Source of the DNA: Ilex aquifolium
Lineage: Eukaryota; Streptophyta; Magnoliopsida; Aquifoliales; Aquifoliaceae
Direction of reading: 5' to 3'
NCBI GenBank assembly: GCA_951799425.1
Contig: OX637399.1
Coordinates: 33,639,701-33,703,700, forward strand
Length of the DNA: 64,000 nt
Positions 1-64,000 of the stretch are shown piece after piece. The position numbers and the translations under genes are program-made. Numbering within the stretch: position 1 is the first letter of the stretch; every line of letters starts with the position of its first letter. The notes beneath the pieces were generated by a model. The model had not been told where the DNA came from. It did no database searches and saw only the letters and a program-made list of their open reading frames with translations.

Positions 1-3000
1 AATTTTAATTTCTTAATTATCAATTTCATCAATTATATCTGTACATTTTCTAATTTGAGTTTTAATTGTCGGACTGTTGATAAACATTTAAATTGATAAC
101 GAAACATACTATGTGTGCCCTTTGATCCTAAAAAATTGTGCAAATTGTCACTTTGGTTCCTTAACTATAAGCTTTTGTTGATTATTCCCAACATTGTTTG
201 ATTTAGTCTAAGAGGTCCAGTTGATTTCTCGTTAGGAATTTTAATTTCCATCGCCCGATTAAAGCATTTAAAGTCAAATAAAAAAAAATTAGTGATACTT
301 TTCTGGAAAATTTTTCTTACATGGTATGTGACTAGGGTAGACACATGCCCTCCTTCAAACTTTTTTTTTTATTATTCTTAATATTACTTACATATATGTA
401 AAAAAAAAATTCAAGAATTTTTAATCATGCTCACCCCATTACTCCCATACTCAAATGACTATCAATTTTTGGGCATGTTTTTGAAATTTCCGAATAAGGT
501 TTTGGAAATATTGAGCCCATTTTGTAGTTTCAAATAAATATTTGAGATTATTTTTGGGCCATTCAAAAATTAGAGTCATTATATATTAATTATATTTTTT
601 GATGATATTGGTAATAAAGTTATCGCTATCAATCAACTCTTATCCCTATGTGTCAAAGGCCAAGTTCCTTTGCTTGTTTTGTCCAAAAACTTTATTTATT
701 CCCATTGGAGAAAGACTCTTTCGCGGCAAGGTTTTAAACATTGGGGCAGGTGCTTTCTTTATCTCGCTCGTCGTTAGTCGTCTAGTGCCTTTCGGTTGGG
801 GTCCGCCCAGGCCCGAGGGTTTGGACCGCTTGGGATATATTTCTAGTATGTGTTAGCCATTTTTCTTCCATTAGACTTTTAAATCCTTTGCTCTTTTTTC
901 TTTCTTTCTTTCGGTTCTCTCTCTCTACTTTATTTGACAGGGGCGAAGAATACCACTCTATCAATAACAAGAAAAAGTCGCAATTTAGTTTCAATTTGAG
1001 CTTGAAAGCAACTTGCTATCTATCAATAGACGAGAACAGATTATTCAATGATTTTAAAATATAAAAACTTATAAATTGTTGTACTTAATTAATCTAATTC
1101 TTTTGGTCCTTTTTGTTGTTTTTTGTTCATATAAATTATGAATACTCATTTTTAACCCTTTTATGTTGAATGAATTTTAAGTGTCAAATATGATATGCAT
1201 AAATATTGATATTTTATCTTTCTTTGGTGAATTTGCTAGAACATGATCTATTAAAGTGTTCACTTTTACTTTGTTTGGTACGATAAGAAAATGGAAGTAT
1301 GAAAAATTAGAGGAAAATATAAAACATCATGTTTGACAAGGAAGGAAAATAAAAATGATGGAAAAGTAGATAAATAAGCAAAAAAAAAAAAAACAATGCT
1401 ACAAAATCTAAATAAAATCCAAAAAGTTGTAACTCAAATGCATATCATCCCTTAAATGAGTGGGTTTCATCAATTTTTTCAGTGGAGCCCATTATTCTCA
1501 CACTCATCCAATGGATGATATGCATTTGTGTTTTAATTTTTGGGTTTCATTTGGGTTATGTAGCATTTTTCAAAAAAAAAAATCAATTTTTCTTACTATC
1601 CATCCCTCTGACCAAACATAAAGGAAAAAATGAATGATTCATCCCTCAAAGGATAAAAAATATATCACTTCTATTTTTTCTTTCATCATGCAAAATAGAG
1701 ATAATTTTCTGACTCCGATCCTGTGCAATCGGCTGATATTTTTCTGGAGGTCCCGATGTGAGTGATGTGACCTTTTCCTGGGTTCTTACTTTCCATGAAA
1801 CTTCTTCTCCCCTATTTGTACGTTTTATATGTACAGGAAGGACGGGGGAAAAAAAAAACTTTGGCTCGGACTTTTCTTCTGGTGATTGGAACTAGGATAA
1901 GACAGTGCGTATTATAGACTTCGGAGGTACAAGAACAAACAAATCAACGCCAACTCATTGACGTTTCAGTTTTGTTTTGATTATCAAGAGGTTTCAATGC
2001 TTGTCTCCTTGTCTTCTTCTTCTTCTTCACATATCAACATCTTTGTGGAAAACGCCAATTGGTCCTATAATTCAATGCATGTTGGATTAGTTGTGCGTTT
2101 TAATGTTATGTTAGATGAATCTAACTTTTAAGTCAATAGTTATATTGAATTAGGTTCAAATAACATTTTGTTATAAAAAATAAATATTGTACGTTTTTAA
2201 TCAATTGATGTGTGTGTCCTACAAATCAGCGTTGTGATAATTTCTTATTGAACGTGAACATTTCAGGACACTGTTACGTGATGCCCGATATACACTAAAT
2301 ATTTTCTCCAAAAATTGAGTGCATCGCATAAGTTTATTGACACGAAATTGATAGTAAGGAACTAAAGTTAGACAATTAAAAGTTGAAGAACCACTTTAAA
2401 ATCAGAGGCGTAATTTAAGAACTAATTGCGATATTTCTCTCCAAAAAAAAAACCCCTATATGGTGCAAACTAAAACTAATCCGCCAATATTTCATTTGGT
2501 TGTTCACCAATACTTTTCAATCATCATTGTAAATTGGGGGAAACTTGGAAAGTATAGTAAATGGATAGATGCAAAAGTAGCTTTCAAAAGGGTTGGAATG
2601 TTTTAAAGTAAAATTTGACATAGTTTTCCAGTTGTTAGATCTACCCAACCCACAACAATCTTAATAATGTGAAATGTGAAGGTATGATGGTTTAACACAT
2701 AGACTTATTGTTTACTTTGTTGAATGGCTAGGACCACAAGACATAATTGGGAGTATTTTGTTTGAACATCTTTTGTCATGCTCTTAGGGTGTTAAACGAA
2801 TCGAGCTTGGGCAAGTTTTGATGTGCTCAGGCTCGGTTTGCAATTTTAAAAGTCTGTTAAAGTTCGGCTCAGATTCATATGCTGCAGTTTAAAATTTTAT
2901 TCAAGTTTGGGTTGTTTAAAAAATGAGTCGTTCGGAGTCAACTTGTCTAAGCTCGTTTATTATTAATGTGAGCTTGAATATGAGTTTAGGCTCAAACTAA

Positions 3001-4300
3001 CGTGAGTCAATGAATCATGAGTATGTTTTTGACAGATAATATATAGCTGGAAGATGTATATAAATTGAATTCCTACGAAAAAAAATACCGAGCTTATATG
3101 ATCCAACCCAGTAGTTCAGGCTTGGCTCATATCAAAACGAGCCTAAATTTTGTTCATGTTTAACTTTGTATAAGAAATTGAATGAATTTAAGAGAGTCAA
3201 AAAATGATCCGAGTCCAAACTAAACCTGAATAGCTCACCACAACCACCAACACACAAGCCCCACATTTTCGGGGATGAATGATAAAAGCCCAAGGTCAAT
3301 TCCAACCCCAATCATCTAACAATGCTTAAATCCGAAGCAGAGTGCAAGGCTAGCCATAGGCCAGAGCCGGCTAGGGCCAATTAGACATAGATAATCTAGT
3401 CTAATGACTAGGTTTGTGCTAGATTATTTAGACCAATCCCAGCCCTTAGGCGGTTTCTTCTATCCCAAGTTGCTAAATTTTCTTTAAATTCTTTTCGTTT
3501 AAGTACTTTTTTTTATAATTTCTACTACACAAAGATAAAAACATATATAAAAAGTACTACTCAAGGACAGGCAGGCCAACTCATGGGCCAATGTTTCAAC
3601 TCAGGATAAAATTGGGCCAAAATTTTCTGACTTTGGCCCATCTGAAAACCAAATCGATTATCATTGGCCCTAAATTTTGTTGGGCTAGACTCTTTGTGCC
3701 AATCCATGGGCAGCCCAAGACCATCCCACCCAGTAATCACCGACTCCCAAACTCTCTTCTTTACCTGCAAATGTTTATCTTTTTCTCATGGATTTCTGCG
3801 CCTGCGGAGCTCTGGTTAATGCAAAGAGCTTCAAAATCACAGACAAATCCATGGTTCTTTCCTAATCCCAACTGGGTGAAGGTATCAACCCTATTCATTA
3901 GTTTCAATGCAGAATTCATGTTAGCTGATTTACACCCAAAAGGCCAGGAGAGAGAGAGAGAGAGAGAGATGGGTTCCCTTCTGTTCCCACAGAGAGGAAT
4001 CATGAACAAAAAAGCTTCAAACTCTCAAACAAATGCATGCTTATTTTCCTAATTCCAACTGGGTTCAGCTCTTCACAGACAAACTTGGGATTTGCGATCC
4101 AGGTCGAAAACCAACTTCCGCCCAATAGTGTATATCAATCCAGTTCAGTTGATTCAATACGGAACACACATCTTCATAATCAAGTGGCTGATTTACACCA
4201 AAAAAGGCCAAAAAAAAAGAAAACTCCAACAAATCTTTTCTGCTTTTGGGTGTCAATCTAGTTCAATTGTTTTCATTACAGAACACAGACGTTCAGAATC
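1..4300. other. AT-rich intergenic spacer, no gene seen
   Basis: No convincing coding exon is visible. The stretch holds poly-A/T runs, a foldback MITE (1394-1571), a degenerate GC-richer repeat of the 'gagctcgggc' kind around 2785-3240 that looks like an old transposon relic, and an AG microsatellite at 3951-3969. Short open frames here have no recognisable motif. The part from about 3711 is the left copy of the segmental duplication that carries the U3 snoRNA genes. Confidence 0.6.
1394..1571. mobile_element. Foldback MITE, same family as the copy at 56451
   Basis: The left arm begins AATGCTACAAAATCTAAAT and the right arm, read on the other strand, begins AATGCTACATAACCC; both arms run on through AAATGCATATCATCC. 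The element is nearly all inverted repeat. The flanks are A-runs, so the target-site duplication cannot be read here. The better-bounded relative at 56451-56630 has a 10-bp duplication, which points to a Mutator-type origin. Confidence 0.65.
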
Positions 4301-4312
4301 AATATACAACTT

Positions 4313-4317
4313 AAAAA
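4313..4317 (-). terminator. Pol III T-run terminator of U3 copy 1
   Basis: Five T residues on the minus strand lie 11 nt beyond the inferred 3' end of the U3 RNA. Plant U3 is made by RNA polymerase III, so a T-run here fits. Confidence 0.6.
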
Positions 4318-4327
4318 GAAGGGTTTG

Positions 4328-4568
4328 GAGTCTGTCAGACAACCGTGTGACCATCCCAGCCTTGACCTGCTGAGAACGATCCTCTACTGCCCTGTTGTCC
4401 CAGAACAAGGGCCAACAGAGCTGTTAATCACGCTCCGATCACACGGTCACATTTCATCCACCAGCACACGGTCACATTTCATCCACCAGACTTGGTTTCC
4501 TTTCTCCTTAGAACACAAGGATTCGGAGGTACGAGCCTATAGAACAGATCCTGTTCAAGTAAGGTCGT
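4328..4568 (-). ncRNA. U3: U3 small nucleolar RNA (C/D type), copy 1, with 25-bp internal duplication
   Basis: Read on the minus strand, the RNA starts ACGACCTTACTTGAACAGG, the conserved plant U3 5' domain (boxes A' and A) that pairs with pre-rRNA and guides 18S processing. Box B is seen as GAGCGTGA (about 4430-4437) and box D as GTCTGA (4335-4340). A USE plus TATA promoter sits upstream and a T5 run lies 11 nt past the 3' end, as expected for Pol III-made plant U3. This copy is longer than the usual ~218 nt because a 25-bp segment (4440-4464) is repeated exactly at 4465-4489, near the C' box. It may be impaired or a pseudogene. The exact 3' end is inferred from box D. Confidence 0.88.
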
Positions 4569-4591
4569 GCCCACTTGTTTCGAAGTCTTGC

Positions 4592-4634
4592 TTTAAGTAT
4601 AGCCTTTAGCCTCCTTATTCTTTCGATGTGGGAT
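4592..4634 (-). promoter_or_regulatory. USE + TATA snRNA-type promoter of U3 copy 1
   Basis: The minus strand carries ATCCCACATCG (4634-4624), an exact match to the plant snRNA upstream sequence element RTCCCACATCG. TATACTTAAA follows at 4601-4592. There are 22 nt between the two, the short spacing of Pol III-type plant snRNA promoters (Pol II-type genes have about 10 nt more). The RNA start at 4568 is 33 nt from the first base of TATA. Confidence 0.88.
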
Positions 4635-5418
4635 AAATGTTATGCTTGAGAAAGCCAGTCTATTTTAGTTTTTCCTTCCCCCCCCCCTTTTTTTGTGGTT
4701 CAGCAGGGTATATTATTTTTAGAGCTGCGAATGAATAAATAATTAACAATGTATCAACTTTCAAGGCCTTCAATTGTTTGCTATCAATATCATGGTAGTT
4801 CATAAACTGAGAAGTATAAAAAAGATCGACACTCCTGTAATCAGGCTAAGAGCCTAACCCATCAAATATCAGAAACGGTGGGAAGGGAATTGCTAAAACA
4901 AATAGAGAAACAACTATAACAAAATTGAAAAAAAAAGGGGTTGTAGCCTTGAAGGAACACAGCAAGACCATCCCACCCAGGAACCACGACTCCAAAACTC
5001 TCTCCTTCACCTCCAAATTTCTATCTTTTTCTCGTTGATTTAGCTTTTTTATAGCAATTGCTTCTCCCTCTTTGAAGGATTGTGTGACTAAGCGCCCCGT
5101 ATCTGCCTGTGTTTTGAAGGATTATGTGACTAATCCATGCTTCTTTTCATTGCTTCTTTCCTAATCCCAACTGGGCGTGCCTATCAATCCAGTTCAGTTG
5201 TTAGGTTGAGGATCTTCTGCATAACTGCAGAGGATTCGGTTGATCAAAATGATGTCGTTCTAACTGCAGAGGAGCCGGAGCTGGACCCGGACCCGTTGTT
5301 TCAATGCAGAGCGCAGATATTCAGAATCTGCAACAAATCCATTGTTTCTCTAATATTCCAACTGGGTTTTGCATCAATCCAGTTTTTGTATAGCTGATTT
5401 AGAAAAAAAAAAGGGAAC

Positions 5419-5423
5419 AAAAA
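5419..5423 (-). terminator. Pol III T-run terminator of U3 copy 2
   Basis: A T5 run on the minus strand, 13 nt past the inferred RNA end, backed up by a T10 run at 5412-5403. Confidence 0.6.
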
Positions 5424-5435
5424 GAGGGGTTTAAG

Positions 5436-5653
5436 GAGTCTGTCAGACAACCGTGTGACCATCCCACCAGAGTGAACTGCTGGGAACGATCCTCTACTGC
5501 ACTGCTAACCCAGAACAAGGGCCAACAGAACTGTTAATCACGCTCTGATCACACGGTCATAATTCATCCTCCAGACTTGGTTTCCTTTCTCCTTAGAACA
5601 CAAGGATTCGGAGGTACGAGCCTATAGAACAGATCCTGTTCAAGTAAGGTCGT
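5436..5653 (-). ncRNA. U3: U3 small nucleolar RNA (C/D type), copy 2
   Basis: The minus strand starts with the same conserved plant U3 5' domain as copy 1, followed by box B (GAGCGTGA), a C-like box and box D (GTCTGA, 5448-5443). The length of about 218 nt is typical of plant U3. USE and TATA promoter elements are upstream and a T5 run (5419-5423), then a T10 run, are downstream. Unlike copy 1 there is no internal duplication, so this is the better candidate for a working gene. The role in early pre-rRNA cleavage in the nucleolus is family knowledge. Confidence 0.93.
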
Positions 5654-5676
5654 GCCCTTTTGCTTCACAGCCTTAC

Positions 5677-5719
5677 TTTAAGTATACACTTTAGCCTTCG
5701 TATTCTTCCGATGTGGGAT
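5677..5719 (-). promoter_or_regulatory. USE + TATA snRNA-type promoter of U3 copy 2
   Basis: ATCCCACATCG at 5719-5709 and TATACTTAAA at 5686-5677 on the minus strand, with 22 nt between them. The TATA element starts 33 bp before the RNA start at 5653. Spacing is identical to copy 1. Confidence 0.9.
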
Positions 5720-5795
5720 TATGTTTAGGCACTTGAAATTGTCTATTCCACAAATTTTTTTCTTCTTTGGTTGCTTTCTGCGGGGTATTATTTTA

Positions 5796-6118
5796 TGGAA
5801 AAATCCCATTTTACGCCCTAAAAGAAACAAAAAAATCTCAATTTACCCCTTGAATGTTTAATTTCTTCACATTGCTCCCTCAAAGAAATAAAAACGTTAC
5901 AATGTGGCTTACCGTCTTATTTTTGTTTGATCTTTCATCTGTTTTGTATCAAATCAACAAATCAAGAATAATAAAATATACAGAGGACCAAATAGAAATA
6001 AGACGATGGATCACATTGTAACGTTTTTTTTTTTTTAAGGAGACAATGTGAAAAAATTAATCATTTAAGGGACAAACTGAATTTTTGTATTTTTCAAGAG
6101 AAAAAAAAGGATTTACCC
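5796..6118. mobile_element. Foldback MITE with 8-bp TTATTTTA duplication
   Basis: TTATTTTA occurs at 5788-5795 and again at 6119-6126, directly flanking a 323-bp segment whose two halves pair along most of their length. For example AACGTTACAATGTGG on the left matches the reverse complement of the right half near 6015. No coding capacity. An 8-bp duplication suggests a hAT or Mutator origin; the ends are too diverged to decide. Confidence 0.7.
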
Positions 6119-6126
6119 TTATTTTA

Positions 6127-9100
6127 GGCTGTGAATGAATAAATCATTAATAACGTATCCGCGTCTTATATAATTTCTTTCAATGGTTTAGTAATGAATT
6201 AATTGAAAGTTATAAATAGTTCAAAAAAAAATTGAAAGGTATAAAAAGGTTTGTAGTCAGGCTATGGCTAGTTGTTTTTAATATAACCCTAATGTTATTT
6301 AGATCAAATTTATTAATTATATTTGATAATTATATCTATTGTTACCATTGGATTTGTAATATATCTATCCAATATCAAAATTTATAACTAATTCCATGAC
6401 AATAATATATTTAAACAGCATATTTGGTAAGTAAAATTCGGTCCTTTTGACTGATAAATATATGTCACCATTATAAAATCTTGTCCTATTCAAAAATAAC
6501 CTCGAATCTTCAAAAAATTTAATAAATTAAATTTGCTAATGAATATAAATCTTTCACCATTCAAAAGGATTTGGAATATCCTCCTATTATTCAAAAATTT
6601 GAGAAGAGTCTAACTCATAAATAGTACTATTGACCATTGATAGTGTTAATAAATTGTTAGATTATTTTGAGTCAACTCATCATGACAAATTTAATGTAAG
6701 ATAGTGTTTGATAATTTTTTTTTTTAATTTTCTATTTTATGTAGCATTTATTTTGCTTTTTCACTTTTTTCCTTTTTCAATTTTGTTCAGTTCTTCTTAA
6801 CTTAATTATTACAGTAGTATGCAGATGCACATATCAACATTTTATTTCTATCTATATACTAAAGTAATTAGATTTATTTGTCTTTAGTTTTTCGCGGCTC
6901 ATACTATTTCCTAACTTTTGATCCAACGATCAAAATTCTTTCTCAAAAATATTTTACTTCCAATAATTTCAAGAGGCCTATCATTTCAGGATTCTAAAGA
7001 GTTATCCTTCTAAATCTCCACCTCTCCATATCTGTACGTTTCTCACTCACTCCCACTCGAAATATATCTCTCCATAATTAAACGTCTGCCTCTCACTCTC
7101 TCTCTCTCTCGTAACTTCTTCCTACCATCGCCATCGCGAGCCCACCGCCAGCCATCGTCATGGCCAACACACCAGGTTTTGCTCACTCTCTCTATATCTA
7201 TGTTCCTCTCCTTATTCGATTTTATTTCTCACTCTCACTCCAACCCAGAAGCCTCCCCATCCAAAAACCCAACCCATTAACTCACCTCCCGAAAACCCAT
7301 TTTTGATCATTTCCCAAGATATTTGGTGTTTATATTTTGTGTTTGGTTTGGATTAATTTATAAATTAAAATGTTTTTGACATGTACTCATTCTGGTGTTG
7401 ATTGAATTTGATGATGATGATTTTTTTTAGTTGGCTGATTTTTTTTATTTTTTTTTTGTGTGTTGATTGAATTTGATGATATGATTGTATTGGGTGGTTG
7501 TATGATTTCCATTCCTGTACTCTGTATATTCAATTTTCTTCCTCTCTCTGATCAGTGCTTTTGATTACAGGTTCCAAAGAGAGGATTGATGCTAATCTAG
7601 AAAACTTTGTATATGATTTTCATAATTACACCTTTTTGTGCCAAGCACTAAGTACTCATTTGGGTGCTGGATTTATTTTCTATATTTTGCTTATTTATGC
7701 TAATGGGCTTTTATTTTTGGTGTCTATTTGACTGATTTGTGCCATTGGGTATTGTTTATTGTTTATTGGTGTTGAAACATTATGCTTTGTAAACTTTTTG
7801 ATTATTGTCTATAGTTTGGGAATGGTTTCTTGCAGGCAATGGTGGATGCTTTTTTGGAGTACATGAAAAGAATAGCTTTGTCGAGTTATCAATCATGCAC
7901 ATATCGATAGTGTGTTGATTCAGCTTGCACAAGTCCCTAGTTGTGTTATCATCCATGGTGTGTATCTAGAAACTCATTGTATTCATATTACTATTCCAAA
8001 ATTGGAAGCATGGTCCGTAAAGCATTTTTGCACCCTTATTTTCAATCAACTTATTTGGAGTTTCCTGCATATAAGAAAACTTTTGTAGGCTTCTTCTTGA
8101 GTATTATTAGTGAACAACCTTCCCACTTTGTCGTTATGTGGTTAGATGATTAATTATATTAGGGGTTTAATTTAGTCATTCTTTTGTTTAGTTTGTGTGT
8201 CACGAGTTTTGTATTTAATGACAAATGCTTAGAGATTTGGTTCAATGAAAAGAACTGAAATCATGAGTCTAGCAATGCAACAAAAATTGGTACACGAACA
8301 TTGGTTTTGTACATCTTTGATTCTTTGTAATGTTAGTTTCTTACTACTTGCTGTTAGGTAGTCTTTATAATTGTTGGATTCTTTTGACAATTTCTTAGGG
8401 GACAATGGTAGTAGCAGTAACATTGTGGCCAAATTGGATTAATATTTGCTTGATAATCTATTGTATGTGTTTTCAATGTGTGCCAGTAGGCTACATGACC
8501 CACTGAAATGGGTGGTTTGTATTGATCAAATCATGTGCTTGATATGCAATCCTTTTTTATGTGATTGTTTAAAAGAATAGTTTTTGAGAATCCGATTTCT
8601 CTTTCAAGATTAAAAGCATTAAAAATTCAATGCATGTATTGTGGGCCTGATTTAAGAATCAAAAAACATAGTCGGATAATATAGCATGAATTTCTTCAAA
8701 ATAGTTGTTGTGTACCCTATTTTATTGGTAACCAATATTGTTTATAATTTTAAAGTTCTTTTTAGTTCATTTCAGGTTGAGATTAAATGCAGAATGAAAT
8801 GGTTTGAAGGTAATGAATGAATGGTTAATGAGTTGTAACTATTCAAATAGTTCATGAATAGGTGTAGAAAATAGGTAACTAGCCCATTTCTCTAATTCTA
8901 TCCTGAACTTCAATTCTGAAAGTTTGTATTGGATGGTCTTTGTAAGCCTATTTCATGAGTTAGAATATGAGTTTATAAAGGTTTTATCTATCTTACGGTA
9001 TTTATTTTGTCACTTGCCTATTGTTTTATAGTGTCATTTATTGTGAACAAAAAATGGCAGACATTTTTTTCTAATTGGCTATCTTTATTTTTGTGTTACG

Positions 9101-9645
9101 CACGGACATTAGTTAGGATATTGACCAGCAGGATGGATGTTGATCCTACTATGCATTGTTAATATGAATAATTCGAGTTTGGATTGGTTGTTCACTTTTT
9201 GGTGATTATGTTTGAAGTGTTAAGTATGAGAAAAACAACATTGAATTGAGAAAAAATGAATTAGTTTGGTTTGGGATCATGAAACTAGTTTAGTTGATTC
9301 GTTATTGAAGTTGATTCATTGATCTTGGGGGAAGAAAAAAAAATCAAGTATGTGGTAAGCTCAAATTTTTGTTTATTGGAAAAGCCTAATGTCCAATTCT
9401 ATTATATGATGTTTTTTAATTTTTTCAAACATCTTTGGGCATCAAAATTGAGAATACATATCTGTGGCACTATTTAATTCACTAATCTACTAATGCTTTT
9501 AAATTAGATGGATTTGTAGAGATGTTTGCTTATCAAGTTTGATTAATTGACAATGGTTTTTTGGATGGTGTGTATGTACAACACGAGACGTGCAAATTTT
9601 GTTGTGAACAGTCCATGGTAATTGTGGTTGATTGTGCTGGTATCA
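6127..9645. other. AT-rich spacer with one weak gene candidate
   Basis: Apart from the possible mini-gene at 7160-7910, no exon with recognisable coding character was found. The 7090-7160 stretch is pyrimidine-rich with a CT microsatellite, like a plant 5' leader. From 7911 to 9645 the sequence is T-rich and reads like intron or 3' flank; nothing else can be supported. Confidence 0.5.
7160..7910 (+). CDS. Possible three-exon mini-gene or truncated gene start, product unknown
   Basis: A CT-rich leader is followed by ATGGCCAACACACCAG then GT (exon 7160-7175). An acceptor at 7569-7570 opens exon 7571-7608, and another at 7834-7835 opens 7836-7910, which ends in TAG. The joined frame is open and gives about 42 aa, beginning MANTPGSKERIDANLENF and continuing with MVDAFLEYMKRIAL. 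I do not recognise it. It could be a short real gene, the 5' end of a duplicated gene that has lost its rest, or chance. The plant-like leader and three fitting splice sites are the only support. Confidence 0.3.
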
Positions 9646-9654
9646 TAGAAAAAA

Positions 9655-11010
9655 GGAAAAATTTCATCTACACCCCCTCTAAATAGGTCTATCTTCAACG
9701 ACACCCCCTGCCTTTTCTGAAATTTCACTGACCTCCCCTGTCAGTGTTGGTCGGCTAACGGACGTGACGAAAATAGACGTTTTACCATTTTACCTATGAA
9801 TTTTATAAAGATTTACATATTCACCAATGGTACAAACAAGGAAAATGATACAAATATCCCCTATGTATAGTTCACATATAACAAATTTATTTTGAATTTT
9901 TTTCTTATATTATGTTTAAGTGTACGGTGCCATCAATTTTTTTTTTCCCTATATTATGTTTAAGTTTACGGTGTCATCGATTTTTTTTTTAATTTTTTTA
10001 AAAAAATTATTTTGAATTTTTTTTCTTATATTATGTTTAAGTGTACGATATCACCGGTTTTTAAAAAAAAAAAATTTCTAAAAAAATTATTTTGAATTTT
10101 TTTCCTTGTATTATGTTTAAGCGTACGGTGTCAACGTTTTTTTTTTTTTTTTTTAAAATTATTTTGAATTTTTTCTTTGTATTATGTTTAAGCGTACGAT
10201 GTCACCAGTTTTTTTTTTAAAAAAAAATTTCTAAAAAAATTATTTTGAATTTTTTTCTTGTATTATGTTTAAGCGTACGGTGTTATCGATTTTTTTTTAA
10301 AAAAATTATTTTGAATTTTTTCCTTATATTAGTTTAAGCGTTTTTTTAATTTTTAAAAAAAAATTATTTTGAATTTTTTCCTTGTATTATGTTTAAGTGT
10401 ACGATGTCACCGGTTTTTTTTTTTTTAAAAAAAATTTCTAAAAAACTTATTTTGAATTTTTTTTCTTGTATTATGTTTAAGCGTACGGTGTTATTTATTT
10501 ATTTTTTAAAATTATTTTGAATTTTTTCCTTGTATTATGTTTAAGCGTACGGTGTTATCGGTTTTTTTTTTAATTTTTTTTAAAAAATTATTTTGCATTT
10601 TTTCCTTATATTATGTTTAAGCATACGATGTCACCGATTTTTTATTTTTATTTTTTTCGGTGTCACCGATTTATAGCACTAGATTTTTTTTTTATGTGGA
10701 TTTTTTATATTATTCTTCACCTATTCATGCTAGGACCAGTGACTTGGATTGAGTTGTTGAGGCATGAGAGAGAGAGAGAAAGGGGGTGAAATAAGGGTTT
10801 CATGGGGAATAAGAAGGATAAAATTGGCATTTCATAAAAAATTTGGTATGACATTAGCACTTTTCTGATTGTTAGTAACGGCTGGTTACGGTAGGGGGTC
10901 TAGGTGAAGAGGACATATAAACTAAAAAGAAGTGCAGTGAAATTTCAGAAAAGACAGAGGGTGTTGTTTAAGATAGACCTATTTAGAGGGGGTGTGGATG
11001 AAATTTTTCC
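9655..11010. mobile_element. Mutator-like non-autonomous element with long TIRs
   Basis: TAGAAAAAA is present at 9646-9654 and 11011-11019, an exact 9-bp duplication flanking the element. Both ends carry terminal inverted repeats of about 75 bp starting GGAAAAATTTCATC and sharing the stretch CCCCCTCTAAATAGG. The interior (about 9890-10640) is a decayed tandem array. There is no transposase frame. A 9-bp duplication and long TIRs fit a Mutator-like family. Confidence 0.85.
9890..10640. repeat. Decayed tandem array, unit about 60-75 bp, inside the MULE
   Basis: About eleven copies of a unit containing TTATTTTGAATTTTTT and ATGTTTAAGCGTACGGTG, separated by T-runs and A-runs of differing length. 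Copies vary by point changes (for example GCGTACG or GTGTACG). The array makes up most of the element's interior. Confidence 0.8.
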
Positions 11011-11019
11011 TAGAAAAAA

Positions 11020-14000
11020 TTGACAGGGAAGTGAAAACTGATGCAAGGTAACCAAGAAAAAAAAGAGAAACAGACAAACTTTGTTGTGAAAAAGCCCAAG
11101 CGAAACCCTAAGCAGAATTTTCACATAGAAGCTTCAAATGAATGTTGTTTTCTCTTGGAAAATTTTCTTCATTAGAATTCTCACACATTTTTATTCTTAT
11201 GTAACATTTGTTCCCCAGTTGTAAGATTTTAGGAAGTTGAATAGTAATTGGTGCAACCGAGTTTTGGTGGGTGGTACTTAGAATAATATATTTGTCACGT
11301 CATAGAAAATCAGGTATTTAGAATAATAGTGACACCAAAGAACAGATGCATTCTTTTTCTCTAAAAACTTTTGTATAGGATGGTATTTTAGTTAGAGGTA
11401 AGATGAAAAGTGAAATCAAAACTAGGACGCGTTATTGTGTCTGTGCATTAATGTTTCAATGTTTAACAATGATTTTAATTTTCCTATATTTTCAAATGTC
11501 CTGAAAAATTGGAATTGTGTCAAAGTTCTTTAAAATATTAGTGGGTCATATTGATTGTCGGAAATGTGTTATACATCGTCTTCGTGCATGGGTAAATGTT
11601 TACAAAATTTTTACGAATTATATAGTGCTTTCAGGTACAGACAATTACTAGTACTAATATATAGAGTCACTTGTGTGACGCATCTATGTCTGGGGATAAT
11701 TGGGTAGAATTTAGGGTTGTCAGGTGTCAATTGGGGAACAATCGATTTGAGTGTTTGAGGTGCAATATAGATAGGAGACAATATTCTTCGTCGTGCCACC
11801 TATAAGGCTATATTCTCGTTGAGTCGGGCACTTGAGAAGGCTATCCTGTTGGGTTGGAAAACCAACATCGGACCGGGATATATATACATACATATATATA
11901 TATGTGTGTGTTAGTCTTCACAAAGAATTTCTCATGCAATCGATAGACTTAATTCCTTTAACAGAGAGATCTCAGACGACTATTTGATGTTGGGTTCAAT
12001 TGTTTTGTCCCATAACTTCCTTAGATGATCACAATTGATGGAAATATAACAAGTAAGTGATAGTAAAACGATTAACAAAATGGAAGAACACTTCTACTAA
12101 TCTGAAAAGTTTTGGGTTACAACAAATTGATCTTAATTCTAATTCTAGCTTAAAAGTTAAAACTACTCTTAAAATGTCCAAGTCGTGATTTTTTTATGAG
12201 TTTGATCGTGTCATCTCCTTGTAGTTAATGACCCCTTTTATAGGCATCTTCTCATTGACATTTAATTTGACTTCCTTCAAGCGGTTTCTTCTCTATCATT
12301 TTCTTTATCTCAACTGCTACTTTTGAATTCTTGGAGCCTATATGGTGCTGATAACTACTGTCCTTTTAAGTTCTAAGATAATTGTTATTGAATCTGAACA
12401 GGCCATATCAATTGGCTATATCTTTATTTAAATTAAACGAATGTCACGTGACAAATTCTCCTGACGGCTGTTAACTGATTGGTCGTAGGTTTGAATTCTA
12501 CTTGGAGATATTTGATTAATTCTACATTTAAGAATTCAGAATAAAAATGCTCGCTTTGACTGTTAAGAGTAGGTAATCCATTCTCTGTCTTTATTTCTAT
12601 TGTATTTTATCTCATAGTATCACATTCTGTTCTGCGAGATTTGAAAATCACCGTCAATACATCGGCATAAGTCTGGGATAATCTTTTTTTCTATAGGCTG
12701 GGGGCTATTTAGTTCTGACGTTGGAAATTTATAGACTTGATCAGTGGCGGAGCATAAGCATGGTCTAAAGTCTGATTTTTTTAGAATCCCTATAGGTATT
12801 TTGGTACGGTTAGCTAGAATTGTGTTAGTATAGAAACTTGGCCCCCTAATTGAAATATTCTATTCATTGACAAGGATTATTTGTAGAATCCATGTGTTGG
12901 TTTCTCATTTCTGCGATATATTTAAGAATATAATATATTATTTATTTTTCTTAGATTTGTATCACTAATATCGTGTGTATGTATGTATGTATACATATAT
13001 ATATGTAAAATTCAATAACTTTTATTTTTTGTGAAAAAATGCGATATCTAATTTTTTTTGTGTGAAGTTTATCGAAATGGTTGTCTACCAAGTTATTTTT
13101 TATTTCTTTGATTGTAAACATGTGATATAGTAAGGTGTTTTTTTTCATATTTGAGTCAAATATTAGTTCACAATTGATTAATATTTTTTATGCTCGTAGT
13201 TAGTGATCACCTTTTAATGGGCATTTCTTTGATTGTTTGTAATAATTATATTATCTTGTTTGATATAAATTTGAATTTTTATTGGTCGAAGTTTTTATGC
13301 ATTAGATTTGGCCCTCCAAAGATAAAATTCTGGCCCCAGCCTGAACTTGATGCAGAACTAACCTACTGACTATCCTTATATTTGAAACCCTAACCATACC
13401 ATTGTTGCCTAACCCTTTAAAAACTCCATATTTGCACAAAGTGCCCAATATTTTTCATGCCATACATCATTTAAATAAATTAATCTTGTGGATAAGGTTG
13501 TTTTACATGATAATCAGTCTACTTTACTTCTAAATCATAATTGGCTAATACTTAGCTTGCACATGAAAAACTCTAATTAACTCTTAGGAGTGGTCGAGTG
13601 ATCAAGTTTGTCCTTCTTGTATGCAAGAGATTTTAGGTTCGATACTTTTTACACTCTCTAAAAGTTAACCACCTTTGTTCCTCAAGAATATGTTCTTAAA
13701 TTAACTCGAGTTACGCTAGCTGATCTCATAACTTAAGGAAGTAGTCGGCGCAAGTCTGGAGCAAACAAAAAAAAAGAAGGAAAAAATCAGGATGACATAA
13801 GCTTTTGAATTCAGTGGTGAGACCTCAGAATCTCAAGGCTATGAAAATGACTATTACCTGCTTGTGTCTTTGTCACATTGGCTTTGTGAGTTTATAAGAC
13901 ACTAGTAATTGCTACAATTATGCCAACTAGCAAAATCCTCCAACTCATTGTTGATTTTAATCAGAAGTCCAAACTTGTACGAAATTGTTCCAACAGACTT

Positions 14001-15220
14001 TTTTTTTTAGTTCAATAGATAAGGATGTCCAGATTAATTTATGCACACTTCAACTAGTTCCCTTCTTGATCTGGTCAAAGACAAGTCATCCCCACCAGGA
14101 CTAGGGAATTCATGATGGATAAATCCCCCATGGCCTGACCTGACCCCAAAAAGTTGTCAAAATTCAAACTCAAGAAGTCTAAATTTAAAGCTCGTCCTTG
14201 TTACCACTTGAGCTAATAATACCATATTTGTTTCGTGTTTATCTTATTTTTTTGAGCTCTCGAGTCCTTTTACCCTATTGGTAGTTGACAAAGTGCGTAT
14301 CTCAATTTGGATTCACCATTCGATCTTTCCTTTCAGTGACTTTGAAACGCTTGTCTAATGTAATTATTCACGTTAATTTAGTAAGCAAAATTTGATAAGA
14401 GATTTGGTAAAGAATAACTTTATTTTAACAATTGGGTCTTTAGTCTAATGGTATTTTCATCCTATCTTTTTTGTCCAGTAAAAAAGAGAAGTTTTTTTTT
14501 TTTTTTGGGGGGGAGGGGGTGGAGGCATATGAACTTTCTAATTATTCTCATAACCTTTGCTTTGTTCCAAATGCTTTTTTTTTTAATACCTTTTTATTCT
14601 CTCCTCTTTCTTAAGAAAGGAATCCAAATCAAAAAAGCAATATGCAAAGTCATAAATTGGAGGCCCTCTTTACATATCATTTTTCACTTTTGATAGGGCT
14701 CTTGTTTGCTGTCAAACCTAAAAGAGGTTTGAGAAAGCTTGCTGGCATTCAGCTGCTAGATGCTTCTTTATCTTTTCCATGAGGTTATTATTCAATTCTA
14801 AACTGGTCCAGAGGCTACATTTTTAACCCGATTAGGCCCCATCCATATTCCAGCGGGTTCGGGTCTTACCCAAAACAGATACGGAATCCCCTAGCTTAAC
14901 CCAAATCTATTTAACATAAGCACAAACATGCAAACTGAAAATAGTTCATAGTTATTCATAAACTGATTTTTAAAGGTTAACCAACCTAAAAGGTTTCGAG
15001 AATATTATAACCCGACTTGACCCGTAAATGTGGTGCCCTACCCCTTCTAAATTCTTTTGGCTAAGAGCAAATGTTTTATGTATATATAGAGACCATTGTG
15101 CCTACATACAACATAGAACCCACCACTTTGCCTACGTACAACATAGAACCCACCACTTTGCAGTGCTTTTGCATATTTTTTTGTAGAGAGTAATCACTCA
15201 CAGCTTGTCCCTCTCCCAAA
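11020..15220. other. AT-rich spacer with transposon relics
   Basis: No exon with recognisable product. A segment at about 12743-13367 begins CAGTGGCGGAGCATAAGC and ends with a diverged reverse relative (GGCCCCAGCC), which looks like an old inverted-repeat element. A SINE-like unit lies at 13582-13778. A relic with GGGTTCGGGTC at 14810-15030 resembles an old hAT MITE. A 31-bp direct repeat containing CATAGAACCCACCACTTTG occurs twice at 15100-15162. Confidence 0.5.
13582..13778 (+). mobile_element. Possible tRNA-derived SINE
   Basis: A box A-like stretch (GTGGTCGAGTGATCAAG) is followed about 40 bp later by a box B-like GGTTCGATAC, and the unit ends in an A-rich tail at 13768-13778. No clear target duplication was found. 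A related, more decayed unit may lie at 51497-51690. Confidence 0.35.
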
Positions 15221-15257
15221 ATGAAGAAGCCAGAGACACAACACAACCAACCTCCTC

Positions 15258-15335
<78 letters not shown>

Positions 15336-15824
15336 TTATTAGAGACATATTAACTCAGTTTTCTAAAAATTTATGTCCACAGGATACCCAACAGAGAATC
15401 CTCCAACTGAGAAGAAGAAGAAGAAGTGCTGGCCGCAAACGAAGAAGAAAGGAGAAAGGGGCTTCATTGAGGGATGGCAAGTCTTCTTGCACCTACCTAC
15501 ATCATCAAAAAACTTCTAATGTGAAAAAAACATATGGAAATAACTTCTGAGAAAAGTGGTTTCTCTCTAGACTTGTAAACTGAACTGTGATTAAAAGCCC
15601 CAGTTCAAGTTTAAGATCTCAAGTACACAATCACCAGCAAATTTTTCCAATGATATGTAAAGGCTATCAGAAATAATGGATGTTCTAGTTTTCGAAAATA
15701 CTGTTAACCTCTTAATCTCAATTTTTTTTTCTCTATCCTTCCTGAATACTAATTGGTTCTATATTGTTGTTGATGCAGCCTCTTTGCTTTGTGTTGCTGC
15801 TGGCTCTGTGAGACTTGCTTCTAA
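15221..15824 (+). CDS. CYSTM (cysteine-rich transmembrane module) protein, 59 aa
   Basis: Three exons: 15221-15260, 15383-15476 and 15779-15824. The joined frame has 60 codons including TAA. The protein starts MKKPETQHNQPPPGYPTE, has a Lys-rich middle, then GERGFIEG, and ends LFALCCCWLCETCF. This is the CYSTM layout: a Pro/Gly/Tyr N-terminus and a C-terminal Cys-rich membrane segment. CYSTM proteins are small membrane-associated proteins linked to stress tolerance in plants; that role is family knowledge. Intron 1 (15261-15382) starts at the CT microsatellite itself. Intron 2 (15477-15778) has a GC donor (TG then GCAAGT) and a normal AG. Length, splice phases and the conserved tail all agree, so the gene looks intact. 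Confidence 0.9.
15259..15332. repeat. (CT)n-(CA)n compound microsatellite in CYSTM intron 1
   Basis: About 20 CT units run straight into about 15 CA units. The array begins at the 5' splice site of the CYSTM gene's first intron and fills about 60% of that intron. Confidence 0.95.
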
Positions 15825-16720
15825 TAGTTTTGCATGGCTCTAAATCTGCATCAGTTAGCTTCTATTTCCTTTTTGTGTAATCCTATGTTCTGGGACTATG
15901 ACTGTTGGTTGTAGAGTTGATTTCATATGAGTGATCTACCTTAATCTAATAAAGATGTTTTTGGCTTTTGGGCTAAAAGAATGAAAGAATCCTTTGTCCT
16001 TCCTCCTTTTTTTCCTTTTTTGAGGTGAGGAGAGCTAACTATTTGTGTCTCTTAAAGTATCTAGACTAAACTAAATAGATGATCCCTTAATTATATCAAT
16101 TAAGTCCCTAAATTAATTTTTATGTCCATTTAGCCTCTCAACTAAGCAATCTGACTCAGTTTCCAACCCCCACCCTGGGGGCGACATAAAACAGCACGAC
16201 TTCCAAATAATTTCCTGTTTTGACAATTGAAATGCCATAAAAGATAGCCCAATTACAAGAAAGAAATTCTACTAAATTTCTAGCTGAGTCTCGGTTGAAA
16301 TGCAGGCTCCAAGCTGCAGTCGAAGAAGCATGACAATGGTACAGTCGCACAGCTAATAGACACACATCTTACCATGTAGATGGATAAACAAACCTGTTTG
16401 ATTAAATTCACATCATCTGCTGTTTTGAGACCTATGAAGCAATCCTAATCAACTGTTATTTAGTAAATATAAAATCCAAGATTATTCGACCATCCTAATG
16501 CGTGAGGGTACAATATAAAGCTCCCTTTAATGGCCAAATCGGCTTTATAAGAGATGTATACTAGGCTGAGAAATTCTCTAATCCTTATGCTTGTTAGTGC
16601 TCTTTTGCAATCATTATTCATGAATCCACAGATTGGACAAATTATTCTCTACCAGGAACAAAATTGACAATGACTGATAGAACAAGCACACGTCTAATTG
16701 AGAGACAGGATTCAATTGTA
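15825..16720. other. Spacer between CYSTM and the nested elements
   Basis: This holds the probable 3' untranslated region of the CYSTM gene (T-rich, with AATAAAGATG at about 15948) and then non-coding sequence. No gene or bounded repeat was recognised. Confidence 0.5.
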
Positions 16721-16984
16721 TATTATAATCAAAGATCAAAATTTTGTTTGGGTGCATTATTTCGATCACCTAAGAAACGGAAACGTTTTGACGTGTTTTG
16801 GAAACGTTTCGACCCGTTTCGAAAACATAATGAAAAAAATAAACAAAAATTAAGAATTATTTTTAAAAAATATTGGTCGAAATATATCAAAATATCTTGA
16901 AATACCTTGAAATATTCTGAAATAATTGTTCAAATGCATTGAAATATAACAAAACATTTTGAAATATTATGGAACACCTCAAAA

Positions 16985-17087
16985 CATAATTGTCAAATCG
17001 TATATCGGAAGGCGTATCGTTTTTTAAAAATAGTTTTCGTATCGTGTATCGTAAGATACGCGTAATTTTAATTTTTAAATAATTATT

Positions 17088-17161
<74 letters not shown>

Positions 17162-17585
17162 AAAAAAGTCATAGACTCATAATAACATAGCATTTCATTA
17201 ATATTTCACAAACTATTCAAGTTCCCAAAATAGTTCAATAATATCAAAATATAAAGACCTCTAATTCAAACTTCTAATATCAACTGCTTGAACAACTTTC
17301 ATATTAATCAGGAATTTTGAATTGAACAACATTAACAACAGATTTTAATTTTTTTTTTTAAACCATAACCACTAACATGATTTACTAGTTAGTGATTTAA
17401 AAATAAGTTCTAGGGTAAAACGATTTCATTTCAACCCATAAAAAAAAAACAGAATCGTCACGTATCGTACGTATCGGGCGTATCGTATCGTGTATCGTAC
17501 GATACGATACAAAAACGATACAGAGACACGATACGTATTGTTTTTCAGGTGTATCGTAACGTATCGTACGATACTAACAACTATG
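16985..17585. mobile_element. hAT-like MITE nested in the outer element
   Basis: CCTCAAAA (16977-16984) and CCTCAAAG (17586-17593) form a 7-of-8 target duplication. The ends are CATAATTGT and, reversed, CATAGTTGT, followed on both sides by ATCGTA-rich subterminal repeats (GTATCG, CGATAC). Inside lies a TA microsatellite. An 8-bp duplication fits hAT. It carries no coding sequence. Confidence 0.72.
17091..17153. repeat. (TA)n microsatellite
   Basis: About 31 uninterrupted TA units inside the nested hAT-like MITE. Confidence 0.95.
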
Positions 17586-17927
17586 CCTCAAAGTATTAAA
17601 ATTTCGATTTCATCACTAATTTGTTTCGGTTTCCTTAAAAACGGAAACGTTTCGGATGTTTTGACCGTTTCAAAACGATATTTTGATCATTGATTATAAT
17701 GCAAAAACTTGATTACTACTCAAACATAAAAAATCGAATGTGGAAGCTTAATAATACACCTCCTATTAGAAAATCCTAAAATTCCTTTTGATGTGATGTA
17801 CAGTCACATTTGCAATGGCCAAGTATGTGTCTACAAAGCAGATTTGACAGGACAAGATCCTTATTCATTTTAAACCAACTCAATAAAAAATACGTAAATA
17901 AAAAACTAACCAAGGAGTGACTGCCCA

Positions 17928-20900
17928 TCAAATTGTATCAGATAATGGGAACAGCTTCTCCAGCATGTTATTAGAAAGGATCTGATTGGGATCCAATTCC
18001 TTTCGTGCTTTATTGTATGCATCCACTGGAAATCGCTTCCTTAGCCTGGCTTGCAAAGCTGAAAGTTCTTCCTTGTCCTTTGGAACCTGCAAATAATATA
18101 TGAACCAATAAATCATATGCATTAAACTTCACTATAGCTAGTTGCTATCTAAATCCTGAAAGCAAATTAGAGCGGTTTCTACTGACAATCAACTTGCTGA
18201 TCTACCTTTAAAGCCAGATAAAAACCAAAAATAAAATTAAAAAGGGCAGCTTAATGCACTGGGACGTCTAGGGAGGGTCAGACCAGTGCTCCATGAAGCA
18301 AAGATTAAATATCAGTTTGATGAGTTTCTTAACAGAGACAAATGTCCAAGCTGTTCTATAAATATACAGGAAATTGTGCATTGAAATATGGTGAGAATTT
18401 AGATTTTAAAGTTTAGAAACAGTTTAATCACACAATATGAATCTCGGGGCTTGTTCATTGGGTCAGACTATGAATCGCAGGGTTTCTTTACTACCTTTCA
18501 AAATGAATATTTGAAGCTAAAAATAATGAAAATATTACAATAGAAAGGTCACTCCTTCACAGAAAACATAGCATTTCCTGAAGTCATATTTTCTTTCAAG
18601 CAATTCCCACCCCCCCCCCCCCCCAAAAAAAAAAGAAGAAGCATCCAACTGGGATTTTTTCCGTGAATTTTTGCAATTACGTATATTCAGAAACTTCTAG
18701 ACATGTTTATTCATCATTTTGCATTCTTTATCAGTTTCTTTTACATGCTTCTTTAACTGAAAACTTGATAAACAGATACTGAAGGACCAGCATATCCGGA
18801 ATTTGATCCATACCTCAATCTTAGCCCAATGTTCATAAGCAGAATACTGATCCCATAACTGTGTTTGAGTCACATGCCTGTAATGGAAAAATTCTTCTGT
18901 TATTTGTCTTCGCTGACGAGCATCCATCGTAGGAAGATACATGATTATACCAACCTGGTAGAGGGTATTGAAAGCAGGTAAGAACAAAAAATTAACGCAA
19001 GAATATTAACAAGAAACAAGTATTTGGTGGAAACATTAACATAAGAACATTAACAGAAGAAAAGTATTTGATGGAAGATGCATTCGCTGAAACCGTGATG
19101 TGTTACCAAATAAGGCAGCAGGGCACACCCATCTTGCAAAATATTGAGCTGAACAATTGGTAAAATAATTTTGTAGGATGTAGCAACGCAAAAATAAAAA
19201 ACAACAAAAAACATATTTTTGAATAAATACCCCAGAAACACGTTTAAAAAGAAGGAATAATTGTTTTAGGCTTTTGGCTCACCACTTGTTACCTAAATTT
19301 CTCGTTAGTCCTCAGTACACATAGAATTGCATGGGTTTGGGGTTCAGGTGGGGAGCGTGGCAGCTATTGCATATTTTCTACAACTCAAATGACTTACTCC
19401 ACTTTTGTTTTCATAATTTTTTTTTTTTTTGTGTGTGTGTGTGTGTCTTTGGGCAGGAGCCCCTGCCCATCCTTGGTCAAGTCAAATCACCAGCCCAAAG
19501 CTTTGACATTTTAGGCATTGTCCAAAGGCTAAGGGATTAACAGTGGAGATAATTACATGGGTCAAGGTAAAAACAGACTCTAATATTTACGAAATGGTGG
19601 ATATATTGAACACTTTGCAATCAACAATCTAAAATGCAAAACTGATGGCTCCATCTAAAGGAACCAATTGCAAAGAACCAGCAGTCATGGAAATTACCCA
19701 TGAGAATATATCGTCCTCCCTTGAGCTTGAAGCCGGGCTCATTGAACTCCTGCTGCGTGCTGTCCATCTCTGTTCTATAGGTGCAGGAGCAGGTATCCCT
19801 TCCTTCTCTATGACCTGCGTCAACTCTTCAATATATTCTAGGTCCTTCATGCTTGGCTTCGATAGCGTTCCAGCAGGAAAACAGATTTCTGAGACCCATT
19901 GCTGGCCCCCACAATCAAAGCCCAGAATTTCATCACTCCAGCCTACTCGATATCCCTCTGACTTCCTCCAGAACTCAGCCTCAGCTTGATTTACCTTTAT
20001 GACATGGTCTTTATTAAGAGGATCGAGGGCAAGTAGTTTATCTCTCAGCTCTGTAAATGAAAACTCATTTATGTCTGGTTCATTGTCATTTGGAGATTTC
20101 ACTGCAATCACTTGCCCTCTGCAAATAAATGATTGAAGCACTTCATCAACACAAATAAACAGTTATAACCAATTACAAAGAACGTTGCCAATACATCAGA
20201 ACCAATTATGAGAACCAAAAGGAACAAAAATAATGGTTGAAGTTAAAGATCAGATGGGATGGAGGAGGAGAGAGAATACAAATTTCTTACGCCATGAGTT
20301 TTACCTTTCAAATAAAAATCTAATGAACTGTGGCCCATGTATAATCAAAAACAAGAGCAACAAAAGGAGAAAAATAAAAACTCAAGGGGCAAATCAAATG
20401 GATACTTCCGTAAGCAACCAAAAACTAATAAAAAAGTGCAGTGGAGGGGATAAAATAGGAAGTTGATATTTGATTCTGCAGGCCCTTACAGGAATACCAA
20501 AAAAAAAAAGTGGCAGGCTCTTAGACAGGCACAGGAGACACAGAATGATCACTTTCCTCGCCTTTTGCCCCAATTCCCAACAAGACCCCCATATTAACCC
20601 CTAAATTATATAGCATAGACAATAACAGAGAGCAGATTTACCTGTATTTCTTTAGCGACTCCACGTAGAGTTCACGGACATGCTGCATAGCTTCATCTTC
20701 ACTATATTTTGGTGTGAATTTGGGTGCACCCTTCCATTTTGAAACAGGATTACATCTCACAAGCACAACAGTGTCAGTATATGGGATATATAGGTACTTC
20801 ACGTGCTTGTTCTCAGATAGAAATTTCCTGAGAAAAGAAAACCAGGAAATCTGAGTCTCAAGAGATAAACTACATCCGCTACCATGAATTGTAAAATACA

Positions 20901-23900
20901 AACTATTCTATAACATGTTTGTGCGCACATGCAGCACATACACATGGATACATGAACTGATGAACACATGCAGATGGAGTAAGACAGATCTCAAAGACAA
21001 AATCCTCAGCAGCATCCACATAAAGAACCGAAATTTTAAGGGTGAAACCACTTTTTAAAATTTAAGAAAGTAGGTAATTTGTGGCATCCAACTATAAAAG
21101 AAACATATGTGATTAAGGATAATGAAGTACAGATACAAACCCGAAATGACACGAAGTATGACACAGATATACAGCTAGGACACACTACAAAAAAATTGTA
21201 TTTTATATAGTGTTTTGAAAAGCGTGCCTAAGCGCTCGCCTAGGCGAGGCGAAGGTGTCTCGCCTAGAGGACCCTAGGCGAAGCAAACATGAGCGAAGCG
21301 AGAAAAGCGATCGCCTGGCGCTTAAGCGCAAGGCGAAGAAGCGAATGTTTCTGTTAGGCGAGGCGAGATTATTTTATTTTTAATTTGGACCGTTGGATTG
21401 GGCAATTGGAAAAAAAATTATAAGATGGTGATACACCGAATTATTCCCTTATCACATAAATACAACCCCAAACCCTAAAATTAATCTGCTTAGCTGTTCG
21501 ATCGCTGGACTCCTTCGCCTTAGTGAGTCGATCAACTCGATCCTATCGCTGGACTCGATCGCTGGACTCGATCGACAGAGACGATCGACAGACACCTTCG
21601 CCTCAGTGAGTCGCTGCTCCTACACGATCGACAGAGTCGTTGCTCCTTCCTCGCTGCACAGGTGAGTCTCCTTTTTTTCTTCTCTCTTCTATTTCTCTTT
21701 TTTGGTTCTTGATCTTCTTCCTCGCTGCACAGATTCTGGTTCTAGTTTTTTTTTTTTTTTTCTGATTGTGCTTCTGATTCTGTTAACCACATGTGTATCT
21801 GATTGTGCTGATTGTGCTGCGGTTATGCTGATTGTGCTACTGTCTGATTTTGCTCTGTCTGATTCTGCTCCCTTTTTTTTTTTTTTTTTTTGTTTCTAAT
21901 TGTGCTGCTATTGTTCTGTTTTGCTGTCCTGAAATGTGATTCAGTACATGCCAACGAATGTACATAAAAATAGAATTAACAAAATTGATTGATATAATTT
22001 AACAAAAACACGTGGTTGATGTACTTGCATTTAAATATTTAGTATATATAAAATTAGAATTTAGATGTTTAGAAGTAATTAAAGTAAAATATTTATTTAT
22101 TTTTTTAACTGTTCGCTTCGCTTCAGTAAAGCGTGTCGCTTCGCTTCTCGCCTAGGCGTTAGGAGCCTCGGACGCTTCGGTTCGCTTTACGCCTTTAATA
22201 ACACTGTTATATACCAAAATGTATGGCATCTATGTGATACAATAAATTCATAATGTTCTGTTAAGCAAATATCAAGTCTAATACTCTACTATTAATTTTT
22301 GGACTTACGGATCACAGTGGTCAAGAATTATCCATTTTCATAGAAGAAGGGATCACAGTGGTGTGACTCAGATGTGAATCATCCAATTTATGCCGACTTG
22401 AACCAAGTCATGACCAAGGTGAGACTCGTTATATTCTCGTACCATGTATCATCAATAGTAGCCAAGTAGAATCGGACTCAGCCAATTCTTCGAACCTTGA
22501 CACCCCTTCCCCCCAATACACACACACACCCCAACAAAAAAAAGGGTTGTCAGAAGCCTCCCCTCCACCCCCACCCTCAGACCCAAAAATTACAAAAGCT
22601 CTAACCATTTGGCTCTATCACATTTAAGAGTAAAGAGAAGATGAAAGGATAAGACAAGAGGACTGCTAGAGAGATAAGATGAGAGGTTAAGAGAAAAGAT
22701 GAAGTGCAAAGTTGCAGAGGGTGGGATAAGTTCATTAAATATAACAGTTATGTCGAAGGGTAGTGTAAGTGTGTAATATAATATTACAATTTAAAAAAAT
22801 TCAAAAACACATGAATTTGCAGATGGGAGTTTGGAGGTCATCAAGACCCACCTAAATTGCTATAGTCTATAAGATCTGCTACATGCTCAAGTTGGAATTT
22901 TCTGAGGAAAATATTTAACCAAGAAACGGAAAAGATGTTTACCTGTGATTTTTTTTGATGTCTTTCATATTTGAAACAACTGTGTGTTCTACAAGTTCCT
23001 GCCTCTCAACACACTGGAGAGTGACTTCTGCAACCACTCCAAGGCCCCCAAGACCACAGCGAGCTAGATAAAACAGCTCTGGGTCTTTCTCTTGTGAAAC
23101 CTCTATTGTACCCTTGGCAGGAGTAACCAATTTCATGCTGATAACCTGCTCATCAATGGGAGGCAACCTTGCACCAGTACCATGTGCACCAACCTAAAGG
23201 TGTAATAAAAAATAAAAAAAGGAACCAAGATTTGACACTATAAAAGACATTATTCAAAACTAGAGCACTGCATATGGCCCCAAACAAGCATGCCTGCATT
23301 TCAGGGGAACATCACCAAGGGGAAGTAAGAATGGCAAGCATCCCTTATGAATAGTTATGATCTAACATTCAAATCCATGTCTGCATTTCAGGGGAACATC
23401 ACCAAGTGGAAGTAAGAATGGCAAGCATCCCTTATGAATAGCTATGATCTAACATTCAAATCCAAATCAACACTCAAAAATTGACTTGAACAGTTTCATT
23501 ATGGAAAATAATAATTCACCAAGTGACATTTCACAAGAATGAAACCAACCTTAAAATTTGCGATCCTAAAAAAGGAGCCAATATCTAATATTTTAAGATT
23601 CCAAACATAACACAAATAGGCATTTTAAAGAAAACATCTCCAAGGTAAGCAGGAATGACAAACAACTTCCATTGTGACAAAATATCAAAGTCAAACCAAG
23701 GAACTCAAACAAAAAGTAGAACAGCGTCATGATTAAAGAAAATCGTATACCAAATGACTTTTCACATGAATTGAACCATGCTATCAATCCCCCCCCCCCC
23801 CCCCCCTCCCCCCCCCCAAAAAAAAAAAACACACACACACACACACAAAAAAAGAAGGAAAAAGGAATATCCATTCTACAAGCTAAGCTTGGAAATGTGG

Positions 23901-26657
23901 CAGATTTGATATATTTGACTGACTCATGAAGGTGATAATGTGCAGGCTAAGCCTAGTCAACAAAGTTGACTAAGTGTCAATATTTATAGCTGTGCTTCAT
24001 TTGTCGAGAGAACTGGAGAATTTTCACCACTGTTATTAGTAATGCAGTAAAACATTCAAAGAAATTGATAATCCAGCAGGGTGTTGTTTTAGGAAAAAGA
24101 TGAAGTTCCAGCAAGGATTGGTGGCTAATAATTACACTAATCCCCACACCCTGAACAATCAAATTCAGATTTACATCATTACGCTTAATGGGCTGAGGTT
24201 TTACATATTTTTCAGGCTGATATTCCATTAGAGGACTCAAACCATAACCTTAAAATGTTAAGTCTGTCAACTCCTTCAAGACCAAATTTAAAATGGATCC
24301 AATACCTAAGAAAAGTAGATATATTGAACATCATTGTTCATATAAGAGACACCAGATGAAAAAATCAACCTGACCATTCGTAAAAGAGAAATTGCAAGCC
24401 CCTTCCTGGCGTCCCAGTTGTCAAATTCCAACCGTGTCCTTTAGAAAAGATGAATGGGTAGAAAATTCTGAGAATCAACCCGCCAGTTCCAATATGCCCC
24501 CAATCTATGTGATACTAATCATCTGATGGATCATTTTTACTGCACACAGCTAAACCTACTAACCGGAGGACTCTGAAGAGACATGATAGAAATGTGTTCC
24601 ATAGCTCATAATCGTAAGAGTCAAGTTTTACGCATATATAATAAATAGAGTTTTTTTTTTAGCTAAAATTTTCACAGCCTTTACAAAGCAACTAAACCTT
24701 TGACACACTGCGCCATTTAGAGCCATAATTTCTGTGAGATCATACCCACAACTTTCCTTCACTACTTCAACGACAAACCTGTATTTTATATTGCTATTTA
24801 CTTAATGACAAATTTTCGGTAATGGTAAGAGATGAAGGCAACCTAGGCTTCGTGTTCCCTAATATTTGACTCCACAGGTGTATCGTAACACGGCATATGC
24901 AAGGAAACACCCAACTAGGAAGAATGCAATGGCAATTTTACAAGACAGCTACCACTTTAGAGAGAATGGAAAAAAAAGAAAGAAAAAGGAAATAGTCAAA
25001 GATCTCTAAATCAAAAAGCCATCCAAATACACAATACACAACTTCTATGACTTTTGTACGCACTTTTTTTTTTAACAGGTTTTTCGTACACACTTTAGAA
25101 ACTAATAAAACTCACAAAGAAAATCATGGAGGTGAAATGTGGCAGGATTATGTTCAATACAACTAAAAAAACTAACCCATACTTTAGTCCTATTAATGAG
25201 GGTACATGAGGGGTAAACTGGGAAGAAACCTAACCTTTAGCATTGCACAAAGTGCTGCCATCGAGTTTGAACTCCTAGTCTTAAGCTTATTGGGCAAAAT
25301 TTTAACCGCTACACCAGTGCCCCTTTACTGGATTTGATAGAGCTAATTCAGTAAAATTAAGGACATTTCTGCATTATGTTCAAAGTCTAAACTTCCAAGA
25401 GCGGCCAAATGTGCTAATATAAAGTACTAAAACTAGCCAATAATTCCCCCAAAGATGTGAAAATCACCATCTTCACATGCATAGACAAACCAAGACCAAT
25501 CACTTAGCATAACTTCAAAAAAAATTATTACCCAGTTTGGTGACTTAGGTCCCAATTTAACGAAGGAGTGGACTGGATACAGACCTACCATTGTTACAAC
25601 CTTACCACCTCACATAAGTAATGACCCAATACTTAAAACGATGAATCATATCAACTCGCACAGAATTAAATTAACTACAATTGGCACACAAAGCAACCTG
25701 AACAATGCCCCCAATCTGCTGCTCCCGAATCGATGCAAAATTCTGCAGTGTCAGCCCGTAATCCTTAATCCCATCAACAAGCTGCTGCACCCGAATCCCT
25801 GCCTGAACCCGAACCCTCTTCTTCTCCTTATCCACCTCCAAAACCTTAACAAAAACATCAATAAACATCATCAATCAATTAAAAAAATGGTAACAGCTAT
25901 CATATCCTAGAGAGCAATGGTCTTGGATCTAATGTGGGAACCTATGTGAAGATCTAATCCGTTGTGATTATCGGGTTAGCAGTGGCGTGATTATCGGGTT
26001 AGCAGTGGCTTCTAGCATTGAATACATTCCATAATCAATTCAATTCGATAGTTATAACGTAATAGGTCCCCAAATTAGTTATAAGTAGCATTATTGTAGC
26101 CAGATGTTGAACACCACCTTGTCCATCAATGCCAAATTCACCATCCCAGCCCTTGCCAACCCAATACCATTAGGAGATAGACCCGACCCAACTGGCCGGA
26201 TCTTGTAGTTCTTCTCATTCGCATCTTTCACGATGCTCTCTAATTCCTGTAAACTCTCGGATTGGAGGAAATTCCGGGTCTGGACTTCATGGGTCCCACT
26301 CCAGTTTGACACAGTATGAAGGTCTTCCGGAAGTGGGGCGTAACGGAAGAGCTGGGCTCTCTTGTGCTTGGCATTTTCGGAGAAAGGGAAGGAGTAGTAG
26401 GTGGCGACGCCACAACCGAGGAGGAGGAGGGTGTAGCCCAGGTACTTGCGGAGCTCGGCATCGGATGAGGAGGGAGAGGAGGAGAGAGATGAGGGGGAGG
26501 AGCAGAATGAGCGGGTGAGGTTGTATGTGTTTATGGGGCTTTGAGGGGTGGTGCTGGTGGTGGGTGGTGGAGTTTTGAGATGGGGAGGATGTGGGTGGTG
26601 GTGGTGGTTCTGGAGGAGGGTTTGGAGGGAGCGTCTGAGATTGAGAGCACGGAACAT
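17928..26657 (-). CDS. GLDH: L-galactono-1,4-lactone dehydrogenase, mitochondrial, 614 aa, seven exons
   Basis: Exons on the minus strand: 26657-26118, 25844-25698, 23193-22943, 20827-20642, 20118-19698, 18954-18814 and 18086-17928. All six introns are GT-AG and the sum is 615 codons. The enzyme oxidises L-galactono-1,4-lactone to ascorbate in the inner mitochondrial membrane, passes electrons to cytochrome c, and is also needed for complex I assembly. A Ser-rich targeting region and a hydrophobic segment (about residues 70-90) precede the mature part (FRYAPLPEDL). The FAD region RPVGSGLSPNG has Leu160 where covalent-FAD relatives have His. Ala217 in QNFASIREQ is the residue that keeps the enzyme from acting as an oxidase. 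The catalytic pair is Glu490/Arg492 in PIEQRW. Introns 2 and 3 are long (over 2 kb) and carry transposon insertions, but all exons are intact. Confidence 0.97.
18602..18622. repeat. Poly-C tract in GLDH intron 6
   Basis: About 17 C residues followed by an A-run, inside the intron between GLDH exons 6 and 7. A second, longer poly-C tract (23788-23817) lies in intron 2. Confidence 0.9.
21210..22206. mobile_element. hAT-like non-autonomous element in GLDH intron 3
   Basis: The left end reads GTGTTTTGAAAAGCG. The right end, reversed, reads CAGTGTTATTAAAGGCG. Both subterminal regions are packed with GCGAAGCG/CGCCTAGGCG repeats. TTATATA is found at 21203-21209 and 22207-22213, a 7-bp match of an expected 8-bp duplication. 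The interior holds GATCGCTGGACTCGATC-type repeats, an exon-like stretch ending CACAG/GTGAGT, and T-runs, but no transposase frame. It may be a deletion derivative of a larger hAT element. Confidence 0.75.
23294..23467. repeat. Two 87-bp tandem copies in GLDH intron 2
   Basis: CTGCATTTCAGGGGAACATC begins at 23294 and again at 23381. The two 87-bp copies differ at only a few positions (for example AAGGGGAAG against AAGTGGAAG), so the duplication is recent. Confidence 0.95.
23786..23846. repeat. Poly-C / poly-A / (CA)n tract in GLDH intron 2
   Basis: About 30 mostly C residues, then an A-run, then about 10 CA units. Confidence 0.9.
25195..25325 (-). mobile_element. Possible tRNA-derived SINE in GLDH intron 2
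   Basis: The minus strand reads GGGGCACTGGTGTAGCGGTTA, a good box A, and about 45 bp later GGAGTTCAAACTC, a box B-like motif. This layout is typical of plant SINEs. The 3' end and the target duplication are not clear. Confidence 0.4.
25959..26007. repeat. 23-bp tandem duplication in GLDH intron 1
   Basis: GTGATTATCGGGTTAGCAGTGG occurs twice in direct succession, with only one base between the copies, 125 bp downstream of exon 1. Confidence 0.95.
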
Positions 26658-26731
26658 TTGGTACCAGTGCTTGATTCTTGATTAGCGTATCAGTGTGGGT
26701 ACACGGGGCTTATCGCAGACACACTCCACTC

Positions 26732-26756
26732 AGAGAGAGAGAGAGAGAGAGAGAGA
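26732..26756. repeat. (GA)n microsatellite upstream of GLDH
   Basis: About 12 GA units, 75-100 bp upstream of the GLDH start codon on the plus strand; on the gene's strand it is a CT-rich leader, common in plant 5' regions. Confidence 0.85.
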
Positions 26757-26844
26757 CAGAGTTTGGTTTGGGTTGGGTTTGGGCCCTTGAAGTCCCAGTA
26801 TCTCCACTTGCCACATGAACCTACTTAATGAGGCAACATGAAGG

Positions 26845-27590
26845 CAGGGGCGAATCTAAGCATGGGTTCAGTGGGGCCTCCCCCGAAATTTTGAAAAGGT
26901 TTGGAATTTAATTGAAATTTTAAAATAATTTAAGAATTATCATCTTCAACCGAAATAAAATTATTCTTAATTATTTTTTAATGGTTTTAAATTATTTTAA
27001 AATTGTAGTTAGTCATCACTAACTATATATTTGTGATTCAGTACGGAACGGATTTTTATGATTATTGTTTATGATAAATTTTATATGAAAGACTTCAAAT
27101 TTTTTAATTTGAGATGGTTACTTTGAATTTCATTTAAAATTGATTTTTTATATTTAAATTTTAAATTTTGTTTGTGATAGATTAAAATTGTTTATTTTGT
27201 GATGAAATAATTTTTTTCAAATTGTTTGGAATAATTTTTTTTCTAATTTTGGATTACTGTATCTAGAATTACCTTTTTTGGATTAAATTATTTCAATTAA
27301 TTGGACTTTAGCAATTTGCTTTTGAAAGATTAAATTAGTTGCATATCTAAGTTTGGTTTAATAGATTTATAATAAATTGATTTTTCTAATAACAATTCTA
27401 TTAAATTTGTTCAATTTCTTTTCAATATTTATTGTCCTAACAAATTGTTTGTTAAAAACACAATGATGTAGTATTAAGTTCGATTCTAACAAAATAAATT
27501 AAGTTTTGAATCAATTACAGTTTTTTTTTTTTTAAAGTAAAATTAAAATTTTTAAAAATAATAATAATAATATTATGATTTGATAAACAT
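26845..27590. other. AT-rich spacer between GLDH and the CRAL-TRIO gene
   Basis: The stretch starts with GCAGGGGCGAATCTAAGCATGGG, a motif typical of an old plant inverted-repeat element, and then becomes very AT-rich. No matching right end was found. No gene is visible. Confidence 0.45.
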
Positions 27591-27994
27591 AACATTACCC
27601 ATCAATAAATAGATTCAATAGCTCGAAGGGACCGAGTACGACAATTGTCAATAGATTCAAAGGTAGAGGATCAGTGTGGTCCCAACCAAACCAAATCACA
27701 CTTGATTGAACAGTGAACACAATCTTACAAGTGTATTTGATACAAGCAACGTTACATTCAAAGTACAAATATAAGGGGAAAAAAAAAATTAAGTACCACA
27801 CTTTATATACATTATGATACATATCAATCATATATACAAAATAGTAATCAAACACACTCTGTTTCTTTAACGAAATGACCTTTTTACTTGCACAAATTAT
27901 AAGCATCACCTAACGCTGAAATCAAGTTTCGGGTGCATATGCTGACACCATTATTATGTACAAAGCTCGCGATCCCTGTGATTGCATAAACTCT

Positions 27995-30900
27995 CTAGAT
28001 GCCAGTTAACTCTCCAGAGGCCCATTTCTCTTCATACCTCCCAAATGAGGAGGAGACCATGGAGGGAATCCCAGTTAAGTGGAGAGGATCTGGTTCGATT
28101 CCATAATCTGTCAGTGGCCTGTGCTCCAAGACTTCATCATGATTTTTCACAAATTCAGGGACCTCAAGCTCTTCTTTCTTTATATCTTCCCAAAGGTACT
28201 GCAAGCGGCTAACATACTTGATTTTCTGATATAAGCTGCAATGAAAGAAAAAATATTGAGCCCAAACGCTGCATTAGCTGTTCAAGACATGAGAAATTAT
28301 TTGGGAAAATCAAGTGCAAATTGCGAAGTTTCAGGATGTGTGAGGCACAAAGGGAGGTGGGTTGGGGATGAGAAGGTAGGCAAGAGGTGATATGCAAACT
28401 TAAAATGTTATGATATTATACATTTATGCATGAGGGAATAATTAGTAACATATAGACTGTGGATTGCTGAAGAATAAGCAGAAGGATTGCTTATGGACTT
28501 GGTGTTTACAATTAGCTTCAAGAAAAAGTAATATCAGAATGATTTCAAACAGCTTATCGAGTTATGTCCATACAGACTATTGAATAAGGATCATCTGAGA
28601 AATCGGTGGAACCTCACATGTATGAAACTGATCCAAAAAAGAAAAAAAACCCCACTTCAAAACTGAATCCCAAGCAAATTGTAAACCAGAGTAGTCTCAT
28701 GATCACAAATCTCCGTTTTTTAGTGACCAATTCCAAGCAAACCATGAAGGAAATAATTCAGAAATATTTTAAAAACTGTTTCTAAACAGTAGATGTAGTA
28801 ATTACAATGAGATGTAATTGTGCTCAACCAAGATAACCAAAACAACTCACCCTCCAGTTAAAAATAATCTTCCAAGTGTGGCAAATATGAGCCTTGAGCG
28901 AAGCCCAGGATGGATGAAGTATACAATCTGAAGTCTCTCCTTACAGCCAGGGGGAAGAGCTTCATATATCCACCTCAAGATGGTCATGCCAGGGGAGTTC
29001 TCTTCCTTTTGCACTGTACTATGCATGTACACAATGCAGAATGGCCCTTCTGGCATCTCAGTAAATATTTTGTGAAACACATACCTTTTAAGCCGCTCCC
29101 CATTTATAACTGGAGCTGAAAATCATTGATTGAACAAGTGTATAATCATTGGCACCGACTTAGTCCAGAAAACAAGCCATTGTAAAAGACACCCAAATTT
29201 TGGCTAGGGTCAACAAAGAAATGTGGAACTAGACAATAAAAACTATTCAAAAAAATATATATATAAGGCACAATAGTGTTTACAGTGAGTACATTTCATA
29301 TTTCCAGTCCACAGAATCACACAACCACATAAGAACTCTAGCTTCTAGAATCAGGGAGGGAAAAAAGTGTGGTTGTTCTTCGGGTTGGGGAAAAATTGTG
29401 GTTGTACTTGGGGTTGGGTTTGTGCTAGGGATGGGGGTGCGGGAATTGAAGTTATCCATTGAAGTCCCAGACACATTTTTTGTAATTTGAACAGAAAGCC
29501 CTCTACTCTTCTTTCCGCAACTACAACCCTTGGTCCTAGAAATAGAAACTCATATCACAAGATGGGAAAAACGAGCATCACTGCATAGAAAATCTTCACT
29601 AAATGGTGGTTTTCCTGCATCCAGGTGATGCTCTTCTCTCACATAGGTTCAGGGAAATGCAAAATCCTGATGTTGCATGAAAAATACCAATAAAGATAGG
29701 GGAGGGAGAAGTACCCAACAGCTTCATCAAATCGACAACCATGTTTATTAATTCCTAGTAGCATGATCCAACAAGTGGAAGGCAAAAGAGAAATGGTGCA
29801 CGTTACAGTATTTGTGTAGAGGCCAGTGGAAATTAGGTTACCACTGCATCCAGAGCACAGAAAGCAGATCAGCTTTCCAAAACTCTGGGTTTTTCTTTGT
29901 TTTTGATAAATCAAGCAGCAAGAATGAAACTCTCCAATTGATCTGCAATCTATCTATCTAAGATTTATGCGTGCATTAAACACTAGGCCAGTATGGCTTG
30001 GGTTAGCTAAAATCTTGAATGAAACCTACACTAACACAATCAAAGCAAACCCACTGCTACTCCAAAACCCATGCTAATTCCTAGATTATTCAATGACCTT
30101 TGTATATTTTACTTCAAAACTTGATATAGTGTGACCTCAGTTCCACCCCCATCATATTTTCCAAATTATTTGTCAATAATGCTCATGAAACGCAGAGTCA
30201 CACAATTATAAATTTCAAAACTTAAAACTAAACTAAACAAAACCATTTCGGCAACCAATCTCCACACTAGAGTGCTCAAAAAGCTATTGAATAGGAAAAA
30301 ATATTAAGTGTAACCGTTACACCACGTCAGCAGTGCCACATGATGTAACTGTCCCCTAATAAGTACACAAATCACCAAGTGAGACATGCAAAAACTCATA
30401 ATCACCCAGCCATGTAATATATAACCACCTCCATGATAGGAAGTGGACTCCATTTTATTCACTTTGTAGCTTTTTATTGGATAGTTATATTACATCAACA
30501 TTGTTGGCATAGTATAACGGTTACACCCAACTCGTTGAATAGACTCAGAATATTCGAATATTCAAATATTCAAGTGACACCACACTACCCGTTCTCTTCT
30601 CTCTCTTCAGAATTTTCTCCTCTAATTTTTTCAACAAAATTAACTTAATATAGTCCTAATATGGAATTCTACTTACTTTTTTCCTGTATCAAATATTGCC
30701 TCTTTTTTTCTTTCCCTGAATTCAACGGACAATCGACTCTTTTCATTAAATTGATAATTCAACTTCGGTTTGTCTTTTATAACAGTTTCTCCTATATTTA
30801 TTGGATGTCTTGTTAAAAATTTAATAATTATGACACCCTTGTTTGTTTCATACGACACAAACTACAAGTCACAACTATGCGCTGTAAACTTTTGTGGATT

Positions 30901-31456
30901 TCATAAGAATAAAAGTTAATTTTGCTCTTTAGTTGTCTAATGATCTGAATAAAAATCCAGGCAACGCCTTTGCTAGTAGTCACAGACGCTCCACAAATCT
31001 TTAAAGCTTGATTAAATTACTCAAAACCCTCATGCAAAATGCACTAAAAAACCTCTAAATTCGAAATAAACCCTGCTGGTTGATATATTCCTCAATTTAT
31101 CTATCATAAGGATCAAATTCTGAGTTGAACACAGCTAAGAACTGAAAAATCCCCTCAAAGTTCATCACTATAACCAAGCAAACACACTTCAATAGATAGA
31201 AAAAGAGAGTAAATTATTTACCAGGGAAGTACTTTCCGACGACGCGGAAGATGCGATTGCCAGTTTTGTCAGAGCCACGTTCGATGCGGAAAAATTGCAA
31301 GTCGTCGAGATCGGAGAAGTCTTCGTCGGAAAGGAGAGAGGCGGCGGAGTCATGCCAGTTCTCAGTTTCTCGGTATCTAGGGGACAAGAGTGCTCGAGCG
31401 TCGATGCCCAGATCTGACGCCAAGACCACCACCGATAAATCGTCTGACGATCCCAT
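27995..31456 (-). CDS. CRAL-TRIO (Sec14-like) domain protein, 246 aa, three exons
   Basis: Exons on the minus strand are 31456-31222, 29115-28851 and 28235-27995. Both introns are GT-AG and the joined frame has 247 codons including TAG. Exon 1 gives an acidic N-terminus ending FRVVGKYFP. Exon 2 carries PFCIVYMHSTVQKEENSPG and LQIVYFIHPGLRSRLIFATL. Exon 3 carries KIKYVSRLQYLWEDI and the tail LEHRPLTDYGIEPDP. This is the plant family annotated as Sec14 cytosolic factor / GDAP2-like, with a CRAL_TRIO_2 type domain at about residues 55-200. Such domains bind lipids or other small hydrophobic ligands; the ligand here is unknown. No macro domain is present. The first intron is 2.1 kb with no bounded insertion seen. 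Confidence 0.9.
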
Positions 31457-31499
31457 TCACTGTGTCTGTCTCTCTCACGCTCTCTTTCTTCTCTCTTTG

Positions 31500-32463
31500 A
31501 CTTATAGAAACCGACGATTCAGGAAATGGGCGGTTTGTTCAATTATCCGATCATCTCACATCGGAGATTACCAAATTCTATCAATTAGTAAAGGTTCATT
31601 ATTAATGGGGCCCAATTGAAAAATTGACAACCTTATCCAAATTCTATCTTCTATTGGGACCCTCTGAGTGGATTTGTATTAAAAAATATTCTAATCATAT
31701 TCGACTTGTTTATTAATTTGTGTTTAATAATCTCATATCGAGTTTCTGTCATATATAAATTGTGTATAATTGATATATAAACGAGTCATATCGTATATTT
31801 CTTCTGATTGGCTTCATCTATATCCAATTCGTTTATTAATGTGTCAAATACACTCGTTTACTAAAAGAGTGACTTATGGTAGACCAAAACCCTATAATTT
31901 CTTGTAGTATTTTTGTCGTGTTAACGAATTGTGTCATATTTTGACACCCTCACTTATAGTAAATTTTTAAAATTTTAATTTACATCTCATATTAGAGGAT
32001 AGAAATGTAACCCAAAATTAAATATTTATTGTTTTTTGTGATTATTTTTTTGTTGTATTTCTCTATTATATTATTTTTATACGGAATAACTTGCATAATT
32101 TTAATTTTATGCATTTTACATGAAAATTTTATACTCAATTTCTTTAAAATAGAGTATATTTTTACCTTTTTAGTTAATTGAGAGTGCAATAAAAAAATTA
32201 TCTTTTAAATATAAATTAAAAATATAAAAATATTTTGGAGTGTAAAGTATTATTTGCTTTTCACCGTAGTGGGCTGTTGTGGACCAAACAAATAGAAAGG
32301 TTCCCTAAATTGTAAGGGTGGCTTATCAAACTTGGATGGAATTTGGTAAAGAGTGAGAGGGAGTTAGTTACGTTTTTTTTATTTCAACGGTCAGGGGTGT
32401 CCGCATTAATTTACATGCATTCAGTTAATTCTTTTTTTCGATCTGATTAAAAACATGTCATCT
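31500..32463. other. AT-rich upstream region of the CRAL-TRIO gene
   Basis: This contains the probable promoter of the CRAL-TRIO gene (31460-31560, with CT-rich leader) and then AT-rich spacer. No gene was recognised. Confidence 0.45.
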
Positions 32464-33153
32464 GGATCCAGCTCCTCTGCTGTTCTTAAAACAGCACAAC
32501 TTTGTGCCTTTTTAAAAAAAATCAATCAGACCCAAAAGCAAGGGTTGTACCACATAGATAGATCAGTGACTCATATAATATAATTTTTTTTTAAAATTTT
32601 TGTACATATTAAAATTCGAGCCGACTAATTAAAATTTAAGTCGATTAAAAATTATATTTTTTACGTATTAAAATTTGAGCCGATTAAAATTCGAGTCGAT
32701 TTGAGCTCTACTTAAGCTGTTAGTCCCGATTAAAATTTGATTCGAATCGATTAAAATTTATATTTTTTTATTTATTAAAATTCGATTCAAATTGATTTAA
32801 ATTGATTTTTTACGTATTAAAATTTGAGTCAATTAAAATTTATATTTTTTAATGTATAAAAAATTGGATCGATTAAAATTTGATTTGAGCCTCGAATAGA
32901 ATTTTAATCGGCTCAAATTTTAATACGTAAAAAATATAATTTTTAATCGACTTAAATTTTAATTAGTCGGCTCAAATTTTAATATGTACACAAATTTTAA
33001 AAAAAAATTATACTGCATGAGTCACTGATCTATCAATGTGGTCCAGCCCTTGCTTTTGGGTCTGATTGATTTTTTAAAAAAAGGCACAAAATTGTGCCGT
33101 TTTAAGAACAGCAGGCGCTGCTGTTCCTCCCGAACAGCAGAAGAGCCGGATCC
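32464..33153. mobile_element. Mutator-like MITE, 690 bp, long terminal inverted repeats
   Basis: CATGTCATCT occurs at 32454-32463 and 33154-33163, an exact 10-bp direct repeat right at both ends. The element starts GGATCCAGCTCCTCTGCTG and ends with its diverged reverse complement (CAGAAGAGCCGGATCC). The arms pair for about 200 bp, including AGACCCAAAAGCAAGGG and GTGCC motifs. The interior is made of repeated AAAATTTGAGTCGATT-type motifs in both orientations. No coding sequence. Confidence 0.88.
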
Positions 33154-33267
33154 CATGTCATCTACGCTAAAGTTAAATACCTTTGATTGAGCAATTTAAT
33201 GAGCTTGACTGACAGCTACTTCGAGTTTGTAAGCTTGGTTGTAGTAAAATCAAAATAAAAAAGTGAA

Positions 33268-34181
33268 AGAAAAATTTCAGTTATACCTCTTCTAGTTTAT
33301 CATATTTTCATCTTCACTAACACCCTATGTCAAATTAAAGGTATTAATTAGAATATAATTTTACTAAATTACCCATGATATATTTGAGAAAAAATTTTAT
33401 CCACACCACCTCTAGATAGACATATCTTCAATGAAACCCCATCTATTTTCTAAATTATTTTATGTATTAAAATACTAATTGATTAAAATTTGATTCGAGT
33501 TAATTAATTTTTTTTATGTATTAAAATTTGAATCGATTAAAAATTATATTTTTTTACATATTAAAATTTGAGCCGATTAAAAATCAGCTCGAATCAAATT
33601 TTAATCAACTCGCATTGAATTTTAATCAACCCAAATTTTGATACATAAAAAAATATAAATTTTAATCGATTCAAATTTTAATACGTAAAAAAAATAAATT
33701 TTATTCTACTTGAATCGAATTTTAATTGACACAAATTTTAATAAGTAAAAGAATATAAATTTTAATCCACTCGAAGTGAATTTGAATCAGCACTAATAGC
33801 TCAAGTAGAGCATAAATTGACTCGAATTTTAATACGTAAAAAAATTAAATTTAATCAACTCGAATCAAATTTTAATCAATTCAAATTTTAATATGCAGAA
33901 AAATAAATTTTAATCAACTTGAATTTTAATATGTAGAAAAATAAATTTAAATTTGCTAGAATTTTAATCGAATTTTTTGTAGAAAAATTGTTTGGGGTTT
34001 ATATGGGGGCATTTTTAGTATTTTAGATGAATTTTTTTTGTTAGAAATGATGTTTTAATAGCAAGAAGTGTCAGTAATGTTTAAATATAAACTAGAAAGG
34101 GTGTCAGTGATGTTTTTGATAATAAAAATGGTGTTCTTGAAAATATAATAAACTAGAAAGAATGTAACTAAAATTTCCTCC
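33268..34181. mobile_element. Second long-TIR MITE, 914 bp
   Basis: AAAGTGAA occurs at 33260-33267 and 34182-34189. The left end carries AATTTCAGTTATACCTCTTC and the right end, reversed, AATTTTAGTTACATTCTTTC, with TCTAGTTTAT shared further in. Inside lies a second, older end-like sequence (33390-33460) related to the TIR of the element at 9655. The middle has AAAATTTGAGTCGATT-type repeats like those of the neighbouring MITE. Confidence 0.75.
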
Positions 34182-34610
34182 AAAGTGAATTATTTTATAA
34201 TTTGAATGTATTTTTCATGGGTCGGAGTTTAGTGGAACTTGTGCGTCAAGGACAAGAGTGGGTGGAGGACCAAATCAATCGAAACGGAGAAAACAATACT
34301 CTAAATTTTTATTCAAATCTTCAATGATGCTGAATAATTTTACAATCAAATATTTATAGGCAACCCCGGTAATATAAAATTACGGTTAAAAACAATTATA
34401 ACAAGCAAACTTATGAAAATATCCCTAACAACGAAATAAACCAAAGAAGTGCATACAAACTTGGTCTGAAGGTCATTTTATGTAGAACTGCACAAAGCTT
34501 TCCAGGATGGGGTCATGGGCATTTTTCAGATACCATAGTTGAAATTTATACCAATCAGAACCCCGATTAGCGATGCTTTTGACGATCCTGATCTGTCATG
34601 TAGTCTCGTA

Positions 34611-36041
34611 TCAATTTTTGGTTGGGTAGGCCGTAAGGTATGTCTGGAACACAGCTAGGATAGTCTGCATGATACTCAAGGTAATGGCAAAAATTGCAAG
34701 AACAAAAGCAATGACTGTCCATGGACTGCTGAAATGAGCATGTTTCCATTCAGCCATCCAAACTTTCGTTTTGTTCTTATAATGGTTTTCAATGCACTCT
34801 TTAACATGGGCATAACCATGAGGGTTGGGCACCAGATCTGTGGCAATCTCATTGAACAGATCAGCCACCTGTTCGTCGCTGCCGAGGAAGTTGAGGAGTA
34901 CCCCCTTGGACCTTAGCTCCTCCACATCTTTATCATGATCAATGATTGAGTCCATGAAACAAACATAAGAGGTGACCCCAAAGTCATCAGGAGTGTCAGG
35001 ACAAGCTTCGTAGGCAACCAAGTTGAGAAGCATTGACTTGGTGGAGTCGTCGATGGTGATTGGAGGAAGCTTGAGGTGTGAAGAGAAGCCAGAAGATTCG
35101 AACTTGATGTCTGAAAAACGGTGGCTCTTGCTTCGCTTGAAATGGATCCCTACCGTCCTAAGCTCCTTGGCCGAGCGGTAGGAGAACCACTCACCCCTTA
35201 GGTAACACCCTCCTTCATTAAAAGCACTAACATCAATGAATTGTTCTCGAACAATCTCAAGAAGATGTGTTGGTGGATGGTCACGATCTGATCTCTCCTC
35301 GAGCCCTGGAGGGCCTTCTGGTTGTGCCCTCTGGCGGTTTATGAACATGGTGATCATTTTTTCCCCTTCATTCCTTTCAAACCTCCAATTCATTAACACT
35401 TTGAGGACTTGAAAGGGTAGTTGATTTTCTAGTAAGAAAAAATCACGACGCACAAAAGCCATATCATGGCTTTTCATCTTCAAATCTTTAGGGTTACCAT
35501 GGACCAAACAGTAGATGAATTGGAGAAGAAAGCAACCATCGAGGAACATCATACGAGCAAATGCCTTATCATCAAAGGATTCTGTTGAGTCCTCGGTGTA
35601 ACATTTCCTCGCACCCTCCACCCCCTCTTCCAACCTTTTGTATAGCTCTTGAATTGATACTTTACATTTTTTGGCATATTGCTTTGCCAGATAATCTTTA
35701 TGCTTCTCCATAGGTTCGAGCTCGGACTTGCCATGGTGGAAGGGGCCGATTGCAACGACGAGGGGATCATAGCACTTCTTGTTGGATTCGATCCCACGAA
35801 GCATTGGTGGAACCTTCTGTATCTTGGGATTCGCCAACGCGCTGCCCCCGGATAGACCCCCTTCGTTGGTTAAGGATCTTAGCCATTCATTGTCACCAGT
35901 TGGATCGATTTGAATGCTTAACTCCTCAATAACAGGGGCATGTAAGTTTCTGCCACTGCTCCCTTGACCCTCCTCTCTTCGAACCATTGTCCTCCTTCTA
36001 GACACCTCCTCCATGACAATCATCTCTTCTGGAGCTGCCAT
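34611..36041 (-). CDS. DUF247 family protein, 476 aa, intronless
   Basis: The start is the ATG at 36041; an upstream in-frame TTG at 36059 is not a credible start. The DUF247 (UPF0481) layout is clear. The entry motif VPPMLRGIESNKKCYDP is followed by VAIGPFHHGKSELEPMEKHK, the FLDGCFLLQF core, and FFLLENQLPFQVL. A stretch of conserved hydrophobic segments then leads to a C-terminal membrane helix (about residues 443-468, WTVIAFVLAIFAITLSIMQT). Family members are plant membrane-anchored proteins of unknown biochemistry; some in grasses are tied to self-incompatibility. Single-exon structure and length are normal for the family. No frameshift or stop is seen, so the gene appears intact. It lies about 1 kb from the Tat retrotransposon insertion. 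Confidence 0.93.
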   Translation of the reverse strand: MAAPEEMIVMEEVSRRRTMVRREEGQGSSGRNLHAPVIEELSIQIDPTGDNEWLRSLTNEGGLSGGSALANPKIQKVPPMLRGIESNKKCYDPLVVAIGPFHHGKSELEPMEKHKDYLAKQYAKKCKVSIQELYKRLEEGVEGARKCYTEDSTESFDDKAFARMMFLDGCFLLQFIYCLVHGNPKDLKMKSHDMAFVRRDFFLLENQLPFQVLKVLMNWRFERNEGEKMITMFINRQRAQPEGPPGLEERSDRDHPPTHLLEIVREQFIDVSAFNEGGCYLRGEWFSYRSAKELRTVGIHFKRSKSHRFSDIKFESSGFSSHLKLPPITIDDSTKSMLLNLVAYEACPDTPDDFGVTSYVCFMDSIIDHDKDVEELRSKGVLLNFLGSDEQVADLFNEIATDLVPNPHGYAHVKECIENHYKNKTKVWMAEWKHAHFSSPWTVIAFVLAIFAITLSIMQTILAVFQTYLTAYPTKN

Positions 36042-36694
36042 TTTGGGGGGTTTAGCCAAGGTGAATATGCTACTATGGAATGTTTGAGGTCATTCATACT
36101 ATAAGTACTGTGTATAATTAGTTTTTTGCTTTTTGTTCTTTTACTTGTGAAAATTTTCTTGCTCATCAAGCTTGGAAAATGCTCTCCTAAAGAAATAGTA
36201 TTGTATTCTCTCTTCTTTAGTTTTAGAATAAAATTGAAAAAAGAAAAAGTTAAAGAGGTAAAGAAAAAAGGAGAAAATATACAATGCAACGGTGATACTG
36301 TGTCAGCATTGACGACATGGTATCATCAACCTATAGTAAAATTTCAAATAGGTAAAGTGAACTCCACTTTGGTAGTCATTGACTTACATAGAAGAATAAT
36401 GAGTAATTATCTGTTTACCGTTACAATGAATATTTTTTCAGAAAGAAGGGAGATTTGAAAGAAGTGAATGATCTTTCAATCTTGAATGAATCAGATACAA
36501 TCAACCATTTTCATAACCTGGTAAACAATGAAACTGCAACTGCCCTCATTGCAGCTAGCTCCATGTTGTTGTTAACCTTATGGTCCATAAAATGCAAAAC
36601 TAAATATTCATGATATCCTAAATGTTCTCTTTAATAAGGTTGTTTCACCAGGTTTTCTACCCTATACAACTTTGACCCAAAAAATTGGGAAGAG

Positions 36695-36850
36695 AAGAAT
36701 ACCTTATACAACTGCCCACATTAAGCATGATGTGTAAAGTCAAAAAGAATACCTTCCTTATACAACTGCCCACATTAAGCATACAACTTTTACCCTATAC
36801 AACTGCCGACATTAAGCATGATGTGCAAAGTCAAAAAGAATACCTTCCTT
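36695..36850. repeat. Irregular tandem repeat upstream of DUF247
   Basis: Three copies of an ACAACTGCC(C/G)ACATTAAGCAT motif. Two of them are followed by GATGTG(T/C)AAAGTC and AAAAAGAATACCTTCC. Confidence 0.85.
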
Positions 36851-37048
36851 GTACTTGCTGCATTTAGATAAAGATATAACACCCCCTCCCCCACCCCCCC
36901 AAATGACAAGGTATACTTCCACCACAAGTTTGATTTTTAGACATTTTGTAGATCTCTTTCCTGTATTGGGAAGAGAAGAATAATACTTTTCCCTTTGAGC
37001 TGCTGAAAGGAATAATAGAACCCTTTAATGCCAACTAAAGCAAACAAG

Positions 37049-37053
37049 AAGAC
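37049..37053. repeat. Target-site duplication AAGAC, left copy
   Basis: AAGAC directly precedes the left LTR; the same five bases follow the right LTR at 50413-50417. A 5-bp duplication is standard for Gypsy integrases. Confidence 0.95.
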
Positions 37054-37773
37054 TGATGGCGTAAACCTTCGGATACGAGCTATAGGACCAAATTAATTGG
37101 CGTGAGCAGTTTGCATGGGGACTAATATGGCATCTGAGCTACAAGGCTCGTGAAGTGGGGAATGAAAGCTCTAATTAGTCGTGTGTAATGTGTGAAATAC
37201 AATAGAAATATAGTGGTTCACCGGCTGATGAGCTCGGCTAGTCCACTCTCTAATGGAGGCTCTTGCTCCTGTCTCTTTATTGATCTAATTCAATAAGTTA
37301 CAACAGAATTCTCAAGGTATTAGGGTTTCAAGTTTTTTTTCTTCTTTTCTCAATGGAAGCTGCCCCTCCTCTTTATAGCCTCATGCTTACCTCTAATTCG
37401 GGGTTACTTCCTTTATTGTAGGGATCGTCCCTATCTTCTTCTATAATCTCGGGCTTTCCTAAACCCCTTATGGCTGACCGCGGATGGCGAGTTCTCTGCC
37501 TTGTGTTAGGGGATTCTCTCCTTGGTTTTAGGATAGGATCCTGGCTGGTAGCGGATTTCTTGCCTTGGATTGACTTAACTCCCCCTGTTCGGGTATCTAC
37601 TGCCTTTTTACTGCCCTCTCATTGTTTCTTTAGCTCATGTCTTTAGTTGGGAATATAAGTTCCGATTGGGCGAGCTCAGACCTTGCTGGATGAGCTCAGC
37701 TTAGTTCTCCATAAACTCCCGAACTGAGCTCTTTTCCTGAGCTCAGATCTGGGGTTTACTTTAGGTGTCATCA
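37054..37773 (-). repeat. 3' LTR of the Tat element (left copy)
   Basis: 720 bp, TGATGGCG...GTCATCA. It differs from the right LTR at 37491 (G here, A at 50130) and 37568 (G here, A at 50207). Confidence 0.98.
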
Positions 37774-37792
37774 GTTGCCCCCCAGCCCTTGC
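37774..37792 (-). other. Candidate polypurine tract of the Tat element
   Basis: On the minus strand the last bases before the 3' LTR read AAGGGCTGGGGGGCAAC, a G-rich run interrupted by pyrimidines. The place is right for the plus-strand primer, but the tract is not pure purine. Confidence 0.45.
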
Positions 37793-37842
37793 CTTGAGTT
37801 AGCTCAGGCAGGGGATGACCTGCACAAGACGAGTTACACATG

Positions 37843-37859
37843 CACGTGGCTAACACGTG
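37843..37859 (+). promoter_or_regulatory. Paired G-boxes upstream of the first antisense gene
   Basis: CACGTG occurs at 37843-37848 and again at 37854-37859, five bases apart, just inside the LTR and about 560 bp upstream of the first antisense gene's ATG. G-boxes bind plant bHLH and bZIP factors. Their use as a promoter for this gene is inference. Confidence 0.45.
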
Positions 37860-38414
37860 ACTGGAGGATTTCTGACGGTTTGTAGTCATCATGACTTTCC
37901 TCGATTCCCGCGCATGTCTCAGCCCACGTCTCCCCAGCTTTAAATGCTCAAAACGGCTATCTAAACCGCTTCTTCGCACTATTCATCTTCTTTACTGCTC
38001 TCCCTATTTTCTCTGCAACTTCGGACCGTGGTACCCTTCTGTTTTCTTGCTTGAAATCGCATTTCCAGCCCTTGTTTAGAAGACTCGCATCGCCTCCTTC
38101 CTCCGATAGTGCCCCAGGTTTCCGTTCGCTGCCATTTCTGAGTTAGGTACGTCCTTTGCCCCCCTTTTCCTCTTCCTTTTGCTCTGGATCCCTCGAATTC
38201 GAGGTGGTTACTGCATTTTTGGGCTTTTCGATTCTTTTACTTTTGGAATCGCGACCATTGCTTAGCTCCCCTTCCTCATTTCGTCGATTGGAGCTCTATA
38301 ATCCACATCCTTGCCGTCGGGAGTTACTGTGCTGACCCTAGGGTTATTAGGGAGAGTTTGATCAGTGTTCCCCCTCTCTATCGCTCTTTTATCCTTCCTT
38401 TTTCCTGCCCGACC

Positions 38415-41032
38415 ATGTCTGCCTCTTCTGGAGCCACGCGTTCCTCTGTTTCACTTTTAGGGTCTAGGTCAGCCGAGGAAGATACTGAATTAGGGGAGGT
38501 AGGTGAGGAGATAGATAATTTCCCTGGGGTGGATGTTGTAGAAACCGAGGTCGGTACTGAGGGACCTCCTTCCCAGCCTTCTCCTGTGTCCTCCAAGCCC
38601 AACAAAGGCAAGGGCAAGGTTAGCGGAGTCGGGGTTGAGGAAAAAACCTCGTACTTGGGGCTTGCTTTTAAGCATGCTGAATCGGTGGGGTACAGTAAAG
38701 AGGCCCCTGGGCTAATGAAAACCTATAAGGTTCGGTATGGTTTTCCTCCTGGGGTCGAACCCTGGTGTCCAGACCAATCCGTCTACTATGTAGAAAAGGT
38801 GCACAATAGGGTCTGCTTTTTCCTTGCCGCTTTTGACAACGGCCTTCGCTTTCCTGTGCACCCCTTCATCAAGGCCGTTCTGCAGCATTTTCATGTGTGC
38901 CCTTCCCAGATTTCCCCCAACTTCTATGGCGTCATGGTTGGTCTGTTAGTCATATTTAAGAAGCATAAACTTGGGATTCCTAGCATTCCTTTGTTCTTAG
39001 AGCTCTTCAATGTTAAACCGACCTCCGGAGGCTTCTTGTACGCCTCCAAGCGTGCCAGCATTAGGCAGCTCATCTCTGATATTCCGACCTCCCATAAACA
39101 CTGGAAGGAACATTTCTTCTTTGTCGGGGGCGCCAATTGGGAGTACAACCCTGCTGATAAAACAGACACACTCGGTATTCCTACGGCCTGGGCTGAACCA
39201 GATAATTTGCGTGAGTCCTTACTTAAGTCCGAGCTCTGATCTGACATTCGCCGGCCCCTCACCTTTTTCTCACTTGCCTACTTTCTTTCTCTCAGGTGAA
39301 CGCTACGAGCTCAGTCCTGAGGACAAAAAGGTGCTAGCCAAGTTGGAAAAGATCAAGCCAGAGAAGTACGCCGACTTGATTGAGTCAAGGAACCTAGTAC
39401 AGCTAGGTCTGAGTCTTCCTGTGGCGACTTTAGCGATCCCATTATCTGTTTTAGGGGCTGACGAAGGTAATTTCAACTTTTCCTTTCTTCATCATTTTCC
39501 CTTCTCTTCTCTTTTCCTTTACCTTATCCTATTTCTTCCAGATCTTCCGGGTCCTTCTACCATGAAATCTACCCCAGAAGAGATCCAGGCCAAGGTGGAT
39601 GAGCTAATGAGAGGTGGTAGATCTAGCAAGCGCAAGGCCCGGGCTAGTACTGGGAGTGGTCCAGGTACCCGGGCCAAAATCCCCAGATTGGAGGTATCTT
39701 CCTCCCCCTCTGCAGCGGAGGGACAGGTTCCAAGTAAGGCTCCACTCTCCTCCTCTGGGACTCCACAAACTGCAACCGCCTTTTCTCCTCCAGTGGCCCC
39801 TTCTAGGTTGACGTCTGCTCAAGAGGGGGGTCAAGCTTCCCCTTCTTCTTCTGAGGTCGAGGAGGCTTTGAAATTGGTTCCCGACCTTCAGCCCGAGAGT
39901 TTCAAATACAGCGCTTCTGGGAAGGTGATTGAGAAAGAGAGAAAATCTGCGGAGGAAGATGAGGACTCCTTTTTCGACAACATGGATCTTGCTGCGGGAG
40001 CTCTGTCTTCTATATTTTCTGAGGCTGATGTCTTGAAGGCCGCTTCCATGCCACTGGAGGAGTCCATCGACTCAGCTCTTCAAGGAGCAGCCGCTGTAAG
40101 TGCTAATTCCCTTCTTTGTTTGTCCATTCTAGTTTCATGGTCTGTTGCAACCTGCTGAGCTTTCCTTATTCTCTTAGGCTGCCCTCCATGTAAAAGGTCT
40201 GCTGCATCGGGTTAGGTCCCAAGAGAGCTCTTTTCAGGTCTTGAAGAAGTTTAAGACCAAGGTTTCTGAACTGTCTCTCGAGAATGAAGACCTCAGGGCT
40301 CGGGTGGAGAGCCTCAAAGTACAAATGGAGGGCCTCAACGAGCAGACGATGAAGCAAGCTTCTGATCTCAAGCATACGTTGACAGTCAAGGTCAGAGCTG
40401 AGGAGGGGGAGAAGAAGGCTCGGGATGAGCTGAAGTTGGTTAAGGAAGACCTGCAGGTTAAGGTCGAGGCGTGGTCCAAGGCTAACCAGGAGGCCTTCGA
40501 TGCCAAGAAAGAGCTCATCCAGGCCAATCAAGACTATCTTACCCTCAGCGAGGCTAACGGCAAACTCTGTGAGGAGCTCGAGGAGCAGAAAAGTTTGGTC
40601 CAACAGAAGGACAAAGAGATCGCCGAGCTGAGAGACGAGGCCACCACCCTGTGGGCTACCGGATGGCTTGCTTTCAGGCGCAAGGCTATCAAAACTTTTC
40701 CAGACCTTAACTTCAATTTTTCTACCCCTACCACAGAAGAATTGGAGGAGTCTAGCTCTGATAACGAGGAGGATGCCTCAGTTTCCCCCGCTGCTGCTTC
40801 GAGTCAGGACATACCTGCCCCTGGGACCTCTAGAGCTCTTGTCGTGCTTCCTGAGCCTTCAACAGCGATCCCTGAGCTCATTGGTGTAGATCCTGCTGTT
40901 GCACCAATTTCTGCAAACTTGGTGTCTGAAACCCTTGCCCAAAATCCTGAATCAACGGAAGCGGGGTCCCAAGACATTCCTGGAAGCTCTCCCCTAGCTC
41001 CTATTGCTGAAGGCCCTTCTGCTGAGCCCTAA
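38415..41032 (+). CDS. Tat antisense gene 1: Transposase_28-like domain plus coiled coil, 791 aa, four exons
   Basis: Exons: 38415-39210, 39296-39466, 39542-40095 and 40178-41032. All three introns are short (75-85 bp) and GT-AG, and the joined frame is 792 codons. An in-frame TTG at 38358 lies upstream, but ATG at 38415 (CGACCATGT) is the natural start. After an acidic, Ser-rich N-terminus, residues about 95-250 (GLRFPVHPFIKAVLQHF, HKHWKEHFFFVGG) resemble the plant-transposon domain called Transposase_28. The middle is Ser/Pro-rich. Residues about 520-660 form a long heptad-rich coiled coil (LEEQKSLVQQKDKEIAEL), followed by GWLAFRRKAIKTFPDL and a low-complexity tail. The gene lies opposite to gag-pol. 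Its function is unknown; despite the domain name it has no transposase residues I can see. Confidence 0.85.
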
Positions 41033-41494
41033 TTTGGGCTTGGTCCTCGTGTTACTTTGTGAACCTTATCTTTCTTTTCTTTTGTTGGTTTAGCATCCAT
41101 ATGCGTATACATATCTCTGATTTTTAATTTGGACTTCAACTGCTCACTTACCTGCTTTGCTTTATTTGCTCAGTATATATTCCCCTGCCCCCTTTTGCTT
41201 TGAGTGGGGCCGTGCACTTCTTGAAGCAAAAATACTAGATTGAATAGTAAGGGAGACTTGGTGTTATGCTCAACTGATTTTCCTGTGTTTTTGAGTTCGG
41301 TAAAGAGTATCTTGGGGATCCCTTCCCTCTTCTTCTTTGTTCTGAGCTGTTTGACTTGGTATTCTGAACTGGCGTGCTCCTCCTGAGCTATATAGCTCGA
41401 GTATGTTAGGCTGTGAGTTCTTCCCGAGCTGTACAATTCTTTCTATGAACCATAAAAGCTCTTACTGAGCTTTTTGGCTCTGCTGTCTGAACTC

Positions 41495-41499
<5 letters not shown>

Positions 41500-41537
<38 letters not shown>
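41500..41537. repeat. T38 homopolymer between the two antisense genes
   Basis: An uninterrupted run of 38 T residues about 470 bp beyond the stop of antisense gene 1. On the element's coding strand it is an A-run. Confidence 0.95.
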
Positions 41538-41538
<1 letters not shown>

Positions 41539-42012
41539 AGAAGGATAACAAATTTCATTGCTCTTATTTTCTGAGAAGAGAATACTTTCTTCTACTCTTC
41601 ATATTTCTTTTCCCCTGCCTTGCTTTAAGGAGTGCTTTTTCGACAGGGCTAGGCTCAAATACGGAGGATATGTGGCTTGACGGGGTCAGAATGTTTCCTC
41701 GTTGTTTTGAACGCAATATAAGGAGGGGGGGTAGTATCTGATTTCTTTTCCCGCGTTTTTCTCTCAACATCTTCCTATAACCGTCACGTCTTTCCCCTTT
41801 CCATAACCGCAACCACTTTCCATAACCGTAGCCCCTTTCCATAACCGCTACTACTTTCCACAACCGTCCCTACCTTCATTGATTAGGAAACCAAACAGGC
41901 GACCTGATTCCCTATTTTTTGGCTCTTTGTTTCCTGAAAAGCACCCAAGTGTGTGACATATTCTTGACTTTCTTCTTGATTTCTTGCGTCTTTTTCCTTA
42001 CCAGCGCTTTCG

Positions 42013-43101
42013 ATGGCTGCCCCTGCTTCTTCTCTGTTCCATGAACGATCCTCCTCTGGAATCAAATGGAAGTGGCATCGTCGCTATTTGTCCCCCTCAA
42101 TACTTGAATCTTCTGATTTAGTGGACATCAAGAAACGTTTTTTTCCTGATCTTGATTTGCCTTTGCGAGTCTCTTCCTCCGACGAGCCTTGCAATTACCT
42201 CCCCCGAGGGGAGGTCTGTTTCTTCGAAGGTGCTATGGGCATGGGACTTCGCCTTCCCATTCATCCGGCCATTGGGCGAGTTCTTGCCTATTATGGCCTG
42301 TGCCCTTCTCGCCTCTCTCCACGAGGATGGGCTGCTATGATAAGCTTTTTCTTGTTCTGCCGCTTGCATGCTCTTGGCAGGTTCCCCTTTGTCTCTGAGT
42401 TCCTGTATTTCTTTGAGATTGAGGAAGATGATGCCCCCTGCTTCAGTTTCTTCCGTTGGAGGGATTTCAATTTACGCCCTCTGGTTCTAGATCTTCCCTC
42501 CAACCCTGAAGGGTGGTCTGAGCGTTTCTTCTTCGCTTCTGGAGAGGCTTGGAGGTCTCCTGAGGATCGCTGTCGTAAAGCCAGGATTCCTCGGTCCTGG
42601 AAGAGCTTCTCTCGTATTGGTAAGCTCGATCATGGCTCTTTTGAGTACTTTCCTTTTAAAAATATGCTCTGATTATGCCCTTGCTGTGTAGATCCACCTG
42701 ACCTGGATTTACCAGGGATGGTGAATATCAACGAGTTGTTGCTTGTGGAGTCTAAGACTTATTCCGAGCTGATGACGAGCGCAAACCTCTATTTGCTTGG
42801 GGCTGAGGCTACTGAGTTTGAGTTTTCCACTATTCCTTACTCTTCCTGGACCTCTTTCTCTGATTCTGATGAGGATGGGGATTCTGACAAGGATGGAAAC
42901 ACCGTCACGAGTTCGAGGAAGCGTAAAAGGGACGATTCCCCTTCTCCTGACTCTCTGTCCACCATCTTCCTTACCTCTATTGGTCAGAAGCTCCTTAACT
43001 CGCTTCAAAAGGCTGAGCAGGAAAGGGATGAGCTGAAGAAAGAGAATGCTAGCCTGAAGGGAGAGATTGCTGAGCTGAAAACTGAACTTAAGAAAGACTA
43101 G
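42013..43101 (+). CDS. Tat antisense gene 2: shorter paralogue, 338 aa, two exons
   Basis: Exons 42013-42619 and 42692-43101 joined by a 72-bp GT-AG intron, 339 codons in all. The start (TCGATGGCT) is in good context. Residues about 30-190 carry GLRLPIHPAIGRVLAYYG, CPSRLSPRGWAAMI and GWSERFFFASGEAW. They line up with GLRFPVHPFIKAVLQHF, CPSQISPNFYGVMV and HWKEHFFFVGGANW of antisense gene 1. The C-terminus has a short coiled coil (EQERDELKKENASLKGEI). The intron falls at the same place after the domain, and in the same phase, as intron 1 of gene 1. No Ser/Pro-rich middle is present. Function unknown. Confidence 0.83.
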
Positions 43102-43406
43102 GATCTTTGTTTCCTTGTATCGTTCTTTCTTTTCTTAAGCGATATCAGACTATGACTCTTTTTGTATTTGTCTGAATATTTGTACTGTCGGATATTTCGA
43201 ATGCCAGACTTTTCATTCATCTCGAATTCTGTTAGGTTATTTCAGCTTACTCTTCTCGTTCGAAACACGAACGTAGATGGAAAACAGAAGATCATGTCTG
43301 CTCTGACCTTACTTCTCATCTGACCTCATAGGTGTTCTCTGTTGTTCTGGACCTTTCGAGGTCTTTGGGTGTGTAGGCAGTGCACAAGGGTATCTGGTCC
43401 TGGGGG

Positions 43407-43490
43407 GAGGACCATTGGTGTCTCCAAGAAGCGTTCAGCCTTGAACTTGACTGTTGGTGTCTCCAAGAAGCGTTCAGCCTTGAACTTTGT
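43407..43490. repeat. Two direct copies of a 45-bp unit
   Basis: TTGGTGTCTCCAAGAAGCG followed by TTCAGCCTTGAACTT occurs twice in succession, downstream of antisense gene 2. Confidence 0.9.
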
Positions 43491-43620
43491 ACGAGCTGAA
43501 GAGCTCGTCTTTTGTTTATAAGCCTTTGAGGCTTATCCTGTAGTTATGAGCTGAAGAGCCCATTCTTTTTGTTATGGGCTGAAGAGCTCATCGGGTTTTT
43601 ATGAGCTTTGAAGCTTATCT

Positions 43621-44083
43621 TTTGTTTATGAGCTGAAGAGCTCATCTTGCATTTATAAGCTTTGAAGCTTATCTTTTGTTTATGAGCTGAAGAGCTCATC
43701 TTGCATTTATAAGCTTTGAAGCTTATCTTTTGTTTATGAGCTGAAGAGCTCATCTTGCATTTATAAGCTTTGAAGCTTATCGTTTGTTTATGAGCTGAAG
43801 AGCTCATCTTGCATTTATAAGCTTTGAAGCTTATCGTTTGTTTATGAGCTGAAGAGCTCATCTTGCATTTATAAGCTTTGAAGCTTATCGTTTGTTTATG
43901 AGCTGAAGAGCTCATCTTGCATTTATAAGCTTTGAAGCTTATCGTTTGTTTATGAGCTGAAGAGCTCATCCTGCATTTATAAGCTTTGAAGCTTATCGTT
44001 TGTTTATGAGCTGAAGAGCTCATCTTGCATTTATAAGCTTTGAAGCTTATCGTTTGTTTATGAGCTGAAGAGCTCATCTTGCT
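43621..44083. repeat. 54-bp tandem array with two hairpins per unit
   Basis: Units begin at 43621, 43675, 43729, 43783, 43837, 43891, 43945, 43999 and 44053 (the last is partial), nearly identical. Each holds two perfect inverted repeats: ATGAGCT-gaag-AGCTCAT and ATAAGCTT-tg-AAGCTTAT. More decayed copies extend left to about 43494. The array starts about 75 bp after the gag-pol stop, in the 3' untranslated part of the element. On the minus strand it stays open in one frame (54 is a multiple of 3), but this is not evidence of coding. Confidence 0.95.
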
Positions 44084-44158
44084 TCTTTGGAGACCATTGG
44101 AGGGTGAATAAAAGGCTTGCTCTTTCTTATTTAAAAGTAGTTCTATTACAAGTAACAC

Positions 44159-47100
44159 TTACTGAAAAAACTTCTTAAGGTGCTCGGCATTCCACGAGTG
44201 AGGTAGAACCTTTCCTTCCTCTGTTTGCAACTCGTAATTCCCTGGTCTGATTATCTTTGACACGATATAGGGCCCTTCCCAATTGGGTCCCAATTTCCCA
44301 TGCGTGGGATCCTTTCTCGCAAGCAGAAGCCTCCTAAGTACCAAATCTCCAACCTTGAAACTTCTGTGTCTTACCCTCCTGTCATAGTACCTTGCCGTTT
44401 TCCTTTGGTAAGTACGGACACGGTGCAGAGCTCTGTCCCTCTTTTCATCCAAGAGATCGAGGTTTAGCAAGAGAGACTCATCATTGTGCTCGGGATCTGC
44501 AAACTCCACCCTTGGTGATTGGAGCCCTATCTCCACTGGGGCCACTGCCTCGGTCCCAAAGGCCAAAGCAAAGGGGGTTTCCTGAGTCGCAGATCTGGCG
44601 GTGGTCCTGTAGGCCCACAATACCTCCGGAATGTACTCCACCCATTTGCCTTTCAGGTTTTCTAGCTTGGTCTTCAAAGCTGACTTTATGGTTCTTATTG
44701 TGACCTCCGCCTGCCCATTAGACTGGGGATGGGCAGGAGCTGAGAAATAGTTCTTGATTCCGAGCTCGGCACAAAAACTTTTGAACTTTGAATTATCAAA
44801 CTGCTTTCCATTGTCAGATACGAACGCTCTGGGAACTCCAAACCTGCAAACTATCGACTTCCAAACGAAGTTTTGAACTTTTTGCTCTGTGATCGTTGCC
44901 AAAGGTTCGACCTCTGCCCATTTAGTAAAGTAATCCACTCCTACGACGGCAAACTTGCACTGCCCCACACCGGTGGGTAGGGGTCCCAGAATGTCTAGCC
45001 CCCACTGCTGAAAAGGCCATGGGCTTACCACCGAGGTTAGGAACTCGGGAGGACAGTGGGACATATTAGCATGCTCTTGGCAAGTTTTGCATTTCCTTAC
45101 TAAGTCGGTGGCGCTTTTGAACATGGTGGGCCAATAATATCCTTGCCTCAGTACTTTTCCTGCCAAGGCCCGAGCTCCTATGTGGTTGCCACATATCCCC
45201 TCATGTACTTCTCTGAGTATGTAGTTAGCATCTTCGTCTCCTACGCACTTAAGGAGAGGCATTGAAAATCCATGCTTGTACAGTTTCCCTTGCATCAGGG
45301 AAAATCTGGCTGACCTGGCCCTTAGCTTGGATGCCTCCTTGGCACTATTTGGCAAAGTTCCATTCTGAAGGTACTCTACGATGGGGTCCATCCAGCTCGG
45401 CTGAGCTTCAATTGACAGAATTTCCTCTTCTTCAATGCTTACCGAGGGCTTTGGAAGGTGCTCTACTGGAATTAGCCTATCCAAATCCTCTTGTGAGGCA
45501 GTTGCTAACCTTGCCAGAGCATCTGCTCGTGAGTTCTCCACTCTAGGCACGTGTCTGACCTTAACCTGCACAAACTGTTTCATTAGTTCTCGTACCTTTT
45601 TGAGGTACAGGACCATCTTCTCGCCTCTTGCCTCGTAACACTCTTCTATCTGCTTCACCACCAGTTGAGAATCACTGCAGATCTCCAGCTGCTCTGCTTC
45701 CATAGAATAGGCAAGATTAAGCCCAGCGATGACGGCTTCATATTCTGCCTCATTATTTGAAGCTTTGAACCCAAATCTGAGGGCATATTCGACGTCTATT
45801 CCTTCTGGGGAGGTCAGGATCATTCCTGCACCGCTTCCCTGAGCATTGGCGGCTCCATCCACTGAAAGCTTCCATATGGGAAGGTCCGGTACTAAATCCG
45901 TGGTTTCCATAGGCGCTGCTGCTGTGAATTCTGCAATAAAATCTGCCAAAATTTGCCCTTTGATGGCAGTTCTTGGCTTGTACCTGATATCAAACTCGCT
46001 GAGCTCTACGGCCCATTTAACCAACCTCCCTGAGGACTCCGGCTTGTGTAGTACTTGCTTCATTGGCTGATCTGTTGGAACCTCAACAGTATGAGCCTGG
46101 AAATAAGGTCTAAGTCTCCTAGCTGTTGTAATCAGAGCTAGAACGAGTTTTTCCATCCTTGGATATCTCTCCTCTGCCCCTCTCAGAGCTCTGCTACAGT
46201 AGTAGACTGGTTGCTGAGCTCTGTCTCGCTCCCTAACTAGCGCTGCACTTGTTGAAAAATCTGAAACTGCTAGGTAGAGGGTGAGGATTTCCCCTTCTAG
46301 AGGGCTCACCAGAACAGGGGGAGAGCTCATATATCTCTTTAGGTCTTCGAATGCTTCTTCACACTTGGAATCCCAGTGGAATGCCTTCTTCAAGATTTGA
46401 AAAAATGGCTGGCATTTATCGCTAGACCTAGACACAAAACGGCTAAGTGCAGCTATCCTGCCTGTCAAACGTTGCACCTCTTTTGTGTTGGATGGTGACT
46501 TCATTTCCACCATTGCTTTAACCTTTTCTGGATTGGCCTCAATCCCTCTGCTGCTGACTATAAAGCCCAGAAATTTTCCAGCCGAGACCCCGAATGCGCA
46601 CTTCGCAGGGTTTAGCTTCATTTTGTACTCCTGTAGAATTCGGAATGACTCAGCTAAGTGCTCGATGTGGAGCTCTGCTTTCAGCGACTTCACTAGCATA
46701 TCATCAATGTAAACCTCCATGGATGCTCCTATTTGCCTCTGGAACATTTTATTTACTAACCGCTGGTAAGTGGCTCCGGCGTTCTTCAATCCGAAGGGCA
46801 TGACCTGATAACAATATGTTCCCTGTTCAGTCACAAAGGAGGTCTTCTCCTGATCGCTGGGATCCATCCCGATCTGGTTGTAGCCTGAAAAAGCGTCCAT
46901 GAAACTGAGGAGCTCGTGCCCTGCAGTGGCGTCCACTATTAGGTCAATCCGAGGTAAGGGAAAACTGTCTTTGGGGCATGCTCGGTTGAGATCAGTGAAG
47001 TCGATGCACAATCGCCACTTCCCATTGGTTTTCTTTACGAGAACTACATTTGCTAACCAAGTGGGGTAATGAACCTCCCTGATAGCCTTGGCATGGAGGA

Positions 47101-49630
47101 GTTTGCTGACCTCCTCATTGATTGCTTTTTGCCTTTCATAAGCAAAGCTCCTCCTCTTCTGTTTGATGGGTTTGCAAGTTGGGTTTACGCATAACTTGTG
47201 GGTAATAACCGAGGGATCAATTCCTTCCATGTCTTCTTGCTTCCAAGCGAACACTCCTATATTCTCTTTTAGGAACTGGATGAGGAGTCTTTTGAGCTCA
47301 GCGTTTAGTTTGGAACCCACATAAACAAGGTGTTCTGATTTCTCATCAAGCTGAACTGGTTCCAGCTCTTCCGATGGCATTGGTCTTGTCTCCATTTCAT
47401 CTCTCATGTCGAGCTCATCCAGTTGGATGTTCTCGACCTCCTTCCTTTTGACAGAAGCCAAGTAGCACTCCCGTGCTACGCGCTGGTCTCCTCGGACCAC
47501 TCCGATTCCATTTTCTGTAGGGAACTTCACGACTAAATGATAGGCAGATGGGATTGCCTTTATAGAATTTAGGGATGGCCTTCCAAGCAAGATGTTGTAC
47601 GCCGATGGTGCATCGACTACTAGGAATTTGACAGTGGTAGTGGCTTGGCAAGGTGGATCCCCCAGGGTGAGCACGAGCTGGATTGAACCCAGGGGGAGCA
47701 CCCTTTCCCCGGAGAATCCCAGCAAGTGAGTGCTTACTGGCTCAAGTTTTTGTCTTCCTATGTCCATCCTGTCAAACGCAGGTGCGAAAATAATATCTGC
47801 CGAGCTCCCGTTATCAATTAGAACCCGATGAACTGTTCTATTTGCCACCACAGCTCGTACCACCAGTGGATCATCATGGGGGTATTGGCACCCTTCTAAA
47901 TCAGCATCTGAAAAAGTGATAGCTGTATCCAAGCGTGGAGCCTTGGATACAGCGTGCACTTCGAGAGCTTCTTCGGCTCTGATCCGCCGGAGGTGCGCCT
48001 TCCTAGCTGAGCTTGACTCTCCACCTCCTGCGAAACCTCCAGATATCACTCTGATTTCTCCTAGAGGCTGCTGGTGTGGTGCAGGTGCCTGCTGTCGGGG
48101 TGGCGGAGGCGGAAGAGCTCGGTTCAGGTTATCATTAGCTATAAAACGACGCAGCTGACCTCGCTGGATCAAGAACTCGATTTCCTTCTTCAATTGAATA
48201 CAGTCATCAGTGTGGTGTCCATGATCTCGATGATAATCACAGTACTTCGTGGGGTCCCTCTTTGCCGGGTCTGCCTTCATCCTAGGTGGCCATTTTAAAA
48301 ACTTCTCGTTCTGGACCTCATACAGTACTTGTGACACAGCAGCGGTGAGTGGGGTAAACCGCTGAGGCCCATACCTGGGTTGTAGTTCAGGTTGCATGGG
48401 ACCCAGCCGATCTCTGACATTTCCTCTCCTCTTTGGCGAGCGGTCTCTGTCCCTCCTTGGGGACCTCTCTCGTCCTTTTTCCTTCCTAGGGCTTCTGTCC
48501 CTTCTCTTTTCTTCTTTTTCCTTTTCCTTTCGTGAAGACGTACCGACCACCTTAGAAAGGAGTGCCTCTTCACCATTTATATATTTCTCTGCCTTGGCTA
48601 ACACCTCAGCCATACTTGCCTGAGGGTTTTTTGATATGGAGAACATCAAATCCTTTGATTGCACTCCCAACCCTGCAATGAAAGCAGTTATGGCGAATTT
48701 TTCATCCGGGACGTCTACTTTCAATGTCTCCGAGTTAAATCTTTGGACATAAGTCCTCAGGTTTTCCTGGGGACCCTGCTTCACATTCAGCAGGTGGTAG
48801 CTCGGCTTTCTGTGTATCCGGGCTCCTATGAAATGAGAGACAAAAGCAATGGAGAGTTCTTTAAAGGATGAGATCGAGGCTGGCGGGAGCCTATGAAACC
48901 AGTTTAAGGCGGAGCCTTTCAGCGTGATAGCAAAAGCTCTGCATCGTACAGGATCCTGGTACCCATGTAGCTCCATCTGGTTCTTGTAAGTGTTGAGATG
49001 ATCCACGGGATCTTTCGATCCGTCAAAGACCTCCATTTGAGGCATCCTGAATTTTGGTGGGAGAGGGAAGTGTAGCACCCCCGTGGTGAATGGGGATTCG
49101 GTTTGCTGGACCAAAACATCCATTGTAACCGGGGCCTTACTTTTTACGGCCTCCTTCATATGGCTGAGCTCTTGCTGGAAATCTTTGAAGCGTTGCTCCC
49201 AGTGCTGCTCTCTCCTGTCTTGCGGATAAGGGAAGAAATCACCTCTCTCACCCCTGTCGTTCCGACTTTGCACTTCGTCGTTAGGGCCATTATCAGGGGG
49301 TACGTAGGGGACATATCCCCTGGCCTGGCTGCCTTCCCCCCCCTCGCTGACCTCTCTATGGGGGTCCCAGTATCGAGGTTCCCTATGAGGGGGGTTATTC
49401 TGGCCTTCATGGGCCGGTGGTGCCTCTTGTGGGCGTTGTACGAGCTTTGACAGCTCTTCATTCTCCTTTAGCAAACGTTGGTTGACGAGACGCAGGGCCT
49501 CCAACTCGTTATTAATGAGGGAATTCGCCTCCTGGATGTTCCCGGGTTGCCTGCCGTGGGCAGCTTCCGGCTGATCTTGCATTCGAGGTAGGTTTGTTTG
49601 GCTTCTGCTCATATTTCGAGTTATTACCAT
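44159..49630 (-). CDS. Tat gag-pol polyprotein, 1823 aa, single open frame
   Basis: Domains in order: gag core around residues 200-330 (RAFAITLKGSALNWFHRL); a zinc-knuckle-like motif near 461 (CDYHRDHGHHTDDC); aspartic protease near 603 (VLIDNGSSADIIF); reverse transcriptase with YIDDMLVKS near 973; a first RNase H that has lost its catalytic residues (LYLAVSDFSTSAALV); a second RNase H near 1255 with LSVDGAANAQGSGAG, NNEAEYEA and CSDSQLV; and integrase with an HHCC finger (about 1471-1520) and D,D,E core (WGLDILGP, VSDNGKQFD, NGQAEVTIRTIK). There is no chromodomain. The polyprotein supplies replication and insertion of the element. No stop or frameshift interrupts it. Gag and pol share one frame, so no ribosomal frameshift is needed. 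Confidence 0.97.
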   Translation of the reverse strand: MVITRNMSRSQTNLPRMQDQPEAAHGRQPGNIQEANSLINNELEALRLVNQRLLKENEELSKLVQRPQEAPPAHEGQNNPPHREPRYWDPHREVSEGGEGSQARGYVPYVPPDNGPNDEVQSRNDRGERGDFFPYPQDRREQHWEQRFKDFQQELSHMKEAVKSKAPVTMDVLVQQTESPFTTGVLHFPLPPKFRMPQMEVFDGSKDPVDHLNTYKNQMELHGYQDPVRCRAFAITLKGSALNWFHRLPPASISSFKELSIAFVSHFIGARIHRKPSYHLLNVKQGPQENLRTYVQRFNSETLKVDVPDEKFAITAFIAGLGVQSKDLMFSISKNPQASMAEVLAKAEKYINGEEALLSKVVGTSSRKEKEKEEKRRDRSPRKEKGRERSPRRDRDRSPKRRGNVRDRLGPMQPELQPRYGPQRFTPLTAAVSQVLYEVQNEKFLKWPPRMKADPAKRDPTKYCDYHRDHGHHTDDCIQLKKEIEFLIQRGQLRRFIANDNLNRALPPPPPRQQAPAPHQQPLGEIRVISGGFAGGGESSSARKAHLRRIRAEEALEVHAVSKAPRLDTAITFSDADLEGCQYPHDDPLVVRAVVANRTVHRVLIDNGSSADIIFAPAFDRMDIGRQKLEPVSTHLLGFSGERVLPLGSIQLVLTLGDPPCQATTTVKFLVVDAPSAYNILLGRPSLNSIKAIPSAYHLVVKFPTENGIGVVRGDQRVARECYLASVKRKEVENIQLDELDMRDEMETRPMPSEELEPVQLDEKSEHLVYVGSKLNAELKRLLIQFLKENIGVFAWKQEDMEGIDPSVITHKLCVNPTCKPIKQKRRSFAYERQKAINEEVSKLLHAKAIREVHYPTWLANVVLVKKTNGKWRLCIDFTDLNRACPKDSFPLPRIDLIVDATAGHELLSFMDAFSGYNQIGMDPSDQEKTSFVTEQGTYCYQVMPFGLKNAGATYQRLVNKMFQRQIGASMEVYIDDMLVKSLKAELHIEHLAESFRILQEYKMKLNPAKCAFGVSAGKFLGFIVSSRGIEANPEKVKAMVEMKSPSNTKEVQRLTGRIAALSRFVSRSSDKCQPFFQILKKAFHWDSKCEEAFEDLKRYMSSPPVLVSPLEGEILTLYLAVSDFSTSAALVRERDRAQQPVYYCSRALRGAEERYPRMEKLVLALITTARRLRPYFQAHTVEVPTDQPMKQVLHKPESSGRLVKWAVELSEFDIRYKPRTAIKGQILADFIAEFTAAAPMETTDLVPDLPIWKLSVDGAANAQGSGAGMILTSPEGIDVEYALRFGFKASNNEAEYEAVIAGLNLAYSMEAEQLEICSDSQLVVKQIEECYEARGEKMVLYLKKVRELMKQFVQVKVRHVPRVENSRADALARLATASQEDLDRLIPVEHLPKPSVSIEEEEILSIEAQPSWMDPIVEYLQNGTLPNSAKEASKLRARSARFSLMQGKLYKHGFSMPLLKCVGDEDANYILREVHEGICGNHIGARALAGKVLRQGYYWPTMFKSATDLVRKCKTCQEHANMSHCPPEFLTSVVSPWPFQQWGLDILGPLPTGVGQCKFAVVGVDYFTKWAEVEPLATITEQKVQNFVWKSIVCRFGVPRAFVSDNGKQFDNSKFKSFCAELGIKNYFSAPAHPQSNGQAEVTIRTIKSALKTKLENLKGKWVEYIPEVLWAYRTTARSATQETPFALAFGTEAVAPVEIGLQSPRVEFADPEHNDESLLLNLDLLDEKRDRALHRVRTYQRKTARYYDRRVRHRSFKVGDLVLRRLLLARKDPTHGKLGPNWEGPYIVSKIIRPGNYELQTEEGKVLPHSWNAEHLKKFFQ

Positions 49631-49670
49631 CAGTCACTGAGGAATCAGCTTACTTGTAACAGGAACAGTC

Positions 49671-49692
49671 GTTCCCACAGACGGCGCCAAAC
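49671..49692 (-). other. Primer binding site of the Tat element
   Basis: Two bases past the 5' LTR the minus strand reads TTGGCGCCGTCTGTGGGAAC. The TGGCGCC start matches a tRNA 3' end (…GGCGCCA), the usual minus-strand primer arrangement. The donor tRNA cannot be named with certainty. Confidence 0.8.
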
Positions 49693-50412
49693 TGATGGCG
49701 TAAACCTTCGGATACGAGCTATAGGACCAAATTAATTGGCGTGAGCAGTTTGCATGGGGACTAATATGGCATCTGAGCTACAAGGCTCGTGAAGTGGGGA
49801 ATGAAAGCTCTAATTAGTCGTGTGTAATGTGTGAAATACAATAGAAATATAGTGGTTCACCGGCTGATGAGCTCGGCTAGTCCACTCTCTAATGGAGGCT
49901 CTTGCTCCTGTCTCTTTATTGATCTAATTCAATAAGTTACAACAGAATTCTCAAGGTATTAGGGTTTCAAGTTTTTTTTCTTCTTTTCTCAATGGAAGCT
50001 GCCCCTCCTCTTTATAGCCTCATGCTTACCTCTAATTCGGGGTTACTTCCTTTATTGTAGGGATCGTCCCTATCTTCTTCTATAATCTCGGGCTTTCCTA
50101 AACCCCTTATGGCTGACCGCGGATGGCGAATTCTCTGCCTTGTGTTAGGGGATTCTCTCCTTGGTTTTAGGATAGGATCCTGGCTGGTAGCGGATTTCTT
50201 GCCTTGAATTGACTTAACTCCCCCTGTTCGGGTATCTACTGCCTTTTTACTGCCCTCTCATTGTTTCTTTAGCTCATGTCTTTAGTTGGGAATATAAGTT
50301 CCGATTGGGCGAGCTCAGACCTTGCTGGATGAGCTCAGCTTAGTTCTCCATAAACTCCCGAACTGAGCTCTTTTCCTGAGCTCAGATCTGGGGTTTACTT
50401 TAGGTGTCATCA
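49693..50412 (-). repeat. 5' LTR of the Tat element (right copy)
   Basis: 720 bp, 718 of 720 identical to the left LTR. On the minus strand it has a TATA element (TATAAA at 50016-50011) near the middle, so transcription would start at about 49980. Confidence 0.98.
50011..50016 (-). promoter_or_regulatory. TATA box of the Tat 5' LTR
   Basis: GGCTATAAAGAGG on the minus strand; the placement leaves an R-U5 segment of about 290 bp, ending at the primer binding site. Confidence 0.5.
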
Positions 50413-50417
50413 AAGAC
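50413..50417. repeat. Target-site duplication AAGAC, right copy
   Basis: Matches 37049-37053 exactly. Confidence 0.95.
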
Positions 50418-50599
50418 AAAACAGAGACTGAAATTTACAAATCGGATCCAAGTAGTAGTATGTTTTCCTTTCACAATCATTCATTCCACTGTATTCAGTT
50501 GAGTGTCTCACCATCAATGAGGATGGATTCAATTCAAATTATGCCCTTGAATCTCATCACTCTAGCTTGATAATAAAAAAGTAGAAAAACTGTCATAAA

Positions 50600-51328
50600 T
50601 AGGGATGACAGTGGACCGAAGTGGGCGCGGGAGGTGTAGTCTTCATCCCTGTACCCGCTTAAAAAAAACTTCGTCCATCTCCGGTCTACCTCCGTTAACG
50701 GGTATATTTTTTATTCTCATACCAATCCGCGGGTAAATTTGTAATCCCCGCCCCAGCCTTCACCCGCGGCCCCGCCCTCGCCTCTGTCCGCCTGACTCGC
50801 CCCAGCCAAAACCAATCCAACATAATCCAAAATTCAAAATAAATCTAACATTTTAAATAATTCAACATAATTATAGAATATCATAACATAATTAAAAGAT
50901 TGTCATTTACAACATAATATAATTAAAACCTTGTCTTTCATATAAATCCAACACAATATAATGCAACACAACATAATGTAACATAACATAATTCAACATA
51001 AAAAAATACAAAAACACAAAGATCTACACTTTTACAAGCCAAAAATATGAAAAAAAAAGTCAAAAAATAAAATAATTTTCAAAAGAAAAAATCATTCAAT
51101 AATATGTATATTCACAACAACATGTATATATATAACATAATAATAAATACTGGGTAAAGCGGGGGCGGGAAGGGGGTAAGTGTCAGTCCATCACTGCCTT
51201 CATCCCCGCACGGGTTTATACGGGTATCTCCATATACTTCCACTGTCCAATACGTATGGTCTATCCACTGTCCAAATGGGATGGGTTTGGACGAATACCC
51301 ATTTTTACCCGGTCCATTGTCATCCCTA
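50600..51328. mobile_element. hAT-like MITE, 729 bp
   Basis: The ends are TAGGGATGACAGTGG and, reversed, TAGGGATGACAATGG, a common plant hAT-type terminus. GTCATAAA (50592-50599) and ATCATAAA (51329-51336) form a 7-of-8 duplication. Subterminal GGGT/CCCG-rich repeats and an AT-rich middle follow. There is no coding sequence. Confidence 0.78.
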
Positions 51329-51712
51329 ATCATAAAGGAACCATGAACCTAAGTGAGTTGCTGGGGGAGGGGGATTTGAACCCTTGACCTCAAGAAGGTG
51401 AAACCTTCACAAGATAAGGAGTATCATTGGACCAAAGACACGCTGATAAAAGTCTTTTACAAGGTAAGGAGTTGCTGTATTTAAGTAAGTCTTTTACAAT
51501 TTTTAGGAATGGTTAAGTGGTTAAGCCTGACATTTGATAACTTAGAGATTTCACGTTTAATTTCTTTCCACACTCCCTAATAACTAGTTACCCTTATCCT
51601 TAAGGGACATGTTCTAACTGAGCTCAATCCACGGTGACCAACAGTTGAGCTCGATGGAGTCTACAAGAAGTTATCTAGAGAGAGAGGAGACATGTTTAAA
51701 GCAGTGTTATGA

Positions 51713-52370
51713 GAGCCAGACCGGACCGGTTCAACTGTGAATTGGGACGTTGACCGGTCCAGTTTCCTAGTTAGACCGCTTAAGGAAAAGAACCGGCTAT
51801 AAATCAGAAAATCGGCCAATTTTTGTAAAAAATCGTGAACCGGCAGTTTTATAAAAATCGGCCGATTTAATGCTAAATTAAAAATTAAATTACATAAATA
51901 TATTAAATTAGAATATTTTGCATTTGGGGCTTTTTTTTGCCCTAAATCGCAAAACAGAGGGCAGAGGGCACCACCACCAGGCTTCAGTAGTTCAGCGACA
52001 TCAGGCGACAACCACCTCGATCAGCCCCTCGCGACCTCGATCAACTACCTGCCACTTCGATCAGCTACCAACCACCTCCCTTTACTTTGCCTCGATCAGC
52101 CACCTATGATCTAACCAGGTTTGTGATCTTTTTTTAGACTGATATTTTTTTAGGCGTCATCTCCTCTATTTTTAAAATCTTCCTTCTATAGTTGAATTAG
52201 ATTGTGATCTTTTTTTTTTTTTTTGAAAAGGGGTATATTCTAACTAGGTTTGTGTTTGTGTTTGTAAATTAGTTTTTAATCGTTAATATGTCTACTCGAA
52301 GATATGATTCTTGGTTATGAAAATCGAAAAAAATAAAATAGAATTTGGATGAAAACTGGGGTGGAAGTTT
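51713..52370. mobile_element. Probable left part of a hAT-like element
   Basis: The stretch starts CAGTGTTATGAGAGCCAGAC, a hAT-type terminus, followed by ACCGG/CCGGT subterminal repeats and exon-like CACCTCGATCAGC repeats. This layout is like the element in GLDH intron 3. No matching right end was found, so it may be truncated. Confidence 0.4.
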
Positions 52371-52859
52371 GCAGGTTTTGATGTTCTTGATTCTTCAAAT
52401 TTCTCTTTCCAAGAATGGATGAAAACTGGGCTGAAAAAGTTGGATCAAAAGATGAGTTGTTTGATGCTGGTAATATTGTGGGTCATTTGGTTTAACAAGA
52501 ATAAAGCTAGACTTGAAGAGAACACCAAATCCCCTGCCCAAGTTGTGGAGTTTGCAGTAGAATTTTATGATCAATTCTTAGGAGCTTAGGAACCCATGTA
52601 TCAGAATATTTCTGTTGGGATTGATTCAGCAACTTGGTGTGCCCCTAATATCTAGCGTCTTCAAAATTAACTTTGATGGTGCTGTTTTTCAGTCAATTGG
52701 TAAGTCTGGTACTGGTGGAATAATCAGGGGATTGCAAAGGTGAAGTGCTAGTTGCTTTCTGTCAAAAAAATTGATTGTGTTATGAAGGCTGAGCATATTC
52801 AAGCTTTGGCTGCCACTCATGCTCTTCAGGTTGCTGTTGACCTGGGTTTGCAAAAAATG
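52370..52859 (+). pseudogene. LINE-type retrotransposon remnant, RNase H region, upstream part
   Basis: One frame reads NFSFQEWMKTGLKKLDQK, then LMLVILWVIWFNKNKARLEE and SPAQVVEFA. This is the end of a plant LINE RT and the linker before its RNase H. Past a stop and shifts, RNase H pieces follow (KINFDGAVFQS, SGTGGIIRG, KAEHIQALAATHALQVA, LGLQKMVL). The frame is broken by a solo LTR at 52865 and resumes at 55280 as VLEGNSK. Clearly a dead copy. Confidence 0.7.
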
Positions 52860-52864
52860 GTGCT
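52860..52864. repeat. Target-site duplication GTGCT, left copy
   Basis: Matches GTGCT at 55280-55284, on either side of the solo LTR. Confidence 0.8.
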
Positions 52865-53569
52865 TGTCACACCCCCACCCCGGATCATCACATAGGGTGG
52901 GCGGTGGACCGGCCACCAAGACCTTAACCAACCAATCTTGTGCATAATAAATGTAAAATACAGCGGAAGACAAATAATAAAGTGATCAAATTCATCGACC
53001 TAATGAATACTAGAGGAATAAACTAAACATCACCAACATCATTATTAAACTCATGTAAAACAATGAATAACTATAAGGTTCACTACTCTAAGTAAAAGCA
53101 ACATTATTCCCAAAATAATTGAATATTTATCTCAAAAACTATAAAAGACATTTATTCCTGAAGACCTTTAATAAAATAAATCTTGAAGTCCTCTAACCCC
53201 TTGTATATCAGCAGACTTACTTCTCACTCTGATCATCTCCTAAAAAATGTTATATGTTTGGGTGAGCACAATGGCCCGTGAATAGCAACCACCTTTAATG
53301 AGGTGTAAAAATAAATCTCACAGTTATATACAAAAATAAACTTTAATACACACATAAGTACAACAAACTGTACCCCAACCCATCCCACGCAATCATTTAA
53401 AACAAGTGCTCTCATGATCACAAATAACTTTATAAATAAAAAGACATTTATAACCCAAAATACCACTCATTTTTGTAAATAAACTTTATAAATGAAAAGA
53501 CATGTATAACCCCAAAACATTCACACACACATTCAGTGTCAAATACATTTGTCAAATCATGTTTGTTAC

Positions 53570-53675
53570 CACTAGTCTGGTAACTGACCCCGTCTCTTGT
53601 TACCACTAGTCTGGTAACTGGCCCCATCTCTTATTATCACTAGCCTGATGACTGATCCCTATGTGCATATCCCTA
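53570..53675. repeat. Three 36-bp copies with a palindromic core in the solo LTR
   Basis: TTGTTACCACTAGTCTGGTAAC occurs as two nearly exact units and one decayed third unit. GTTACCA...TGGTAAC forms a short hairpin. Confidence 0.8.
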
Positions 53676-54843
53676 TACCAACCACGCTGGTATACAATCT
53701 CGTTACCATTTAGACTTGGTAACCCAGTCCCCGTCTCATAAACATGATTTTCACACATACCAAAACTGTAATTTTAATCCCAACGCACACAAAATTTCCA
53801 TTTCATCACCAAAACAAAGATATAAAATCATCCCACAAATTTCCCAAAATTCACATGTATAACAGTTCACAATTACAAAACATTTAATTGCAATCCCAAA
53901 TATCAACACATATATCATATATATGAAAAATCCACACGCACGCACGTTCCCACACATTTAATATAGAAAATCCTCTCAAAAGAAGTAGTAAACTACTCAC
54001 CTTGATTCCCAAAATTCAATTCAAAGCCATCTTTCTCAACCTCAATGCAATCACCACTTAATCCAAAATAACATATAACAATCAATCTCTATTCCTAATT
54101 TCGGCGTTTCGTAATTCTATATTTAATTTTTATACTTCATACCCATTGATATATACTTAATATATCTTTTACATATAAATATCATTTCTAATATGAGTTA
54201 ATAGGGTATGGAAGTATTCTGGACTGTTTAGAAAAAGTTTCTAAAGTTTTGGGATCAAATCATAATTTTTGAAACTTTTGGGGTCAAAGTGTAATTTTTT
54301 TGAAAAAATGAATTTTCTGTTTTTAGGACTGCCATAAAATTTTCAAAATTCTACTCTTCCAACTTACCTAGTAAAACAGTGGTTAAAATTAACTTTAGAA
54401 GAATATAAGGGTCAAAGTAAAACTCTTTAAAACTAGAGGGGAGGTTGGTATAATTCCTGGACTTGTCTTCTTCAACCTACCAACTCTTCCACCTTCTGCA
54501 ACTTGAAAGAAAAGTCCAAACCCTTTTCTTTTCTTTTCTTTTCTTTTTCAAAGAATCTTCTTGACACACACATACACCACAATATTAACATATAATTGGA
54601 TACATATAATATAATCTTCCAATTGATACACCCTGCCTCTTACTCAATCACCAACTTAAACCTTTCATAAGTAATATCTCAACTACTCTAAACCCTTTGC
54701 ATTCAAATCCAATAGCTCCCTTATTACTTCAATTCTTTTTATTTAAAGGAAAAGTAAAAGCATGTATGGGTGCACATGTGTGTGTATTGAATTTCTTAAT
54801 ATAATTTTAGTAGAAAAACTCACCTTGAAAATCAGCCGCTCCC

Positions 54844-54899
54844 TTCTTCTTCTTCTTCTTCTTCTTTTTCTTCTTTTCTCTCTCTCTCTCTCTCTCTGC
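54844..54899. repeat. (TTC)n and (TC)n microsatellite
   Basis: A TTC-rich run is followed by about 10 CT units inside the solo LTR. Confidence 0.9.
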
Positions 54900-55279
54900 C
54901 GCACGTTGGATTCTCCTCAACCCACAGTTTTTGTCTAACAATATAATGAATATAAGGCAACCTAGGGTAGTTGTTCAATTACATATAAGGTGTAGCAATC
55001 AACTATTCTTAATAATACTAAAGTCCCTAGGAATTAGTGTACAATCAATTTTAAAATTCTAAAACACTATCCGACTAAGCATCTATAATTATCTGATATT
55101 TTTCCTACACCAAAATTACTAAATTATCTCAATTGATTTCCAAATCATATCCACAAGCCCATAAGGACAGACCCCAAGCCAAACAAAAGTGTAAAACTTC
55201 TCAAATTCAACTTATTCACTGTTATTATTATTTTATTATTATTATTATTATTTCATTTTTTTTTACATTGGGTTTTACG

Positions 55280-55900
55280 GTGCTAGAAGGAAACTCCAAG
55301 GGCTTGTTTGATAAGGGAGTATGTGGGGGCTTGACAAGATGAGTTTGAGAAAAATAGTCTAAAATACCTTCAAACTTCATGTTTGGATTGAAAATTCAAT
55401 TATGAGTTCTCAAACCTAGCCCGCAGTTGGCCCGAATATTAAACTCATGATCATGAATTTCGTCAAACCTAGGAGGGGGTGAGTTTGAGAAGATGAGTTA
55501 AGAGATTAAAGATATAAAAGACAATTGTACTCCTTAATATGAGTATGAATTTGATTGATCAAGGGTAAAATAATCATTTATAAGATAAATAATTGTTAAT
55601 AATTTTGATATATTTGTGGATCTTACATGTTTATTTGTTGTATATCAAACATAGGTATAAACTGTATTCAATGTTGAATCCCATTTTTGTAAAGAGGGAT
55701 TTGAGTTTAAAAGGGTTTGAAGAAACTAATCTAAACCCTCCCCAAAAATCTATAAAAAAACAAGTCTTTGATTGATTCCATCAAGTCTTTGATTGATTCC
55801 ATCATGTGCAGTCACAAGAACTTGTCTGAAATTTGGTAATTTTGTGAATCAGATCCATTTCTGATGTCTCTAGTCATTGTTATATTAATGAAATCCCATT
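55280..55900 (+). pseudogene. LINE RNase H remnant, downstream part, split by a small MITE
   Basis: VLEGNSK continues directly from the part before the solo LTR. After about 480 bp of inserted sequence, AAGTCTTTGATTGATTCCATC (SLIDSI) continues the RNase H, and this piece occurs twice in tandem (55772-55813). The inserted sequence starts GGCTTGTTTGATAAGGG and ends AAACAAGTC, short inverted ends typical of a small plant MITE. Confidence 0.6.
55292..55771. mobile_element. Small inverted-repeat element in the LINE remnant
   Basis: The ends GGCTTGTTTG and, reversed, GACTTGTTTT bound about 480 bp with no coding sequence. Exact borders and target duplication are unclear. Confidence 0.45.
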
Positions 55901-58780
55901 TATCGTTTCTTATCCAATAAATAAATAAATAAATATCTACATGATGCTCAAGTGGCAACATCAAAATTGGTTTCTGCCTTAAAAGCAAAAGGAGTAGTAG
56001 TTGAGCTTGATTTGTCCTACAATAGTAACATGATCATGGACCCCAAAGTCAAGACTTCTTATTCCGCTTGCCTTCTTAGACTAGACTTCTTATTTCATGG
56101 GAACTTCCAGTCATAGCTAAATAAAAGAATAATGCTATTGAGGCCTAGTAATTTGATCAAATTTATTAATTTAATGATGTGTTAAGTGATAAAAATTAAA
56201 TAAAGAAGTTCAACAGTTAAAATTGCAATTATGCTATGGGATCATATTATAGTCACATTATTAGGTTAGCAGATAAGGTCAAATTTTTAAGTCGCAATAG
56301 TATTTCGCTAAATAAAATGGTTGTGTAATTTTGAGTGATTAGGGGGTGAATCCTTTGAACTTTCTATATCTTTAGGGGGTACTTAAAAAAATGAAAGAAC
56401 CTTGGGGTCGATCTCTTTATAGAGTAATGATGTTTTGATCTATTGGATCAGAACAATACTACAAAACTCAAATAAAACTCAAAAAATTGTAACTCAAATA
56501 CATATCCTCTCTTGGATGAGTGGGTCCCATTAATTTTTATAGTGGAACCCACTCACACAACACTCATTCAAATGATGATATACATTTGAGTTTTAATTTT
56601 TGAATTTTATTTAGGTTGTGTAACATTTTTTATTGGATCAATACCAAGTTTCAATGTTTATAGGGCCTACAATCAATCTAAAGATTATAGTGAATTAAGT
56701 TAGCAAAATATTAGTAAACTAGGTCCCAATAGCATTACTCCTCTTTATAACTACAAGGATCATTTAATCAATATTATATATTACTAATGTCTCCAAGGGA
56801 GCTGTTGTTCCCCTAGGTGCTCCTGCATCCTTCATTTATTGCATTGATATTTTTCTTACTAAATAGGAAACAATCAAATGTTTTTGGCATAATCAACCAT
56901 ATTTTGTGCGATTAATGTATCATATGATCTATGTTTTTTTCACTCTTTCACTTTTAACTTGGAGCTTAGGGGTCAATAGCAAATGATATTGATTTTCATG
57001 TTCTTCTTTTTTTACTTCATTGTTATAGTTTTGATTTCACTGCACTAGTAATTCATTTGTATTTTTTTATAATAATACATTATACTTGTAATAATTGAAA
57101 ATCCCCATATTCGATTAAGCAAGATTTTGATGATAAGAAAGTCTTTTGATTAACAAATTACTTTTGTTTTTTTATTTTTAAATATGAAGTGCTATACATG
57201 TTTGATGGAGATTTTTAGATAGGTGATGTACTAAATTGGTTACAAAGAATCAAAGTAAATGAAACTAATGTGACTAAATTGAAACATAAGAAATTGGATG
57301 TAAAATCTCTTGGACTAAAATATTATTGCTTTTGATCAACTTCGAGTCTAAATTATGGACTCGATTTCTCTTTTCCCCTTGAATTATTGAATTTTTATAC
57401 TGTCCCCTCAAATACTTGAATTATTTTACATTAGCTTAATTATAAACGTTTGTTATCTTTTTAAATGAAAATTGTTAATATTTTAGGGCAACGTGAAAAA
57501 AAAATTACTTAGTTTAACAGGCAAAATGAAAAAACTTTAAGTTAAATATGTAAGAGACAATGTGAAATTAATCACATAGTTGAAGGTGTGATGTGAAAAA
57601 ATGATAATTGACTATGTTATATGAAAAAAGAAGACTAAGACATCGACTTGGGTAGTGTACCAAAATTTTACAACTTTTTATGGTCAAATTACAATTTTTT
57701 GAAGTAGAAGTTACAACTGTAAAAAGTATGATCAATCCTAAAATATTATGATCGATAATGAAAGTACAATTTTTAAAAGTCAAATTATAACTTTTAAAAG
57801 TAAAGTTATAACTGATTATGAATTATTCATGATTGATCACAACAGTTAGTAATCAATCATGAATCACCTCAAGTAGTTGTAGTTTTATTTTTAAAAGGTA
57901 TAACATAATTTCTAAAAATAGTAACTTTCAGTACAGTATCATTTTTTTTTCGTATAATTACCTATGGGAAAAAAATCATAGTTGAGTGGGTAAAAATATA
58001 ATTTATCCTAAAATGATATCCACTCATCATTTTGGATCCTTATATTTGCTTGCTCATCATCTTGATAAATCTCCACCATTTAAATATAGAGTATTTAAAC
58101 TTGTATCGAGTACTTCTTCGATCACAATAACGGATAACCATCCCATCATCCAATATAAAGTTGTCTTTCCTATGGAAGGAGAAAGCAAAATTGGAAAGTG
58201 CCACCTAGAGGTTGGTCAAAATAGAGCACCCTATTCAAATTTTACTTGATGTAGCTTCCTTCTCGTCAAATAAGAAGTCTTTTGTTTAGTGTAAATGATT
58301 TAGTAAAAGGTTTTAGTATGTGTAGAATTATTTTTTATTTTTTCTGGATATTGACGTTCTAAATTCCATCTCCATGTCTAGCTGTCAAATGAGAGTTGCA
58401 AATGCAAATAAAAGTTAAAAATTTTTTTGGGACCGTTTGTAATGTTTTTAAAAAAATTAAGGGGTCGTTTGGTAACGTCTTTGTTTTCGTGTCTTCAAAA
58501 AAATCAAAAACAGAGACAATTTTTGTCTCTGTTTTGTGATAAATATTGAAACAGAAAACATGTTTGGTAGTCATTTGTGTTTACCAAATTATGAGAATAA
58601 AAGTAAAAAACGTGTTTGATAACTATTTCAAATCATATCGTTAAATTCCCTGTTTTTTCTTTCAACAATATTGAGATTTAACAAATTAAAGTAGTTTGAT
58701 GAATTAATGATACAAAAAAGAAGCCTAACCAAGCCATGAGATCATTCTTTACAACAGGAGGGTGATTAACATGGTTAATG
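55901..58780. other. AT-rich spacer with MITEs, no gene seen
   Basis: Apart from the MITE at 56451-56630 and a relic starting GGGGTCGTTTGGTAACG at 58460 (a common plant hAT MITE end, right end not found), nothing was recognised. Around 55940-56040 one frame (QVATSKLVSALKAKGVVVEL) is open for about 35 codons, but I cannot identify it. Confidence 0.5.
56451..56630. mobile_element. Foldback MITE, 180 bp, 10-bp duplication
   Basis: TATTGGATCA occurs at 56441-56450 and 56631-56640, directly flanking the element. Its two halves pair almost throughout (CTCAAATACATATC on the left, GATATACATTTGAG on the right). It belongs to the same family as the copy at 1394-1571. The 10-bp duplication points to a Mutator-type origin. 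Confidence 0.88.
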
Positions 58781-58833
58781 AATCAACCATGAAAAAAATG
58801 ATAGAAAAAACCCTCATTGACAGGGTCACCGGG

Positions 58834-58971
58834 AAAATTTTCATCTGAAGAAGAATTGTCACCATCGGAATAAAACTCATATTTCTTCACAAAAACCACT
58901 GATTCCATGGATTTCTTCTTGGTCAGTTCTTCAAGTGTTTTCACTCTCTCTTGGAGTTGTTTCAAGTACTC
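58834..58971 (-). pseudogene. bHLH transcription factor exon fragment
   Basis: The minus strand encodes EYLKQLQERVKTLEELTKKK then ESVVFVKK and DNSSSDEN, about 46 residues. This matches the end of helix 2 and the following linker of the bHLH18/bHLH25 group. The first half of the bHLH domain and the rest of the protein are missing, and the sequence turns unrelated at both sides. It ends 58 bp from the LTR of the chromovirus element. Confidence 0.6.
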
Positions 58972-59418
58972 AAATGGCAATTCAATCAAACTCCCAAATT
59001 TTTTTTTTTTTAAACAAATCAACACTTTCTGTGAAACCCCGAAAAATTTAAACTTTGACGAACAAGGGCAATAGGTGAATTGCCACTTCGGTACTAGTTG
59101 AAAAACTGAATTTATCTAGATCTCGGATGACGAAACGGATTCCACCGTTGGATTCGTCTCGCGAAATCTAGTTATCACGTCAAATTTCGTTGAATTCCGA
59201 GATAGTCGGATTTTTCGCGTTTTACGAGACGAACGGGCCTCGGGTGACCCCGTGCACGAAATTTTTATAAAATTTTAAAGTTTGGGGAAATATTAGAGGC
59301 AAGTTGAAATAAAAATAATTCGAACTTGAACCGGAGCGAAATTTAGTCGTTTCGGGATTAAAACGGACCCAAAATTAAATAGGACATGTGGCCAATTGTG
59401 GGCCAAGTATCCTAAAAA

Positions 59419-59426
59419 TATAAATA
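59419..59426 (+). promoter_or_regulatory. TATA box in the chromovirus LTR
   Basis: TATAAATAGGGG, a strong plant TATA element, about 390 bp into the LTR; transcription would start near 59450, leaving a very long R-U5. Confidence 0.6.
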
Positions 59427-61483
59427 GGGGCCTAAAGTCTGAAAAATCAGACTTCTCCTTCACCATTTCAGCCGGTTTCAGCCGAGAGGAAAGAAGAGAG
59501 GGAAAATAAGAGAAAACTCCACCTTCTCTCTACGATCTACTCCGTTCTAGCGCTCAAATCGACTCGGGCCAAGAACAAGAGTTGCTCTACGCGTCGAGGG
59601 CTACGCGTGAGTACCAAAAACGACGGTTTTCACCGAACGTTGGAGGGCCGAAAATTTGGAAGTGAAGGATTCAAGCTTGCTCTGAGTTCTAGGAGCTTCC
59701 CACGGCGATTCTACACGCTACAAGAGGTAGGGTTTTCTTCCTACTTAGGTTTATTTCCAACCTAGGAAGGTTATATGGAATGGGTAGGTGTATATATATA
59801 TATGTATCACTTGCCTATTGTAGTCAATTGGATTAAATGGGTATTGAGAATTATTAGTACGATTTAAACCACATTCTCTAGTTTAGTGTACCACTAATGC
59901 ATTTCATGTATGGGAAATGAGTACCAAATGAACTAAGTAAGGTTGGTATGAAATGGGTAAATTTAATAAATAGTTAAAGGAACTTGAAGTATGGAAAATT
60001 GATGTGGGAAATTGGGTAAAGAGAATTCCTAAATGAAATAGACATTTAGGAATGGTTGTTGATAATTTCTTGAGAAACTATGACATATGAGGTTATGTTA
60101 TGGGTAGAATGAATTCTATCTTGGTGTAATTGTGTAGAAATCAATTAATATGATTTCTTGAGCTTTATGATGAATTTGGGTATATTATGTGATTACATGA
60201 TCTTGGATGCCTTGAAGGTGTTGAGTAAATGCTATGATGAAAATGTGAAGTATGTTTTGCATGAACTATGTATAACATGCTTAGATATTGTGATTAAGGA
60301 AAATGTTGATATACACATGCTTACGAGGTGTTGACAAAGTGTTGAATTATGGTATTTATATGCATGTGCTTATGATATGAAGTACCATGGATATGTGGAT
60401 TTATTGTTGAGTTGTTCATATGGCATTCATACATATTGAACATGTGGAGAAGATGCAAGGGTACATTACATTGCATTCTCATGGGTACATCACATTCATG
60501 GTTATAAGATATGAGTGAGTGTGGGTGAGTTGACATCGCATTCATGGGTCATAGACATGAGTGTGGGTGTGTGCATGTGTTGTGGATCAAACACAAAATC
60601 TTGATGATTGGTATGTGAGCTCGGGAAAGTCGGGATCGAAGATCCGACTGAGTTGCACGGTTGCATTGCATAAGGAAAACTTGTGTCGGGTAAAGCAAGT
60701 AGGGCTAGACACTCCCTCGGGTGAAAAACCCGAAACCACTGGTTCATACACTCCGACGGTGCAAGTCCAAAAAGTGTAGATAGGCCCACGGAGCCGGCGG
60801 TGCGATTCCAAAATCCGTTGCCCAGGAAGACACAAGATTTTGTTATATAAAAACACCCATCCAATGGGTAGCCTCAAACAATGATTTGATTTTTTATAAA
60901 GACATAATTTTTATCTCAAACGATCATTGGGAGGGTTTTTCCGTCAATAGACGGGTTCATACACATTGGCTTTTGCATTGTGTGGTGTGAGCCGGGGAAG
61001 ACTCGGGACAAGGTGCATGAGTGAGTTCCATCTCATATCATGGCATGACATAGCATAGCATGGTAGCTTTCTAACATTGAGGTGTATATTCTTGTTAGAT
61101 TGGTTGATGCTTGTTGATTTGTTGCGTGTGCGCATTTCATATGCACTTAGGTTGGAGAGTAACCTCTGTAGGAGGATATCCTATTGAGCGTGGCTCACCC
61201 TTCGTGGGACAACATTTTCAGGTGTGAGTTTTGCACCAGCGGATGGCTCACTTGGAGAGCATCAAGCATGAAGAGGGCCGGCTTGTGGCCTTGGGTTGGG
61301 TTTTGTAAAACTTTTATAAAATTTCACTTTTGATGTGTAAAAATGTGGAATTTTATGCTATGGAACTTGTATAGAACATGTATAATGTGGAAAATGTAGT
61401 TATCCATGTTTGGGATGGAAATGGAATGGTTTTGGTTGAATTGTGATTGAAAAACTAAGGAATGAAGAAATTCTGGGCAAAAC

Positions 61484-61842
61484 CTTCGGGAAGGTCACTA
61501 AAACCTTCCCGAAGGTTAAGGCAGAATTGTGGTCCAGAAGGTAAAACCTTCCGGAAGGTTGAGTACACCTTCCGGAAGGTCGACACGTTTCATTTCAATC
61601 TATTTTCCAGAAGGCAAAACCTTCCGGAAGGTGAAGAAAAACCTTCCGGAAGAACCTTTCCAGTGAGCAAAACCTTCCGGAAGGTTTGAGTACACCTTCC
61701 GGAAGGCCGACACGTTTCATTTTTCAATCTATTTTCCAGAAGGCAAAAACCTTCCGGAAGGTTAAGAAAAACCTTCCGGAAGAACTTTTCCAGTGAGCAA
61801 ATTTTCCGGAAGGTTAAGTCAAAACCTTCCGGAAGGTCTTCC
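61484..61842. repeat. Array of AACCTTCCGGAAGGTT palindromes in the LTR
   Basis: TTCCGGAA, usually within CCTTCCGGAAGG, occurs ten times in about 300 bp, plus two variants (TTCGGGAA, TTCCCGAA) at the start. The block contains two tandem copies of a unit of about 126 bp (from 61546 and 61672) with GACACGTTTCATTT between palindromes. Confidence 0.95.
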
Positions 61843-62090
61843 AAAAAAAAAAAAAAAAAAAAATTTGAAATTTTCAAAATGCTTAGCCATGCTTTTGGGC
61901 TTTGTTTTCTTTGGTTCCTATGACATAAATGGACATAAATTGAGGTATAATTGATCTTGTGGATGGTAAATCCGGTTAAAAGCATGTGAATGACGTGGTG
62001 TCGGGTTATACGACTATCACAAGTATTTTCGCGTGTTGACGGATGGTCAACGGTTAATAAAGGACCCCCGGGTTTTGGGGTGTCACAGCT

Positions 62091-62103
62091 TGGTATCAGA
62101 GCA
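62091..62103 (+). other. tRNA-iMet primer binding site
   Basis: TGGTATCAGAGC lies three bases past the LTR. It is the standard complement of the initiator methionine tRNA 3' end used by many plant Gypsy and Copia elements. Confidence 0.93.
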
Positions 62104-62452
62104 TAGGTATACGATTACCTAGGGCTTGAGGGAAATGGGTTTACACCATTGCATTCCATGTGCATTCATGTTATGTGTTTTATTTGTTACATGATTATGT
62201 GCTACATGATTATGTGTTATGTTTAAATTATATACATGGTAAAATGTATATGGAAAAGAGGAACACTATGTTTAGAAAACATAACATTGAGAATGGGAAA
62301 GCAAATGAACGGGAAAGTTCAAAGCGTAAGGGTCCACTATTGGAGGCATACGCCCTACTAGTGAGACAATGAGAAAGATTTGAACATTTTAACTTTGGTC
62401 CCTATCAAGGGATACTAAGCCGTTGTACCATTGCTATTTGACATGTGTGTAG

Positions 62453-63223
62453 ATGTCATATAGAGGAAGGGGACGTCTAGGCGGTGGACGGAACAACCAA
62501 CCACTACCGGCTTTGGACCAACAAGCCTATATGGAGGCTATGAGTACGATGGCTGCTAACCTAGTACAGGCAAGCGCCAATTTGAACCAAGGGGCTCAAG
62601 CCATCCAAAGGAGTTTAAGTTCCATGGGCCATCAACGGCCATGGAAAAAGCAAAAGACATCGAGCCCACAAGAATCATCGGGGCAGGGCCGCGGCTATCA
62701 AGGCCAAGGCCAAGGGCAAACCTCCCAAAGTAGTGGGCACTTCAGGGTTCCCAGCCAAGCGGGGCAGGGGCCATGTTATCATTGTCGCCAAGTGGGTCAT
62801 AAGAGGAGGGATTGTCCTCAGAGGCAGAGATCACAGGAGCGGGTTCAAGCCCAAAATATTTTGTCCCAAGGAGGGAAGAAATTCAAGGGAACGTTTCAAG
62901 GAGGCCAGAAGACATGTTTCTATTGTCGACAACCGGGCCATAGGAGGAAAGATTGCCCCCTGAGGCAAACCTCACAGAGTTCCGAGACTTCTCAATCCCA
63001 GTCGTCGGTGGGACTCACACATGCACGTGTTGTTTTTCCCTATTCCACTAAGGACCAGGGAAATCAGTCTCAACTACAGGGCGTTGTACAAGTCCCTAGT
63101 GTGCCACGTGTGGAGACTCCGCAATCAAACCGGATGAGCCAAGGTATGGGCCAAGGCCAGGAACAAGACTCTGAAGCGACAACATTGGAGACCCAGGAGA
63201 CGGTCTTTGACGTTGCACCATAG
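62453..63223 (+). CDS. Reduced gag protein with two zinc knuckles, 256 aa
   Basis: Open frame from ATG to TAG. The N-terminus (RGRGRLGGGRN) is basic and Gly-rich, followed by QAYMEAMSTMAANLVQASAN. Then the sequence jumps straight to the Gln/Gly-rich C-terminal part, with CCHC knuckles at residues 108-121 (C108, C111, H116, C121) and 155-168 (C155, C158, H163, C168). The Retrotrans_gag core of about 200-250 aa that should lie between is missing, probably by an in-frame internal deletion. The product could still bind nucleic acid but not form normal particles. A knuckle pair rather than a single knuckle suggests a local duplication. Confidence 0.85.
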   Translation: MSYRGRGRLGGGRNNQPLPALDQQAYMEAMSTMAANLVQASANLNQGAQAIQRSLSSMGHQRPWKKQKTSSPQESSGQGRGYQGQGQGQTSQSSGHFRVPSQAGQGPCYHCRQVGHKRRDCPQRQRSQERVQAQNILSQGGKKFKGTFQGGQKTCFYCRQPGHRRKDCPLRQTSQSSETSQSQSSVGLTHARVVFPYSTKDQGNQSQLQGVVQVPSVPRVETPQSNRMSQGMGQGQEQDSEATTLETQETVFDVAP

Positions 63224-63239
63224 AGTGAGTCGGGGGATC

Positions 63240-64000
63240 AGGCAGCGACCCACGGTACATCACTTATTCCTTATTTATGGGTACACGTGCTATTTGACTT
63301 GAGCGTGTCAAATACCGTTATTTTTCATGTTTTGTGTATGGTACAGTTTTAAATATTATAACCCTAGAAGAGTCCTCAGGGGTGAATTCCACCTTAGGGA
63401 CCAGGGCCTGCATTGATCAGATATGACGGTTGTGAGTTAGAGATCTCGGGGACTCTACTCACTATGGACCTTAGGGTCGTGGACATGTCGGGTTTGATGT
63501 CATCCTAAGAATGGATTGATTGACGGCACACCGCGTCGTCGTTAATTGTGATCGTAAGAGGATCACTGCTTACACACCGAATGGTGTTTGTCTCAAATTC
63601 CAGGGGGAAAAGCACGACTCTTTACCCCAAATCGTGTATGGCTTCTGTTGGCACGGACGGTAGATGGGTTGGCTTGCGAGCCTTATCTTGGAGGACGAGG
63701 AGACAAGAGTTGGGTCTACCTCGGGTTGTCTGTGAGTATGGAGATATTTTTCGGATGAACTACCGGGATTACCTACACATAGGAATGTAGAATTTACCAT
63801 TGAGTTGCATCCCGGTACATCGCCCATTTCTATGACTCTGCATAGAATGGAACCAGTAGAGTTGTGAAAACTCTAGGTCCGAATACAAGAATTGTTGAAC
63901 AAGGACTTCGTTAGACCAAATGCTTCACCTTGGGGCGCTTTGGTGCTAATGACCAAATTTATGGAGGAAGCTTACTTCACCTCTTATTCTAGTAGTTCCG
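63240..64000 (+). pseudogene. Protease and RT start of the chromovirus, frameshifted
   Basis: Pieces of the normal pol order are seen in shifting frames. A protease active-site relic at 63289-63315 reads VLFDLSVSN where DSGAS is expected. VCIDQICDGCELEISG relics follow, then MDWLTAHRVVVNCDRKRITA near 63510-63570, a DELPGLPTHRN relic near 63755, and LLNKDFVRPNASPWGAL near 63890-63940. Several stops and shifts separate them, so the copy is dead. Confidence 0.75.

Follow-up and report, generated by a model that had tools for sequence, protein, structure and literature searches.

The window analysed here (a 64,000-nucleotide stretch of the Ilex aquifolium genome) contains an LTR retrotransposon bounded by two 720-bp LTRs on the minus strand (5' LTR at 49693-50412, 3' LTR at 37054-37773; 2 mismatches between them) and by the TSD AAGAC, whose left copy (37049-37053) is repeated at 50413-50417, as seen by flank comparison. 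Between the LTRs, gag-pol (44159-49630, minus strand) forms a single open frame of 1823 aa that encodes gag, RT, RNase H, a second RNase-H-like domain (aRH) and integrase. The location of aRH (Pfam RVT_3, 1257-1375) between RNase H (RT_RNaseH, 1117-1213) and integrase (rve, 1539-1635) is described as a trait of Ogre and Retand (PMC6317226), and it is by this domain order that we assign the element to the Tat/Retand type; as judged from its LTRs and TSD it is complete and young, in agreement with the young Tat element recognised by the first-pass annotation. The 6,385 bp between pol and the 3' LTR (37774-44158) constitute an antisense gene cassette, in which two genes with the Transposase_28 domain (PF04195, TRP28) are followed by an array of palindromic sites that adjoins pol.

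Gene 1 (plus strand, antisense to gag-pol) comprises four exons that are open throughout: exon 1 (38415-39210, TRP28 at residues 133-201), exon 2 (39296-39466), exon 3 (39542-40095, with the basic NLS-like cluster SSKRKAR) and exon 4 (40178-41032, a coiled-coil-like part and a variable tail), which are separated by GT-AG introns at 39211-39295 (phase 1), 39467-39541 and 40096-40177. Its product (791 aa in the window; open-frame copies stop at codon 803, 802 aa) matches PF04195 with 35.1 bits (gathering cut-off 26.2), and we regard it as the usual Retand TRP28 gene, here with four exons. An 84-bp deletion after 41026, which all 20 close copies retrieved lack, marks the end of gene 1 in the window; intron loss was rejected as a reading of this difference, which lies at the gene end and has no splice sites. 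Gene 2 (same strand, 338 aa, likewise open throughout) is preceded by CCATAACCG repeats (41794-41867, plus strand), which are candidate regulatory repeats, and consists of exon 1 (42013-42619, TRP28 at residues 68-136), a phase 1 GT-AG intron (42620-42691) and exon 2 (42692-43101, with the NLS-like SSRKRKRDD and a coiled-coil-like end); it matches PF04195 with 38.7 bits against the same cut-off. NLS-like clusters recur in all 8 gene-1 and all 12 gene-2 sequences scanned. The two intact antisense genes, with three and one introns, are thus as the first-pass annotation had described them; its claim that both proteins end in coiled coils stands as to their coiled-coil-like appearance, while the Pfam matches to these parts fall below the cut-off.

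Copies were searched in the window's own 800-Mb genome. GT/AG is kept at all four introns in 20/20 close copies (a non-random sample, in which three copies flagged with a gene-2 stop were picked deliberately) and in 7/7 aligned copies (window included), within which the introns measure 85-90, 74-83, 82-84 and 72 nt, three of the four thus varying in length; furthermore, five additional gene-2 loci carry the gene-2 intron (72-78 nt) in an identical position. These conserved splice sites point to splicing of both genes. The earlier statement that spliced plus-strand RNA shows bidirectional transcription is not supported, since splicing is here deduced from the conserved sites. Spliced retrocopies were also considered as proof: a whole-genome search for the spliced gene-2 junction (up to 3 mismatches) gave 0 places, which neither supports nor refutes splicing, and the gene-2 matches break at residues 202-204 (among the matches listed). 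Being antisense to the genomic RNA, the introns would persist through retrotransposition, because the copied RNA cannot be spliced at them.

The two proteins share 30% identity over 174 aa (BLASTP, 90.9 bits, E=3e-24), and their local alignment score of 229 compares with a highest value of 63 among 500 shuffles; intron 1 of both genes is in phase 1, at alignment positions that agree within one residue. As gene 1 and gene 2 sequences fall in separate clades, the duplication is old, and the comparison of sequences identifies gene 2 as an old TRP28 paralogue of gene 1. In this respect the first-pass annotation (a shared N-terminal domain, a common place and phase of intron 1, an ancient duplication) is borne out, with the relatedness of the domains, for which a check had been proposed, established through homology by sequence comparison. 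The predicted structures of the two proteins are too poor for use (mean pLDDT 35 and 49), and the DNA binding predicted for TRP28 (PMC11963269) is for that reason without structural support here. The dS between the paralogues is saturated (2.4), and their dN/dS was left unused.

Among copies, both genes are under purifying selection, as had been suspected, with dN/dS far below 1. In six pairs among four sequences for each gene (pairs that are not independent), dN/dS amounts to 0.22-0.47 in gene 1 and 0.24-0.38 in gene 2 (all p<0.005), and falls to 0.09-0.12 in the TRP28 exon (exon 1) of gene 1 (three pairs) and to 0.09 and 0.19 in exon 1 of gene 2 (two pairs), so that the TRP28 exons are nearly as constrained as the integrase end (0.067). 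Several comparisons do not reject dN/dS=1, namely ref-L056 in either gene (p 0.06-0.08), ref-L066 in gene-2 exon 2 (0.56, p=0.08), L068-L069 in gene 2 (0.63, p=0.26), and ref-L061 (p=0.30) and ref-L062 (p=0.11) in the gene-1 tail; ref-L060 does reject it in this tail (p=0.015), though with saturated dS. Among the 20 close copies, gene 1 runs to its expected end in 15 and gene 2 does so in 17, with premature stops in members of other families (L059 for gene 1; L067, at codon 301, for gene 2). The antisense RNA itself might regulate (as dsRNA with the genomic RNA, or as siRNA) with the reading frames secondary, and dsRNA from antisense transcripts is discussed in PMC7264820; we hold this to be highly improbable, since dN/dS of 0.09-0.47 together with the kept splice sites point to selection on the proteins.

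Gene 2 follows gene 1 in five of the nine further places fetched, is absent from two and is not decisively present or absent in the remaining two; L070 and L071, in which pol is more distant (44-66%) and the stretches start inside pol, are uninformative on gene 2 or the array, and the elements informative as lacking gene 2 number two, not four. The comparison of gene content and array type covers eight element types: that of the window, five that have gene 2 and two that do not. Used as a query against the protein database, full gene 2 gave no match at E<=0.001, and a profile of its exon 1 gave 16 matches, one of them close (P0121, 43%).

The array (43491-44077) is composed of 18-bp dyads, mostly 27 bp apart, in which ATGAGCT-N4-AGCTCAT alternates with ATAAGCT-N4-AGCTTAT (in the window, 9 perfect ATGAGCT-GAAG-AGCTCAT, 8 perfect ATAAGCT-TTGA-AGCTTAT and one ACGAGCT-GAAG-AGCTCGT). 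A dyad array is present in 35/35 gene-2 loci whose sequence reaches its position, and exact sites in the genome number 11,900 (ATGAGCT type) and 7,852 (ATAAGCT type), as compared to 3 and 2 for reversed-pattern controls. Perfect dyads make up 88 of 99 array units over six families (units chosen by >=5/7 arm pairs), and two such dyads occurred in 2 of 20,000 shuffled units. An array does not need gene 2, because gene-1-only elements carry their own, different array beside pol. Concerning the alternation, we regard it as an even bet that a 27-bp repeat was duplicated and diverged (54 = 2 x 27), unrelated to the number of proteins, an explanation compatible with any of the readings discussed below; an array at C1:4808886-4808984 that consists solely of the ATGAGCT type, with units 27 bp apart (at least one such case among the arrays listed), speaks for it, whereas the paired, symmetry-keeping change by which the types differ, and the presence of both in 30/30 loci L009-L038 (the window is one of the 30) and in 5/5 other gene-2 families, speak against it.

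Half-sites related to the dyads occur in the LTR, where TGAGCT/AGCTCA is concentrated at the beginning of U3, over its initial 140 bp (about 37634-37773). The density of TGAGCT is 12.5 per kb in the LTR and 31 in the array, as compared to 1.6 in gag-pol and 0.35-0.46 in the host; the shorter GAGCT (19.4 in the LTR, 50 in the array, 10.7 in gene 1, 7.9 in gag-pol and 1.0-1.2 in the host) illustrates that such shorter words are common across the whole element, coding parts included. The LTR of the window has 9 TGAGCT (Markov mean 1.35; 0/300 shuffles reach 9); in the LTR parts of L001-L004 this excess is less marked, the count being attained by 4 to 18 of 300 Markov shuffles, and in the spacer between gene 1 and gene 2 it is not seen (63/300); for the array itself the Markov test is weak, as the array trains the model. 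What is new is a dyad array beside pol in gene-2 loci, with related half-sites at the start of U3, and we propose both as candidate binding sites.

The occurrence of conserved antisense genes beside palindromic arrays suggests a control system of the element's own. As the likeliest reading, with a probability of roughly 0.4, we consider that the two genes encode nuclear, dimerising regulators which would act on the dyad and U3 sites in the manner of VANC. Both mRNAs would start at their own antisense-strand promoters and be spliced, the NLS-like clusters would take the proteins into the nucleus, the coiled-coil ends would pair them, the TRP28 region would attach them to the AGCTCA-type sites of U3 and of the array, and the bound proteins would, as VANC does, act in trans to regulate how the family is transcribed or silenced. 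Alternatively, and in our estimation rather unlikely, the proteins act at a different step (such as bringing the pre-integration complex into the nucleus, or selecting the integration site), and the arrays are satellite-like repeats that are there incidentally. The NLS-like clusters of both genes, the pre-integration-complex role raised in a review (PMC7264820) and the common and variable tandem arrays of this Retand region (PMC11963269) fit such an account; nevertheless, the arms are nearly fixed (0-5.7% deviation, units chosen by >=10/14 arm letters) between families with gene-2 dS about 1, whereas spacers and linkers change, and incidental satellites would need neither dyad symmetry nor a half-site in common with U3. 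The array could also work as RNA, as a row of hairpins immediately downstream of the pol stop on the genomic RNA (for export, packaging or stability), the antisense genes then having a role of their own. Each dyad would form a 7-bp stem with a 4-nt loop in sense RNA, one unit (ACGAGCT/AGCTCGT) is altered in each of its arms, and a change in each arm likewise distinguishes the two types; a DNA dyad accounts equally for such paired changes (the 13 arm mismatches do not discriminate), and the keeping of the arm sequence itself, beyond mere pairing, as well as the clustering of the related half-site at the U3 start, make us regard it as improbable. Returning to regulators that bind DNA, a more specific version, a two-protein, two-operator switch (one spliced, dimeric antisense TRP28 regulator per dyad type, binding array and U3 half-sites, by which silencing of the family is set or lifted in trans), is to our mind a long shot; if true, it would represent an independently evolved LTR-retrotransposon counterpart of VANC.

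The antisense ORFs of Retand-type elements (Retand ORF4, Grande GENE23 and RIRE2, reviewed in PMC7264820; surveyed with ORF Finder in PMC11963269) resemble the genes described here in their antisense position between pol and the 3' LTR, in the PF04195 domain (as regards Retand), in the tandem arrays beside pol and in the nuclear or DNA-binding role proposed for them; the Grande antisense protein is nuclear and has its own promoter (PMC7264820). Unlike the ORFs as published, gene 1 has four exons and about 800 aa (instead of an exon-1 ORF), and is accompanied by a second paralogous TRP28 gene, a dyad-structured array and U3 half-sites; the portions of the 2025 survey (PMC11963269) available to us make no mention of splicing of the antisense ORFs, of two TRP28 genes per element or of dyads. 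As an ORF scan mainly catches exon 1, the present analysis supplies multi-exon gene models, adds the second TRP28 paralogue and names candidate binding sites, of which a single genome contains thousands of exact instances, by which the function of these genes, stated as unknown in a 2020 review (PMC7264820) and in the 2025 survey, becomes testable. The likeness that we propose to VANC of VANDAL transposons (PMC5735166, PMC10398659) lies in the pairing of a TE-encoded protein with short, tandemly repeated targets (here candidate ones) that sit in the non-coding part of the TE and vary from one related TE to another; the tandem repetition of VANC targets is described in PMC5735166. VANDALs, however, encode the transposase VANA; for VANC, binding as well as the loss of silent marks has been demonstrated, whereas for the TRP28 proteins both are predictions, and the sites found here are, unlike VANC targets, palindromic. 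Moreover, the VANC domains DUF1985/DUF287 (PMC5735166) are absent from the Pfam matches of both proteins at E<=1, and the likeness is functional only. A further likeness, made with no claim of homology, is to HTLV HBZ and APH-2 (PMC11963269, PMC7264820), an antisense accessory gene with a nuclear regulatory product, as is proposed here. Published descriptions place the antisense promoter of HTLV within the 3' LTR, whereas the present element has its conserved TATA-like site in the interval from the PPT to gene 1: the region upstream of gene 1 (37774-38414, plus strand) has TTTAAAT at about 37939 (TATAAAT at the same place in the copy L002), followed by a conserved leader at about 38178-38340.

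A single complete LTR retrotransposon lies in the window, on the minus strand, bounded by two LTRs of 720 bp each (37054-37773 and 49693-50412; 2 mismatches) and flanked on both sides by the target-site duplication AAGAC. Assuming 1.3e-8 substitutions per site per year for plants, the two LTR mismatches would place the insertion at about 0.1 million years ago. The gag-pol region (44159-49630, minus) forms a single 1823-aa frame with Pfam matches to gag, RT, RNase H, a second RNase-H-like domain and integrase, in which the second RNase-H-like domain precedes the integrase, the same order as that described for Ogre and Retand (accessible text of PMC6317226). On the opposite (plus) strand, the two intact spliced-type genes proposed by the first-pass annotation were recovered with clean frames and GT-AG introns: gene 1 (exons 38415-39210, 39296-39466, 39542-40095 and 40178-41032; 791 aa) and gene 2 (exons 42013-42619 and 42692-43101; 338 aa). 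The N-terminal domain that they were said to share is borne out by 30% identity over 174 aa (alignment score 229 vs a maximum of 63 in 500 shuffles) and by matches of both proteins to TRP28 (PF04195) above the cut-off; likewise, intron 1 lies in both at the same alignment position (within one residue) and in phase 1, as had been claimed. Among 20 close copies, which constitute a non-random sample, the expected end was reached by gene 1 in 15 and by gene 2 in 17, and an 84-bp deletion at the end of gene 1 in the window was present in none.

The eight strongest PF04195 loci examined in the host genome are gene-1 orthologues. At nine fetched places downstream of PF04195 hits, gene 2 was present in five (L064, L066, L067, L068 and L069; 71-93% identity). 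L065 and L072 (70-84% identity in pol) lack it and have array and pol following directly; the stretches fetched for L070 and L071 (pol 44-66%) start within pol and fall outside this count. In an unrooted tree built from 38 TRP28 regions, namely 15 of this genome's own, 9 gene-1 hits (out of the 120 listed) and 14 gene-2 hits (out of 16), the gene-2 copies of this genome form one clade (100/99). P0121, a database protein from another source, joins them (100/98), and the resulting group is separate (100/99) from gene 1 with its homologues. This placement of the two genes in separate clades upholds the ancient duplication suggested earlier. A third TRP28 clade (99/94), distinct from both genes, comprises the database proteins P0122-P0134, one of them from Lithocarpus litseifolius.

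GT and AG are retained at all four introns in 20/20 close copies, and equally in the seven copies that were aligned (the window and six others), where intron lengths span 85-90, 74-83 and 82-84 nt in gene 1 and equal 72 nt in gene 2. Within this alignment exon 2 of gene 1 and both gene-2 exons are constant in length, exon 3 varies by 3 nt and the exon-4 tail is variable; exon 1 of gene 1 is cut by the ends of the fetched stretches, and the frame read from residue 80 reaches its stop at 712-723 codons in 6/7 copies (637 in L059). The gene-2 intron occupies the same place in five other families (72-78 nt), and gene 2 of L067 carries an early stop. In the gene-1 orthologues L001 and L003-L008, exon 1 is about 69% identical and later exons 39-56%, with matches breaking at residues 267, 322-323 and 509-512, which are the exon borders. 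In L002 (59%) the alignment was carried across intron 1, and L003 shows no match for exon 2. Among the matches listed (94 of 120 gene-1 database homologues), 80 reach the exon-1 border, and in 68 of these the next two residues (RE 46, CE 10, RK 9, GE 2, RQ 1) fit read-through of a phase-1 GT donor, an indirect reading given that arginine has other codons too; seven more (HE) fit after one CpG transition. On this evidence intron 1 appears old, and scans for ORFs in this family would pick up chiefly exon 1. The persistence of the introns may follow from their antisense orientation to the copied RNA, as we infer from the replication cycle.

The claim that both genes are under selection is sustained by pairwise codon maximum likelihood, in which six non-independent pairs per gene (among four sequences) gave dN/dS values far below 1 for gene 1 (0.22-0.47; p 1e-37 to 2e-6) and gene 2 (0.24-0.38; p 1e-6 to 0.004); the near-identical pair of the window copy and L056 was not significant. 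By region, dN/dS was 0.09-0.12 in the TRP28 exon of gene 1, 0.18-0.20 in its coiled-coil part and 0.09-0.19 in exon 1 of gene 2, with constraint loose or not measurable in the gene-1 tail. Whole gene 2 yielded 0.11 vs L068 and 0.14 vs L067 (dS about 1), and the integrase end 0.067 vs L068 (dS 0.44); the constraint on the TRP28 exons of both genes is therefore nearly as strict as that on the integrase end. Divergence runs blockwise along the cassette (L061-L062: 0.008 at 39785, 0.14-0.26 further out on either side), and in the same elements gene 2 is far closer than gene 1, a difference exaggerated by the choice of loci through gene-2 similarity. Such a pattern is a sign of recombination between elements inside the antisense cassette. 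The blocks show in the comparison of L060-L062 with the window (38660-43101), across subfamilies.

Between gene 2 and pol, beyond the interval named in the first-pass annotation, a tandem repeat of 54-bp units (43491-44077) consists of alternating 18-bp dyads, mostly every 27 bp, of the types ATGAGCT-GAAG-AGCTCAT and ATAAGCT-TTGA-AGCTTAT; 18 are perfect in the window, and none occurred in other parts of the element or in 34 kb of scanned host DNA. Two such dyads arose in 2 of 20,000 unit shuffles, and exact sites genome-wide number 11,900 and 7,852 (reversed-pattern controls: 3 and 2). Both types are found in 30/30 loci (L009-L038, window included), and the same arms recur in all five other gene-2 families (20, 10, 28, 6 and 8 dyads). 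Over six families 88/99 units are perfect and arm letters deviate by 0-5.7%, figures bounded by the selection of units by resemblance, and the 4-nt spacer and linker vary between families. These arms are missing from the gene-1-only L065 and L072, which carry at the same place a different 41-bp array with GAACT-N4-AGTTC (varying spacer) and imperfect GAGCT-N4-GGCTC; since shuffling such a unit often yields two 4-bp dyads (1,156/5,000 shuffles), the case for dyads there depends on the arms and spacers observed in its units. The half-site TGAGCT occurs nine times in the window LTR, mostly within the first 140 bp of U3 (Markov-shuffle mean 1.35; 0/300 reach nine), and AGCTCA clusters at the same U3 end in L001-L004 with a weaker excess (reached by 4 to 18 of 300 shuffles); no excess is seen in the spacer separating the two genes (63/300). 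The density of TGAGCT per kb is 12.5 for the LTR and 31 for the array, against 1.6-3.1 for the genes and 0.35-0.46 for host DNA; GAGCT reaches 5.5-10.7 in the genes (host about 1), and its frequency throughout the element weakens the half-site binding argument.

A TATA-like site (TTTAAA, or TATAAAT in L002) and a candidate leader at ~38178-38340 (80-95% identity of the window to L002) recur upstream of gene 1 in the five loci aligned, which represent about three families; AG|GTACGT at ~38145 could be a leader-intron donor. This leader is better conserved between families than its surroundings. Upstream of gene 2 (41794-41867), repeats of CCATAACCG, which resemble a MYB-type core, occur in the window and also in L059-L062, L064 and L066. 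L067 and L068 retain about one copy, and the number differs between families. The TATA-like site, the leader and these repeats are only candidates for promoter or regulatory elements. Basic clusters were found in all sequences scanned (RKRKR-type in 12/12 for gene 2, SKRK/RKRK in 8/8 for gene 1). We propose that each gene would be transcribed from its own antisense promoter and its transcript spliced, and that both proteins would enter the nucleus, dimerise and bind the array dyads and U3 sites, with regulation or anti-silencing as the possible outcome. The accessible parts of the cited sources describe a nuclear Grande antisense protein with its own promoter (review PMC7264820), predicted DNA binding for TRP28 (PMC11963269), and VANC proteins, encoded by transposable elements, which bind tandemly repeated motifs in the element's own non-coding DNA and remove silent marks (PMC5735166, PMC10398659). 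For VANC, binding and loss of silent marks are reported, whereas for the TRP28 proteins both are putative.

Retand elements are already known to carry antisense TRP28 ORFs and tandem arrays. A literature search, mostly of main texts available without subscription, returned no report of introns in antisense TRP28 genes, no description of an element with two TRP28 paralogues and none of the array dyads; the accessible portion of PMC11963269 makes no mention of TRP28-gene introns, paired paralogues or dyads, and the content of the original Grande and Retand reports, outside this search, was taken from the accessible portion of the review PMC7264820.

Elsewhere in the window, a DUF247 gene (34611-36059, minus; 482-aa frame) is separated from the 3' LTR by about 1 kb, nested inverted repeats at 32477-33700 (arms of 223 nt that are 94% complementary, plus shorter pairs) are perhaps a foldback element, and two plant U3 snoRNA genes (4329-4568 and 5437-5653, minus; Rfam RF01847) lie about 1.1 kb apart.
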